From contig NC_092317.1 of assembly GCF_036785885.1 (NCBI RefSeq), positions 374,501 through 438,500 of the forward strand: a stretch of 64,000 bases of DNA, written 5' to 3'. This document shows positions 1 to 64,000 of the stretch, in pieces. The stretch is from Coffea arabica. Taxonomy: Eukaryota; Streptophyta; Magnoliopsida; Gentianales; Rubiaceae. The translations under genes were made by a program, and so were the position numbers. Under the pieces are notes generated by a model, which saw only the letters and a list, made by a program, of their open reading frames with translations, was not told the origin of the DNA and made no database searches. Each line of letters begins with the position of its first letter. Position 1 is the first letter of the stretch.

Positions 1-2291
1 GGCGGTGGCTCCTCTGTGAACACATCAAGTGCTGCCTGTTGCATGCCAGGATAAAAACACGGCTGAGTGGTAGAACGAAGCACCGGAGTTTGGATTAAAG
101 TCATACAAAATAATATCGCAAGCAAAGGAAAACACACTCTTAAGAGAACTTTTTGTAACTGACAAAGGTACAAACTGAAGGCTAACCCAACTTTGACTGT
201 CACATCTGAAAGGTTGATATATGGAAAATCTAACCTGTAAAACCAAAAGAAATAAGAGTTAAACCGCGATGAGCATACCTGTGCAACTGTACCGCTGTCA
301 AGGGCCCTAACTAATGCGTCTTCATCAATGACACCGCCCCTTGCAACATTTATAATGCGTGCTCCTTTCTTCATCTTTGAGAATGTTTCGTCATTAAATA
401 TCTTGGAAGTAGCAGGAGTAAGAGGCATGTGAAGTGAAATGAAGTCCGCAGTAGAAATTGCCTCATCGAAAGAGACTAAATCCACACCAATGGCACGGGC
501 TCTATCTGCCGGGGCATAGGGGTCATGTGCAATAACATTCATACCAAGGCCTTTTGCTCGCCTTGCAACTTCAGAACCAACTTTTCCAAATCCCATAACA
601 GCCAGTGTTTTCCCAACCAGTGAAACACCAACGTACTTGTTACGTTGCCATTTTCCTGGAAAAATCATGGTTTTTGCACGTTCAAGTAAAATCTAACTAC
701 AATAAAATGCTGTATTGGAAAATCACATTGCTCTGCAAACTTGTTCAATTCCAATTTGAAGCTCTAAACTACATATGTCCAAGCGTAACCGTCAATATGA
801 ACCTTATAGTAGAAGACCAAATTTGAATTCCGAGCAAATATGACATTGTATTGGCAGCAAAATTTACTAAAGGCACGACGTTGTTCTATAACAGTTGGTG
901 AATCTGCTTATGCTACCTAAAAGCAAATCCTCCAGTTCCCCTTAAAAGAACAGCTGATATCTGACAACCACAATATCGGGGTAAACCAAGTAATTTGCAC
1001 AAATTGTACTTATTTCATATATCACCAAGTATTTATTTCATACTCTTGGAAGGCTGTCGCAGATTTGGGGTAATTCGTAGTCAGAATAACTGAGCATAAG
1101 CCCAAACTTCTGTACAGAAGTCAGTTCCGACTATCAACAGCATGGAGACCAAAAACTTAAAAACTTCGAAGGGCAGAAAAAAAAAAAAGAAGCAACATGG
1201 AGAAGTAGGAAGGTTTGACGAGTGAAACATCATAAACTTCTGATGTTGCAGGATCAAAAACTGAGCCTACTAGTAACAGCCGTGGAAAGTAAAAGAGAGT
1301 ATCAAGTGTACAAGAAACCCACAGCTGCTAATATATTTACACCAAAATACATGTCCAACGGTCTGTCAGTACGTAGCTGCCGAGTAAGCCAAAACTTGAG
1401 CACAACGCATGGAAAAAAAATATTATTATTACCATACAAAAAGAAGAAGACGGATAGAAACATCCGATCCCATCCAACAACTATTTTAGCCGCGTTTTTA
1501 AAAACTGATCTGATCCAAGAAAATATTTTTTTTAAAAAAAAAAAAAAGAAGAAGAAGAAAGAATGAATGATACGTAATAATAGTACTCCACAAGAGTCGA
1601 GTAATTTTGCACATGAAACTGAAAATTTTGGTTTACCAGCTTTCATGGAGGCATCAGCCTGAGGAACATTGCGAGCCATGGAAGCAAGGAGGGCGATGGC
1701 ATGCTCGGCGGCAGCAATGGTGTTGGCGGTGGGGGCATTGACGACCAAGCAGCCGAATTCGGTGGCAGCCTGCAGATCGACATTGTCAATTCCAACACCG
1801 GCACGGCCGACGACCTTCAAACGGCCCTGAGCAGCCTGGAAGACCTGTCGGGTGACTTTGGTGCCACTGCGGACGATGAGGGCGTCGCAGAGGGAGATCT
1901 TGGCGCAGAGGTCGTCGGGGGACAGATTGTAGGAGCAATCGACGTTGGCAAAGGTGCGGAGGAGCTGGAGGCCGGCTTCTCCGAGCTTCTCGGAGACAAG
2001 AATGGTGGGTTTGGGAGGGGTAAGGATTGAATCACGGAGAGGGGTGGGGTCGGAGAAGGAGATGGAGGCGGATTCAACGGCGGTTTTGAGAACGTTGAGA
2101 ACAGGAGGAGAGGACCTATTTCTATATGGGGCGTAGAGGAGTTTGAAGGAAGCAGAGTTGTTGGAGGGAGTAGGAAGGAAGGAAAGCTTATTAGTAGGAG
2201 TAGGAGAGGAAGGAGGTAAGTCCGAGGATTGCTGAGTTATGAGTTTCGTAGAAATGAATGCTGCAGCTGCTGCTGTTGCAGAGGAAGCCAT
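1..2291 (-). CDS. PGDH: D-3-phosphoglycerate dehydrogenase, chloroplastic (partial, 5' three exons)
   Basis: The enzyme catalyses the first step of the phosphorylated serine pathway in plastids: 3-phosphoglycerate plus NAD+ to 3-phosphohydroxypyruvate. Exons read on the minus strand are 2291-1637, 655-279 and 35-1; the rest lies beyond the left edge. Splice sites are GT-AG and the phases join cleanly (codon split G/GA, giving ...MKAGKWQRNKY...). The N-terminus is rich in Ala, Ser and Thr with few acidic residues, as in a transit peptide. The catalytic part starts near residue 93 (PTILVSEKLGEAG). The family hallmarks VGRAGVGIDNVD, the Rossmann motif GFGKVGSEVARR, HMPLTPAT and NVARGGVIDEDAL are present, and exon 3 begins AALDVFTEEPP. 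The ATG at 2291 is the first in frame and is followed by transit-like sequence. Intron 1 (about 980 bp) carries a poly(A)-GAA tract. The family is clear; the paralogue number is not assignable. Confidence 0.95.
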
Positions 2292-3133
2292 CTCCGTTAT
2301 GCGGAGCTGTCTTCTTTTTCTTTTTTTTCCTCGCCTCTCTTTCTCTCTCTTCAGTCTTTCCGGTGCTCTGCGTAGGCACTAGGCAAACAAAATGGTGAGC
2401 TTTCTCGTATAAATATTTGCCCCACGCCCGCCATCACAAATGCCCCTCTCCCCCCCCCCCCCGGGGCCCGGGTTTATGTGTTTTAATTGTATGTAGACTG
2501 TAGAGCAGTGAGTGCTACTGGTGGTATGATTGCTGTGTTAGCATTTCTTTCTCTCTCTCTCTCTTTTTTTTTTTTTTGTTTTTTTTGGGTTTGGCTTTTG
2601 GGCTGGGGTGGGGACGGAGGGTGGGTTGCCTCTTCTAATCTCTAAAAAAAAAAAAAAAAAAAAAAAGAAGAAGAAGAAGGGGGTTGTTGGAGACGATCAA
2701 TCCAGTCGTACGTAGTATGCATGCATAGTCGAGAATTGAGTAGGTGTGGTGGATGTATAAATACTGGTGTGATTTTAGGTAAATAATAGAGAGAGAAAGA
2801 GCAGTGAGGGAATATGCAGGGATTTGGTGGACGGGAATCGGGGACAAAATTTTACTATTGCAGCTTTCCACTTTAAACATTTGTTGAATTCCAGCATCAT
2901 TTGAGTCTGGGACAAAATTTAAAAAGAAAAAAAAAACACACACACACAACGAAAAGAAAGAGCAGCGTGGATGAATTCGCAGCGAAAAGACGACGATTTT
3001 GTAATTCCTACAATAAGTAAACGATGACACAAATCATCAATTCCTATAACTCTATAATAAGTAACAGATGACAATTGACTCTTTGCAACATTTCAAATGC
3101 CCTCATCCATTAATTTGGAACACCTCGTTGCAC
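2292..3133. other. Spacer upstream of PGDH, simple-sequence rich
   Basis: This is the upstream side of the minus-strand dehydrogenase gene. It holds a C-run next to a GC block (about 2446-2470), a CT microsatellite followed by a T-run (about 2549-2577), and an A-run ending in GAA repeats (about 2643-2680). No ORF here has family resemblance. Pyrimidine-rich tracts are common in plant leaders and promoters, but no TATA box could be placed with confidence. Confidence 0.5.
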
Positions 3134-3283
3134 CTTGTTTGGACAGTCATTTTTTAAAGAAAAATTGTTACGTTTTCTGTGAACACATTTTTCAATCATC
3201 TTTTTGTCTCACATATATCAAATCATTACGATAATTTTTCTACAAAAAAAAAAAATCTAAAAAAATACAATCTAAACACAACA
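3134..3283. mobile_element. Small MITE, copy A
   Basis: A roughly 150-bp AT-rich segment. The left end reads TTGTTTGGACAG and the right end, reverse-complemented, reads TTGTGTTTAGATTG, giving weak terminal inverted repeats. The interior (ATCTTTTTGTCTCACATATATC) resembles the interior of the element that follows and of the one split by the MULE near 27.6 kb. No coding capacity. Ends are approximate and no target duplication was resolved. Confidence 0.45.
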
Positions 3284-3293
3284 AATTAATATT

Positions 3294-3475
3294 GGGAGTG
3301 TTTGGATACAAAACTTATCCCAAATAATATTTCGCTTGCATCATAAACACATTTTCCAACCCATCTTTTTATATTCCCAACCACCTTTTTATCTCACATA
3401 CATCACATCACAAAAAGTGCTACAGTAATTATTCCAAATAATATTTCAAATAATACCCTATTCAAATAATATTTC
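3294..3475. mobile_element. Small MITE, copy B
   Basis: The element starts GGGAGTGTTTGGATAC and carries the family interior CTTTTTATCTCACATACATC followed by ACATCACAAAAAGTGC. The same interior occurs at about 27590-27630. The right part is a run of diverged AATAATATTTCAAAT repeats, so the right end is uncertain. Non-coding; superfamily not assigned. Confidence 0.45.
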
Positions 3476-4880
3476 AAATTATTAATTTTACTACTTCATT
3501 CCAATTATAATTCCTACAACTCTCTATTATAATAGCTAACTGATAACACAACAAGTTATTTTGATACCCTCGTCTTAATCAAAAACTTTACTATTCCTTT
3601 GTTCAATAAGGCTCCCTATTCCATCATGTGTGTTTGTGCCTTGTATGGATGTTTGTCCCTATTACATTATTGATGCAACATGGGCAGTCGGGCGATCCTC
3701 TTTCGCTGGTGCCTATGAAGGTAAGGTTTGTCGGTGTTATATAATACTAATCGTTAACGACTGACTGGATTCAATTTCAAGGGAGGCAAAGGTGTGTGTG
3801 TGTATAATTTTCTTGATTAAGTGGGGGCAAAACCTAGCACAATTATGCTCATGCTTCTTGTTTTCTGCTGCCAGTATTTTGTCGTTGGAACTTGGCTGTC
3901 CCCACTAGTGTTTGTTGGCTGTGGATCGGTCACCAAGGATTTTCTCCACAAGCACGCAAGGGGAGGGAGACTTGAAGTCGTCGTCGTCGTCATTTTACCG
4001 CGCACGTTTGTATCGTTATCGAAGTGACAGATAGCTTGAAGTCGTTGTCTCGTCTTCCAGACTAACACGCTATCGTCGAACTTCTTCGGCATTGATGGAA
4101 CTGCCAGATTCCACTCACAAAGTGTACGAGTAGAAGGATCGCCACCCCTTTCCTGAGGATGCAATTGTTGTTCCCCGCAAATTATTTTCGATACGTACAA
4201 CTGCTAAAAAAAAAAAAATCTTTTTGTGGAACTAATGAATGTAGTAGATTCATTATTTACAACAAAAACTAGTGGTAGTAAATTAATAAATAACACAAAA
4301 CAATATAAAAAATCAAACAATTTATGTGTAAACGGTTATGTTTAAATAATAAACATGTATTTTATTGGTTGTGTGATGTTAGTAATTGAGTTGAAGTGAA
4401 TTAATGGTGAAAAGTTATTTGAAGAGTAAAAAAGAAATTTTAAAAAGTGACATCGGATTGTTTACACCAGCTCTCCTGCTCCCACTTTATATATTATATT
4501 ATATTATATTAATGCTTAGTCACATCACAAACCATATGTGTGCAATTCATAAATACTTTTTTTATGAAATAATTTTATATAAAATTTTAAGTACTAAAGC
4601 AAATGGTGGTATTTCAACCTTTTTCTCATCAAATGGTTGTTACTTTAGTAGTTACGATGTTTAGAGTCAGTATGTTTTTAGATGAGTTATGGTTAGAAAT
4701 GATTATAGATAGATATAACAAAATTTATAATGAAATGCTTCAAAATTTTTAGATATTTATTGACTAAGCTTTGCCTAGAAGTTATTAACTAAAACACATA
4801 TTAGTTTGATAAGCTAGTATAACAGAGCATTGTGGGGGGTTTTGATCTAAGATATTTGAGGATGAGGAAATTTTTTGGAC
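3476..4880. other. AT-rich intergenic DNA, no gene recognised
   Basis: A 127-codon minus-strand open frame (4200-3817) and a 68-codon plus frame overlap here. Neither has recognisable motifs or splice context, and both sit in low-complexity sequence (a GTC run near 3977). A short TATAT repeat lies near 4488-4510. Nothing supports a gene. Confidence 0.4.
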
Positions 4881-4884
4881 AGCA

Positions 4885-5345
4885 TCTAAACTATTGCTTT
4901 TATATGATTTTGACCCATTAACTATAAATTGTCACAAAAAGGCATTTGAATAATAATAATAATAATAATAATAAAAGCTTAGTTTAAGGATTTCTGTCAA
5001 TTTTAGCCATTAGAGGTGATGGGATTAGGGGTAAAATTGACTACATAAAAAAATCAACCCACGAAAATTACCTAAAAAGTCTCGTTGACTGATTATTTCA
5101 TCAAATTAGGGTTAGAAAAAGGTGGAAGATGAAAGACAAGGAAGAGCATTAAATTCCATATTATTAGTTAACTTAATATAGTTGGTTTTTTAACCAAATA
5201 GTGGGTTAATTTTTTTTTTTTTTTGTTTGAAAGGTTTTGCCCCTAATTTCTATATTTAACGCTCAAAATTGACGGAAACCCTTGAACTAGGCATTTTTTG
5301 TTTAAGAGCTTATTTGTGACAAAATTATCATCCAACAATTTCAAG
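4885..5345. mobile_element. Long-TIR non-autonomous DNA transposon (Mutator-like, tentative)
   Basis: The two flanks form an imperfect inverted repeat of about 150 bp. The left arm contains GGATTTCTGTCAATTTTAG and ATTAGGGGTAAAAT; the right arm, reverse-complemented, contains GGGTTTCCGTCAATTTTGAG and ATTAGGGGCAAAAC. An AAT microsatellite (about 4949-4975) sits inside the left arm. No transposase frame is present. Long arms without coding capacity suggest a MULE-type MITE; target duplication not resolved. Confidence 0.5.
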
Positions 5346-5762
5346 TTAGAAGAAACTTATTTCTTCTAAAAATTTAAGAAAAAAAGTAGTAAGCAGTAGT
5401 GATGGAGTATCACTTTCCCAATTGAATGGAATGTCTTGTTATTTTCGGGGGGTTGCTCCGGCGGGCCGGAATAAATGAATTGAAAGTTGAAACACCAATA
5501 ATACTCTCATCGGCCTATCACGTTCTGCCAAGCTTCTTTCATTCTTCAACTACTTTTGGACTCTTCATTCTTCAACGTTTTGGACTCTTCAATAATTGAA
5601 CAGGTATTCCTCATATAGGACCACAAAAAATGACTTGAACAAATCAAAGTCAACCAACCATTCCCAAAAAAAATTATTGGGAGCGGGCGGCGCCTTGGCT
5701 GGTCGTCATCATCATCATTATCATAATCATAATGTAGGTCTTTGCAATTTGGTTAGTAGTAC
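5346..5762. other. Intergenic DNA left of the Harbinger element
   Basis: AT-rich sequence with a short GC-rich patch (about 5448-5472) and a CAT/CATAAT microsatellite (about 5704-5732). No gene or element end was identified apart from the TAA at 5763-5765, which belongs to the neighbouring transposon's target duplication. Confidence 0.4.
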
Positions 5763-7665
5763 TAATAGCATCCATAATGATTTACACACATTCTTCCGGG
5801 TATAATCCATGTGTCACATCAGCATTTTACTATCTCCTCTTTTTATTACACTCACAGAGTATAATAGCATTGATCCACATGCCACATTAGTATTTCACTA
5901 TCTCCTCTTTTATTTTAATAATGCACAACTCATAACCCATAAATAAATAAATTTATTATTTTAAAAACAGTTATTTTTAAAAATAAATTATTGACGTGAC
6001 ACCTCAAACGTGAAAATAGCATAATAATCCATTATTAATTAATAATACACTATCTACTGAATTTAACTCCACGACATAATATTAAAATTAAATAAAATAC
6101 AAATAATAATATAACGAATAATACTTTTCATTATTATTTCCTCCGAATCGTTCCCAAATATGCTCGACCAAATCCGACCGAAGTTGATGATGTACTTCCC
6201 GATCACGTAGTTCTGCATTCCTTTGAAGATAATGGTGAAAATTTTTTACTAAACCTTGAGTCACAGGGATCGTTGGTTCTTCATCATCATCATGCCAGTT
6301 TCTTATTGCATTTCTCTCATCCCTTCTTTGATGCTTTTTGATCAGGTGGGCGAACTTCACGTGCTTCATTATCATCGATGCCAAAATTTTGAATCCGCAT
6401 TGGATGAAGAAGTGTATGCCCCGCTTTCATCAGTCCTTATCTTTTGAAGAACGCTGCATAGGAGTTTCTACTTTCCACTTCAAATCATTTTTCAACAACA
6501 CCCATATATGTTCATGTAAAAAATACTTGTTATTATTCTGATGAAATAGCTCACGTGCGTGTTGCTTGATCCGGTCGTCATTCCACCCGCTATGATGTTT
6601 GCCGACCAATCTGTTGTAATATTGGTTAAATTCATTAACCATCCGACTCAACCAATGTCACTGTGATTTCATTACTTTATATTTTCATGGTGGTTCAGAT
6701 TTTCAATTCTCATTGAAGTAGTCGACGACTCGTTTCCAAAAACTCTCTTCATTTTGGGAGTTACTCACAATGCTGCAATTTGAAATTGTGAGTCAAGCAC
6801 TTGCAAGCATTTGTCATCATCCACACTTCATGGAACGCGTTTACCGTCAGGTTCTTCCACCGCCTCATTTGTGAAATTTATATTTTCTACCTCACGTTGT
6901 GTTGAATAGGGCGGAAATTGAGAATCCGAAATTGACTTCGTTGGTGTTGCATTATCTTGTTGACCGGCGAAATCAAAATCCTTCCTTATCTCCGACGGAG
7001 TCGTTGAGCCTCCACAACCCGTACCAAGGTTATAATACTCCGGTGTATAGTGATTTCTCATAGAAGAATTAAAATAATTAGGTGACGGATACATGGGAAT
7101 TTGATATGGAAAATGTGGTGGATTTTGAAAATTTGATGGATGATTGGAATTGGGTAAATTTGGAATTGAAAATGGATAATTTGGCAAATTTGGATAATTT
7201 TGAAAAATTTGGTGGTTTTGATTTTGTGAAGCAGATGAATTTTCTATATTTGGACTATTTAACATATTTCTAAAACTATTGAGATTCTCATCCATAATGA
7301 TAAAATAATGAAATTTATAAAATTATGTAAAGAGATTGAAAATAATGAATAAGGGAGTAGGAGACATAATGGAGTAAAAGATTGTGAGGTGAAATAAAAA
7401 AAATACTTTGTGTATTTATAGGAAGTAAAATAAATTATCCGTTGCTAAAATATAGTCGTTGTAAAAAAAGGACGTTGTAAAATGATTGGCTCAAAAAATG
7501 ACCGTTGTAAAATACTGTCTCATTTTGGCTATATTTGGGCGTTTGCTGATGTTGTTATGCGTTTACTGACGCGCATCATCAGTATTGTACGTGTAATTTC
7601 CATGACACGGCTCGATATAATGGGGGGCATTATACCCCCATTATACATTGCCTTGAATGCTCTAA
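5763..7665 (-). mobile_element. PIF/Harbinger DNA transposon, deleted and broken
   Basis: TAA at 5763-5765 and TAA at 7663-7665 flank a 1,897-bp element, the three-base target site PIF/Harbinger elements use. Its ends are imperfect inverted repeats: TAGCATCCATAATG on the left and, reverse-complemented, GAGCATTCAAGGCAATG on the right. On the minus strand it keeps much of the Myb/SANT-like ORF1, starting MDENLNSFRNMLNS at 7295, with a later ORF1 segment (6650-6430, HWLSRMVNEFNQYYN...HIWVLLKNDLKWKVE). It then passes directly into the tail of the DDE transposase (6384-6088), ending RDREVHHQLRSDLVEHIWER. Most of the transposase, including its catalytic core, is missing, and ORF1 is interrupted by stops between 6828 and 6651. 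It cannot transpose on its own. Confidence 0.85.
6088..7295 (-). pseudogene. Remnant Harbinger ORF1 (Myb-like) joined to transposase C-terminus
   Basis: The first open segment (7295-6828, 155 codons) has an Asn/Pro-rich N-terminus (repeated NYPNLPNYP-like units) typical of Harbinger ORF1 proteins, which plant databases often mislabel as glutathione S-transferase T3-like. The next segment shows the trihelix/SANT landmarks KSQ-HWLSRMVNEFN, where a stop replaces the expected Trp codon, and WNDDRIKQHARELF. The last segment matches the ALP1-like transposase tail (DERNAIRNWHDDDEEP, QRNAELRDREVHHQL). An internal deletion has fused the two genes' remains. Non-functional. Confidence 0.75.
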
Positions 7666-8506
7666 GTATACATACCACCCAACCCGACCAGCCAGCACTG
7701 CACTGCACTAGCAGAGGAGTAACAGAAAGGGTGGCCCACTGCCAGACTATTCCATAATTCAAAGTTTCAAACCATTTGAACTTTCCAGCTCCGGGGGGGG
7801 GGGGGGGGGGAAGGGCAACCACTTCTCTAGGATTGATTCGATCAGGTCCAGCAAATAGGAGAATGTTGAATGTAGAAGCACGGAATATGCTATTGTTTGT
7901 TTGGAATTGGTTGCTAAATTAGAAGAATTGGAACTTGGAACAGAGCCAGAACACAAAAAATTTCTGAGGCTAAAACTGCATTCTGAATCCATCATTAGCC
8001 GATTGACAAAGGAATCTCAACCACCACCAATTCTTATTCCCACCCTAATGGTTCAAGTTCCCAACCACTGAATGGTTTAAAAGGAAAACAAAAAAGATTT
8101 TTCTTTCTTGTAATTTATTCTATCTGTTTACAGGGTCGCCAACAAAGCTCAACCTTTTACATATCCTAAGATACAATTCACACAAGAGTTACAGCGGGCG
8201 TCGAAAGAAGAATCATCAACCTGAATATCAAAAGCTGAAAAACTTCAAAGAGCTGCGAAATTCAAACGTATGAGCTCTTTCAACTTCTTAAATTTGCATT
8301 TCTTTTTTACTTTTGAAAAACATATTATCAACAAAAGTACCCATCTCAAAAGTACTCCTTTGACAAAACCAAACCAGATGTCAGCGGAAAAGCCAATATA
8401 CAACAACAACAAACAACAGCAGAGAAAGTAGTATTTATCTAATGCTTTTAGCTTGGCGAAGATAGAAATGATCGATGCGAACAGCAAATGAAGTCAAGCG
8501 CTTCTT
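7666..8506. other. Spacer and probable 3' UTR of the GMC gene
   Basis: An 18-base G-run lies at about 7794-7811. A coding-like stretch (about 7880-8005, plus strand, reading EYAIVCLELVAKLEELELG...) has no identified start, partner exon or family and may be a gene relic. Roughly 8240-8506 lies directly downstream of the minus-strand oxidoreductase stop and is probably its 3' UTR. Confidence 0.35.
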
Positions 8507-10363
8507 CTATCTCGTTCGCTCCCTCAGAATCTTCATGCCAACATACCTGTCGAAACACAACAACAGGAAATTAGTCTCTGTCTTTTAACAGTTTCTTTTA
8601 ATCAATCACCATTGAACTCACCGGCCCAGCATTAAAAGAGTGGCTTGAGGATTAGTTCCAGGTGACACTGTGAATATTGAACCATCAACAACTCTAAGTG
8701 CCTGAATTCCCAGAACCCTGAAGTTTCTGTCAACCACCTTTCCTACAAGGCAGCCGCCATGGTAATGCCATATGGTATTGACCGTTCGACGACAGAACTC
8801 TCCCATCAGCCTGTCGTTCGATAGATCAACAGGCAATGGTGGTCCTATGTACCTAAAATCTCGATCCCCAAACAACTGAGAGAACTTGAAATCCTCCATG
8901 GAGCGGCTTCTAAGTACATCAGCAATCTTTCTCGTCCCATTTACGCATCTCTCAGTATCAGCAGGGTCACTGAAGTAATTGAACCTTACTATAGGGTTCA
9001 CCCTGACATCGGTTGAAGCCAATCTGAGAGAACCAGCTGACAGGGGTCCAACAATCTTCTCCATCAAGGTTGCAACGGTAAAATAGACGGGAGAAGGCGG
9101 AGTCCTAGAGAAAAAATTGTGAGCACGGGAAGCAAATGGAATAGCGTTTGAGGCAGCTTCAAGATAAGCCCCAGAAGAGGTAATTCCCACCACCTGTATC
9201 AATGATTGTTCAAGAGGCACCGGGGGCACAATGGAAATGCCATTTCTTGGATTGTCATATAGGAACTGACCCACGTAAGGATGGTGATGCACTACAGGTA
9301 TTCCCCACGAGGAGAGATAAGGCCTTGGTCCAATCCCACTCAAGAGCAGAAGCTGTGGGCTGCCAATAGCTCCTGCAGAAAGCAAAACTTCTCCCATCTC
9401 CCGCAGCATTGCATGGTGGAACCGACCCGTCTTGTCTCTGAATACCACCCCAATCGCTGATTGTCTGGGAGCTGCAGAAGCCGGTGAAGAAGCGAAAAGA
9501 ACCCTCTCAACACTAGCGTATACAGCCACCTTAATATTAGAAGGCTTTGCATAGCTAAGAAGATCAGCAGCACTGTGCCTCCTACCAGCGCTATCAAAAG
9601 TGGAACCCCCAATCTTGGTGCCTACAACATGGTCCAAAGCAAACCCATTGTAAGGACCGATTCCAGCCTCCAGCAATCCATCCCTAATGGCAGATTGCCA
9701 GATCCTGAGTTCAGGCCTGAACACAATGGCCTTCTCAACCCACTTATAGGATTGATTAACCACCCGAAGATCCCAGTTGATTAGTGAATTCCTGAAGAAA
9801 TCCGGGTCGGCTCTGCTGTAGAAACCAGCATTAATTGCGCTACTGCCTCCAAGAACTCGGCCTCTGGCGTTGGGAACACCGTCTTCAGAAGTAAAAGCTT
9901 GAGCAGGGGAATCAGTGGCATCAAGATCGACGAGAGTTGAGAGGAAACCTTCTTGGGTCATCAGATTAGGCATGCCATAAGGAACACCGCCTCTTTCTAG
10001 AACAAGAACTCGAAAATTCTCAGACAATGTGGCGGCCAGAGGACAGCCGGCGGTGCCTCCTCCAACAATGATGTAATCATAGTAATCCTCCGATGGCATC
10101 TCCGTGGCATTGAACACGAAACCCATGTAGCTTGGACCTGAAAAACGGCAAAAATGTGAATCATCATAGGTCAATTATTTCAGGAAAATGGCTGATTCAT
10201 CAGAAAGTTGAAAGAACTTGGATGGTGTAAAAAATGAGGAATCCAGAGAGACAGAGAGAGAGAGAGAATTACTCTGCTGGGAAAGTGATTTCGGCAAAGA
10301 AATGAAAGCGGCAACCATTAAAAACGTCAGAATTGGAGAGTAAGAGAAAGGAAGTTTAGCCAT
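8507..10363 (-). CDS. HOTHEAD-like GMC oxidoreductase (FAD-dependent)
   Basis: Exons on the minus strand are 10363-10273, 10137-8622 and 8546-8507 (549 codons, 548 aa). All introns are GT-AG and phases match (QQ-S-PSYMGF; LMLG-R-YVGMK). The product starts with a secretory signal (MAKLPFSYSPILTFLMVAAF), followed by the FAD dinucleotide fold DYIIVGGGTAGCPLA near residues 51-65 and the GMC signature GRVLGGSSAINAGFYSRA. The C-terminal catalytic pair lies in TIWHYHGGC (His) and GTNPQAT (Asn). HOTHEAD and its relatives are thought to oxidise long-chain omega-hydroxy fatty acids for cutin or act in epidermal separation; relatives in the same clade are annotated mandelonitrile lyase-like. The family is certain, the substrate is not. 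Length is near that of the shorter HOTHEAD-like proteins. Confidence 0.93.
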
Positions 10364-10743
10364 TGTTGCCTGGTGACGAAGAAAGATTGGATTTATTTAT
10401 GTTTTTTTCTTTTTCTTGGGTGTCGTTTTTTTTTTTGTTTTGGAAGAGGGGGGGGGGGGTTTCTTGAAAAGCAGTTGGTGAGGCAGAGAGGAAGGGCGGC
10501 GGTGGGTTTTGTTTGAGTTGTTGGATTCCGGTAAAAGCAGCAGAGGGAGGAGGGACTAGGGAGTGGAGAAAAGAGTCACTGCAGACGTATGTTTTTGGCG
10601 GGAAATTCAGTTAGTTTAGTTAGCATCATCTCTCATCAGGGAACGAACCACACCGCCTATTGTATCGGATTCGGTGGCGTAGGAAAGGCCAAATTATCAT
10701 ATTCTCAGAACGACGTCGTTGGTGTGCTGACTCGTACTAGTAC
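10364..10743. other. 5' region of the GMC gene
   Basis: Upstream side of the minus-strand oxidoreductase. It contains T-runs and a 12-base G-run (about 10449-10460). No TATA box was placed and no further ORF is supported. Confidence 0.4.
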
Positions 10744-10944
10744 CGTGTGATATCCAGTTGGGATCCTCTATGCCACTACTCGGAGCAGTTGGGATCCTCT
10801 ATGCCACTATTCGGTGCCAAATCTAGTGTCAATCCTACTTATCACGTGATGGTAGAAGAAATTTAAATAAATAGCACATGACAAATATAAAAGTGACACT
10901 GAATTATCACTGAAAAAGTGGCACTGAGGATCCCGTGTGATATC
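10744..10944. mobile_element. Small MITE flanked by an 11-bp direct repeat
   Basis: CGTGTGATATC occurs at 10744-10754 and again at 10934-10944. Between them the ends form an inverted repeat: GGGATCCTCTATGCCACT on the left and, reverse-complemented, GGGATCCTCAGTGCCACT on the right. The left end is itself duplicated in tandem (31-bp unit at 10755-10785 and 10786-10816). A direct repeat of about 10 bp suggests a Mutator-type insertion. Non-coding. Confidence 0.6.
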
Positions 10945-12464
10945 ATAGGACTATTTAAATTCCACCCCCAACCTTAAAACCCAATGAAAAAAGCGAAAAA
11001 AAAAATAAGTTATACCTATTCCAAGAGAAGAAAAGAGAAGAAGGGTGACTGGGGGAGCAATAAAGGGAATAACAAAAATGTTTGGGCTAGGCCCATCATT
11101 TAGCAAACAGGTCCACGATTGTAAAAAAACAATCCAGTGGCCGGAGTTCCTGTCTCGACAGTACAGTTGCGGTGTGGATCATATTTGGCCAGCCGCTCGC
11201 CTACAATTTGTACAGTTACAAGATTTTTTTTTTTTTTTTTTTCCTTTGTACAGGACGGAGCAGACGTTCAGGTTTCTAATGACCAGTAGTAAAATAGAAA
11301 GGGCTGAGTTGGGAAAGGGTGTTGGGTATTCATAGCTACATACATTTGAACTCCAACCCTCGTACACCAAAAGTAGGTGGTGATTTGAATTTCATGTGTC
11401 GACTGGACAGACACCAATTGGCACTTTAGCTGAAGCTTTTGGTTCTGCAATAAAATTGTCTTCGTCCAGGTATTTTCCTTTTTCAATTTTTTCTTGCTCT
11501 CCCCTCCCCTTTCTCTAAATGCTGCCTACTACTAAAAATTGTACCACAATTTCTCATCTTTATGTTGTTCAACGGACAAGATTAAGAAATCATAAGTAAA
11601 AAGGGACAACATTAAAAAAAGATGGAAACTTTTGATTAGGGTTTTATATTTCGATGTTTGTTTTCCTCTAAATTCGTGGCCGTGGATGCTACTCATCACT
11701 CTATCTGTTGAGATATCATACTCTATTTTATGGGTATTGAGGACATACTGAGTTTGCTTCGGAAATTGGAAATTATCCTGGCTGCCCATGTTGTCGCTCT
11801 GTATCTGTAGAAAGATCAAATTTTGTGGATATAGAGACATAACTTATTTTGCCTCTGAAATTGGAAGTTATTCGACCCATGTTCTGAAGCAATTCTGCGC
11901 CTTTACACCACTAATTAGTGCTAGACGCACTGCCATATTGTTACCAAATGATTGAACCAATACATTGAGTTAATTGACCAATTGATTGTACGCTTTCGGG
12001 AGGTAATTGAGTTCATGCCTTGATCTGGTAGCATCCAATTGAATTTCATACTGTGATCTGGTTGCATCTTTTCTTATACGGATAGATATGTGGCAAGTAC
12101 ACTCTGCTTTCCTGATAGTTGCAAATGAAGAAGTATTAACTCTTTTGTGAAACACAGTTCTCATAGTATAGTCATTAACAACTTTGTAGTGGACGGAAAT
12201 TCAGTCAATCCAATGCCTAATGTCATTATGGAAATCTTTCCTCTAGAAATTTAATTTTTGTAATTGTTAAGATATTGCATTTTTGAGGATTCATGTCTTG
12301 GATCTGTAAGCTTGGCTTGTCAATTGAAGACTTCCTGGACAAGGATGGATTTAATATAAACAGCATTTCTCTAGGTCTTCAGAATTGGATATCATGAATT
12401 TTTTTGTTTTAGAATTGATGGAATCTTACTTGTTATGATCTTGGTTAAGATTTTCCCATTTCAC
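10945..12464. other. Upstream region and possible leader of the WSS1-like gene
   Basis: About 1.5 kb of AT-rich sequence with a T-run at about 11224-11242. Several short open frames (up to 102 codons on the minus strand) have no recognisable motif. The proximal part is likely promoter and 5' UTR of the downstream metalloprotease; a leader intron cannot be excluded. Confidence 0.35.
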
Positions 12465-14434
12465 ATGGATTTGAACGACCTTAACAAGGTCTGGGAAGTC
12501 AAACCTTTAAGGAGGACTCGAGAAAATGAGGCCAGGCAAATTCTTGAAAGAGTAGCTAAACAGGTGCAACCCATTATGCGCAAACGGAATTGGAAAGTCA
12601 AAGTTCTTTCTGAATTCTGGTAATGATTTTGCTTTACTTTTCCACATTCACATCTCCAGTTCAAGGCATTTTCAGCATTTGTTGTGCCACTTTGCTGATC
12701 AAAAGAATTTGGTTTGCAGCCCAGCAAATCCGTCTCTTTTAGGTCTTAATATAGGAGGGGGTGCAGAAGTTAAGCTGAGATTGCGCCGACCGAACAATGA
12801 GTTGGATTTCTTCCCATATGATCAGATTCTTGATACCATGCTTCATGAGCTCTGCCACAATCAATATGGTCCCCACAATGCCGATTTTTACAACCTTTTG
12901 GATGAAATTAGAAAGGTGGTCGTTTATCTTAGTAAAGTGAAAATTCCAACTTGAAACTGCTTCTCCCTTAAGTACTCCTAGTAAGTATTTGCACAATTGG
13001 AAATTTCTTTCCTGCTGTCTGGGTTTCGGAATGGCAGGAGTGCAAAATTTTATTTATTTATTTATTTTTTGGGGTGGGGTGGGGTGGGAGAGGACGGTGA
13101 GAGCTGGTTTCAATTACCATTCTTTCATATGTTTATGTTAGTACTGGGAAAGATCCAACTCTGAACCTTTTTTTTTTGGCTGAAGTTCTCCTATTTTGTC
13201 ATAAATGGGAATTTCTTTTCGTGATGTCCTGGCACCTTCCTTTAGGTTTTGGCAGGCTGGGAGTTACCTTTTTTGGTTTTTTTTTTTTGGGGGGGGGGGG
13301 GAATGGTGGGGAGGTTTGTGGGAGGGGTGACACCTGGCTTGATTTTCCATTTTGCAGTTCAATATGTAGTTCCGTAGTCTCAATATGAGTGTCGATTGTT
13401 AGTTTTTCCTTCAATTGACTTGCTAGATAATTCCCCTACAACTGATTTACCTAATTAACAATTTTCAGGAATGTGAAGATCTTATGGCTAAGGGAATTAC
13501 AGGCACTGGGCAAGGATTTGATCTCCCTGGTAGACGACTGGGTGGCTTTTCCCGTCAGCCTCCTTTGTCATCACTCCGGCAGTCTGCATTGGCAGCTGCA
13601 GAAAATAGAGCTCGGCGTGCAGCTATTTTGCCATCTGGACCAATGCGACTTGGTGGTGACAGTAGCATTAAGGCCGCCCTGAGCCCAATACAAGCTGCTG
13701 CTATGGCTGCAGAAAGGAGATTACATGATGATGTGTGGTGTGGTTCCAAATCTGCAGAAAGTGAAGGATCTTCTGAAAGTTCTCAATCCTCTACTGTGCG
13801 CGATAATGAATCTGATCTGATGTCAAATCTTGGCAACGCTCAAAGCAGTGGTACTAAAGATCTTCAGTTGTCGTGGCAGTGCAGCACTTGCACCTTAATA
13901 AATCAGGTAAATGTGCCCATTGCTTTTTCCTGTACTGCAGAGCCATGGAGTTTTCTCCAATCAATTTTCTAGAAACTGCCGTGTAATTTTAATTTACATG
14001 CTAATGGCTGTAAATGTCTTTTTTTTTTCCAGTTGTTGGATATCTGTCTATCCAGAGCTTAAATGCAAAAATAGAAAAATAAGAAAAACAAAAATGCATC
14101 TGATAGTGTCTGCGTAGGTTCTTACATGACAACCATATCTCTTCGTTAATGGAACGGATATAAATTCATCTCAAGACCAGTCCACCTCGACCTTTTGCCT
14201 CTTTGTTTCATTAATTAGGTACTCACTTTCCAGATTTAAATTTTACAGCCCCCGGCTCTTATTTGTGAAGCTTGTGGAACGAAGAAATGCGCAAGCAATG
14301 GAACAAAGTCAAAGGTTTGGTCTTGTAAGTTTTGCACTCTAGACAACAGTGTTGAGGTTGAGAGGTGCTTGGCTTGTGGGGAATGGAGATATTCGTATGG
14401 TCCACCCACAGTACCTCTGTTGGAAAATGCATAG
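12465..14434 (+). CDS. WSS1A: WLM-domain DNA-dependent metalloprotease with two RanBP2 zinc fingers (WSS1-type)
   Basis: Exons 12465-12619, 12720-12915, 13469-13906 and 14249-14434 give 325 codons (324 aa) with GT-AG introns and matching phases. Wss1/SPRTN-type proteases digest proteins covalently trapped on DNA, such as topoisomerase adducts; in plants this acts in the nucleus. The WLM domain starts MDLNDLNKVWEVKPL and carries the zinc-binding HELCHNQYGPH (HExxHxxxxxH). A segment GFDLPGRRLGG resembles the Cdc48-binding SHP box. Two RanBP2-type zinc fingers follow: WQCSTCTLINQ...CEACGT, split between exons 3 and 4, and WSCKFCTLDNS...CLACGEW. Layout and length agree with the Arabidopsis WSS1A type as recalled. 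The 12465 ATG was chosen because the conserved family N-terminus starts there; an in-frame ATG at 12435 adds ten non-conserved residues. Confidence 0.93.
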
Positions 14435-16390
14435 GTACCTGGAATTGGGAAGTTTAAGTATATTAGGGAGAAAAAGAGACGCATTTTCCGCAAGCACTCT
14501 ACACCATGCTGGTTAAGAAGCCTTCAGATCCAATCCTTGTCAGTGAACTCCAATTGCACAGAGGTCTGCATGGGGTAGTCAACCTGGGCCAACAACAGCT
14601 GTGTAGTTGTCCAGCATGTTGATGTATGAAAGCCAAGAATTTTGTTACTTATTCTGCCGTTGAAAAAAATGTCCACGTGTCTCTCACTTCCAATCGTAAG
14701 ACACTCTGTATTTGCTACATAAAGTGTGGAGATACGAATGTAAAAATTATGCTTTAGCTGCGAAAAGGACAGTTGTTTGCTTTTCGTGTTGTGAATTATA
14801 GGCTACCTTCCATCAGTTATTACTTTTCTTCTTAAAGATTGGGCTCGCTCCTGGTAACAAGCTGCTTGCGGGGATAGCACTGGAAAAAGGGCAGGCTGTT
14901 TTCTTTCCTTGTATGCTTGGATCTGAATCTTGAATATAGTAACACACACACAGTTAGTTACCTTGAACAATGGTTAGCGTTCATTAGTGGGGCAACAAAA
15001 AGGGGAAACTGCGCGCGTTTGTTACTTATTTTGGGATTTTGGCAAGAGACAGGATTACCATCAGAGTAGCAGGTTTCGTTGGAGGGTCTGATAGACAAGC
15101 GCAAAAGGAGCTGGATGGATGGGTTTTAGTTAGAGCCAGGCATAGGTTACTCGGACGCTATGCTGGAAGAAGAGCAGGAGTGGGAAGTGCCCAGTTATTG
15201 ATCAGAGGGATTTAAATAATAACGGTGGTGTCGTCTCGTCATGGCAACAATGTGGGCTGGTTGTAAAGGAAAGGATCAGAGTCGGACAGAAGAAATGCAG
15301 CAAGAAAGATATTTGGTAGAAGCAGCAGCGTATAGAGAGACGGATCAACTCAAGTAAGGACATCTTCTGAAGCAAGGAGTCGGGAGGAGAAATCGAACGG
15401 ATGGACATCTGGCCTCTCTGGACCTTACCACATAGTACGCCGTATAATCATACATACAGTATGACGGGAAGTCTGCTTCTGCATCATCATCCTGTTTTTC
15501 AAAGGCGGTAGAGCCAAGTGTAATCAATCCTCTAGGACGGGACCCACAAGCACCAGTCACCCTCGTAAACCATACGCTTCCCATCAATCAAAGAGTAAGT
15601 CTCAGTGTGAAGAGGTTTTGGGCAGTTGGGGGATCGAGAATTTCTGTCCAAAAAAGAAAAAAAGGGAGTTCCCGGCCCGGTGGAGCGGCAACCCATCCAT
15701 TCCTTGATCAATAAGAATTAGTAAGCCTGCGTCACTTTTGTCATTGTTCGAAAGGTCAACTCCCGTATGTCCTTCCTTCCTTGCTTTGACCATCACCTCT
15801 CCATCCAATCTCGAATATCTCTCCATCTCATCTCTCTCTGGGGACTGACTGCGGAGAGAAAATATATCTTTTTTTTCCCCGAAACGATAGAAGGCAGGCG
15901 GAGAGGAAATATATCAATGCATCAAATTTGTTGATCAATTTCGTGTGCGCGCGCGCTCAATTATATTAGGTAAGGACGCGCTCACACACCAACCCCCACC
16001 ACCAAAAAAAACAAAGCACAGCACGAAAAACAAAATGCTGACCGCAACGTGCCATCTATTTTTCAAAATGAAGTTCACTGCTAAGTAGTCCACCGGTACT
16101 GCTACAGGCAGGTATACAAAATAAAGAGGAGGAGGAGAAGGTAAAAGCCATAAACAACAAGGGAGGGGTCGTTTCTTTGCTTCTTCCTTTTTTTGCTATT
16201 TTTTGTATATATTGTGGCGACTGAGGAGTAGGAGGGGGGGGGGGGGCGGGGAACTTTGGGGGGCGGTGTGAAAGGGGGACGTAGAGGAATCTTTTTTGGA
16301 CAAGGCAGAAAAAAGGAAAATGGAGGGACCTGAGAGGGAAGACGGGCTTTTCAAACTTCCGACCAAAGTTTAAGTTTGACCTTTAGTCCT
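14435..16390. other. Spacer after WSS1-like gene
   Basis: The first 300-400 bases are probably the metalloprotease 3' UTR. Beyond that are short open frames on both strands (for example 80 codons at 15587-15345 minus and 38 codons at 15241-15357 plus), none with a known family motif. A 13-base G-run sits at about 16234-16246. No gene is called. Confidence 0.4.
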
Positions 16391-16598
16391 TCGTTTCAAA
16401 TCCTCTCTGTCTCTCTCGTGTTTATACGTACAACTACTACTACGTGCGTGTATATTGATGCATTGATAATTTAAACAAATCTTTGACTTGCTTGATGAAA
16501 TTTGTTATCAATTTGATTGAATTATCGATGCAATAATACATGTGATAGTTGTATAAACACGGGATAGAGATGATTTCATAATAAAAGATTTGAAGCGC
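16391..16598. repeat. Long imperfect hairpin (MIRNA-like or foldback element)
   Basis: Two arms of about 95 bases pair across a short loop (CTTTGACTTGCTTGATG). Left-arm blocks CGTTTCAAATC, CGTGTTTATAC, ACAACTA and TTGATGCATTGATAAT match reverse-complemented right-arm blocks CGCTTCAAATC, CGTGTTTATAC, ACAACTA and TTGCATCGATAAT, with bulges between. No known conserved plant miRNA sequence was recognised in either arm. It may be a young MIRNA locus or a small foldback transposon; the sequence alone does not decide. Confidence 0.55.
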
Positions 16599-18641
16599 TC
16601 AGCCTTATATGCCACTCCGCTACTAATTATTATTATTTTTTCTCAAAATTAAATTAAACAAAGAGAAAAGGTTTAGTGTAAGTCAACTCCTCTGCGCTGT
16701 CCGGGGCGGGGCTTCTTCGATACTCACTGACCTCTCTAAAGTCCAAGGAGCCTCTGCAGAAACTTCCTCCATGTAACGTGCAGCAGCAGCAGCAGCAAAT
16801 GTAGCAACATTCGTCTGTGAATTTGTAACACCAAAACCTTTTTTTTTTTTTTTTGCTTTAATAAATTTGCAAATTGTAAATATAAATCATGTAGATACTG
16901 CAAATATGTTGGTTGGTACGCACTTGAGATGAAATTTGATTCAGTGGTAAACTATACGCACAATTCAATTTAATAATAATATGCATCTATCAAACAATAG
17001 TTATTTTTTCCATGCAACCATTCTAGTTAGATTTGATCCGCCAAGATATTTTTCACGATTAACCCCATCAGACAATTCTAAAAAACAGACAGCAGTATTT
17101 TTTAGTAACTCTGAACTCTCTCCCTCCCTAGTATTCAATTTTTTTATTTACTATAGTAATTGGCTAGTTTAAAGAACGTAAAAGCCAAAAAAAAAAAAAA
17201 AAAAAAGAGCCAGGTACTCCAAATTTTAAGGTAAAAAAAAAAAAAACCCCGTTGACTCGATAAACTTTCTGAGTCTCTCGAAGTTTGCTTGGCTGCGAAT
17301 TGTGTGACCGTTCCATCCACACGTTCATTAAATGGAGCTACTACATTTTCTACTCTTTTTAGATTCTTACGAGTGTCGTTTCAGCAAGCATGCCAAATTA
17401 GTTCCAGCACCTAGAGTTGCTCCAATTATCTTCCGCGCACCACCCCCCCAGCCCCCCGGGGCCCCCCTCTCGCCCCTTGTCTTAAAAAAGTACAAAAAAA
17501 AAAAGAAGAAGATATAGTACCAGTAGTTGGTACCATGTTGTCTTCAGACGAATAAACTCTCTATAGAGCAATTGATCTCTACGCTACCAATTGCTACCAA
17601 AGCTGTAATTAATTACCCATAACTTTGCTGCTATTACACCATATGCCACATTTTGCTGCTATTCTATCCTATCGGTCACTTGGTGGCCTGGCAATAAGTA
17701 CCATCATTCATGCACATGAAATCAAAGCCCTTTTTTTTTTTTTTCCTCCTCATCTTTGATACAGTAGTACTCCTATATGAGAGAAATAAATGAGAACCCC
17801 AAAAAAAAAAAAAAATTCAAACCTAAAGTACTATTACTACTACTACTACTTCTACTTATAAAATTAAAAATAAAATACAACTAGCAAAAGTTTCTCTCTC
17901 CTGCCAAACCTAAAGTACTCGTAGCTTTCTTTCTCTTTCACGACTCAATCAGACAGAAGTCACCCTTGTCTTTCTCTCCTTCCAAGAACCTTCCGCTCTC
18001 TCTCCCTCTTGAGGCTCTTCTCATTCTCTTCCCGTACTCGATTTTCTCTCGCTTCCATTTCCTTCCTCTCCCCTAATTGTACTCCTCCATTTCCCTCCCC
18101 CACCACCATGGGATGGGGCTGCCCTCTTTCTTGCAGAAACAACCCCCACGGTAACAATTAACAACCCCATCCACCCTGATCACCCGCCCAATAAACAATT
18201 ATACCAGTTGCTCAAACACGAACCCCGCCCCCTCCCCTTCTTTCGTCCCAAGCCTTTCTTTTGCTAGAAAAATTTTAGTACTACTACTTTCTAGTCCCAG
18301 ATTTTATTTTGTATTTTTCTCTGGGTTTTCCTTTTTTTCTTTTTAGGGGGTTCGTTTATAGAAATTCCATTTCATTTTTGTCATCAATCAATAACCTAGA
18401 CATCTATATCTTCAACGAAAGACAACCCAAAACGAACACGGGTGAGGGGATTTATTCCGGACCAATTGAAAACTGGGGGTGGGGTGGCAGTATCCGTCCG
18501 TCCGTTTGTTTATTGATACAGTGCTAGTTTTTCCTCCTTTTTTTTTCGGGTGGAGAGGTTTTGGAGGGTGGTTTAGATAATCGATCAGTCGGTCGGTCGG
18601 TCAGTCAAATCAATCCAAACACCTCTAGAGGAGAGCTAATC
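16599..18641. other. Upstream region of the MAPK kinase gene
   Basis: Contains a CAG run (about 16782-16797), several A- and T-runs of 12-18 bases, and a strongly pyrimidine-rich zone (about 17890-18240) that probably represents promoter and 5' leader of the downstream kinase. A GGTC repeat lies at about 18585-18603, just before the start codon. No other gene is supported. Confidence 0.45.
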
Positions 18642-19784
18642 ATGCGACCGATTCAACCATCGCCGCCAGCCGCCTCCTCCGCGGCTACCCCTCCCTCTTC
18701 CTCCTCTTCCTCCTCCTCCTCCTCCTCCTCCCCCGCATCAAATCGGAACCGCTCGCGGCGGCGCCCCGACCTTACTCTTCCGCTTCCCCAGCGAGACCCC
18801 AAGTTAGCTGTCCCCCTTCCCCTCCCGCCCACCTCCGCCCCATCCTCCTCCACCTCCTCCTCCTGCTTTTCCCCTCCCCTAAACTTCTCCCAGCTGGAGA
18901 GGATCAATCGCATCGGCAGCGGCAGCGGCGGCACCGTCTACAAAGTCCTCCACCGCCCCACCGGCAAACTCTACGCCCTCAAGGTCATCTATGGCTACCT
19001 CGATGACTCTGTCCGCCTCCAGATCTGCCGCGAGATCGAGATCCTCCGCGACGTCGACAACCCCAACGTGGTTAGATGCCACGACATGAACGACCACAAC
19101 GGTGAAATCCAAGTCCTCCTCGAGTACATGGACAAGGGCTCCCTCGAGGGGATCCACATCCCCCACGAGCCCTCCCTTTCCGATCTCACTCGCCAGATTC
19201 TCTCCGGCTTGTACTATCTCCACAAGCGTAAGATCGTTCACCGGGATATTAAACCCTCCAACCTCCTCATCAACGCCAAGAGGGCCGTTAAAATCGCCGA
19301 CTTCGGCGTCTCCAGAATCCTAGCCCAGACTATGGATCCCTGCAATTCCTCCGTCGGCACTATTGCTTACATGAGTCCCGAGAGAATCAACACCGATCTG
19401 AATCATGGCAAGTACGACGGCTATGCGGGTGACATATGGAGCTTGGGCGTCAGCATACTGGAATTCTATTTGGGAAGGTTTCCGTTTGCGGTCGGCAGGC
19501 AAGGTGATTGGGCCACCCTCATGTGCGCCATTTGTATGTCGGACCCTCCGGAGGTGCCGCAGACGGCGTCCAGAGAGTTTAGGGATTTTATTGCTTCTTG
19601 TCTCCAGAGGGACCCTGCTAAGCGGTGGACCGCCGCGCAGTTGTTGCGCCATCCCTTCATCCTTCAGTACAGTTCTCCCAGCTCCTCCTTGGCTAGTGCT
19701 AGCTCCGCCAATAATCAAACCCAGGTGCTTCATCAGACCCACCAATTATTGCCTCCTCCACGTCCGCATTTTTCTTCTTCTTGA
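18642..19784 (+). CDS. MKK5: MAP kinase kinase, group C (MKK4/MKK5 type)
   Basis: A single exon of 381 codons (380 aa), as is usual for group C plant MAPKKs. These kinases sit between a MAPKKK and MPK3/MPK6 and transmit immunity, stomatal and abscission signals in cytosol and nucleus. The protein starts with the family N-terminus MRPIQ and has a Ser run (residues 19-30). The MAPK docking site [13 protein letters not shown] lies at residues 39-51. The glycine loop is [10 protein letters not shown] (92-101), the ATP Lys K114 is in ALKVIY, the catalytic loop [10 protein letters not shown] has D202, and DFG is 220-222. The plant activation-loop pair is T230-x5-S236 (TMDPCNS). The tail [12 protein letters not shown] is family-like. 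The ATG at 18642 gives exactly the conserved start. MKK4 and MKK5 cannot be separated here. Confidence 0.95.
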
Positions 19785-21261
19785 TTTTTCTTGCCAGCCC
19801 CGAGGAAGAAAAGAAAAGTTTTTTTTTTTAAATTTTACCCCCCCCCCTCTCTCTCTCTTTTTTATTGCGAGTTTCATTGTGTAAGTCTATTTTCATGAAA
19901 TGGAGAAAATTACTGTTGACTGATGTGATGGAATGGATAGTGGATGATGTATTTTAGGCAAAAAGAGAAGGAATAGAAATTTGGCGAAATGGGCAAAGTT
20001 TTAATTTGAAAGGTTGTGTTTAGCTTATGGTTCAGTATCAATCATTCAAATTTGCCTTTTGATGATGTTTTGCCATAAGAGGAAAATCTTTACTTTCGAG
20101 ATTAGCTTGAGCTTGCTGCTGTGCTAGTTCTTCTCATTTGAGTAAGCAATTTGATGATCCATTGTATTCCAGCGCTGCTGGATGGATACTTTTGGTACAT
20201 GGCATTTTGTGCGTCAATCGTGAGCACGAATGATTGATGTGTAAAGTGGCAAATAATTCTGTACCGGGAATCTTAGCTTGAGAAAAGAATGGCAAGGTTG
20301 ATTCCTGTAGTTTGATAATTGTAGCTGGAAATTGGTATATTTTTATCAGTTTGACTTGGAACATTCAGTTTTTAAGTCCTATGTTGGGGCTATGTTTGCA
20401 TGCATAGCCCGGGATTAGGTAGTGCAGAGCATTGCTTGAGTTAGGTTTCATTTGCCTTTTGAGAATATCTTGTATGTGAATGCGGAAGAACCTATTACTT
20501 GGTGGTGGTGTATCAATTTCTCTTTTTAAGGGAGGACAATTCCAATAACGTGAAAAGTGAAACCTTTCTTTTTGTTTCCCAGACACGTGCAAATTAGCTT
20601 TCCATTTTTTCCCCCCCTTGGTTTCCTAGTGAGATCAGTGCGCATGTTCATAATGCCTTTCCTTTACTTCTTATGGTTTTCATTTATTGGTGACACAAAT
20701 TTTGTCTTCTGGTGTTGTCTCGTGTATAACGGCTTTCTTACTGTTGTTTTGTAATTCATGCACTTGGAAGCTGGATTACTCTTTTGGGTTTGGCAAGACT
20801 GGCTTCTTAAAAGTAGTCATTTTAGTTCAATTACTTGGTACTACTATACTAGCATCTGCTGGGACATTCTTAAATTATATGGATCTTCAAGGTTCGTTCT
20901 TCTTTTTCTTTCTTGCGTTTAAGGCTGTTCTACTACTACCATTATTTTTCTTCTGGGAGGGAAGGAGGAAGGTGGGTATTTTTTCGATTTTTGAATGGGG
21001 AGGGGGGAGTTTCCAACACTTTTCTGGTCTAGGGACCAGGAAAAGTCATTTGGCCTTGGTTGGTGGGGAATTGCTCATAGAAACTAAAGTTGAACTGTTC
21101 TTCTGCTGTAATAAGCAGTATATTGTTATGAAATTTTAGTGGGGAATACGGATCCCTTGTTTTAAGTTTAATAAAAAAAAAAAAGAAGAAGATTCTCATT
21201 GGGCATTAATTATGTAACGGGACAAAATGAAAGCGGTAGGTAAATGCCTAGCAGGTGATTA
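19785..21261. other. 3' region of MAPK kinase and spacer
   Basis: The first few hundred bases are likely 3' UTR (T-run, C-run and CT microsatellite at about 19819-19862). Beyond about 20.1 kb there are only frames with no family resemblance, including a 150-codon plus frame rich in Phe and Leu (20687-21139). An A-run ending in GAA repeats lies at 21172-21192. Confidence 0.4.
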
Positions 21262-21498
21262 ATGAAAGTTTTGAGATTGCCGGATTGTGTCCCTTGGATG
21301 AATGACCAATTCAACAACACCAAGACTGAAGGCAGGGCAGCGTCAGACGTCCATGAGCAGAATAAGACGGTAAAACTCATTGATGGAAGTGCAGTGTCCC
21401 AACAAATCAGAGAGAGAAAGCATTCTAGCCTGGGAGCCAGTTCTGGGTCAACGTCGACAAATATTCCTGCGTCAACATTATGTAAAAGTGACTTCTAA
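21262..21498 (+). other. Possible orphan coding exon, function unknown
   Basis: A 78-codon frame with balanced, coding-like composition (KTVKLIDGSAVSQQIRERKH...) opens shortly after a plausible acceptor (GCCTAGCAG) near 21254. Its stop codon overlaps the target duplication of the adjacent hAT element, so the transposon landed at its end. No start, partner exon or family was identified; it may be the last exon of a relic gene or chance. Confidence 0.25.
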
Positions 21499-22160
21499 AC
21501 AGTGGCGGGGCCTGAAAAAATTTTTGATTGGGCAAAAGTAATTCTAAAATTTTTTACCTGCTATTTTTTAAATTTTTTAAGAAAAAAAATTTACTAACAA
21601 GTACAAATGATATATATATATTTCATAAAAAATATCAAAAAATAAATTCAAAATTATTAATGTAATAATAATTTTATTTTAATAGTAAATTAAATTATTT
21701 ATAATTGTTCATGACAAGTTTTCATATTTTGATAACGGTTTACAACCTTTTAATTTGAAACTTCACGAAATATATATATTTTTAATATAAGTAATTAAAT
21801 AATTATTAATTCTAGGGTCTTTCATTCTATTTTGTAATCGATTTTTTACTGTATTCATCATTGAAAAAATCCTTTCTACGATAACTGTAATAACAGGTAA
21901 AATCAAAGACAACTTTAAAAGCATATAAATCAATAGATACATAAAACTTCAGGGGGCATACTTGAAATTACATCAAATTTTTATAGGTATTATAGAAATT
22001 TAAGGGAGGCAGTGGGGTCTATAAACCAATATATACATAAAACTTCAGGAGACCAGTTGAAATTACATCAAATTTTTATAGGTATCATAGAAATTTAAGT
22101 TACATCAAATTTTCATAGGTATCATAGAAATTTAAGTGTAAATCCGCCATTGCTTCTGAA
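21492..22160. mobile_element. Non-autonomous hAT element with 8-bp target duplication
   Basis: The element spans 21500-22152 (653 bp). Its ends are CAGTGGCGG and, reverse-complemented, CAATGGCGG, typical hAT termini. It is flanked by CTTCTAAA (21492-21499) and CTTCTGAA (22153-22160), an 8-bp duplication with one mismatch, the hAT size. The interior is AT-rich and non-coding. Near the right end a unit of about 44 bp (ACATCAAATTTTTATAGGTA...AGAAATTTAAG) occurs three times between about 21961 and 22138. The diverged duplication suggests some age. Confidence 0.85.
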
Positions 22161-22467
22161 TGATGAATCCTCTTACTACTCCTGCAGTCTCCAGTTGTTG
22201 CATTATGAAATGACACGTAAGTATCAAAGGAACTATCCATGCAACTGTCAAATCTTATATTTGAGGAGGAAGAGAGTAGGGCGTGGAGTGATCAAACATA
22301 CGCACTAGTAGACAGTAGTACTTGTTTCCTCCTCCTGTTGAAGCAGAGAGCTCTGAAGGAGGAAGAAGCTAATGATCTTTTCTGACTGTCGATTTTGACC
22401 GCTCGGAATTCAAAAGTACCACGTGCCATACGTTGATGGAATAAACCGTCCAAGACCGGGTTATGTA
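22161..22467. other. Short spacer between two transposons
   Basis: About 300 bp between the hAT element and the next MITE. It holds a purine-rich stretch near 22260-22370; no ORF or motif of note. Confidence 0.4.
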
Positions 22468-22689
22468 CCATAATATTTCAATTTTTTTAATGTTTGACAG
22501 GCAAGTTTTTTGCTACAAGTTTTTTAAAAACTTTAACTACAATAATATCAAAAACTTCTCAAATTTTTTAAACTATACACTTCAAAACATTCAAAAATTT
22601 ACACATTTCAAAAATTTTGTAGAAAACTTCTAAAGTAAAGTTTTAGACAAACACCCAAAAAACTCACTTGTCAAACGGGGCCATAATAT
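22468..22689. mobile_element. MITE with 9-bp target duplication
   Basis: CCATAATAT occurs at 22468-22476 and at 22681-22689. The intervening 204 bp has subterminal inverted repeats: GTTTGACAGGCAAGTTTTTT on the left and, reverse-complemented, GTTTGACAAGTGAGTTTTTT on the right. Nine-base duplications are typical of Mutator-like insertions, eight of hAT. It has no coding capacity. Confidence 0.7.
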
Positions 22690-24234
22690 AGACTGTGATA
22701 AAACTGGCCGAGTTTCCAGATGGTAGTGGTTTATGACTTTGTGTTCGAACGAGATGGTGGTTAATCGCAGGGGCATGTCCTCCGCAATATTTTGTAAAAG
22801 TTAAAAAAGGCCTGTTCTCTTTGTCGTTAAATTTTGTGAAGTCAGAAACGAATGAACTAGTACGATTGTGGAACGTTGAGTTGGATTAGGGCCTGTATAC
22901 TTTGCTTTAGCTTTTCTACCTTGATTGTGACAAAGCCGTTTTTAAAAGGCCCAAAACAAACACACACACGGACTTCCATACGGCCGACTGACTCACTTAT
23001 AATAATTGGGCTAATATGAATGGACGAAGACAGAGAGCCCAACTTGTACTTTTCAACTTTCTGACCTTCGGTGAAGTTAAAGAGCAGATAGAAAATTTGG
23101 ACCTGGGGCTTCAGTAAATTGTAGGTGTGGAGAATCCCGGACGATGCAAATCTGAGTGCCGATTATTATTAATCTGCATAACTTGTAAAAAGTCTTGCAA
23201 TGCATATTATTATTAAGGATTGATTATCGAGATGACAAGCTCCAGTGCAGTACACGACTCGTGTTAAGTACTACTACTAGCATTAGTTTTCAGAGTAGTG
23301 TGCGATGCTGATGGACATGCACGCTCCGCCGTCAATCAAATCTATTAATTCCAACTTTGCTAATGCACATTACAGTGTATGGAACTTGAAGTCACTCGTG
23401 ACGCCAAATCTCTCTGCCACTGTCTTTACAAGCGTCGAATTTGGGGCGTAAACGGTGGTCAGCTCAATCGTTCGTATCGATTTTTTGTCTAATTTCACAA
23501 GATGCACCTTACTTTCTTCGTGATGTAATTCACTTTTAACAAAAAGTAATTATAGAACCTATTTTTGTGAACCCCGTACGTGACATTAAATATGATGAAC
23601 ATGTATTTATTTTAGCCTTACATTTTTTTTATGACTAATCTTGGCCATTAACTGCTCAGGGACGGTCATTCTAATGTGTACTTTATTAAGATATCTATTA
23701 TCTCAAACTGGTGTCCCATTTGACAAATGAGTTTTTTAGATATTTGTCTAAAATTTTGTTGTAACTAACTCCAGAATTTGCAAGAAAACTTTTTCAAGCG
23801 TGTAAAAACTTTCCTTTTTTCTTTTTCCTTTCTTTCTTCTACTCTTCTTCTTCCCCATCCCACCACTCTCTCGCCCCAAAACTGGCCGCCGTCGATAGCC
23901 TTGTTTTTTCTTCCCTCTCTCTCCTCTCTCCCTTTTCCTCTTTCTCCTTTCTTATATCTTTCCTCTTTATCCCCTCATCTCCTCTCTCTTATGCCGCTAC
24001 CCTTTTCTTCCCCTTTCCTTTCACCCTGGTCGTAGGACTAGATGTGGCAAGGTAAGGGAGAGGGGAGTGAGAGAGGGAGGGAGGAGGAAGAGGAAAGACG
24101 GTGGAGGAGGAAAAGAGGGAGAGAGAAAAAAAGAAAATAATGGTAGTGCTGGTACTGACATCAACAATGATAATAGTAGCTGAGGTGGGGAATGGAAGAA
24201 GAAGAAAGAAAAAAAATTGGATATTTAAAAATAT
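22690..24234. other. Intergenic DNA with pyrimidine/purine block
   Basis: No gene recognised. From about 23810 to 24030 the plus strand is almost pure pyrimidine (TTC, CTCTC); from about 24045 to 24135 it switches to purine (GAG, GGA). The 85-codon frame in the first part encodes only low-complexity Pro/Ser/Leu. A 61-codon minus frame (23042-22857) has no motif. Confidence 0.4.
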
Positions 24235-24239
24235 GCATT

Positions 24240-27200
24240 TTAAAAATTTTGAAAATGGTCACTAAACTATTTAAAATGGCACGAGTTAGTCATTGAACTT
24301 CTTTTTTTTAGGCCAAAAAGTTCATTCAACTCCCTAAAACGAGCCTTTAGGATCACTTTATGCTAAATTAACCAAATTTGCAAGTTTTCAGGGGCAAAAA
24401 TATTTAAATAATGCCACATTGCTCTCCTTACCATCCCTGCCGCGATAGCACCCTCTATCATCCTATGATTTAAAATTTGAGCTGATCTGACTGATCGAAT
24501 CAAGAAATCAAGCCATTTGGTCTAAATCTCTTTAAAAAATCGATAGTTAAATACTCAGTCAAACTCGATCAAAATTTGGGCTTGATTCGGAATTGATAAA
24601 TTTGATTAGAACTGGGTTTTTTTGTCCCAAAATTTCCATTTTGATGACTTTTTTTTTTTGGAAAAACAAGCACCATGAAATAGATTAACCAGAAGCAAAG
24701 TAGCATCAAGTAAATGAGAAAGCATATTGTGTTTTGTGAGAATCTAATGCAATATCCTCTACACTAAATTGAGGGATTTTTTTAAAGTCACTGAGAAAGT
24801 GTATAACTTCAAAATATCCAAACTAAAAAAAAAAAGAAGAAACCAAACTCATTGCCATCCTGACGACGTCTTCTTCTTCTTCACTTTTTTCCCCATTCCT
24901 TTGATCTTTGAACAACGCCAAGAATTAGTGTCAAACAAAGTCAGAAACCTACATTAGGAGAAATTTTTCATTCTCTAAATTAACTAAGCCCGATTTCATG
25001 CAACTAAATTTGAAATATTTGAAGTTAAATAGGAGGAAAAAATGGAAAAGAGCAAAGAAGGAAAGAGAACAAAGAGAAAGGAAAAAAGAAAATAATGAAG
25101 AAAAAGATAGTTTTTATATGTATTTGATTTGTGTGGGATAAAAGAAAATAGGAGAGTTATGGACCTTATGGCGGATGGAAAGAAGAAAAAACAAAGAAGA
25201 AGAAGCAAATACAAGATGAAAAGCAAAGGAAGGGGCGGCTAAGAAAACCAAGCATTACGTTTAGTATTTATTATCTTTAGATGCCTTAAAATTATTTAAT
25301 AAATTCATTTTGACTCCACATTGTTTTAATAAAATATAAAATTAACCTGTTATAATTTCTAAATTACATTTTTTACCTATAGCTTTTAAAATTTTTAAGT
25401 GAAATGCTTCGGGTTAAGTTTAAACTCATCAAACCTCTATATAAAGTTATAAGACACCAATTTCAGAAATTTTTTTATATATTATACTGATTATATATTA
25501 TTTATATATATTTATGATATACTCATGATGTCATCCGATTTGACATCAAAGCTAATGGATTGAATTCATGATCCCTAAATGCTGAACGAGAAAAATGCAA
25601 CTTTTGTATCCAAACTTTGGCCCATGAGCAGTTTTAGTCTCCAAATTTTGGATAAAAATAAATTCGGTACCCAATCTTTCAACTATTGAGTACATTTAGT
25701 ATTGTTGACGGATTTTTTCCAATTTGCTACCCAAAAAAGTCATGTAATAATCATATGTTCGGCAACTATTCTATAAAAAAAGCCAAAAAAAATGTAAAAA
25801 TATCCTTTTTGACACTAAGTATAATGTAAAATATTCTTCTGATACTAAGTACTTAGTTTAAAAACTAATAATTTTTTCAAGTAAAATATATTTCTGACAC
25901 TAAGTTTAAGGACTAATAATTTTATCAAAAGGATTTTACATTTTTGGTATTTTTTTATACAATAGTTGCCAGATACGTGACTATCATGTGACTCTTTATA
26001 ATAGCAATTTGAAAAAAAATTGTTAAGGGTATTACATGTAATCAAAAGTTGAAAGTTTGAGTACCAAATTTATTTTTGTCCAAAATTTGAGTACTAAAAC
26101 TGCTTATATATCAAAATTTGGATACCAAATCTCTCTATTTTTCTTGTGCTGAATTCTGCCGAGTCAGCAGTCGGTGCTAGTTTCAAAACATAATAGCTGC
26201 CACCCCCTCATGTTCTCTTTCCCCTCCACCATTTCCCCTGCCACTTCCTTCTCTTCTTCCCGTCACCATTCATTATCAATGTCTCTTTTCATTGGTTTTC
26301 TCCTTCTCCTTCCTAACCATCGCCCCTTCCTCTTTTCTTTCCCTCCCTCCCTCCCTCTCTCCCATCACTCGCACCCTTTCTCATTCCATCCCCTCTTTCC
26401 CTTTCAACAACCCCAAAGAGGAAAAGACGAAAGAAAGCAATGTTTTATCAATATCATCATTTTCACTATTTCCTTGCATCAAGATCATCATCGTCATGGG
26501 CATCGCTTTCCTTTTTGTCTTCTTGTTTGATATGAGGCTGTGATGACACTTCTCTTTCTCTCTGAGTTGTAAGTCGAGCATGGAGGTCTTGTAACTTAAC
26601 TAAGCAACCCCCTGTGTTGAAATGGGCTCTCCATGCTCAAATACACTTGGGCAGCGATAGCAACGCTCATCCTCTTTGCCTGACTTTCTTGACAGATTCG
26701 AGCCTTTCTTTTTTCTATATTTACTCGTATAGTTTTAGCTTAACAGAATGAAGTAGCCAAGAGATGGGTTTTTGCTCCTTCTCTCTGCTTAGCTTGTGAT
26801 TTTCTTTATTATCTGGTTCAAGGATTCTACCAGGTTTATATCCTAAAATTCAGATCTAGTCGCGGGGATTGAGAGAGATGAGGGGATGGGAGGAGAGGAG
26901 AGAGAGTGCGGCGGTGGAGTCGTGCAATAGCGGCGAAGAAGAATGAGGACGGTGAAGAGGACAATAATTAATGTTGTTGGTATATATATAATTTTTTATT
27001 AATTGTATTTACTTCCGATGAAGTTTGGCCAAAATACGTACTGATTAGCTTCTAAAGTTTGGTTTTTCTTTTTTAAAGAAAAATAGAGTAGTGTCAGACA
27101 AAATAGGACATTTTTACCCTTGAGAACTTACAATAGCAGGTCAAGTTTGCCTATTTTTTTTTTTTTTTTCCTTCTGTTAGTTTACCGATCAAAATGATTC

Positions 27201-27315
27201 TTTTAGGGAGGGAGTTGAGTGACCTTTTTAGTTAAAATAAAAAAAAAAGATTCTGTAACAAATTCAGGCTATTTTAAATAAATAGTTTTTACTCGAAATT
27301 ATACCAATAAAGAAT
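24240..27315. mobile_element. About 3-kb long-TIR element (Mutator-like, tentative), with another element nested inside
   Basis: The left arm (about 24240-24415) and the right arm (about 27100-27315) are inverted repeats of about 170-200 bp. Left reads ACTATTTAAAATGGC...TTCATTCAACTCCCTAAAA...AGGGGCAAAAAT. Right, reverse-complemented, reads ACTATTTATTTAAAATAGCC...GGTCACTCAACTCCCTCCCTAAAA...AAGGGTAAAAAT. The core holds a second element (25589-26146) and a GC- and pyrimidine-rich zone (about 26200-26530) with a purine-rich counterpart near 26880-26965. No transposase frame remains. Exact ends and target duplication were not resolved, and chance pairing of two related elements is the alternative. 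Confidence 0.45.
25580..26153. mobile_element. Long-TIR MITE nested in the larger element
   Basis: The element spans about 25589-26146. Arms of about 100 bp pair: left AGAAAAATGCAACTTTTG, GTATCCAAACTTTGG, AGCAGTTTTAGT and TAAATTCGGTACCCAA; right, reverse-complemented, AGAAAAATAGAGAGATTTGG, GTATCCAAATTTTG, AGCAGTTTTAGT and TAAATTTGGTACTCAA. TGCTGAA lies on both sides (25580-25586 and 26147-26153), part of a likely 9-bp duplication (7 of 9 identical). This fits a Mutator-type MITE. No coding capacity. Confidence 0.65.
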
Positions 27316-27499
27316 AATCTCATCAGGGACGCTGAAGCTGATACGGGCTCTCGACCAAGGTGTACTTGAGCAAAACCAGCAGAGAGAAATCGTACAAGTT
27401 TTTAGTGGTACGATAATGGAGTTGCCAAAAAAGAAAATTAATGACTACGGGCGGTTTGTGATTGGTCAGGGTCTTCAACCCTTCGGCTCCACATCTTGT

Positions 27500-28576
27500 G
27501 GTTTGTTTGGATTGAGCATTATTTCTCCAATTTTATTTGCTTACATCATCGTTACAATTTTTAATATACCTTTTTATCTTCTCAATTACCTTTTTATCTC
27601 ATATACATCACATCATACAAAGTACTGCAGTAGAAATAGGGAAATTTGCCAAATTGGTCCCTAACATTTACCAAAAACACTTTTTTAGTCCCTAACATAT
27701 AAAATCAGCCAAAATTGACCTTCACATTTAAATTGTGATCCAATTTGGTCCTAATGCTCGTTTTTACTCATTTCTCCGGCTAAAAATAGCACGCCCCTCT
27801 CACGTGGTCATATTTTCATGGGCAAAATTGGAAAACAAAAGCTTTCTTCTTTCTTCTTGTCCCCTGTTTCTTCTTCTCCATCGCGACCGAGAGCCCTCAT
27901 CACCGCCGCCGCATCCTCCGCCCCTCCAACCTCGCTTGTCCGCCGCCTCTCTCTACTGTCGCGCGATCTCTGCTCCGCTGCCCTGCGCACTGCCCTCGTC
28001 TCTCTCTTTAGTCGACCGCATCCTTCCACCAGCTCACCCGCGACCCCAGCGCACGCCGCCCGCTGCTCAGCGCGTCGCCACTGCGCGGCTCTCTTTCATC
28101 CTCTGCCTGCCCCGACGCTGCAGCCCACATCCACGAGAAGCAGCCGCCGCCGCTGCTCGACGCCACTGGCGCGCGTCGCATACCTCACCTCACCTTACTT
28201 CACTCCCTCTTTTGATCACCTCCAAATATGCTTCTGTTCAGGTGAACTCAGTCACCGTTGTGGTGAACCTGTCCTTAGAGAATCGAAGCAAGATAAAGAT
28301 CGTGAGGTCAGGAATCGTCCCCAGTGGATCTGGGATTTGTGTTTTCCAATTTTGCCCTTGAAAATATGGCCACGTGAGAGAGGCGTGCTATTTTTAGCCG
28401 GAGAAAGGAGCAAAAATGAGCATTAGGACCAAATTGGATCACAATTTAAATGTGAAGGACAATTTTGGCTGATTTTATATGTTAGAAACTAAAAAAGTGT
28501 TTTTGGTAAATGTTAGGGATCAATTTGGCAAATTTCCCGTAGAAATATCCCAAATAACTTACCATCCAAACAAACC
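27500..28576. mobile_element. Small MITE, copy C, split by a MULE
   Basis: Ends are GGTTTGTTTGGAT at 27500-27512 and its exact complement at 28564-28576. Without the insertion the element is about 168 bp. Its interior (CCTTTTTATCTCATATACAT, CACATCATACAAAGT) matches copies A and B near 3.1-3.5 kb. The 900-bp MULE interrupts it, so this MITE is the older insertion. Confidence 0.6.
27630..28547. mobile_element. Mutator-like non-autonomous element with GC-rich core (Pack-MULE-like)
   Basis: The element is exactly 27639-28538 (900 bp). A perfect 9-bp target duplication, GTAGAAATA, lies at 27630-27638 and 28539-28547. The arms are about 200 bp and begin GGGAAATTTGCCAAATTG; by eye they differ at about ten positions, so around 95% identical. 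Between them (about 27840-28340) is a strongly GC-rich segment, unlike the AT-rich arms and surroundings. It is open in more than one frame across most of its length (208 codons at 27735-28361; 202 codons at 27818-28426). Long TIRs, a 9-bp duplication and foreign-composition core are the defining picture of a Pack-MULE. The captured source gene was not recognised and there is no transposase. Confidence 0.8.
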
Positions 28577-29040
28577 CTGGTTTGGATTGTCGGCGTACTA
28601 GTAGCAGGTACAGTAGTCTTTCTTTACCAATATACAGTCCTCATTTTGCAGAGGTAGACATTTTAGCACTAGGATCTACGTATCCGTCCGGATTATTTTC
28701 TCGTCCATTGGCAAGTAGTAGTTACTACCAGTACTCTTATCTTCATTTTGAACTTTGATGAGGAAGAGAGATGATCGGATAATTATTAATTCTCCTCCTC
28801 CTCCTGAAGTATATGGAGTACGTACTATGTATGCTACTTAGATTGGTGGATGCACAATGAAGGACCAGGATCCCAACAAAGTTCGTTCATTTATGGACAT
28901 TCATTTTTAAATATTATCATGTCTGTAAACCAAAAATTTAAAAGAAAAAAAGAAAAAGAAAAAACCCCCTTATGAATTGTTTACTAACTAATCGTCTACA
29001 AGTTTGAAGAAGCTAAACTTCCCAGAAGCTTCGTCTACCT
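28577..29040. other. Spacer upstream of the CAX gene
   Basis: About 460 bp between the nested transposons and the presumed start of the exchanger transcript. It contains a CTC run near 28793-28805 and an A-rich stretch near 28940-28965. Likely promoter; no defined element placed. Confidence 0.4.
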
Positions 29041-30025
29041 CAACCCATTCCCCCTGCTACCCCTTGCCGGCCACTTAACGCCATCCCCCATTTCCTCTCT
29101 CTCTCTCAATCTCTTCCGGAACAAGGAAATTTACCGCATTTTCCCTTCTTATCCCTCTCCTTCTTCTCCCTCCTTCTCTCTTTTGTCTGTGGTTTATACA
29201 AATTTGAATTTTTCTTCACCTACTACATCTTGGGTTCAAGCTAGTTGCCCGATTAGTTCAAGGAAACTGTGAAATTAGATTCTTCATAAGATTTTCGACC
29301 TAACCAGGTAAGATTTTTGTAGATAGTTAAACGAATGTAAGTATCTTTATTGTCTTTTCTTCTTTCTAACTGCCACATTTTTTGCTCTCTAGAATCCTGA
29401 TCTGGGCTCCTCTATGCTTCTCTTTTCATTCATAATTATCTTTTCTATGCTGCTTCGAGCTTCATTTTTTTTTATCACATATGTTGGGTTGCGATCTGCG
29501 TAGATAAAGACGGGATCTTTACATTAATCATTGCTGGTGTGAGTTGACCCCAGTTTTGACTAGCTGGGTACTTAAGTTGCCTTCCTTAGGATTTACCCAC
29601 CTTTTCTCATCCATTCTGGTTTTTTTTTTAACCTCCTAGCTTAAGTAACTCAGAAATCAGGAGGCACCCCACAACTCCTTGATTGAAATGTAGTTTTTGG
29701 TAATTGCTTAACGGTAAAAAGTTAGAACTTGATCAGAACAAAATAGTTCCAGCGGTTCATATCTTACAGCAGTTTTCCGCTAACCGGTCCATATTTGGTC
29801 GTCCCAAATTCCCAATTGAGTATTTCGCTAATTGGAGAACTTTCTATCCTTGTAGGGATACTCTTGCTTTATGGTTAATTATCATTAGTTGATTCACTGA
29901 GGTGATTCAGGTGAGCCATTGTACTGATTTTGGTCTGTGCTGCTTATTTGTTGATAGCATTTTGAATCAAAGTTCTCTGCCTTTCTTTTGCTCTTTTTAG
30001 TGTCCGGATTGGCAGTGGAGCTACC
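29041..30025 (+). promoter_or_regulatory. 5' leader with probable leader intron of the CAX gene
   Basis: A donor CCAG/GTAAGA at 29307/29308 and an acceptor CTTTTTAG ending at 30000 define a likely 693-bp intron inside the 5' untranslated region, leaving 25 bases before the start codon. The upstream part is pyrimidine-rich as plant leaders often are. Large leader introns in plants often raise expression. The transcript start is not defined by sequence. Confidence 0.5.
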
Positions 30026-33000
30026 ATGGGATCTGTAGAGATGAGGTCGACGGAGGACAAGGTAGACCTTGATTCTGATGAGGAGATTCCGTTTAGTTCG
30101 TCCCATTCTGCAATTAAAATGCAGTCCACGGATTGTGAGACATCTCGGATCACATCTCCCAGACATCTTTCCCATCGATGGGTGTTAAGAAAGATAAACC
30201 ATATCAGCCCCCTCAGGAGCATTTACGTTGTTCTAATTAAAGCAAAGATCAATATGCTACTCCCTTTTGGACCACTTGCAATACTGCTCCACTATTTAAC
30301 GGGAAAGCAGGTAAGGGACATGAAATTGTCTCCTCAATCTCTCTTTTCATTAGATCTAATATGGAAGAGAGTGTGATAAAATTTAAATTTGCAGTCGCAA
30401 CTGTATCAGACATAGTACTTTGCTCATACATTTATTTCTTGGACTGCTTCATACTCAGGGATGGGTTTTCTTCTTCAGCTTAGTGGGAATTACACCTTTG
30501 GCTGAGCGTCTGGGGTATGCAACTGAGTAAGTGTTGGCTTCTCCAGTTTCCAGCTTTCAGCTACTTTAGCTCCTTCTATTTTCCATATCTTAAAGACAGT
30601 CACTGAAATTGTATTCCATCAACTGCTGCTGCAGGCAACTAGCATTCTATACTGGGTCTACAGGTAAAGCTTTCTTTCTTGGTCTTCTTCTTCTTCTTCT
30701 TCTTCTTCTTGTTCTCATCATCATCATCATCTCTGCAATGAGGACTCTTTTGATTATAGTGAAGTCTGCTTTTGTTAGCTGTTAGCTGGTGGCTAAGCTT
30801 TTTTTTTGGGTCAGTTACAAAGGTTCTCCTATGCGCCCAAGGGAAAACTATGAATCCATGTCTTCACATACATACTCTGTTGCATGCTATGTTTTTCTTT
30901 AACCTGGTTCTTTATCAGAAATAAATAATATTTGGGTGAATATGCAGTGGGAGGCCTTCTAAATGCCACATTTGGTAATGCAACAGAAATGATAATTTCC
31001 ATGTATGCATTGAAGAATGGGATGATTAGAGTTGTTCAACAATCACTACTTGGTTCTGTTTTGTCAAATATGCTACTAGTGCTTGGATGCGCCTTCTTCT
31101 GTGGTGGCATCGTTCATCGCCAGAAAGACCAGGAATTTAATAAGGTGCACTTTTTATTCATATCAATGCATATCTACTGAGAATGCTGCTAATTCTTTGC
31201 TAGCACATCATCTTATTTGATGTAATTAATCATGTGGTGGAGTTAGCATAAAGATCCATGGTGAAAAACTGGAGTTTTTGGATTGTTTTAGGCCACTGCC
31301 CTGGTGAATTCAGGATTATTGCTGATGGCTGTCATGGGCTTACTGTTTCCAGCCGTTCTTCACTTTACCCACACAGAGCTGCATTCTGGGAAGTCAGAAC
31401 TTGCACTTTCCAGATTTAGTAGCTGTATAATGCTGGTGGCATATGCTAGCTATCTTTTTTTTCAGCTGAGAAGTCACAGGAACCTATATGATATTATTGA
31501 TTCGGTGGGTACCTCTATTGACTTATTCTTTTGGTCTTTCCTTGATATTTTTGACCTTCTCTTTGTTGAACCATCGCATCTGTATAGCTCATGATATGCA
31601 CACTATGTAAAATTTTGTTCAGTGAAATGATTTATAATTTGATTACTAGACAAGTAGCAGCTGTGCAATCCAAAAGCCTCAAACCATTTTTCAATGGGTA
31701 AATTTTTCTGCCGTTCTTCAGGAGCAGGACAATAATGCAGAAGATTCTAATGAGGCTCCTGAAATTAACCAGTGGGAAGCTATTGGTTGGCTTGCAATTT
31801 TGACTTTATGGATTTCTATACTATCGGGTTACCTTGTTGATGCCATTCAGGTAATCTCAGCCGTTTCTTTTCATTGCTGCTTCTCTTATTCTTTTGTCCC
31901 TTGCTAATTTGTTGGGCTTCTGTCTTAAACTTACCATGTTTAGTGTTCCTAAAATTTCAAATACCTTTTTGGATACCTGGTAGAGTTAAATATCGCTAGT
32001 TACGTTATCTTGAAGATGGTTTCTGGTCTACTGTTGGATTACTATATGAGGTATCGTATACTTATTAGAACTTGCTATGTAAATGGTAATACCTAGACAG
32101 TTGATGTTTTGTATATATTCAATTAATTGGTAGAGTAACAATGATTTGGAATGGATACAATCATAGGCCATATATATCAATATCCAAGGCTTCAATCCTT
32201 CATCAGTTGTTAAGATTTCTCCAGAATTATCTTTGTTTTCTGTTTAACTTTCTCTGGAATAAAAGGATGGATCTGTCTAACAAGTGCCTGTTGGACACTT
32301 GTTAAGATGTAGTTCGGGTGTTAAGTATTTGAAAATGTGAAGCTAATGATGGAAAGTGTATAAATGTAATCGTTTATTTTTTTTGGATATAATTGGTTTC
32401 ACTCATTAAGAAACTGTTTGAATTAAGTTGTTGGAGTTTTTAATAGCTTACATTTTACTATTTTTTGTGTGACATGTTGTATAAACTGTTTGATGATTAG
32501 CTTCTAGACTGAAAGTGTTTGACTTGATAGTAACTTGACTTTGTTAGACTAAGGAATCTGTTGCTGGTTTTTCTTTTAGCATTCCTTGGATCCAAATTGA
32601 TGTTTTAGTTTTTAAAACCTATGCCAAGTGAAGGAGTTACAAGGCTAAAAACACAATGCTATGAGATTTCCGTGAAGAGTTTCAAGTGTACAAGGCTACA
32701 TGGCTATAACTAACAGTGATTTCCTTATACTCCTACTCAATGTGTTGACAGATGCTTAGAATGTCATGCTAAAACATGATTGCTTATGACATTATACTTG
32801 AATTTGTTGCTTAATTTTTTCAGGGAGCATCTGATACCCTGAACCTACCTATGGCTTTTATTAGTGTCATTTTGCTTCCAATAGTTGGGAATGCTGCAGA
32901 ACATGCAAGTGCTATCATGTTTGCAATGAAAGATAAGCTTGTGAGTTTTGAAAAATTTTCTTGACTAGATCTTATTTGTTGCAATGCATGTCAATTTAGA

Positions 33001-34335
33001 ATCTGTTTTTGCAGGACATTACACTTGGAGTTGCCATTGGATCTTCTACTCAGATATCAATGTTTGTGGTAAGACCTGTATACCCAGTTAATTAAACCCG
33101 AATACCTTGACATTTGTCAGGACTTCAGAACCTTATTGAACTTCTTTTTAACCAAATGTGATATTTTGCCAAGAAAGGGAGGACAAAAAGAAAATCTGCT
33201 ACCTTTTCTTGCCACGACCTCCTTGGATACAAAAGTGATGCCATACATGGAAAATTTTTGTTACTAAAATGGATATTCTTATTTAATTGCTGTAGCTAGC
33301 CTATAAAATCATTGTAGCGTATTAATCTTATTCTGCTGATAAATGCAGATTCCATTTTGTGTTGTTGTTGGTTGGTTTATGGGGCAACGGATGGACTTGA
33401 ATTTCCAACTGTTTGAAACTGCTACACTCTTCATTACAGTGTTAGTGGTGGCATTTATGTTGCAGGTTTGCATATATTATTCTTTTGTAATCTCCATATT
33501 TCCTGATTGTTATCTCAATGTGATTGGGGAATCTAAAACATAAACTCTGCTAGACGTTTTTTCTTGCTGAAACATGTACAAAGTTAGATTGAATTGACTT
33601 GGACAAAAACTATGGGGTATAACAGTGAAATGGTACAATGGTGCAAGATGAAATTGACTGATGCTATTATTTAATAGTATATCAGAAATGTCTTATCTGT
33701 CTATTATCATCAGTGGCAATTATGTGTATCAGCGGATAATAAGAAAATCACTTTAGTGGGACAGTAACGCTCCCTGATGGAAAGTAGTTTTTAGGACCAC
33801 TTGATAACGTTTCTCTGGTAATTGCAGGAAGGGACATCAAACTATTTTAAAGGATTGATGCTTATTCTATGCTACCTCATTGTTGCTGCGAGTTTCTTTG
33901 TACATGTTGATATCTCAAATGGTAAGTCACGGATGCTTAATTTTGAGACAGTAATAGTATCTCGACACTGGTAATATTTATCTCTGTGTTTTTTACAAAG
34001 CAAAAGCCGTGTTAACAGTGGACAAGGCAAATTTAGGGACTAAAGCAAGGGATGAGGTTTACTAATAACATCCTCTGGCCCGCCCAATAAGTTGTGGATT
34101 CCTGCACATAGGCGCAAAACTATGTTGAAGGCTATCAAGAAATTGCAACATGCTTTGGTAGTTGGCTTAGTGTTTCATTTACTCTTGCCTTCTTGGTCAT
34201 TATAGGTCGTCTCCAACAGTTTTATAGACTTGCCAAAGCTAAAAACGTGTTAGGATGAAACTGTAGAATCACTAGGCTTAGCATGGAATTTTGTAATAAT
34301 TTCTGGCTGTGCATCTTGTTGCAGATGACAATTAA
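30026..34335 (+). CDS. CAX: Vacuolar cation/proton exchanger (CAX2/CAX5-type)
   Basis: Eleven coding exons: 30026-30310, 30459-30526, 30635-30663, 30948-31144, 31292-31504, 31722-31850, 32824-32940, 33015-33068, 33349-33465, 33828-33921 and 34325-34335. They give 438 codons (437 aa), all GT-AG and in phase. CAX proteins use the tonoplast proton gradient to load Ca2+, Mn2+ and other cations into the vacuole. A hydrophilic N-terminus (about 60 residues, autoinhibitory in the family) precedes the membrane part. The two alpha-repeat signatures are present: [15 protein letters not shown] and [15 protein letters not shown]. The central acidic loop ([14 protein letters not shown]) is short. The C-terminal half matches the CAX2/CAX5/CAX6 branch as recalled ([20 protein letters not shown]). 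The third exon is only 29 bp. The last exon encodes only the final three residues and the stop. Confidence 0.93.
30680..30731 (+). repeat. CTT and CAT microsatellite in CAX intron 3
   Basis: A run of CTT repeats (about 30682-30710) followed by a CAT run (about 30716-30731) lies inside the intron between exons 3 and 4. A polymorphic microsatellite is likely; no effect on splicing signals is apparent. Confidence 0.8.
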
Positions 34336-34761
34336 ATAGGTAGCGAGGAAGGATGTGACGCTCCAGGCAACAATATTGGTTCCTGGTTTTGGGAAAGCAT
34401 CATCATGGTCGTTGGTCAGTCCATCGGCCTGTTTTATGGCACGGGATATAGATTTTGCATACTCACTCGTACATGTATGCAGCTTCACGCTTCCAAAAGA
34501 GCAGTCGGCTCGGTGCGCCTGGAAAAAAAGGGTGGTAAATAGTCAATTCTTGTATTTTCTGGCTTTGATTGTAATGAGAGATTAGAATTCTTTTCAAGCA
34601 GCATTAGATGAAGCTGGTTTTTGTTTTTTTTTTTGGGGGGGGGGAGCTGAGAAGAAAAGAAATCCCTTCTCAGTTGACAAAGTTTAGGTGTTCCAAATCA
34701 AGAAGTGGAAGTTTTGCTGCTGTTCTTATTTTGGAAGGCCAAATTCATTCATATCCTGTAC

Positions 34762-34767
34762 AATAAA
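34762..34767 (+). terminator. Candidate polyadenylation signal of the CAX gene
   Basis: AATAAA about 430 bases after the CAX stop codon, in AT-rich context. Plant poly(A) signals are loose, so this is only a candidate. Confidence 0.35.
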
Positions 34768-34789
34768 TTGTGCTGTATGGACCAAAAAT

Positions 34790-37539
34790 GACTACTGTTT
34801 GGTCAAATACAAAACGCCTAATTTCGGGCTCTTTTCTTAGCTTCCACCACCATCATTTCGGGCGCATGGGGTCAAGAAACAAGCGCACTTCGACATTAAT
34901 TGGTTCTTGGTCCAACATTTTCTGAGTTCGCCCCGCTGAGCGGTAAGAGATGCTGTACTTACTGATCCCACTTTTTCTGTTCTCTATTTTTATCCGCTTT
35001 TGTGTTTTTCTTCATTAGTACGTTTAAAATTCACCTGATTACCACGTGAACGTACGCGTTTACTGCACCCCTTTATTTAGATTATTTTCTCGGATCAATT
35101 TTGCTCTTTAAACAAGATTAAGGAGTGTTTAGTGGTTAGCGATTAGCCAAATCCTTTAATTCTTCAATGAGACTTTGTATTGTACGCTTACTTTGTGTCT
35201 TGGCGCCGTTGCTCCTACATTTGTTCACCAAAACCATTTAATAGGCTTCCTCTTCCTGTAAAGTACTAATAGGATAGATTAAGTTACCAAAACAATAATA
35301 ATAATAATAAAAAGAATAGACTAGCTGCAGTGTATCTTTAATCCATGCAGAAGCTGGTAAACAAATAGAAGAATTCTAATTGTTGTTTTTCCGTCTAAAT
35401 TTACAGCTTCATAAAAGGGATTTTCATCCCAAATATCAATGGGTTAAATAGAAAAAAGATCCCAACAATGCCTAGAACCCCCAAAAAAAAAAAATTTTTT
35501 TTTTCCCAAAATGTTCCATGACAAATTATTCCACATTATTTCTTGGTGGGGAATGCATTTCTACAACGTAGACCTGCGCAATATTGGTGAGGAAATGGTC
35601 GAGTTGAGGTCATCCAGACGAGGATCTTGCCTTGAGAAACTTTCTGTCCTCTTGCTTGCTCTGTCCCCATGCGGCTTTCAATCAATTATATACGTCAAAT
35701 GGGTTTGGAAGAAATAGGGGGTTTGTCAGACTAATAATCCCTTTTGATAATAATGTAGTACTTTTTCTTTTTTCTTTTTTTTTTTTCCGAAATATTGTAT
35801 AACACACTCAAATCAGATTAATGGGCAGCAATTGCCCAGGTTCTGTCAAACAGCATCTGATCTGACCAGACCGGGTTGGGGGAGTTGGATGTTATGACCA
35901 AAGTACCAAGTGAGTGATTTTTTTTGTGTTTGGTGTAGGATGGTGGAGGTGAAGGGACGAAATGGTCCCTCCCTCCGTTTCTTGAGTTCAAACAACATTT
36001 TTTTTGGACGGAAGAGCCAAATTCATGCACATCAACTTACGTTGTTCAGGGGCGGGCAATTTACTCCTTGCAGGACAATGACTTGGCTGCCTCCTCCTCA
36101 TTCATCAGATTATATGTTCTCTTTTCTGGACAACGACTTGCAAACCCAAATGCTTACGAGTAAAGTAATATACCACGTCGTCAAATAAGTTCTTGGAAAA
36201 TTTGACGTATCATATAGTAACAGAATGGACCGAAAACTGCCCCAGATGAGAATGAGTTACTTGCTACAGCTTTAATTTTGCATCCCGTAAAAAGAAAAGA
36301 AAAGAAGAGAGTTTCTCTTTTTCCTGGCTGGTCAACGGCTGCAAGTTTGATTGAATACGTTTGGACTTGGGGAATAAAATTTAGGTACAGAGAGAAGAAG
36401 AAGAGAAGACCAAAATATTCTATTTGTAGTTGTACTACAATTGACATGACATGTGCCCCTGGGTACCATTTTACACTTTTACCCACCATCCACCAAATGT
36501 CAACCTCCTCCTCCTCAACCATACATCAGCACCCCATCCCCCGCAGGCAATATACCACTAAACACTAAATACTGCTACTACTACCAGTAAAATACACCCA
36601 ATCTCGTGATCCATCTTCTCTACAGCAATTTTCTACTAGTACTACTTGTTATCTCTCCTGTTCTGTGATCCCAAGAGCCATTCAGCAGCTTTGAGCATAT
36701 AAAAACTAGCAAAGGAGTCACACACACACACACCTCCCCTCTCCTTTTTCCCAAGGTGGTGGTGGTGGTGGGGGGAATCAAGATTCAAGAGACTAGTAGT
36801 AGATTGCAAAAATGATTATGTCAAATATTGCGATGACATCCGAGCGCAACCCGTGGTTAAAGTTATTAATCAAACGACAACAAGATTGCTACTTGGGGTG
36901 AATATAAGGATGAATATAAATATATATGTGTATAATAATATAGTAACAGCAACAAGTTGATTGATCAACTTGGGGTGGGAGCATAAGAATCCAGTTCAGT
37001 GCGACTTGAAAGAAGGTTTAGTTTAATACAAGTAGTGCAGAGCCCACTATAATATGTCCTTATCCGGGCAAAGCAAAGTTCCAGATACGCAGACGGAGCC
37101 TCTCTACGCTGCTATTTATCTCCCCCATCCCAGGTTTCAACACAACATTACCATCCTACACGCTTTTACCTCATTCCTCCATCTTCCTTCCTATACAAAT
37201 ATATCATAATATACAGAAAGTCCACCACCTAGCCAGCCGTCCCAAAAGTAAACGCTTTTTAACAATTCAGACCACAGCTTTTTAATATTGCTCCATGTCA
37301 ACATCAACCACTATATCCTCTCTCTCTCTCCCTCATGGGGGGTATGACTAAAGTCTGCACAAACTAAGATGGAAGGGTTAGAATACCCCCATGATTGATT
37401 AAAACAGAGTAGTATCTTTTGGCATCTTCGACTGTCTTCTTCTTCTAATAATAATATGATCAAATATGACAAGGAAACCTGCAGGCAATCTCGGCTTTCT
37501 CCTCCTCCTCCTCATCATCATCGCCATCACAGGGCAGCC
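34790..37539. other. Upstream region of the receptor kinase gene
   Basis: About 2.7 kb with no supported gene. It contains A/T-runs near 35483-35505, an AC/CA repeat and GGT run near 36720-36770, and CT microsatellites near 37319-37331. Open frames up to 113 codons lack motifs. The proximal few hundred bases are probably promoter and leader. Confidence 0.4.
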
Positions 37540-40500
37540 ATGCTCTTGTCCTCCTCTGTCCCTTCTTCCTCTCCTGCGTCTCACCTTACCACAGTCAATC
37601 CCTTTGGCTCCCTCTTTTCGGATGTGCTGCTGTCTCTACTTGTCATAACCCTCTCTTGCTTTGCGACTGCCACCCATGCCTCCTGCAATCGCCTGGATCG
37701 TGACTCTTTATTATCCTTTTCCACCAGCATAGCCAGCCCCTCATCTCCTTTGAATTGGACTATCTCGGTTGATTGCTGCATCTGGGAAGGCGTTCTTTGT
37801 GACAAAAGCGGTAGAGTCGCCAGTTTAAGGCTGCCATCAAGAGGGCTTGTCGGAACCATCTCTCCTTCACTGGCCAACCTCAGCAGTCTTTCTCAACTAA
37901 ACCTCTCACGCAACTTCCTTTCTGGTCCTCTCCCAAATGGATTCTTCGTGTCCCTCAATCACCTGCAGGCGATTGATTTGAGCTACAACCGACTCTCCGG
38001 ACAATTACCGCCTTCCGATAAGTTTCCAACAACAATCCAGCAAGTGGACTTCTCCAGCAACAAATTTAATGGAACCGTCCAATTTACATTTCTCCAGGAA
38101 GCAATAAACTTGGCAAGTTTCAATATCAGCAACAACAGCTTTTTTGGGTCCATTCCTTCATTCATCTGCAGCATTTCACCCTCCATTAGACTCCTTGATT
38201 GCTCTTTCAATCATTTCAGTGGCTCGATTCCCCAAGATGTTAAATATTGTTCAAATTTGGAGACTCTACGGGCAGGTTTCAATTCTCTCTCGGGTCCTCT
38301 TCCTCATGCTATTTATAGCGTGTTGACTCTGCAAGAGATATCTTTACCTGGAAACAAACTGAATGGATCAATTAACCAAGATATTGCCGGACTCAACAAG
38401 CTCAGGATTTTTGAACTCTATGCTAACGAGATTACAGGTACAATCCCTCCAGAAATAGGAATGCTCTCCAACCTGGAAAATCTACTCCTTCACATAAACA
38501 AACTTCATGGTACTCTGCCACCATCTGTCACAAATTGCACAAGACTCAAACTGCTCAACCTAAGAGTCAACTTACTTGTTGGTGATCTTTCCAAATTTGA
38601 TTTCTCCAAACTCACCCAACTTGTCACGATTGACTTGGGGAATAATTTTTTCAATGGTAGCCTGCCGGTAAGCCTTTTTTCGTGCAGATCATTGACAGCA
38701 GTTCGCCTGGCCACTAATCACCTGACCGGAGAGATCCCACCCCAGATACATGCACTACAATCTCTGTCTTTTCTCTCAATTTCCAATAACACACTAACCA
38801 ATGTCACAAGTGCAATCAGAATTTTGACAGGTTGCAAGAATCTCAGTACACTGATTCTGTCAAAGAATTTTTATAATGAATCGTTGCCAGGTGATGACGG
38901 TTTAGTCGATTCTGAAGGATTTCAGAATCTCCAGATCCTTGGTTTAGGTGGTTGCCAATTCTCTGGTCAAGTTCCCAGTTGGCTGACTAAGCTGCAAAAG
39001 CTTGAGGTCCTCGACTTGTCAGTTAATAACCTCACAGGCTTAGTTCCAAGTTGGCTTGGAAATCTGCCAGACCTTTTTTACTTAGATTTATCTCAGAACC
39101 TCCTCTCAGGAAACTTCCCTGTAGAACTTACTGGACTCCCAAGACTAGTGAGGCAGCAGGGTACTGATCAAGTGGATCAGAGTTACTTAGAGTTGCCAGT
39201 CTTTGTTCAGCCTGAGAATGTCTCCAGCTTACAGTACAATCAGGTGTCTAACCTCCCCCCTGCTATATACCTGAATGGGAATAACCTCAGTGGCAACATA
39301 CCCATTGAGATTGGCCAATTGAAGCGCATTCATGTCCTGGATCTCAGTCACAACAATTTTTCAGGCAGCATTCCCAACACGATATCTTATCTTACTAACT
39401 TGGAAAAGTTGGACCTTTCTGGAAACCATTTTTCTGGTGAAATTCCAGCTTCACTCGGGAACCTCCATTTTCTGTCTTCTTTCAGCGTTGCAAACAACAA
39501 TCTTCAAGGCCCAATACCCGCAGGAGGCCAGTTTGATACCTTCCCCAATGCCAGCTTTGAAGGAAATTCAGGGTTGTGTGGCCGATTTCTACGCCCTTGT
39601 AGCAATCAATCACCAACTACAAACCCCTCAGCAACAAGAAAAAGCCCAAAGAGGAAAATAATTATTGGACTCATACTTGGAATCTGTTTTGGCATTGGAT
39701 TCACTGTTTCTGTAGTGGCATTTTGGATATTTTCCAAGAGAAGGATCCTTCCTAAAGGCGATGCTGAAAAAACTGATCTGGATACACTTTCCTACAACTC
39801 TAATTCTGGACTGTCCACTGAGTTTGGAAAAGACACCAGCATAGTTGTCTTGTTTCCTGATAACACAAAGGATGTTAAGGATCTCACAGTATCAGAGTTA
39901 CTGAAAGCCACAGACAACTTCAACCAAGCAAACATTGTTGGCTGTGGGGGTTTTGGTTTGGTTTACAAAGCAACTTTGACAAATGGCACACAGCTGGCTA
40001 TTAAGAAGCTTTCAGGAGATACAGGGTTGATGGAAAGGGAATTCAAAGCAGAGGTGGAAGCATTATCAACAGCCCAGCACGAGAACCTAGTTGCTTTGCA
40101 AGGTTACTGTGTGCACGGTGGGTTTAGATTACTGATATATTCGTATATGGAGAATGGTAGTCTAGACTACTGGTTACATGAGAAGCCCGATGGAGCAGCC
40201 CAACTTGATTGGCCAACCCGACTAAAAATTGCCCAGGGTGCAAGTTGTGGCTTGGCATACATGCACCAGATATGTGAGCCACATATTGTGCATCGCGACA
40301 TAAAATCCAGTAACATCCTGCTGGATGAGAATTTTAAAGCACATGTGGCAGATTTTGGATTGTCTAGATTGATTCTTCCCTACCGAACACACGTAACCAC
40401 TGAACTGGTAGGCACCCTAGGTTACATCCCACCAGAGTATAGTCAATCATGGATAGCCACTTTGAGAGGGGATGTTTACAGTTTTGGAGTTGTCATACTT

Positions 40501-40788
40501 GAATTACTGACGGGCAAGAGGCCTATGGAGATATTCAAGCCTAAAGTGTCAAGAGAATTGGTTGGATGGGTGCAGCAAATGAGAAATGATGGGAAACAAG
40601 ATGAAATCTTTGATCCAGTACTGTGCGGCAAGGGCTTTGAAGAAGATATGCTGCAAGTGCTTGATGTTGCCTGCATGTGTGTCAACCAAAATCCTTTCAA
40701 GCGGCCAACCATTACAGAAGTAGTTGATTGGCTCCATGACATAGGGTCCAAGAGACAGGCACCAAAAGAAGGGCAATTGTATAAATGA
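37540..40788 (+). CDS. PSY1R: Tyrosine-sulfated glycopeptide receptor kinase (PSY1R-like LRR-RLK), complete
   Basis: An intronless CDS of 1083 codons (1082 aa). PSY1R-type receptors sit in the plasma membrane, respond to the sulfated peptide PSY1 and promote cell expansion; they are close to phytosulfokine receptors. A signal peptide precedes the first Cys (LLSLLVITLSCFATATHASC). The LRR cap pair is in DCCIWEGVLC. A long run of plant LRRs (LDLSxNxLSGxIP type) is interrupted by the island (about residues 540-570, including VQPENVSSLQYNQ), as in PSKR/PSY1R. The transmembrane segment is IIIGLILGICFGIGFTV (about 704-728). The kinase (about 798-1066) has GCGGFGLVYK, AIKKL, HRDIKSSNIL, DFGLSR and GTLGYIPPEY. 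An in-frame ATG at 37456 would add 28 His-rich residues ahead of the signal and is less likely. From codon 393 onward (38716) the gene lies in the 9.4-kb duplicated unit. Confidence 0.95.
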   Translation: MLLSSSVPSSSPASHLTTVNPFGSLFSDVLLSLLVITLSCFATATHASCNRLDRDSLLSFSTSIASPSSPLNWTISVDCCIWEGVLCDKSGRVASLRLPSRGLVGTISPSLANLSSLSQLNLSRNFLSGPLPNGFFVSLNHLQAIDLSYNRLSGQLPPSDKFPTTIQQVDFSSNKFNGTVQFTFLQEAINLASFNISNNSFFGSIPSFICSISPSIRLLDCSFNHFSGSIPQDVKYCSNLETLRAGFNSLSGPLPHAIYSVLTLQEISLPGNKLNGSINQDIAGLNKLRIFELYANEITGTIPPEIGMLSNLENLLLHINKLHGTLPPSVTNCTRLKLLNLRVNLLVGDLSKFDFSKLTQLVTIDLGNNFFNGSLPVSLFSCRSLTAVRLATNHLTGEIPPQIHALQSLSFLSISNNTLTNVTSAIRILTGCKNLSTLILSKNFYNESLPGDDGLVDSEGFQNLQILGLGGCQFSGQVPSWLTKLQKLEVLDLSVNNLTGLVPSWLGNLPDLFYLDLSQNLLSGNFPVELTGLPRLVRQQGTDQVDQSYLELPVFVQPENVSSLQYNQVSNLPPAIYLNGNNLSGNIPIEIGQLKRIHVLDLSHNNFSGSIPNTISYLTNLEKLDLSGNHFSGEIPASLGNLHFLSSFSVANNNLQGPIPAGGQFDTFPNASFEGNSGLCGRFLRPCSNQSPTTNPSATRKSPKRKIIIGLILGICFGIGFTVSVVAFWIFSKRRILPKGDAEKTDLDTLSYNSNSGLSTEFGKDTSIVVLFPDNTKDVKDLTVSELLKATDNFNQANIVGCGGFGLVYKATLTNGTQLAIKKLSGDTGLMEREFKAEVEALSTAQHENLVALQGYCVHGGFRLLIYSYMENGSLDYWLHEKPDGAAQLDWPTRLKIAQGASCGLAYMHQICEPHIVHRDIKSSNILLDENFKAHVADFGLSRLILPYRTHVTTELVGTLGYIPPEYSQSWIATLRGDVYSFGVVILELLTGKRPMEIFKPKVSRELVGWVQQMRNDGKQDEIFDPVLCGKGFEEDMLQVLDVACMCVNQNPFKRPTITEVVDWLHDIGSKRQAPKEGQLYK

Positions 40789-41872
40789 ATAGAGAAACTC
40801 CAGAATTTGTTGTTAATATAAAACGTCAATGGCAGTTTTTTTCCCTTTTTTTTTTTTACCCCCTTCTGAAACGAGAAAAATATACGTAATGTTCAAGTGG
40901 AGGATTGTATAAAGCTAAATGTTGCTACCAGTTAGTCAAGCATACACTTCTAATATTGTCAACTAGAAGGAATTGATCGCTGTAGTTTCATGCAGGAGTG
41001 TCTTCTTGAAGTCTAAAAGGACCGATGAGTTCCTCTCTTTAACTATGGTTTTGGCGAGTAATGACGAAAATGAGTAAGGTTTGTCATAGTTTGGCTTACA
41101 GCTACAAGATGACTTCTGGAAACTTGAATTGATTATTCAGATTCTCGCATTTAAGCTAACAAGCAAAAGAACAACAGCCGCAACCTTCTGCTGCTCCAAC
41201 GAAAAATCAAGAGCTAATTGTCGTCTGTACAAAAGTTTGTGAAGCAGCAGGGGCCGGGACAAGTAGAATGTGGTTGAAAGGGTTTTGATGATTTAGCACG
41301 AGGTATAGACTCTCAAAATTAAAAAAAAAAAAAACCAGAAAAATGTTAAGATAGACAAAGCACCATAATTAACCAAAAAGGAAAAAAAAAAAGGTCTATT
41401 TGTTCGTGTGTGTGAATTGACAGGGAAGAAAGTAAAGAAAAGACTCATCTCATTCTCATTCCGTATTCGTACTTGTTAAAATGCTGCTGCATTTTGGTTT
41501 GGGCATTTTCACCGGTACCTGGCGGCCTATGGCGGCGGATTTCAATCCACAAACAGCTGCTCATCCCACCCAGTAACTATTACTAAGTAATACTACTAAC
41601 AAATGCCTGCGGCTTGAGGTGGCGGCGGCGCTAACTCCTCCGTTTTTCTCCCGATTTATGGCGCCAATCCTACAGTATGAGAAAGTTGAAACCTTGCCCC
41701 AAGGCCTCGTTTGGACGGAAATACTTGGAAAGAAAATACTGACACAGTTACCAACTTTTAATTGGAGGGGAAATAAACGGTTAAAATGCTTCTTTTTTTT
41801 TTTTTTTCAAATGTTAAAGAGATTGAGGAGGAAAAATGAAAAAACCAAGGGAAACCAACCAACCATTTTGGG

Positions 41873-42380
41873 AGTCTTCATCAATTTAGTCCTTTATCTA
41901 TTAAATTTATCAATTTATTCTCTCATCTTTATGAAATTAAAAAAAATTCTCTAATAGAAAATTAAATAATTCTATTGAAATTGATCAGCAGATGGACATT
42001 TGAAAATGACCATTTTAGTCTCGAATCTTCAAGTCTCTTCAATTTGGTCTCTTATATATCATTGTCTATTAATTTATATATCATTACCTATTGATTTTGT
42101 TTTGTGGATTTGAGGATTTAAATTGATAGATGGTGACATCTAAATTGGAGACAACCTCGAAGGCAAAGGGATGAGTTGGTCATTTTAAAAGGTTCACATG
42201 CCCAATGACCAATTTTGTTAGAATTTTCTAATTTTTCATTACAGGTCCCAGATTGACATTATTTTATAAAGTTGATGGAATAAAATGGTAAGATTGATAA
42301 ATAATAAACTGGTAGGATTGATTGATAAAGAACTAAATTGGCTAAAATTCTAAACACAGGGGGCCCAAAATGATCATTTT
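41873..42380. mobile_element. Long-TIR MITE, in duplication copy 1
   Basis: Arms form an imperfect inverted repeat: left CCATTTTGGGAGTC...CAATTTAGTCCTTTATC; right, reverse-complemented, TCATTTTGGGCCCCC...CAATTTAGTTCTTTATC. Inner blocks around 42015 and 42180 (GACCATTTTAGTC, GGTCATTTTAAAAGG) pair again. It is non-coding and of Mutator-type appearance. Ends are approximate and no target duplication was resolved. It is repeated at 51266-51773. Confidence 0.5.
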
Positions 42381-42661
42381 CTCAAAGAAACATGGCATAG
42401 GAAAAAAATAACAATCAAAGGTTTCGTGATACCAAGTTAGCAAGAAATATGCGTTGAGTAACAAGTGTCAAGTAGCAGTGTAATATGCAATAAGTATTAA
42501 CCATATTCCACTTATTTCTTCAAATCCCATTCAAGTTTGATCTTCTTTTAAAGTTTTAGTGCGTAGGTTTATTTTTTCCCTGGTTTCCCTTTTATTGCTT
42601 TATTTTATTCAGAAAATATGTCATCAATAAAATTTGCTTACAGTTCTAAAGGCAACTAAAT

Positions 42662-42960
42662 TCAACAATAGGTGGGAGAGAGATGAGTTGAATGATAAGC
42701 GGGGAAGGAAGTGTAAGTGAGAGGTTCTGAATTCGAAATCTCCTATTTATACTTTAAAAAAAAAAATCCAACAACAACTAGAGGAAATTTGAGTTGGGTT
42801 AGGTTAAGTAGTAAGACGAGGGATCTCAAGTTTTAGACCTCAGTTACAGTATAAAAAAAAATTCCAACAATAGTTAGAGGAGGGATAGGTTGGGTTGGGC
42901 GGCAGAGTGGGAGAAATTGTAAATAAGAGGTCTTGAATTCAAGATATTCAACTTATCAAA
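42662..42960 (+). mobile_element. Three tandem SINE-like units, in duplication copy 1
   Basis: Three diverged units of about 100 bp begin with CAACAAT/CAACAAC at 42663, 42769 and 42865 and are separated by A-rich tails. Each has a GAGTTGGGTTRGGY-like block and a segment such as GAGGTTCTGAATTCGAAATC or GAGGTCTTGAATTCAAGATA that resembles an RNA polymerase III B box. The last unit runs into an AT microsatellite. This looks like tRNA-derived SINE heads inserted one into the tail of another, or a tandem array. Repeated at 52055-52353. Confidence 0.45.
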
Positions 42961-42962
42961 AG

Positions 42963-42964
<2 letters not shown>

Positions 42965-43004
<40 letters not shown>
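42965..43004. repeat. AT microsatellite, copy 1
   Basis: Twenty uninterrupted AT repeats. The same array with the same length lies at 52358-52397 in copy 2, an informative point because such arrays mutate quickly. Confidence 0.9.
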
Positions 43005-43009
<5 letters not shown>

Positions 43010-44409
43010 GATAGTTTTTTATTTTCACAACAAATAATAACAAACCGAAAACCTTTATGATGAAACCCATGTCGTCTCTTTCCAATTTTTTATACTAAAT
43101 GTGTGAAATTATTCCACTGTAGAAAAAAAGAAAAAAAAGAAAAAAGGGTGTTCGAAAGGTTACTGTCGGTATTCCATTTCTTTCGCACAATGCACTACTT
43201 GATTAAAGAGACAACTAGGTGGAATTACTCTTTGCAGAGTCACGGGAATTTGGTCGAACTCAAACACCGAAGTATCGTTGGAATCTTTTAAATCTACTGT
43301 CAATAATAACAAGTGACTGAACAAAAACTAGTATAATTTTACATGGATCGAAATTTACTCTACTGCAACAAAATATTCACTCTTGCAAAAAAAAAAAAAA
43401 AAAAAAAAAAAGGCAAACCTTCTCTTCAAGCTGTAAGTGTCTGTGGAAGCAACCATATATAACCGAGGTAAAAGTTGTGAACAATTCCACTCTTGAAGGG
43501 CTCATGCATTTTAATACGTTACCTACTAGTATTAGAGGTGTAGACAATAATATGTTGCAATTGATTGCATTCAAACTTGCATGATCCAAGTTTCAAGTTT
43601 GCTTAATCATTTTGATGATTTCATTCAAATTCAGTTTGTTTATTTTTCGAGCAAAAGTAAAATTAATGTGTATCAAACCGATTCCTTAGATATAAATTTC
43701 AAGTTTTAATACTTAAGTTTGAATGAAGTAGGAAATGTTAGTAGTAGTATAAATTAAGGGCATGGATGTGTTTGGCAGCTAGGTTCCAAGGCAAGTAATG
43801 GATTTCAATTTCAGCCATACTCTTCTTTTTTTTTTTTTTCCAAGATCAATTGGAATGAGTTTCATAGATGCTTCAATTGGTAAACTGCTAAAGAGTAAGG
43901 TTTAATATTTTGATATTACTAAAAATTTATCTATCGTTGCAAAGTTATTTTTATCACACTCGTTGTATTATTTATTATTCCTTAATTTATTTATCATACA
44001 CACAACGAGAGTGATTATGCAATATGAACGAAACGGCAGTTATGTTACACTTACTTGATGAATCCACTCAGACATTGAAGATGTTTTTTTTTTATCAGTC
44101 GAGCATTTTAAATGCTACTAGCGGTAGGTAGTTTCGTATGGTTTTCGTTTTTGGTGCGTTAAATAATGGGAAGGGGGTAAAAGTTGGGAGTAATCCGAAG
44201 TCAAACAACGACCCAACAAATAAATAACTAATATGGAAGGCAAAATAGAATATTTGTGCCTTTCTTTGGAAGGGAAAAAAAAGAAGAAAAGGAATAGTGT
44301 GCTGCTTCTTCTTCTTCCAAGTTCCAAGTTCCAAGTAGTATCAGCATCAGCAGTGGAGTTAAACAAACTACGAAGTCCGAGTGGGAGTGAGCAAAAGATC
44401 GTCGGGGAA

Positions 44410-47400
44410 ATGGGAAAGGAGAGGAGGTTGACGGTGTTTTTGAGCATAATTTGGGCTCTGACCATTCTGTATGGTGAGATGTTTGCATATTGGGTGCCCT
44501 CTCTTTGGACTTGTTCTTGGCCTCATCATCTTCGCCACTCTTCTTCCTCCTCGGTAATTAGTAATAACCTCACCCACCCAACATAAAGAAAATTACTTCT
44601 TGAAACGTTAAACTCATTTAACTTAGCTCTGAAAAAACGATGACCCACAAGTTATTTCTAGTGGCTGTTTTCGGATTTTACTTAATCTGTTGGATCTTCT
44701 GTTCCAGCTATTGATAAAAAGAAAGAAAAAAAAAATCGAAGTTTTCACTTGCCTTGATTCGTTTTCTCTTTTCTTTATTTTGGTTAATATGCACTTCGTT
44801 CGTTAATCTGATGGTAGTTTTTAGTTTATTTCATCTCTTTCTTTCCATTTCTGATGCGGCTCTTTTTTTGCTAGGGATATTGCCCAAATTACTTTATGGA
44901 TTAATGACGTTGAATCTAATCGGCATATAAGATGCCAAAAAAAAAAAGGATAGAATTTTGATTTCATAGGTGCCGCCTAGAAATATGTATAAGTTGCGCT
45001 ACGGTCATCATCTTTTCGACCAAGGAAGGGAGCGGAAATGCTGAATCAATTACCAAAATCTGACTCATACAACTAACTCCATTGATGCATCCGAACATTT
45101 CATTAGGTTTAGCATTATTAAGAGGAGGAGGATACAGGTTGATAAAAACATTCCCGGTTAGGATCTTCCTGGTTACCATCATTTCCTGCAATTAGCTAAG
45201 TATTTCTTTAGTCATTACTGCATGCTCTGAACCATTGTCACTCTTTTAGGCAATGCAAAAAGGCGGAAACATTTTAACACAAGGTCACTCCCCTCGTTGT
45301 GCATTGATGATTTACACAAAAGCATTACATTGTGGTAGTTGTTGCAAACTCGTAAAGACTCATTAGCGCAAAAAAGTTTGTTTTTCAATTGTTAAATTTA
45401 CAAAATTTTCTCGTTTCTTCTTATCTGTTATGCTTCAGTATTTTTGCAACCAAATACATGCAGATTATTGAAACCCAAACTTTTTTTTTTTTTTGGGTGG
45501 CGTGTGTCTCTCTGCCTGATTGCAGGTGAAGAGACTCAATGATTCTGGTGATTATGTCAAAATTGCCGTTCTGGCTGATCCTCAGGTAAATCTCCTCGGA
45601 AGTAGTTCCATAATTGTGTCCAAACATAAATACAGATGTATGAAAATACATGCCTTGGTGAGATATTTCAATGATTCTGCAAAGCAACTGCCAATTGAGT
45701 ACTTATTTTCAACAGCTCATGGATAGGACCTCCCTTCATCTTTCCCCAAAGTCACTGGCTCTCGAGATTGCTCAGTTCTACACAGACTTGTTCATGCGCA
45801 GGGCATTCCTGTTGTCTGTCTTACGTTTCAAACCTGATGTGCTTCTCTTTTTTGGTGATTACTTTGATGGGGGCCCTATTCTGTCTGACAATGAGTAAGC
45901 CATTTAATTTTATAGGTTTTGTATGAAAGTTTACACAGGCATTTATGCGGTTGAATCTCTATTAAATGTGAAAATGCAGCTAGACTGTTGCAACACACTC
46001 AATTTTGATACTGTTTATCTGAACTTTGTCTTCACAACGACGCATCCCATTGTTGAACAGATGGCAGGAATCCTTGAGCCGCCTTAAACATATCTTTGAT
46101 CTGAATGTGCTCCAGAAAACTAAAAATATGAAAGTGTATTTCCTATCCGGAAATCATGACATTGGATATGAGGCTCTTTACTCCAAAACGCCAGAGGTAT
46201 GTTAATGCATTATTCTCTAAATCTCATACTACTTGTCAGAATAAATCATTTTCGTTTTCCAGGTCGCTGGATTAAATTTAGATGCTTAACTTGTTCTGGT
46301 GATATATCTGATGCTACTTTCTTGGTAACGAGTGATCACAAGACAATTCGAGCTCAGAACCCTAATAGCTCGTCCATGAATGTTCATCTACATAGGCATA
46401 TAAGAATTTGTTTTATTTATCTGTGTCAGTTTCTTCTTGAAGCAGTATCCATCTATGGGGTTTTCTGAACAAGTACTGATTAATCACTAATAATGCAATT
46501 TCTGACACTTCAATAATGCAACCCTCCCTCTGATCATCTCTCTGGCTTGTTATCTCTGCATCTACTTGTCTGCAGGTTATCAGGCGTTATGAGGAAGAAT
46601 TTGGAGCACGAAACTATAAGTTTACACTTGGAAAAGTGGATTTTATTGCTATTGACTCACAGACATTAGATGGTAAAAGCCAGTGAACACGTATCTCCAT
46701 ATCATCTGTAATAGTATAGTATCACTTTACTGCAAAAATTTCTGGAACTCTAACAGGTGCCCAGATTATAATTTGGAGATACCCAAAAGGTAGATAATTT
46801 ACTGTATTTCATAGTGATTGCCGTGATCTCCTTGGACAACTAGTTAATCATTTTTCCTTGTATATTCATTCTTTGCCAGGCAAATCAAGGTGCAATTTTA
46901 TGTTTTATGCAGTCCAAGTTTACATGAAAACTACAAGGATAAAACAAGTTTCTTATCTCATTAATTTGTTACTTTTCCCCCTTCATCTGTTTGACATGAA
47001 AGTGGCTCGTTTCTTTAAACTTCCTAGATATCTGTGCACTTGTTGTATTTCTGCTGGTAATAACAAATGTAGTGTGTGTGATGCTGGTGTATTACAGATG
47101 ATATCTCTGACTAACTGAAGCTTATAACTTGGACTTTATACTCTGAAGTGTGTGTAAAGCTGCTGGATACTTTAACTGGCTGTGTATTTGTACTGCTCAT
47201 GACGACCTAGTCTTGTTGATAAAAGTCAAAAATCTTTTTCTACTAACTAATCAAGACTTGGTTGACATGTTAGACCTTAAGTTGCAAGTAGATTGACGCT
47301 GTCACTTGCTGGACCACATAAGGATCTGTATGGTTGCTAGAATAATGGTATCTTTTCTTGGTCAATCAAACTCAGTAGGACTGCTTTCCTAAGTTAGCTT

Positions 47401-48108
47401 TGTTTTGCATGTCTCTTTATGCAATCATGTGACTTTGCTGAACTACACAAGGATATCTGCAGTAGCTTCCTTCTCATTTGTATATTAGAATTATTTTCTT
47501 TGCTTAATCATCTATAGATAAATTTACCTTGTAAGTTGGCGATACTAAGAGTTGATGGCAAGATTTTTGTCCACAGGGAATTCACAGGGAAATGTAACCT
47601 CTGCCACCTGGAATTTTATTGCAAATGTCTCTCAGGGTAATTGGCAGCGACTTCTAAGAAAATCTATCATGTTAGATAATTACAATACGGTATGAAGTCC
47701 ATGACATGCCTTATGCATCCAGATTCCAGTTCAATGACAAGGGTTCTATTGACTCATATCCCATTGTACCGGCCAGATTGGACTCCATGCGGTCCATATC
47801 GTTCTTCACCCATTATCAATCAGGTTAATATTTTTCTCTCTGCATTGAGTTAAATGGCAATCTTAGAAACATGTTGGTGCAAGTTATCACCTTGCATACA
47901 TTTTGTTTAGCTAAAAATTACTATCTCTTACTCTGTTCCAGAGGATTTTGCGTGCCCCAGAAAATCAACAAATATTGTAAGCATCTTATTGTGTTCTGCT
48001 TCTTTGACTGTATGTGGTGGATTACAGTCCTTCATGGAATGGATGTTGGGGTATGACATGATACTTTTCCTCTGATCTATTAATACAGGTATCAAAATTA
48101 TGTCACTG
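44410..48108 (+). pseudogene. 3'-truncated metallophosphoesterase gene, duplication copy 1
   Basis: Exons 44410-44553, 45526-45585, 45716-45894, 46061-46196, 46576-46672, 47577-47636, 47723-47823, 47942-47976 and the start of exon 9 (48089-48108) are identical to the intact copy 9,393 bases downstream. At the duplication junction exon 9 runs out of frame into PSY1R-like sequence: ...NYVTE-SPDRRDPTPD..., stopping after some 20 codons. The product would have the first metal-binding motifs (LADPQ, GDYFDGG, GNHD, THIPLY) but lose GHDHD and both C-terminal membrane segments. If the duplication is an assembly artefact, this is simply the 5' half of the one real gene. Confidence 0.85.
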
Positions 48109-50181
48109 AATCACCTGACCGGAGAGATCCCACCCCAGATACATGCACTACAATCTCTGTCTTTTCTCTCAATTTCCAATAACACACTAACCAATGTCAC
48201 AAGTGCAATCAGAATTTTGACAGGTTGCAAGAATCTCAGTACACTGATTCTGTCAAAGAATTTTTATAATGAATCGTTGCCAGGTGATGACGGTTTAGTC
48301 GATTCTGAAGGATTTCAGAATCTCCAGATCCTTGGTTTAGGTGGTTGCCAATTCTCTGGTCAAGTTCCCAGTTGGCTGACTAAGCTGCAAAAGCTTGAGG
48401 TCCTCGACTTGTCAGTTAATAACCTCACAGGCTTAGTTCCAAGTTGGCTTGGAAATCTGCCAGACCTTTTTTACTTAGATTTATCTCAGAACCTCCTCTC
48501 AGGAAACTTCCCTGTAGAACTTACTGGACTCCCAAGACTAGTGAGGCAGCAGGGTACTGATCAAGTGGATCAGAGTTACTTAGAGTTGCCAGTCTTTGTT
48601 CAGCCTGAGAATGTCTCCAGCTTACAGTACAATCAGGTGTCTAACCTCCCCCCTGCTATATACCTGAATGGGAATAACCTCAGTGGCAACATACCCATTG
48701 AGATTGGCCAATTGAAGCGCATTCATGTCCTGGATCTCAGTCACAACAATTTTTCAGGCAGCATTCCCAACACGATATCTTATCTTACTAACTTGGAAAA
48801 GTTGGACCTTTCTGGAAACCATTTTTCTGGTGAAATTCCAGCTTCACTCGGGAACCTCCATTTTCTGTCTTCTTTCAGCGTTGCAAACAACAATCTTCAA
48901 GGCCCAATACCCGCAGGAGGCCAGTTTGATACCTTCCCCAATGCCAGCTTTGAAGGAAATTCAGGGTTGTGTGGCCGATTTCTACGCCCTTGTAGCAATC
49001 AATCACCAACTACAAACCCCTCAGCAACAAGAAAAAGCCCAAAGAGGAAAATAATTATTGGACTCATACTTGGAATCTGTTTTGGCATTGGATTCACTGT
49101 TTCTGTAGTGGCATTTTGGATATTTTCCAAGAGAAGGATCCTTCCTAAAGGCGATGCTGAAAAAACTGATCTGGATACACTTTCCTACAACTCTAATTCT
49201 GGACTGTCCACTGAGTTTGGAAAAGACACCAGCATAGTTGTCTTGTTTCCTGATAACACAAAGGATGTTAAGGATCTCACAGTATCAGAGTTACTGAAAG
49301 CCACAGACAACTTCAACCAAGCAAACATTGTTGGCTGTGGGGGTTTTGGTTTGGTTTACAAAGCAACTTTGACAAATGGCACACAGCTGGCTATTAAGAA
49401 GCTTTCAGGAGATACAGGGTTGATGGAAAGGGAATTCAAAGCAGAGGTGGAAGCATTATCAACAGCCCAGCACGAGAACCTAGTTGCTTTGCAAGGTTAC
49501 TGTGTGCACGGTGGGTTTAGATTACTGATATATTCGTATATGGAGAATGGTAGTCTAGACTACTGGTTACATGAGAAGCCCGATGGAGCAGCCCAACTTG
49601 ATTGGCCAACCCGACTAAAAATTGCCCAGGGTGCAAGTTGTGGCTTGGCATACATGCACCAGATATGTGAGCCACATATTGTGCATCGCGACATAAAATC
49701 CAGTAACATCCTGCTGGATGAGAATTTTAAAGCACATGTGGCAGATTTTGGATTGTCTAGATTGATTCTTCCCTACCGAACACACGTAACCACTGAACTG
49801 GTAGGCACCCTAGGTTACATCCCACCAGAGTATAGTCAATCATGGATAGCCACTTTGAGAGGGGATGTTTACAGTTTTGGAGTTGTCATACTTGAATTAC
49901 TGACGGGCAAGAGGCCTATGGAGATATTCAAGCCTAAAGTGTCAAGAGAATTGGTTGGATGGGTGCAGCAAATGAGAAATGATGGGAAACAAGATGAAAT
50001 CTTTGATCCAGTACTGTGCGGCAAGGGCTTTGAAGAAGATATGCTGCAAGTGCTTGATGTTGCCTGCATGTGTGTCAACCAAAATCCTTTCAAGCGGCCA
50101 ACCATTACAGAAGTAGTTGATTGGCTCCATGACATAGGGTCCAAGAGACAGGCACCAAAAGAAGGGCAATTGTATAAATGA
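48100..50181 (+). pseudogene. 5'-truncated PSY1R-like receptor kinase, duplication copy 2
   Basis: From 48109 the sequence equals codons 393-1082 of the upstream receptor kinase gene. An ATG contributed by the phosphoesterase exon (48100-48102) happens to be in frame, giving a 693-codon frame starting MSLNHLTGEIPPQ. It keeps the distal LRRs, island, transmembrane segment and whole kinase, but has no signal peptide, LRR cap or proximal LRRs, and its upstream sequence is phosphoesterase intron and exon rather than a promoter. It would not make a normal surface receptor. Confidence 0.9.
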
Positions 50182-51265
50182 ATAGAGAAACTCCAGAATT
50201 TGTTGTTAATATAAAACGTCAATGGCAGTTTTTTTCCCTTTTTTTTTTTTACCCCCTTCTGAAACGAGAAAAATATACGTAATGTTCAAGTGGAGGATTG
50301 TATAAAGCTAAATGTTGCTACCAGTTAGTCAAGCATACACTTCTAATATTGTCAACTAGAAGGAATTGATCGCTGTAGTTTCATGCAGGAGTGTCTTCTT
50401 GAAGTCTAAAAGGACCGATGAGTTCCTCTCTTTAACTATGGTTTTGGCGAGTAATGACGAAAATGAGTAAGGTTTGTCATAGTTTGGCTTACAGCTACAA
50501 GATGACTTCTGGAAACTTGAATTGATTATTCAGATTCTCGCATTTAAGCTAACAAGCAAAAGAACAACAGCCGCAACCTTCTGCTGCTCCAACGAAAAAT
50601 CAAGAGCTAATTGTCGTCTGTACAAAAGTTTGTGAAGCAGCAGGGGCCGGGACAAGTAGAATGTGGTTGAAAGGGTTTTGATGATTTAGCACGAGGTATA
50701 GACTCTCAAAATTAAAAAAAAAAAAAACCAGAAAAATGTTAAGATAGACAAAGCACCATAATTAACCAAAAAGGAAAAAAAAAAAGGTCTATTTGTTCGT
50801 GTGTGTGAATTGACAGGGAAGAAAGTAAAGAAAAGACTCATCTCATTCTCATTCCGTATTCGTACTTGTTAAAATGCTGCTGCATTTTGGTTTGGGCATT
50901 TTCACCGGTACCTGGCGGCCTATGGCGGCGGATTTCAATCCACAAACAGCTGCTCATCCCACCCAGTAACTATTACTAAGTAATACTACTAACAAATGCC
51001 TGCGGCTTGAGGTGGCGGCGGCGCTAACTCCTCCGTTTTTCTCCCGATTTATGGCGCCAATCCTACAGTATGAGAAAGTTGAAACCTTGCCCCAAGGCCT
51101 CGTTTGGACGGAAATACTTGGAAAGAAAATACTGACACAGTTACCAACTTTTAATTGGAGGGGAAATAAACGGTTAAAATGCTTCTTTTTTTTTTTTTTT
51201 CAAATGTTAAAGAGATTGAGGAGGAAAAATGAAAAAACCAAGGGAAACCAACCAACCATTTTGGG

Positions 51266-51773
51266 AGTCTTCATCAATTTAGTCCTTTATCTATTAAATT
51301 TATCAATTTATTCTCTCATCTTTATGAAATTAAAAAAAATTCTCTAATAGAAAATTAAATAATTCTATTGAAATTGATCAGCAGATGGACATTTGAAAAT
51401 GACCATTTTAGTCTCGAATCTTCAAGTCTCTTCAATTTGGTCTCTTATATATCATTGTCTATTAATTTATATATCATTACCTATTGATTTTGTTTTGTGG
51501 ATTTGAGGATTTAAATTGATAGATGGTGACATCTAAATTGGAGACAACCTCGAAGGCAAAGGGATGAGTTGGTCATTTTAAAAGGTTCACATGCCCAATG
51601 ACCAATTTTGTTAGAATTTTCTAATTTTTCATTACAGGTCCCAGATTGACATTATTTTATAAAGTTGATGGAATAAAATGGTAAGATTGATAAATAATAA
51701 ACTGGTAGGATTGATTGATAAAGAACTAAATTGGCTAAAATTCTAAACACAGGGGGCCCAAAATGATCATTTT
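51266..51773. mobile_element. Long-TIR MITE, in duplication copy 2
   Basis: Exact counterpart of the element at 41873-42380, carried along by the 9.4-kb duplication rather than an independent insertion. Confidence 0.5.
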
Positions 51774-52054
51774 CTCAAAGAAACATGGCATAGGAAAAAA
51801 ATAACAATCAAAGGTTTCGTGATACCAAGTTAGCAAGAAATATGCGTTGAGTAACAAGTGTCAAGTAGCAGTGTAATATGCAATAAGTATTAACCATATT
51901 CCACTTATTTCTTCAAATCCCATTCAAGTTTGATCTTCTTTTAAAGTTTTAGTGCGTAGGTTTATTTTTTCCCTGGTTTCCCTTTTATTGCTTTATTTTA
52001 TTCAGAAAATATGTCATCAATAAAATTTGCTTACAGTTCTAAAGGCAACTAAAT

Positions 52055-52353
52055 TCAACAATAGGTGGGAGAGAGATGAGTTGAATGATAAGCGGGGAAG
52101 GAAGTGTAAGTGAGAGGTTCTGAATTCGAAATCTCCTATTTATACTTTAAAAAAAAAAATCCAACAACAACTAGAGGAAATTTGAGTTGGGTTAGGTTAA
52201 GTAGTAAGACGAGGGATCTCAAGTTTTAGACCTCAGTTACAGTATAAAAAAAAATTCCAACAATAGTTAGAGGAGGGATAGGTTGGGTTGGGCGGCAGAG
52301 TGGGAGAAATTGTAAATAAGAGGTCTTGAATTCAAGATATTCAACTTATCAAA
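52055..52353 (+). mobile_element. Three tandem SINE-like units, in duplication copy 2
   Basis: Exact counterpart of the units at 42662-42960; same order, A-rich spacers and terminal AT microsatellite. Confidence 0.45.
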
Positions 52354-52355
52354 AG

Positions 52356-52402
<47 letters not shown>

Positions 52403-53802
52403 GATAGTTTTTTATTTTCACAACAAATAATAACAAACCGAAAACCTTTATGATGAAACCCATGTCGTCTCTTTCCAATTTTTTATACTAAATGTGTGAA
52501 ATTATTCCACTGTAGAAAAAAAGAAAAAAAAGAAAAAAGGGTGTTCGAAAGGTTACTGTCGGTATTCCATTTCTTTCGCACAATGCACTACTTGATTAAA
52601 GAGACAACTAGGTGGAATTACTCTTTGCAGAGTCACGGGAATTTGGTCGAACTCAAACACCGAAGTATCGTTGGAATCTTTTAAATCTACTGTCAATAAT
52701 AACAAGTGACTGAACAAAAACTAGTATAATTTTACATGGATCGAAATTTACTCTACTGCAACAAAATATTCACTCTTGCAAAAAAAAAAAAAAAAAAAAA
52801 AAAAGGCAAACCTTCTCTTCAAGCTGTAAGTGTCTGTGGAAGCAACCATATATAACCGAGGTAAAAGTTGTGAACAATTCCACTCTTGAAGGGCTCATGC
52901 ATTTTAATACGTTACCTACTAGTATTAGAGGTGTAGACAATAATATGTTGCAATTGATTGCATTCAAACTTGCATGATCCAAGTTTCAAGTTTGCTTAAT
53001 CATTTTGATGATTTCATTCAAATTCAGTTTGTTTATTTTTCGAGCAAAAGTAAAATTAATGTGTATCAAACCGATTCCTTAGATATAAATTTCAAGTTTT
53101 AATACTTAAGTTTGAATGAAGTAGGAAATGTTAGTAGTAGTATAAATTAAGGGCATGGATGTGTTTGGCAGCTAGGTTCCAAGGCAAGTAATGGATTTCA
53201 ATTTCAGCCATACTCTTCTTTTTTTTTTTTTTCCAAGATCAATTGGAATGAGTTTCATAGATGCTTCAATTGGTAAACTGCTAAAGAGTAAGGTTTAATA
53301 TTTTGATATTACTAAAAATTTATCTATCGTTGCAAAGTTATTTTTATCACACTCGTTGTATTATTTATTATTCCTTAATTTATTTATCATACACACAACG
53401 AGAGTGATTATGCAATATGAACGAAACGGCAGTTATGTTACACTTACTTGATGAATCCACTCAGACATTGAAGATGTTTTTTTTTTATCAGTCGAGCATT
53501 TTAAATGCTACTAGCGGTAGGTAGTTTCGTATGGTTTTCGTTTTTGGTGCGTTAAATAATGGGAAGGGGGTAAAAGTTGGGAGTAATCCGAAGTCAAACA
53601 ACGACCCAACAAATAAATAACTAATATGGAAGGCAAAATAGAATATTTGTGCCTTTCTTTGGAAGGGAAAAAAAAGAAGAAAAGGAATAGTGTGCTGCTT
53701 CTTCTTCTTCCAAGTTCCAAGTTCCAAGTAGTATCAGCATCAGCAGTGGAGTTAAACAAACTACGAAGTCCGAGTGGGAGTGAGCAAAAGATCGTCGGGG
53801 AA

Positions 53803-56800
53803 ATGGGAAAGGAGAGGAGGTTGACGGTGTTTTTGAGCATAATTTGGGCTCTGACCATTCTGTATGGTGAGATGTTTGCATATTGGGTGCCCTCTCTTTG
53901 GACTTGTTCTTGGCCTCATCATCTTCGCCACTCTTCTTCCTCCTCGGTAATTAGTAATAACCTCACCCACCCAACATAAAGAAAATTACTTCTTGAAACG
54001 TTAAACTCATTTAACTTAGCTCTGAAAAAACGATGACCCACAAGTTATTTCTAGTGGCTGTTTTCGGATTTTACTTAATCTGTTGGATCTTCTGTTCCAG
54101 CTATTGATAAAAAGAAAGAAAAAAAAAATCGAAGTTTTCACTTGCCTTGATTCGTTTTCTCTTTTCTTTATTTTGGTTAATATGCACTTCGTTCGTTAAT
54201 CTGATGGTAGTTTTTAGTTTATTTCATCTCTTTCTTTCCATTTCTGATGCGGCTCTTTTTTTGCTAGGGATATTGCCCAAATTACTTTATGGATTAATGA
54301 CGTTGAATCTAATCGGCATATAAGATGCCAAAAAAAAAAAGGATAGAATTTTGATTTCATAGGTGCCGCCTAGAAATATGTATAAGTTGCGCTACGGTCA
54401 TCATCTTTTCGACCAAGGAAGGGAGCGGAAATGCTGAATCAATTACCAAAATCTGACTCATACAACTAACTCCATTGATGCATCCGAACATTTCATTAGG
54501 TTTAGCATTATTAAGAGGAGGAGGATACAGGTTGATAAAAACATTCCCGGTTAGGATCTTCCTGGTTACCATCATTTCCTGCAATTAGCTAAGTATTTCT
54601 TTAGTCATTACTGCATGCTCTGAACCATTGTCACTCTTTTAGGCAATGCAAAAAGGCGGAAACATTTTAACACAAGGTCACTCCCCTCGTTGTGCATTGA
54701 TGATTTACACAAAAGCATTACATTGTGGTAGTTGTTGCAAACTCGTAAAGACTCATTAGCGCAAAAAAGTTTGTTTTTCAATTGTTAAATTTACAAAATT
54801 TTCTCGTTTCTTCTTATCTGTTATGCTTCAGTATTTTTGCAACCAAATACATGCAGATTATTGAAACCCAAACTTTTTTTTTTTTTTGGGTGGCGTGTGT
54901 CTCTCTGCCTGATTGCAGGTGAAGAGACTCAATGATTCTGGTGATTATGTCAAAATTGCCGTTCTGGCTGATCCTCAGGTAAATCTCCTCGGAAGTAGTT
55001 CCATAATTGTGTCCAAACATAAATACAGATGTATGAAAATACATGCCTTGGTGAGATATTTCAATGATTCTGCAAAGCAACTGCCAATTGAGTACTTATT
55101 TTCAACAGCTCATGGATAGGACCTCCCTTCATCTTTCCCCAAAGTCACTGGCTCTCGAGATTGCTCAGTTCTACACAGACTTGTTCATGCGCAGGGCATT
55201 CCTGTTGTCTGTCTTACGTTTCAAACCTGATGTGCTTCTCTTTTTTGGTGATTACTTTGATGGGGGCCCTATTCTGTCTGACAATGAGTAAGCCATTTAA
55301 TTTTATAGGTTTTGTATGAAAGTTTACACAGGCATTTATGCGGTTGAATCTCTATTAAATGTGAAAATGCAGCTAGACTGTTGCAACACACTCAATTTTG
55401 ATACTGTTTATCTGAACTTTGTCTTCACAACGACGCATCCCATTGTTGAACAGATGGCAGGAATCCTTGAGCCGCCTTAAACATATCTTTGATCTGAATG
55501 TGCTCCAGAAAACTAAAAATATGAAAGTGTATTTCCTATCCGGAAATCATGACATTGGATATGAGGCTCTTTACTCCAAAACGCCAGAGGTATGTTAATG
55601 CATTATTCTCTAAATCTCATACTACTTGTCAGAATAAATCATTTTCGTTTTCCAGGTCGCTGGATTAAATTTAGATGCTTAACTTGTTCTGGTGATATAT
55701 CTGATGCTACTTTCTTGGTAACGAGTGATCACAAGACAATTCGAGCTCAGAACCCTAATAGCTCGTCCATGAATGTTCATCTACATAGGCATATAAGAAT
55801 TTGTTTTATTTATCTGTGTCAGTTTCTTCTTGAAGCAGTATCCATCTATGGGGTTTTCTGAACAAGTACTGATTAATCACTAATAATGCAATTTCTGACA
55901 CTTCAATAATGCAACCCTCCCTCTGATCATCTCTCTGGCTTGTTATCTCTGCATCTACTTGTCTGCAGGTTATCAGGCGTTATGAGGAAGAATTTGGAGC
56001 ACGAAACTATAAGTTTACACTTGGAAAAGTGGATTTTATTGCTATTGACTCACAGACATTAGATGGTAAAAGCCAGTGAACACGTATCTCCATATCATCT
56101 GTAATAGTATAGTATCACTTTACTGCAAAAATTTCTGGAACTCTAACAGGTGCCCAGATTATAATTTGGAGATACCCAAAAGGTAGATAATTTACTGTAT
56201 TTCATAGTGATTGCCGTGATCTCCTTGGACAACTAGTTAATCATTTTTCCTTGTATATTCATTCTTTGCCAGGCAAATCAAGGTGCAATTTTATGTTTTA
56301 TGCAGTCCAAGTTTACATGAAAACTACAAGGATAAAACAAGTTTCTTATCTCATTAATTTGTTACTTTTCCCCCTTCATCTGTTTGACATGAAAGTGGCT
56401 CGTTTCTTTAAACTTCCTAGATATCTGTGCACTTGTTGTATTTCTGCTGGTAATAACAAATGTAGTGTGTGTGATGCTGGTGTATTACAGATGATATCTC
56501 TGACTAACTGAAGCTTATAACTTGGACTTTATACTCTGAAGTGTGTGTAAAGCTGCTGGATACTTTAACTGGCTGTGTATTTGTACTGCTCATGACGACC
56601 TAGTCTTGTTGATAAAAGTCAAAAATCTTTTTCTACTAACTAATCAAGACTTGGTTGACATGTTAGACCTTAAGTTGCAAGTAGATTGACGCTGTCACTT
56701 GCTGGACCACATAAGGATCTGTATGGTTGCTAGAATAATGGTATCTTTTCTTGGTCAATCAAACTCAGTAGGACTGCTTTCCTAAGTTAGCTTTGTTTTG

Positions 56801-58983
56801 CATGTCTCTTTATGCAATCATGTGACTTTGCTGAACTACACAAGGATATCTGCAGTAGCTTCCTTCTCATTTGTATATTAGAATTATTTTCTTTGCTTAA
56901 TCATCTATAGATAAATTTACCTTGTAAGTTGGCGATACTAAGAGTTGATGGCAAGATTTTTGTCCACAGGGAATTCACAGGGAAATGTAACCTCTGCCAC
57001 CTGGAATTTTATTGCAAATGTCTCTCAGGGTAATTGGCAGCGACTTCTAAGAAAATCTATCATGTTAGATAATTACAATACGGTATGAAGTCCATGACAT
57101 GCCTTATGCATCCAGATTCCAGTTCAATGACAAGGGTTCTATTGACTCATATCCCATTGTACCGGCCAGATTGGACTCCATGCGGTCCATATCGTTCTTC
57201 ACCCATTATCAATCAGGTTAATATTTTTCTCTCTGCATTGAGTTAAATGGCAATCTTAGAAACATGTTGGTGCAAGTTATCACCTTGCATACATTTTGTT
57301 TAGCTAAAAATTACTATCTCTTACTCTGTTCCAGAGGATTTTGCGTGCCCCAGAAAATCAACAAATATTGTAAGCATCTTATTGTGTTCTGCTTCTTTGA
57401 CTGTATGTGGTGGATTACAGTCCTTCATGGAATGGATGTTGGGGTATGACATGATACTTTTCCTCTGATCTATTAATACAGGTATCAAAATTATGTCACT
57501 GAGAAATCGACAAATAACTTACTGAACATGATTAGCCCAGTATGTAAACTCTTCCCTCCTTAATGATCTATCAGAGCTTTGGAAAATCAGACTTCGAAAA
57601 AACTAAGCTACTTGAGGGATTCATTCTTGGCGGTACTAATCTGCGTTTGTAAACTTCAGGCACTAATCCTTTCAGGGCATGATCATGATCAGTGCAAAGT
57701 AACCCACATCACTAAGCACGGTCCCGTGGAGGAGGTAAGCACTGCATTAACTTGGCAAGATATACTTCCAGTAACAGTGCAACTTTTGATTATTTACATC
57801 ATGCAGCATACTATAGGGACTATCAGCTGGCAGCAGGGAAACTTGTTCCCTTCTTTTATGCTGTTATCTGCTAGTAATCTCAGCTCTCCAGATGGTTTGG
57901 CTCTAGAAGATGTTGTATACGCCCATCTCTGCTTTCTACCTGTTCAAACATACATATACATATGGTAATTCATAGTTAGTTAATACTGCTGCCGTTGGCG
58001 TGTAAGTTTTTGTTGGCTTCATTCTGAAACATCATCTGATGAGAATTTCAGGTATATGGTCCTGTTCATCATGACCCTTCTCATTGTTCTCTTTTGGCCT
58101 GCAAAAGAGGAATTATTCTCCCATTATATTGGCAATTTCAAGCTATGCTTCAGGAGTCTGTTCGATGGTAGTGTGTTTGGCAGGGTAATAAAAGAGAAAA
58201 ATGAAGATGAGAACTTTGAGTACGAGATGATGTGGGATGCCGAAGGATCGATGCACCTTATCAAGAAAGCGTCAAAGTCCCCTCCTAAAAGTTCAGGTGA
58301 CAACGCTTCGGTGGAAAGGTATCATGGGGCCTAGTTGAGGTGCTACGTATTGTCAGTCTATTTCTTACTGTGGGATTATGTTTTGTTATGTTTGCATTCA
58401 GCATCTATTATATCTATGCCGGAGCATCTTTTACTCTCTTTTAGAAACTGCAAACTGGCGTATTTAAAATTTTAGACTTTTTAGTATTGCCCACTCTTGC
58501 ACTCTAGGGAATTTTGCAAATATTTCATCTAACCCCATTATTTGCCTCCCAAAATAAATTTTAACAGCTGCCCCCTTCCCTTTCATTTTCTCTACTTAAC
58601 ATTGAACTTTTCTTATATGTTCACCAAATTATGATCGAACCAAACGTTCATTTGATATTTTGATTGTGTATATTGTATGCTTGTTGTCCACTTACATCAA
58701 ATAGTAGTAGTTCAGGATTCTGCAACTTACTGCAACTGTACTTAGGGGCAATGCTGTTATGCGGGCGAAAAGACAGACTGAACAGGAAGTAGAGGTCGCC
58801 GTGGCTTGTGATGGGAATGTGGAATTTGACGCGAGGACACCAGGACCGGCTCGAATGAAAACATCCATGACAAAATTGGTGATACGGAGACTATTGCGAG
58901 GCATCCGCGTGCTTAGCTTTGTTGCTGCAATCAATGTTCCTCTCTACATGATGCTGCTATTCAAAGATTGGGTGGATAAATGA
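53803..58983 (+). CDS. Calcineurin-like metallophosphoesterase, Cdc1/PGAP5 (MPPE1) family, complete
   Basis: Thirteen exons: 53803-53946, 54919-54978, 55109-55287, 55454-55589, 55969-56065, 56970-57029, 57116-57216, 57335-57369, 57482-57539, 57660-57734, 57807-57964, 58052-58318 and 58746-58983. They give 536 codons (535 aa), with consistent phases and GT-AG introns. In yeast (Cdc1) and mammals (PGAP5) this family removes an ethanolamine phosphate from GPI anchors in the ER/Golgi. Metal-site motifs appear in order: LADPQ, GDYFDGG, SGNHD, LLTHIPLY and SGHDHDQC. The Gln in DPQ, where many phosphoesterases have His (DxH), is also found in Cdc1. An N-terminal membrane anchor (VFLSIIWALTILYGEMF) and C-terminal hydrophobic segments (YMVLFIMTLLIVLFW; LSFVAAINVPLYMMLLF) frame the domain. 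Exons 1-8 and most of exon 9 lie in duplication copy 2; the rest is single-copy. The last donor can be ignored to give an alternative end (YHGA-stop) at 58332-58334. Confidence 0.92.
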
Positions 58984-60299
58984 TACTGCTACTACTTACA
59001 AATACAAGTACCACTAACTCCTGCTTACTACTACTACTACTCAGTATGACAAAATAATTTCGGATTCTTGCACATTTGACATACATTGCATCTTCAACAT
59101 TTCTGATTTCCAAAAAAAAATTTTGGCGAGTGATCGTCTAAAATCCTCATTGGCATTACTTACTAGCGCTAGGGCTGCCTCAGTCGTTTAATGTCACGAC
59201 CAGATTTACGAACTCAAGAGTTAGATTCATATAGTGTCATAACTCATGAGAGGTAGCCATAACGTGTAAAATGGAATGACCCCATCTCATACTGCTAATC
59301 TCTTAAGTGGAAAGGACAATAAGAAGAACAAAATAGTATCTGACGTTCGACTACTGCGATTAATTTATATGCTCCATACGTCGATGTAAAACGCACAACA
59401 GGTATGTTATATGTAGAAGAAGAAGCATTAATATTGTTAAAAAAATAAATAAATAAAATTTCAGATTCTCATAATTAACGTAGTAGTCCATTGATTGATG
59501 TTAATTCAAGAACGGCTGCTTCGTACGGAGCAGATTTATTGTAAGGTACAACATAGTACTGTGGAAGTCAAGTAAAAGTACGTACATGGTCTTCTACAAG
59601 ACAGCCACCACGACGAAGATAGTACCGCAACATTCACATCCATGATCCATCCCTTCTGTGTCTTATTCCACATTTATTGTGCATTAATTAATCATGCTAC
59701 CATATTTATATATTTGATGGTGTCTGCATCGGCCATAACACTAAAACAATACCGCTTGAACAGAGGGGAGTTACATACATAGATTACTGAAACACATAAA
59801 TAAGTAATGGCAGACCTTGCAAGCTTCCATCCATCCATCCGAACTTGGCAGGGATCCCCATATGTTGGCCTTGTCCGTGTCCTGATCATGTCCGGGCTGT
59901 CAAAAAGCACCAGCCTTGATCTCTCATGTGCCCAAAAAACCTAACAATGGACTATCACCATTTAGGTTTACAAAAAAATACAGGATGACACACATGAAGA
60001 AGAGGGCTGATGACAACAAACAAGCCAGACCAGCAGCACCCTATGGACAAAGCCAACAACAGGGAAACAAAGTGGCCGGGGGCGGCCAGGAGGACATATA
60101 AATTTTGCTTCCACACGTTTGTAGAACAAATCTTTACCGACAGGCAATTGACGCCTATCAGAAACACACTGCTGCTCGTGCTTGGTTCGAAAACAAGACA
60201 AAAGCTAAAGAAGAAAGTAAAGAGAATAAGGCAGAAGAGGTTGGTGGTGCATGGTATCTTTATATATTTTATACGGAGGATGAGGATGGTTTTGGTAGC
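58984..60299. other. Spacer between phosphoesterase and DVL gene
   Basis: Contains the phosphoesterase 3' UTR on one side and, from roughly 59.9-60.3 kb, probably the 3' UTR of the minus-strand DVL gene. An acidic plus-strand frame (60105-60353) is antisense to the DVL gene and is not called. No element ends were resolved. Confidence 0.4.
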
Positions 60300-60479
60300 T
60301 CAATCATCTCCCTGGATATACCAGCAGAGGAGCATGGTGGCACAGCGACGTAAGATGTAAATTCGCGCTCTTTGTTCTTTAACCAAAGAAGCGCACTTTC
60401 TTGTGAAGCCACCACTGTTCTTTCTCTTTGAACAAGTGTAGAGTACTCCACTTCTGTGCTGTTGCTTGAGCTCGGCCAT
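60300..60479 (-). CDS. RTFL: DVL/ROTUNDIFOLIA4-like small peptide
   Basis: A 60-codon frame (59 aa) on the minus strand, start ATG at 60479-60477 and stop TGA at 60302-60300. The C-terminal half carries the DVL/RTFL domain: KCASLVKEQRARIYILRRCA then TMLLCW, matching the family pattern KCxxLVKxQRARFYIxRRCxxMLxCW as recalled. The N-terminus (MAELKQQHRSGVLYTCSKRK) is basic and variable, as usual. DVL/ROT4 peptides are plant-specific, associate with the plasma membrane and restrict polar cell proliferation, changing leaf and fruit shape when overexpressed. There is no intron, as is typical of the family. A TATA box lies about 185 bases upstream. The gene is short enough to fall below common ORF-length limits. 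Confidence 0.9.
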   Translation of the reverse strand: MAELKQQHRSGVLYTCSKRKNSGGFTRKCASLVKEQRARIYILRRCATMLLCWYIQGDD

Positions 60480-60661
60480 TGCTGATGATGAGTGTTGGTG
60501 GCTAACGAATCAGATGATTGTCAGCTTTCTTGCAAGCGAATCACAGGGAAAAACTGAAAGGACAAAAGAAAAGAAAAAAAAAAAAAGGAAGGAATGCCAA
60601 GGGGAAAAAAAGCCCACGAATTGGAGCTAGACCCTGAAGAGGAGAGTAAGTGGAATCCCTG

Positions 60662-60669
60662 TATTTATA
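60662..60669 (-). promoter_or_regulatory. TATA box of the DVL/RTFL gene
   Basis: TATAAATA on the minus strand, about 183-190 bases upstream of the DVL start codon. Initiation about 30 bases downstream would leave a leader of some 150 bases containing a T-run and a pyrimidine tract (about 60553-60590). Confidence 0.6.
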
Positions 60670-63467
60670 CGAAGAAGGTGTTGAGTAGCTTTTGAAGTGG
60701 GGGAGTGAACATGGTCATCTTCGAGAACCGAGGGATTTGCATGGAAAGGTGTAGATCATCAGCCAACGGGTAAAGGGGCTGTAAACGTGGGGTTGGATTT
60801 TTCTGGATTAAATATTCAAGATGATCAGCACACTGCAATGGGGTAGAAGGGATGATTGTTAACACTGGCGTGTATTTGAGTGCACTTGGATTAGAAAAAG
60901 GGGTATAAGTAGCCATGAGAAAAGGAGGATTGCTTGATGAGGACAAGGCAAAGTCGGAGATATGGGAACATGGTGTCGGCCAAGTCATAGGTGGCTTATG
61001 GGGCAGATTTAATTGGTTCACAACTGTGGCTCGCAATTCAAGGTCTCTTTCCATTCACTTCATTTTGCTTGCTAGTATAATATACTCCCCGAGTCTTCCT
61101 AATTTATACAGCTTCATGTTGAGCCACAAATTTGTTCTGCCAGCCATGCTAGCTGTTTTTCATTCTTCAGCCTCGAGCCGTTGCATTAGTACTGACGGAA
61201 GTTACCGGTCTACGGGCATCTTGCATGTACGTACAACTGGAATTGCATCAGCAAATAATTCATTATTCAGCTTCCAAGAACCAGTTGCATTTCTGCGCCG
61301 TGGACAAGCATCATATACTAAGCAACTGAAATGCAGATTCAGGCAAATCTTAGCTGCAGTTTCAGATGATTTAGATATGAGTAGGACTTTGAAGTTCACA
61401 AGATTGGGCAAATTTTGGCATGTGGATATAGAGATTTGGTGACCCTTATTTCTTATCTTTGTCTGATGAAGCCATCTGTCACGTTCGGGGCAGGTCTTAG
61501 GACAACCTCAATCTTCATAGATTCACTTGTTCAACCCTTTAAAATTAATCAAGGGACATATATGGCTCATCTCCCATGATTAATTTAGGTTACAGCTGTA
61601 AGCTAATCATCACCATTACATTTTTAATTGGCAGTTCGACCTAGCACAGGTTAACAAATCAAAATACTCTAATAATGAAATAGTGGACATCCAATCCTTT
61701 CGAGTAAGAAATGTTAAGCAAGCATTTCTTGGTTTTTCGAATTGACATAATTCAATGGACGATGGTTTAGCAATTAGTAATACACAACTCTTATAGACTA
61801 ATAAATTTTTTTTTTTTTTTTTTTTTGGGGTGGTTCGGAAGATAGACTATAGTTTTACTTGCTTTCCTCTCTCTGTCTCCAAATTCCACCAACCAATGAT
61901 CAATAACTTGCAGGTTGCCATGAATGTTCTCAATAACAGTGAATCCCTGTAATAACAGTGGCAAGGTGGAGCAAGTTGAGTCATCTCCTTAGCCTCGTTA
62001 GCTTGTAATTGATAATCGACAAGGATACGTTGTACTAGTAGAACACAAAAATTCGTGAAAAAACTGATTTTTCTTTCTTGTGCGGTCGGTGATTTGCAGT
62101 GTATCCATTGGTTCTTGAAAGACGAAACAGAAGTTGTAACATCTGATTGTGCCGTGTGTCACTATCTCCAGGATGCTAATTAAAGAGGGCCGTACGTGCT
62201 TCGTTCTAACACTTTGGATATTGGTTTTGCATCTCCGAAACCATCCTTCATAAGTGATGATCGATCTTCTAAATATGATTAAGAATAGTGCTAATTACAC
62301 CTGTTGATTGACTAATCGCGTACGTACTAAAAGAATAGGCTGTCAGTCATGATTCCCGAGAAGCTGGAGCACTGAACAAAGCCTAACAGGCTGGAATTAA
62401 CAAGTGCACAATTGGGCCCATAGGTCGGACAGGACAAAGGGAGCAGGAGCCTCCAAGCGTCCTATCCGATCTACGAACATTCCCATATCTTTGGATTCAT
62501 TCCCCCGTTTCATCAGCTTCTCTCTTTTCTTTTCTTTTTTTTAAGTGTTGATAATGGTCCAAATACAGCTAGTGTATGTCGAAGCTCCAAATTTGCAGCA
62601 AAAGCAAGCGCTCCTAATCTGACGCTTTAAGCAAGCAGCTGTCAACGGCTGAATGGAGGACTTGAATGGCCCCCCACAAGTACAACGCGGTGTTCTTGAC
62701 TGAGTTGCCTTGGTCATTTTGCAGAGAAGGAACACTTCCATGTAAGCACAGTTTTAAAAACCCAGTTTACAACTTACTTATTCTCTCAATTCGTTTTGCT
62801 GCCCGGTTGAAATAAGTAAATGAATGGACAAAAGTTGCCCGCAGAATTACTTCCACTTTTCATTGAGCTGATTATCTATTGAAATCTCATCTATGGTTGC
62901 GATTCTTTTGCCCTGGTGGTCATCACCAAATATTATTGCTTATTCTTACATCCTACATCAAGGGGATTAAACACGAAGGTATTAGCATACGAGTCCAAAG
63001 GATCTTAAGCCATAAATATCATATTATCACATTGCAGTTATCATATTACCACTAGATTAGAGCAAAACATTGCAGCAACTTCATGATTTAAGTCTTTATT
63101 TTTATTTCCTCATTAAACTATTTACTTTTAGTCTCATTGAATCTTATGTGACCATCCACCTTTTGGTTGAGTGATGATTGGCATTAAACTATGAGGTAAA
63201 GATGCAAAAGTTGTATTTATAGAGAGAAAAATATAAGAATGACTTGTTTTATTTTATGACGTGACACCGCTTCCAAATAAAGACAATGGCCTGTGCGAAT
63301 ATTCGCACAGGGTTGAATCTAATTTGTGATATATTATCAGCCTGCCCCAGTCACCTATCCACTTTTCCCAGTATACTTGTCGAAGAATATCGCCCCAATT
63401 ATCAGCTTTTGTATTTGTCAGGCAGTGCTTGCCTCGGGTACCCTCTTCTCAATGCGGGCAAGAAGCA
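60670..63467. other. Spacer, no gene recognised
   Basis: Holds the distal promoter side of the DVL gene, a minus-strand 129-codon frame (61054-60665) and a plus-strand 175-codon frame (60915-61442). Both lack family motifs and overlap each other in opposite directions. A T-run lies at about 61807-61826. The remainder is AT-rich without recognised element ends. Confidence 0.4.
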
Positions 63468-63613
63468 ACTCACTATCCTGCAAAACATACAGGTATTGCA
63501 TGGTTTAAAAGGTCGGCGGAGAGAGACAGAAAAGCATATTACTCACTATCCTGCAAAACATACAGGTATTGCATGGTTTAAAAGGTCGGCAGAGAGAGAC
63601 AGAAAAGCATATT
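63468..63613 (+). repeat. 73-bp tandem duplication
   Basis: The unit starting ACTCACTATCCTGCAAAACA occurs at 63468-63540 and again at 63541-63613, with one base difference seen (GGCGGAGAG versus GGCAGAGAG). No gene context. Confidence 0.9.
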
Positions 63614-64000
63614 AATTTAAAGCAGTAAGGCATCCCTTTCTTCCATTCTTTGCTTCTGCTCCATGTTTCGATACTCCCTCCAAACACGATTAATTTCTAG
63701 TAGTCAATTCACAAAATTCAGGCACTTCATAAGCTTCCTCTCGATTATGCTAGAACGAAAAATATGTTAACCACGCCATATAGATGAAACAAGCCCATCC
63801 CCACCAGACAGATAGCAGTAAGCAAGCATTTGTGCAATATTCAATAATATTCAGGATTTTAGTTCTGCTGGAACTGTTGATCATGCTTGATATTCCTTTC
63901 TCCAGAGATTACTAGAAACCCACCTCACTTCCTCGATCCAAATGTCACAAATTTGACTGTAACAATGGCCAAGACAAAGGTAATTCATAATGGTGGTTGA
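63614..64000. other. Right edge, nothing recognised
   Basis: About 390 bases of unique, AT-rich sequence without a supported ORF, repeat or regulatory motif. Confidence 0.4.

What the first reader, a model, noticed from the sequence alone, without database searches (positions are those of the whole stretch)
38716..57501. Exact 9,393-bp head-to-tail duplication: very recent event or uncollapsed assembly overlap
Two adjacent units show the same offset (9,393) at every landmark compared from 38.7 to 57.5 kb. The offset is unchanged across A-runs of 25, many T-runs and an AT microsatellite of 20 repeats, which should drift fastest. No base difference was found. Copy 2 starts mid-CDS and copy 1 ends mid-exon with no spacer or Ns, exactly what two overlapping contigs joined without collapsing would give. 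The alternative is a tandem duplication too young to have diverged.
Basis: partly seen in the sequence, partly recalled or inferred. Interest (0 to 1): 0.8.

Follow-up and report, generated by a model that had tools for sequence, protein, structure and literature searches.

The report
Exact 9.4-kb tandem duplication, plant chromosome
A 9,393-base stretch of a plant chromosome is written twice in a row without a single difference, while the matching chromosome carries it once; it is either a very recent natural duplication or an assembly slip, and both genes at its edges survive intact either way.

Summary
Observation confirmed: 38716-48108 and 48109-57501 are identical at 9,393 of 9,393 bases, head to tail, no N. 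The window lies near one end of contig C8 of a 1.198-Gb plant assembly. Collinear contig C7 carries the locus once, unbroken at both breakpoints. So the doubled state looks derived and rests on one novel join, 48108/48109. Unit and C7 differ by 153 substitutions and 38 indels over 8,383 aligned columns: a haplotype mix-up is excluded, and a real duplication would be younger than about 2% of the C7/C8 split. The unit runs from codon 393 of a PSKR/PSY1R-like receptor kinase to mid-exon 9 of a calcineurin-like metallophosphoesterase; one intact copy of each remains. The join makes a truncated, frameshifted phosphoesterase followed by a headless kinase. Sequence alone cannot separate a young real duplication from an uncollapsed overlap. 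I lean slightly to real (0.55 against 0.38, a judgement): no gap between copies, telomere repeats at the contig starts, and a few exact young duplications expected at a published nematode rate. Ordinary in kind. The junction k-mer in raw or RNA reads would settle it.

The parts
38716..48108 (+). Copy 1 of the 9,393-bp unit
   Evidence: 0 of 9,393 mismatches to copy 2
48109..57501 (+). Copy 2 of the unit
48108..48109 (.). The only novel join (1-bp microhomology A); absent from the C7 locus and found whole once in the genome search
37540..40788 (+). Intact LRR receptor kinase CDS, PSKR/PSY1R-like, 1,082 aa; its 3' part lies in copy 1
   Evidence: Pfam LRRNT_2, LRR and kinase domains; best PDB match phytosulfokine receptor 1; intact on C7 too
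48109..50181 (+). 5'-truncated second kinase copy (codons 393 to stop), without the N-terminal region, LRR cap and first LRRs
   Evidence: identical to the tail of the intact CDS
48100..50181 (+). Open frame made by the join: an ATG from the phosphoesterase exon, in frame with the kinase remnant (693 aa)
   Evidence: translation not shown
44410..48182 (+). Phosphoesterase copy 1: exons 1-8 and the start of exon 9, then out of frame into kinase sequence, stop ending at 48182 (301 aa)
   Evidence: exon model; Metallophos profile matched only to position 170 of 191
53803..58334 (+). Intact calcineurin-like metallophosphoesterase, 12 exons, 461 aa, running from copy 2 into the right flank
   Evidence: GT-AG exon model (with one exon end put right); PF00149 positions 3-190 of 191; same exons intact on C7
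42965..43004 (+). (AT)20 microsatellite, equal in copy 2 at 52358-52397; likely the fastest internal clock; opposite a gap in the C7 alignment

Best explanation
A real, very young head-to-tail segmental duplication on one of two homologous chromosomes. One break in the kinase gene and one in the phosphoesterase gene were joined end to start without extended homology, as end joining or template switching would do (inferred). Because the duplication is tandem, the left copy keeps the kinase gene whole and the right copy keeps the phosphoesterase gene whole. The only new sequence is the join, which puts a 3'-truncated phosphoesterase unit upstream of a headless kinase. It is probably close to neutral, and liable to be lost again by unequal exchange (both inferred).
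For: Exact head-to-tail copies and no gap or N in 84 kb of C8. C7 has the single-copy state with unbroken sequence at both breakpoints, so the event looks derived and has a single join. Edge genes are intact on both contigs. The join lacks flanking homology: the local similarity of the two breakpoints is reached by 74.5% of 2,000 random 60-base pairs. Both contigs carry telomere repeats in their first 5 kb, so the assembly is probably modern and a 9.4-kb unit should be resolvable with long reads (inference). Published rate: 14 duplicated segments in 10 C. elegans lines over an average of 432 generations (PMC3857721, passages), about 3 per 1,000 genomes per generation. At that rate, if none were lost, 1.5, 5.3 or 9.8 duplications still without a difference are expected per haploid genome at the three microsatellite rates (my extrapolation from nematode to plant, with this unit's length). 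PMC9516828 also reports a true allele-specific tandem duplication within one contig (passages).
Against: Not one difference, even in (AT)20 and A25. If duplication age were uniform since the C7/C8 split, zero differences would have probability about 0.005-0.006. No read, depth or PCR evidence. The assembly may not be free of misplaced ends: the first telomere match listed on C1 starts 56.2 kb inside the contig. The join itself carries no signature that favours biology.
Confidence: 0.55

Rival explanations
1. Assembly artefact: one contig ended at 48108 and the next began at the copy of 38716, and their 9,393-bp exact overlap was laid end to end instead of being merged, or a gap-filling step wrote it twice (homotype false duplication).
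For: Perfect identity including microsatellites; a size close to a long read (general knowledge); ends inside two unrelated exons; no sequence signature at the join beyond 1 bp; at least one oddly placed telomere match elsewhere in the assembly.
Against: No gap between the copies, whereas PMC9516828 lists gaps between copies as a mark of false duplications (passages). Assemblers normally merge exact overlaps (general knowledge). No N in 84 kb of C8 around it.
Confidence: 0.38
2. Extrachromosomal circle: a 9,393-bp circle of the unit in the sampled tissue gave reads across 48108/48109, and the assembler opened the cycle into a second copy.
For: A circle of the unit would have exactly this join; 1-bp microhomology is compatible.
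Against: Nothing here shows circular DNA; it needs high circle abundance and an assembler error as well.
Confidence: 0.04
3. Heterotype false duplication: the second copy is the other haplotype misplaced beside the first.
For: C7 and C8 are a homologous pair with differing sequence.
Against: The copies are identical to each other, while C7 differs from the unit at 153 of 8,383 aligned columns plus 38 indels, and C7 holds its own copy in place.
Confidence: 0.01
4. An older duplication kept identical by gene conversion between the copies.
For: Gene conversion lowers divergence between duplicates (said in PMC3857721, passage).
Against: Conversion would have to erase every difference over 9.4 kb right up to the edges, including microsatellites; the copies match to the last base at both ends.
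Confidence: 0.02

Closest known systems
Allele-specific tandem segmental duplication (copy-number variant)
   Same: Head-to-tail copies, one novel join, partner chromosome single-copy, edge genes kept intact once each
   Different: Zero divergence; not confirmed by reads
Homotype false duplication (PMC9516828, passages seen)
   Same: No differences between copies; arbitrary ends
   Different: No gap between the copies; read depth unknown
PSKR/PSY1R-type LRR receptor kinase and calcineurin-like metallophosphoesterase (PF00149)
   Same: Domains of ordinary plant genes
   Different: Nothing unusual seen in the intact copies; the extra copies are truncated at the join

Membership tests
Tandem segmental duplication | Two adjacent copies in the same orientation | tested here: met
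Tandem segmental duplication | Outer ends continuous with the single-copy locus; only one new join | tested here: met
   C7 matches across both outer boundaries and lacks the join
Tandem segmental duplication | Single molecules span the join from unique flank | not testable with these tools
   no reads held
Homotype false duplication | Copies identical, no allele-specific differences | tested here: met
Homotype false duplication | Gap between the copies | tested here: not met
   no N in window or 10 kb on each side; a usual mark, not an obligatory one, so this does not exclude the class
Homotype false duplication | Read depth over the copies too low | not testable with these tools
   no reads held
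Heterotype (haplotype) false duplication | Copies differ as the two haplotypes do | tested here: not met
   0 differences between copies against 153 substitutions and 38 indels to C7
Transposed element | Terminal repeats or target-site duplication at the unit ends | tested here: not met
   ends lie in two unrelated exons, 1-bp match only, no excess similarity of the breakpoints

The most novel reading that the evidence does not exclude
The duplication is real and at most a few thousand generations old, segregating as one allele, and its join has created a live chimeric transcription unit: the phosphoesterase promoter drives an RNA ending in the kinase gene, from which the join-made ATG at 48100 could yield a 693-aa receptor kinase without the N-terminal signal region and with only the later leucine-rich repeats.
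Probability: 0.08. Interest if true: 0.45.

Novelty: new member of a known kind. Interest (0 to 1): 0.27.

Why it matters
If real, it is a tandem duplication seen almost at birth, with its single-copy allele assembled beside it, so breakpoint, age and effect on the edge genes can be read directly. If not, it shows a false, gapless gene duplication in a seemingly modern assembly that would be counted as gain of a receptor-kinase fragment and a phosphoesterase fragment. Either way one k-mer decides.

Tried and rejected
Rejected: haplotype mix-up with C7 (copies identical, C7 differs). Mobile element (no terminal repeats or target-site duplication). Recombination between flanking repeats (breakpoint similarity no better than random pairs, 74.5% of 2,000 reach it). 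An in-frame fusion of phosphoesterase and kinase (the exon 9 frame meets a stop ending at 48182).

Led nowhere: Rfam and tRNA scans of the window were empty. Within the 154 kb in hand (84 kb of C8, 70 kb of C7) a self-comparison listing matches of 100 bp or more, simple repeats filtered, showed no other direct duplication; the 73-bp one is below that size. The whole-unit genome search listed C7 and paralogues but not the window's own copies; I take that as a limit of the tool, since one search listed them. Two of the 40 indels first counted against C7 fell outside the unit, in the end stretches of my own cut; the unit-only count is 38. Species: not identified. Hits in homologous pairs on C5/6, 7/8, 9/10, 13/14, 15/16 and 21/22, with no contig above C22 listed, suggest about 11 chromosome pairs. 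I considered Eucalyptus or another Myrtaceae from this (recall) but could not test it. PMC12239627 (passages) gives other assembly sizes, and the paper asked for is not held. Whether C7/C8 are haplotypes or close homoeologues is not decided; Ks is 0.012 and 0.020 in the two genes. Paper searches were used as listings, apart from the passages of PMC9516828, PMC3429916, PMC3399167, PMC3857721 and PMC12239627.

Full report
Observation. The two halves of 38716-57501 are identical at 9,393 of 9,393 positions; the run at this offset is 9,394 long, so the join has one base of microhomology. There is no N in the window or in the 10 kb on either side. The unit contains (AT)20, A25 and ten other mononucleotide runs of 10 or more, equal in both copies since the copies are identical. 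The finding is exact as stated.

Setting. The window is C8:374501-438500 of an assembly of 1,197,963,845 bases in 131 contigs. Contig C7 (52.3 Mb; C8 is 48.8 Mb) is collinear with it through the fetched region, with interruptions by indels. The genome search with the 401 bases around the join returned 7 places: the window's own join (whole query), the two half-matches in the window, two half-matches on C7 at 464749 and 473535 that do not adjoin, and two paralogous places on C13 and C14 at 76%. Homologous hits also pair C5/C6, C9/C10, C13/C14, C15/C16 and C21/C22, and the C13/C14 stretches are 97.7% alike over 3,147 columns. So this looks like a two-haplotype assembly, though close homoeologues are not excluded. 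Telomere repeats lie in the first 5 kb of both C7 and C8. The telomere pattern has 13,443 forward and 11,397 reverse matches genome-wide, of which only the first 100 or so places are listed; the first of these is 56.2 kb inside C1, so at least one end may be odd.

The partner allele. Aligned to one unit, C7 shows 153 substitutions and 38 indel events over 8,383 aligned columns; 1,010 bases of the unit stand opposite gaps, among them the (AT)20 and A25. The alignment is poorest in the middle of the unit, where two neighbouring blocks of 500 columns have 29 and 23 substitutions against 2-13 in the other 15, so some of those may be misalignment. C7 runs unbroken across both places where the unit begins and ends. 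This gives three results. The single-copy state exists and is very likely ancestral. All evidence for the duplication in the assembly comes down to the one join. The second copy is not the C7 haplotype. A 511-bp insertion on C7 lies inside the unit's allele and is absent from both C8 copies.

Genes. Left edge: an intact LRR receptor kinase, CDS 37540-40788, 1,082 aa, with LRRNT, LRR and kinase domains; best solved relative phytosulfokine receptor 1, E 6e-132. The name PSY1R-like is recall. An ATG further upstream in the same frame would lengthen it; I took the internal one by judgement. Right edge: a calcineurin-like metallophosphoesterase, 12 exons, 461 aa, 53803-58334 in copy 2 and right flank (model, one exon end put right), PF00149 at E 4.5e-11. 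Its likeness to PGAP5/MPPE1 is recall. Both are intact on C7 as well. In copy 1 exon 9 is cut after GA of a Glu codon. Reading on as it stands gives 301 aa with a stop ending at 48182, and the Pfam match is shortened from position 190 to 170 of 191. The kinase remnant in copy 2 starts at codon 393 and is open from a join-made ATG at 48100 for 693 codons. Expression is not shown.

Age if real. Zero differences bound the age at under 22,781 generations by substitutions at 7e-9 per site (rate recalled). With the (AT)20 alone it is 1,498, 6,241 or 14,979 generations at 1e-3, 2.4e-4 or 1e-4 per locus; PMC3399167 quotes 1e-3 to 1e-4 for plants and uses 2.4e-4 as the lowest reported rate (passages). 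Against the locus's own C7/C8 divergence it is under 1.4-1.8% of the split. If ages were uniform since the split, zero differences would have probability 0.005-0.006. That counts against a random duplication, but exactness is also what made the scanning reader pick this one.

Real or artefact. For artefact: total identity, read-sized unit, arbitrary ends, no informative join. For real: no gap (gaps between copies are listed as a mark of false duplications in PMC9516828, passages), telomere repeats at the contig starts, and a published spontaneous rate of 14 segments in 10 nematode lines over 432 generations (PMC3857721, passages). Taken over to this genome that rate predicts 1.5 to 9.8 still-exact duplications per haploid genome, if none are lost. 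The same passages say that duplications are generally lost faster than they arise, so this is an upper guess. How many gapless false duplications such an assembly holds I could not measure. Breakpoint similarity is uninformative. I set 0.55 real, 0.38 uncollapsed overlap, the rest to circles, conversion and haplotype mix-up. These are judgements, not computed.

Shown: identity, adjacency, single join, single-copy partner, intact edge genes, frames at the join. Inferred: end joining as mechanism, near-neutrality, youth. Not testable here: reads, depth, RNA, population frequency. In kind this is ordinary: either a young copy-number variant or a known class of assembly error.

Noticed in passing
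C7:450510-453192, against window 26022-26029: A 2.7-kb insertion on C7 absent from the window, with about 100-bp terminal inverted repeats (90%) and what reads as a 9-bp target-site duplication: Mutator-like by these marks (label recalled).
   Followed up: partly
C7:about 468182-468676, against window 42127-42136: A 511-bp insertion on C7 inside the unit's allele, with short inverted ends and an 8-bp duplication, hAT-like (label recalled); absent from both C8 copies.
   Followed up: partly
window 27639-28538: Inverted repeat, arms 202 nt at 95%, 496 nt apart, within about 1.2 kb that C7 lacks; foldback-like insertion.
   Followed up: partly
window 63468-63613: A 73-bp tandem duplication with one difference, 6 kb right of the unit; the C7 alignments overlap on a single 73-bp copy there.
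   Followed up: partly
G000 C1, about 56.2 kb: The first telomere match listed on C1 starts 56.2 kb inside the contig, so something seems to lie outside the telomere: possible misjoin or interstitial array.
   Followed up: no
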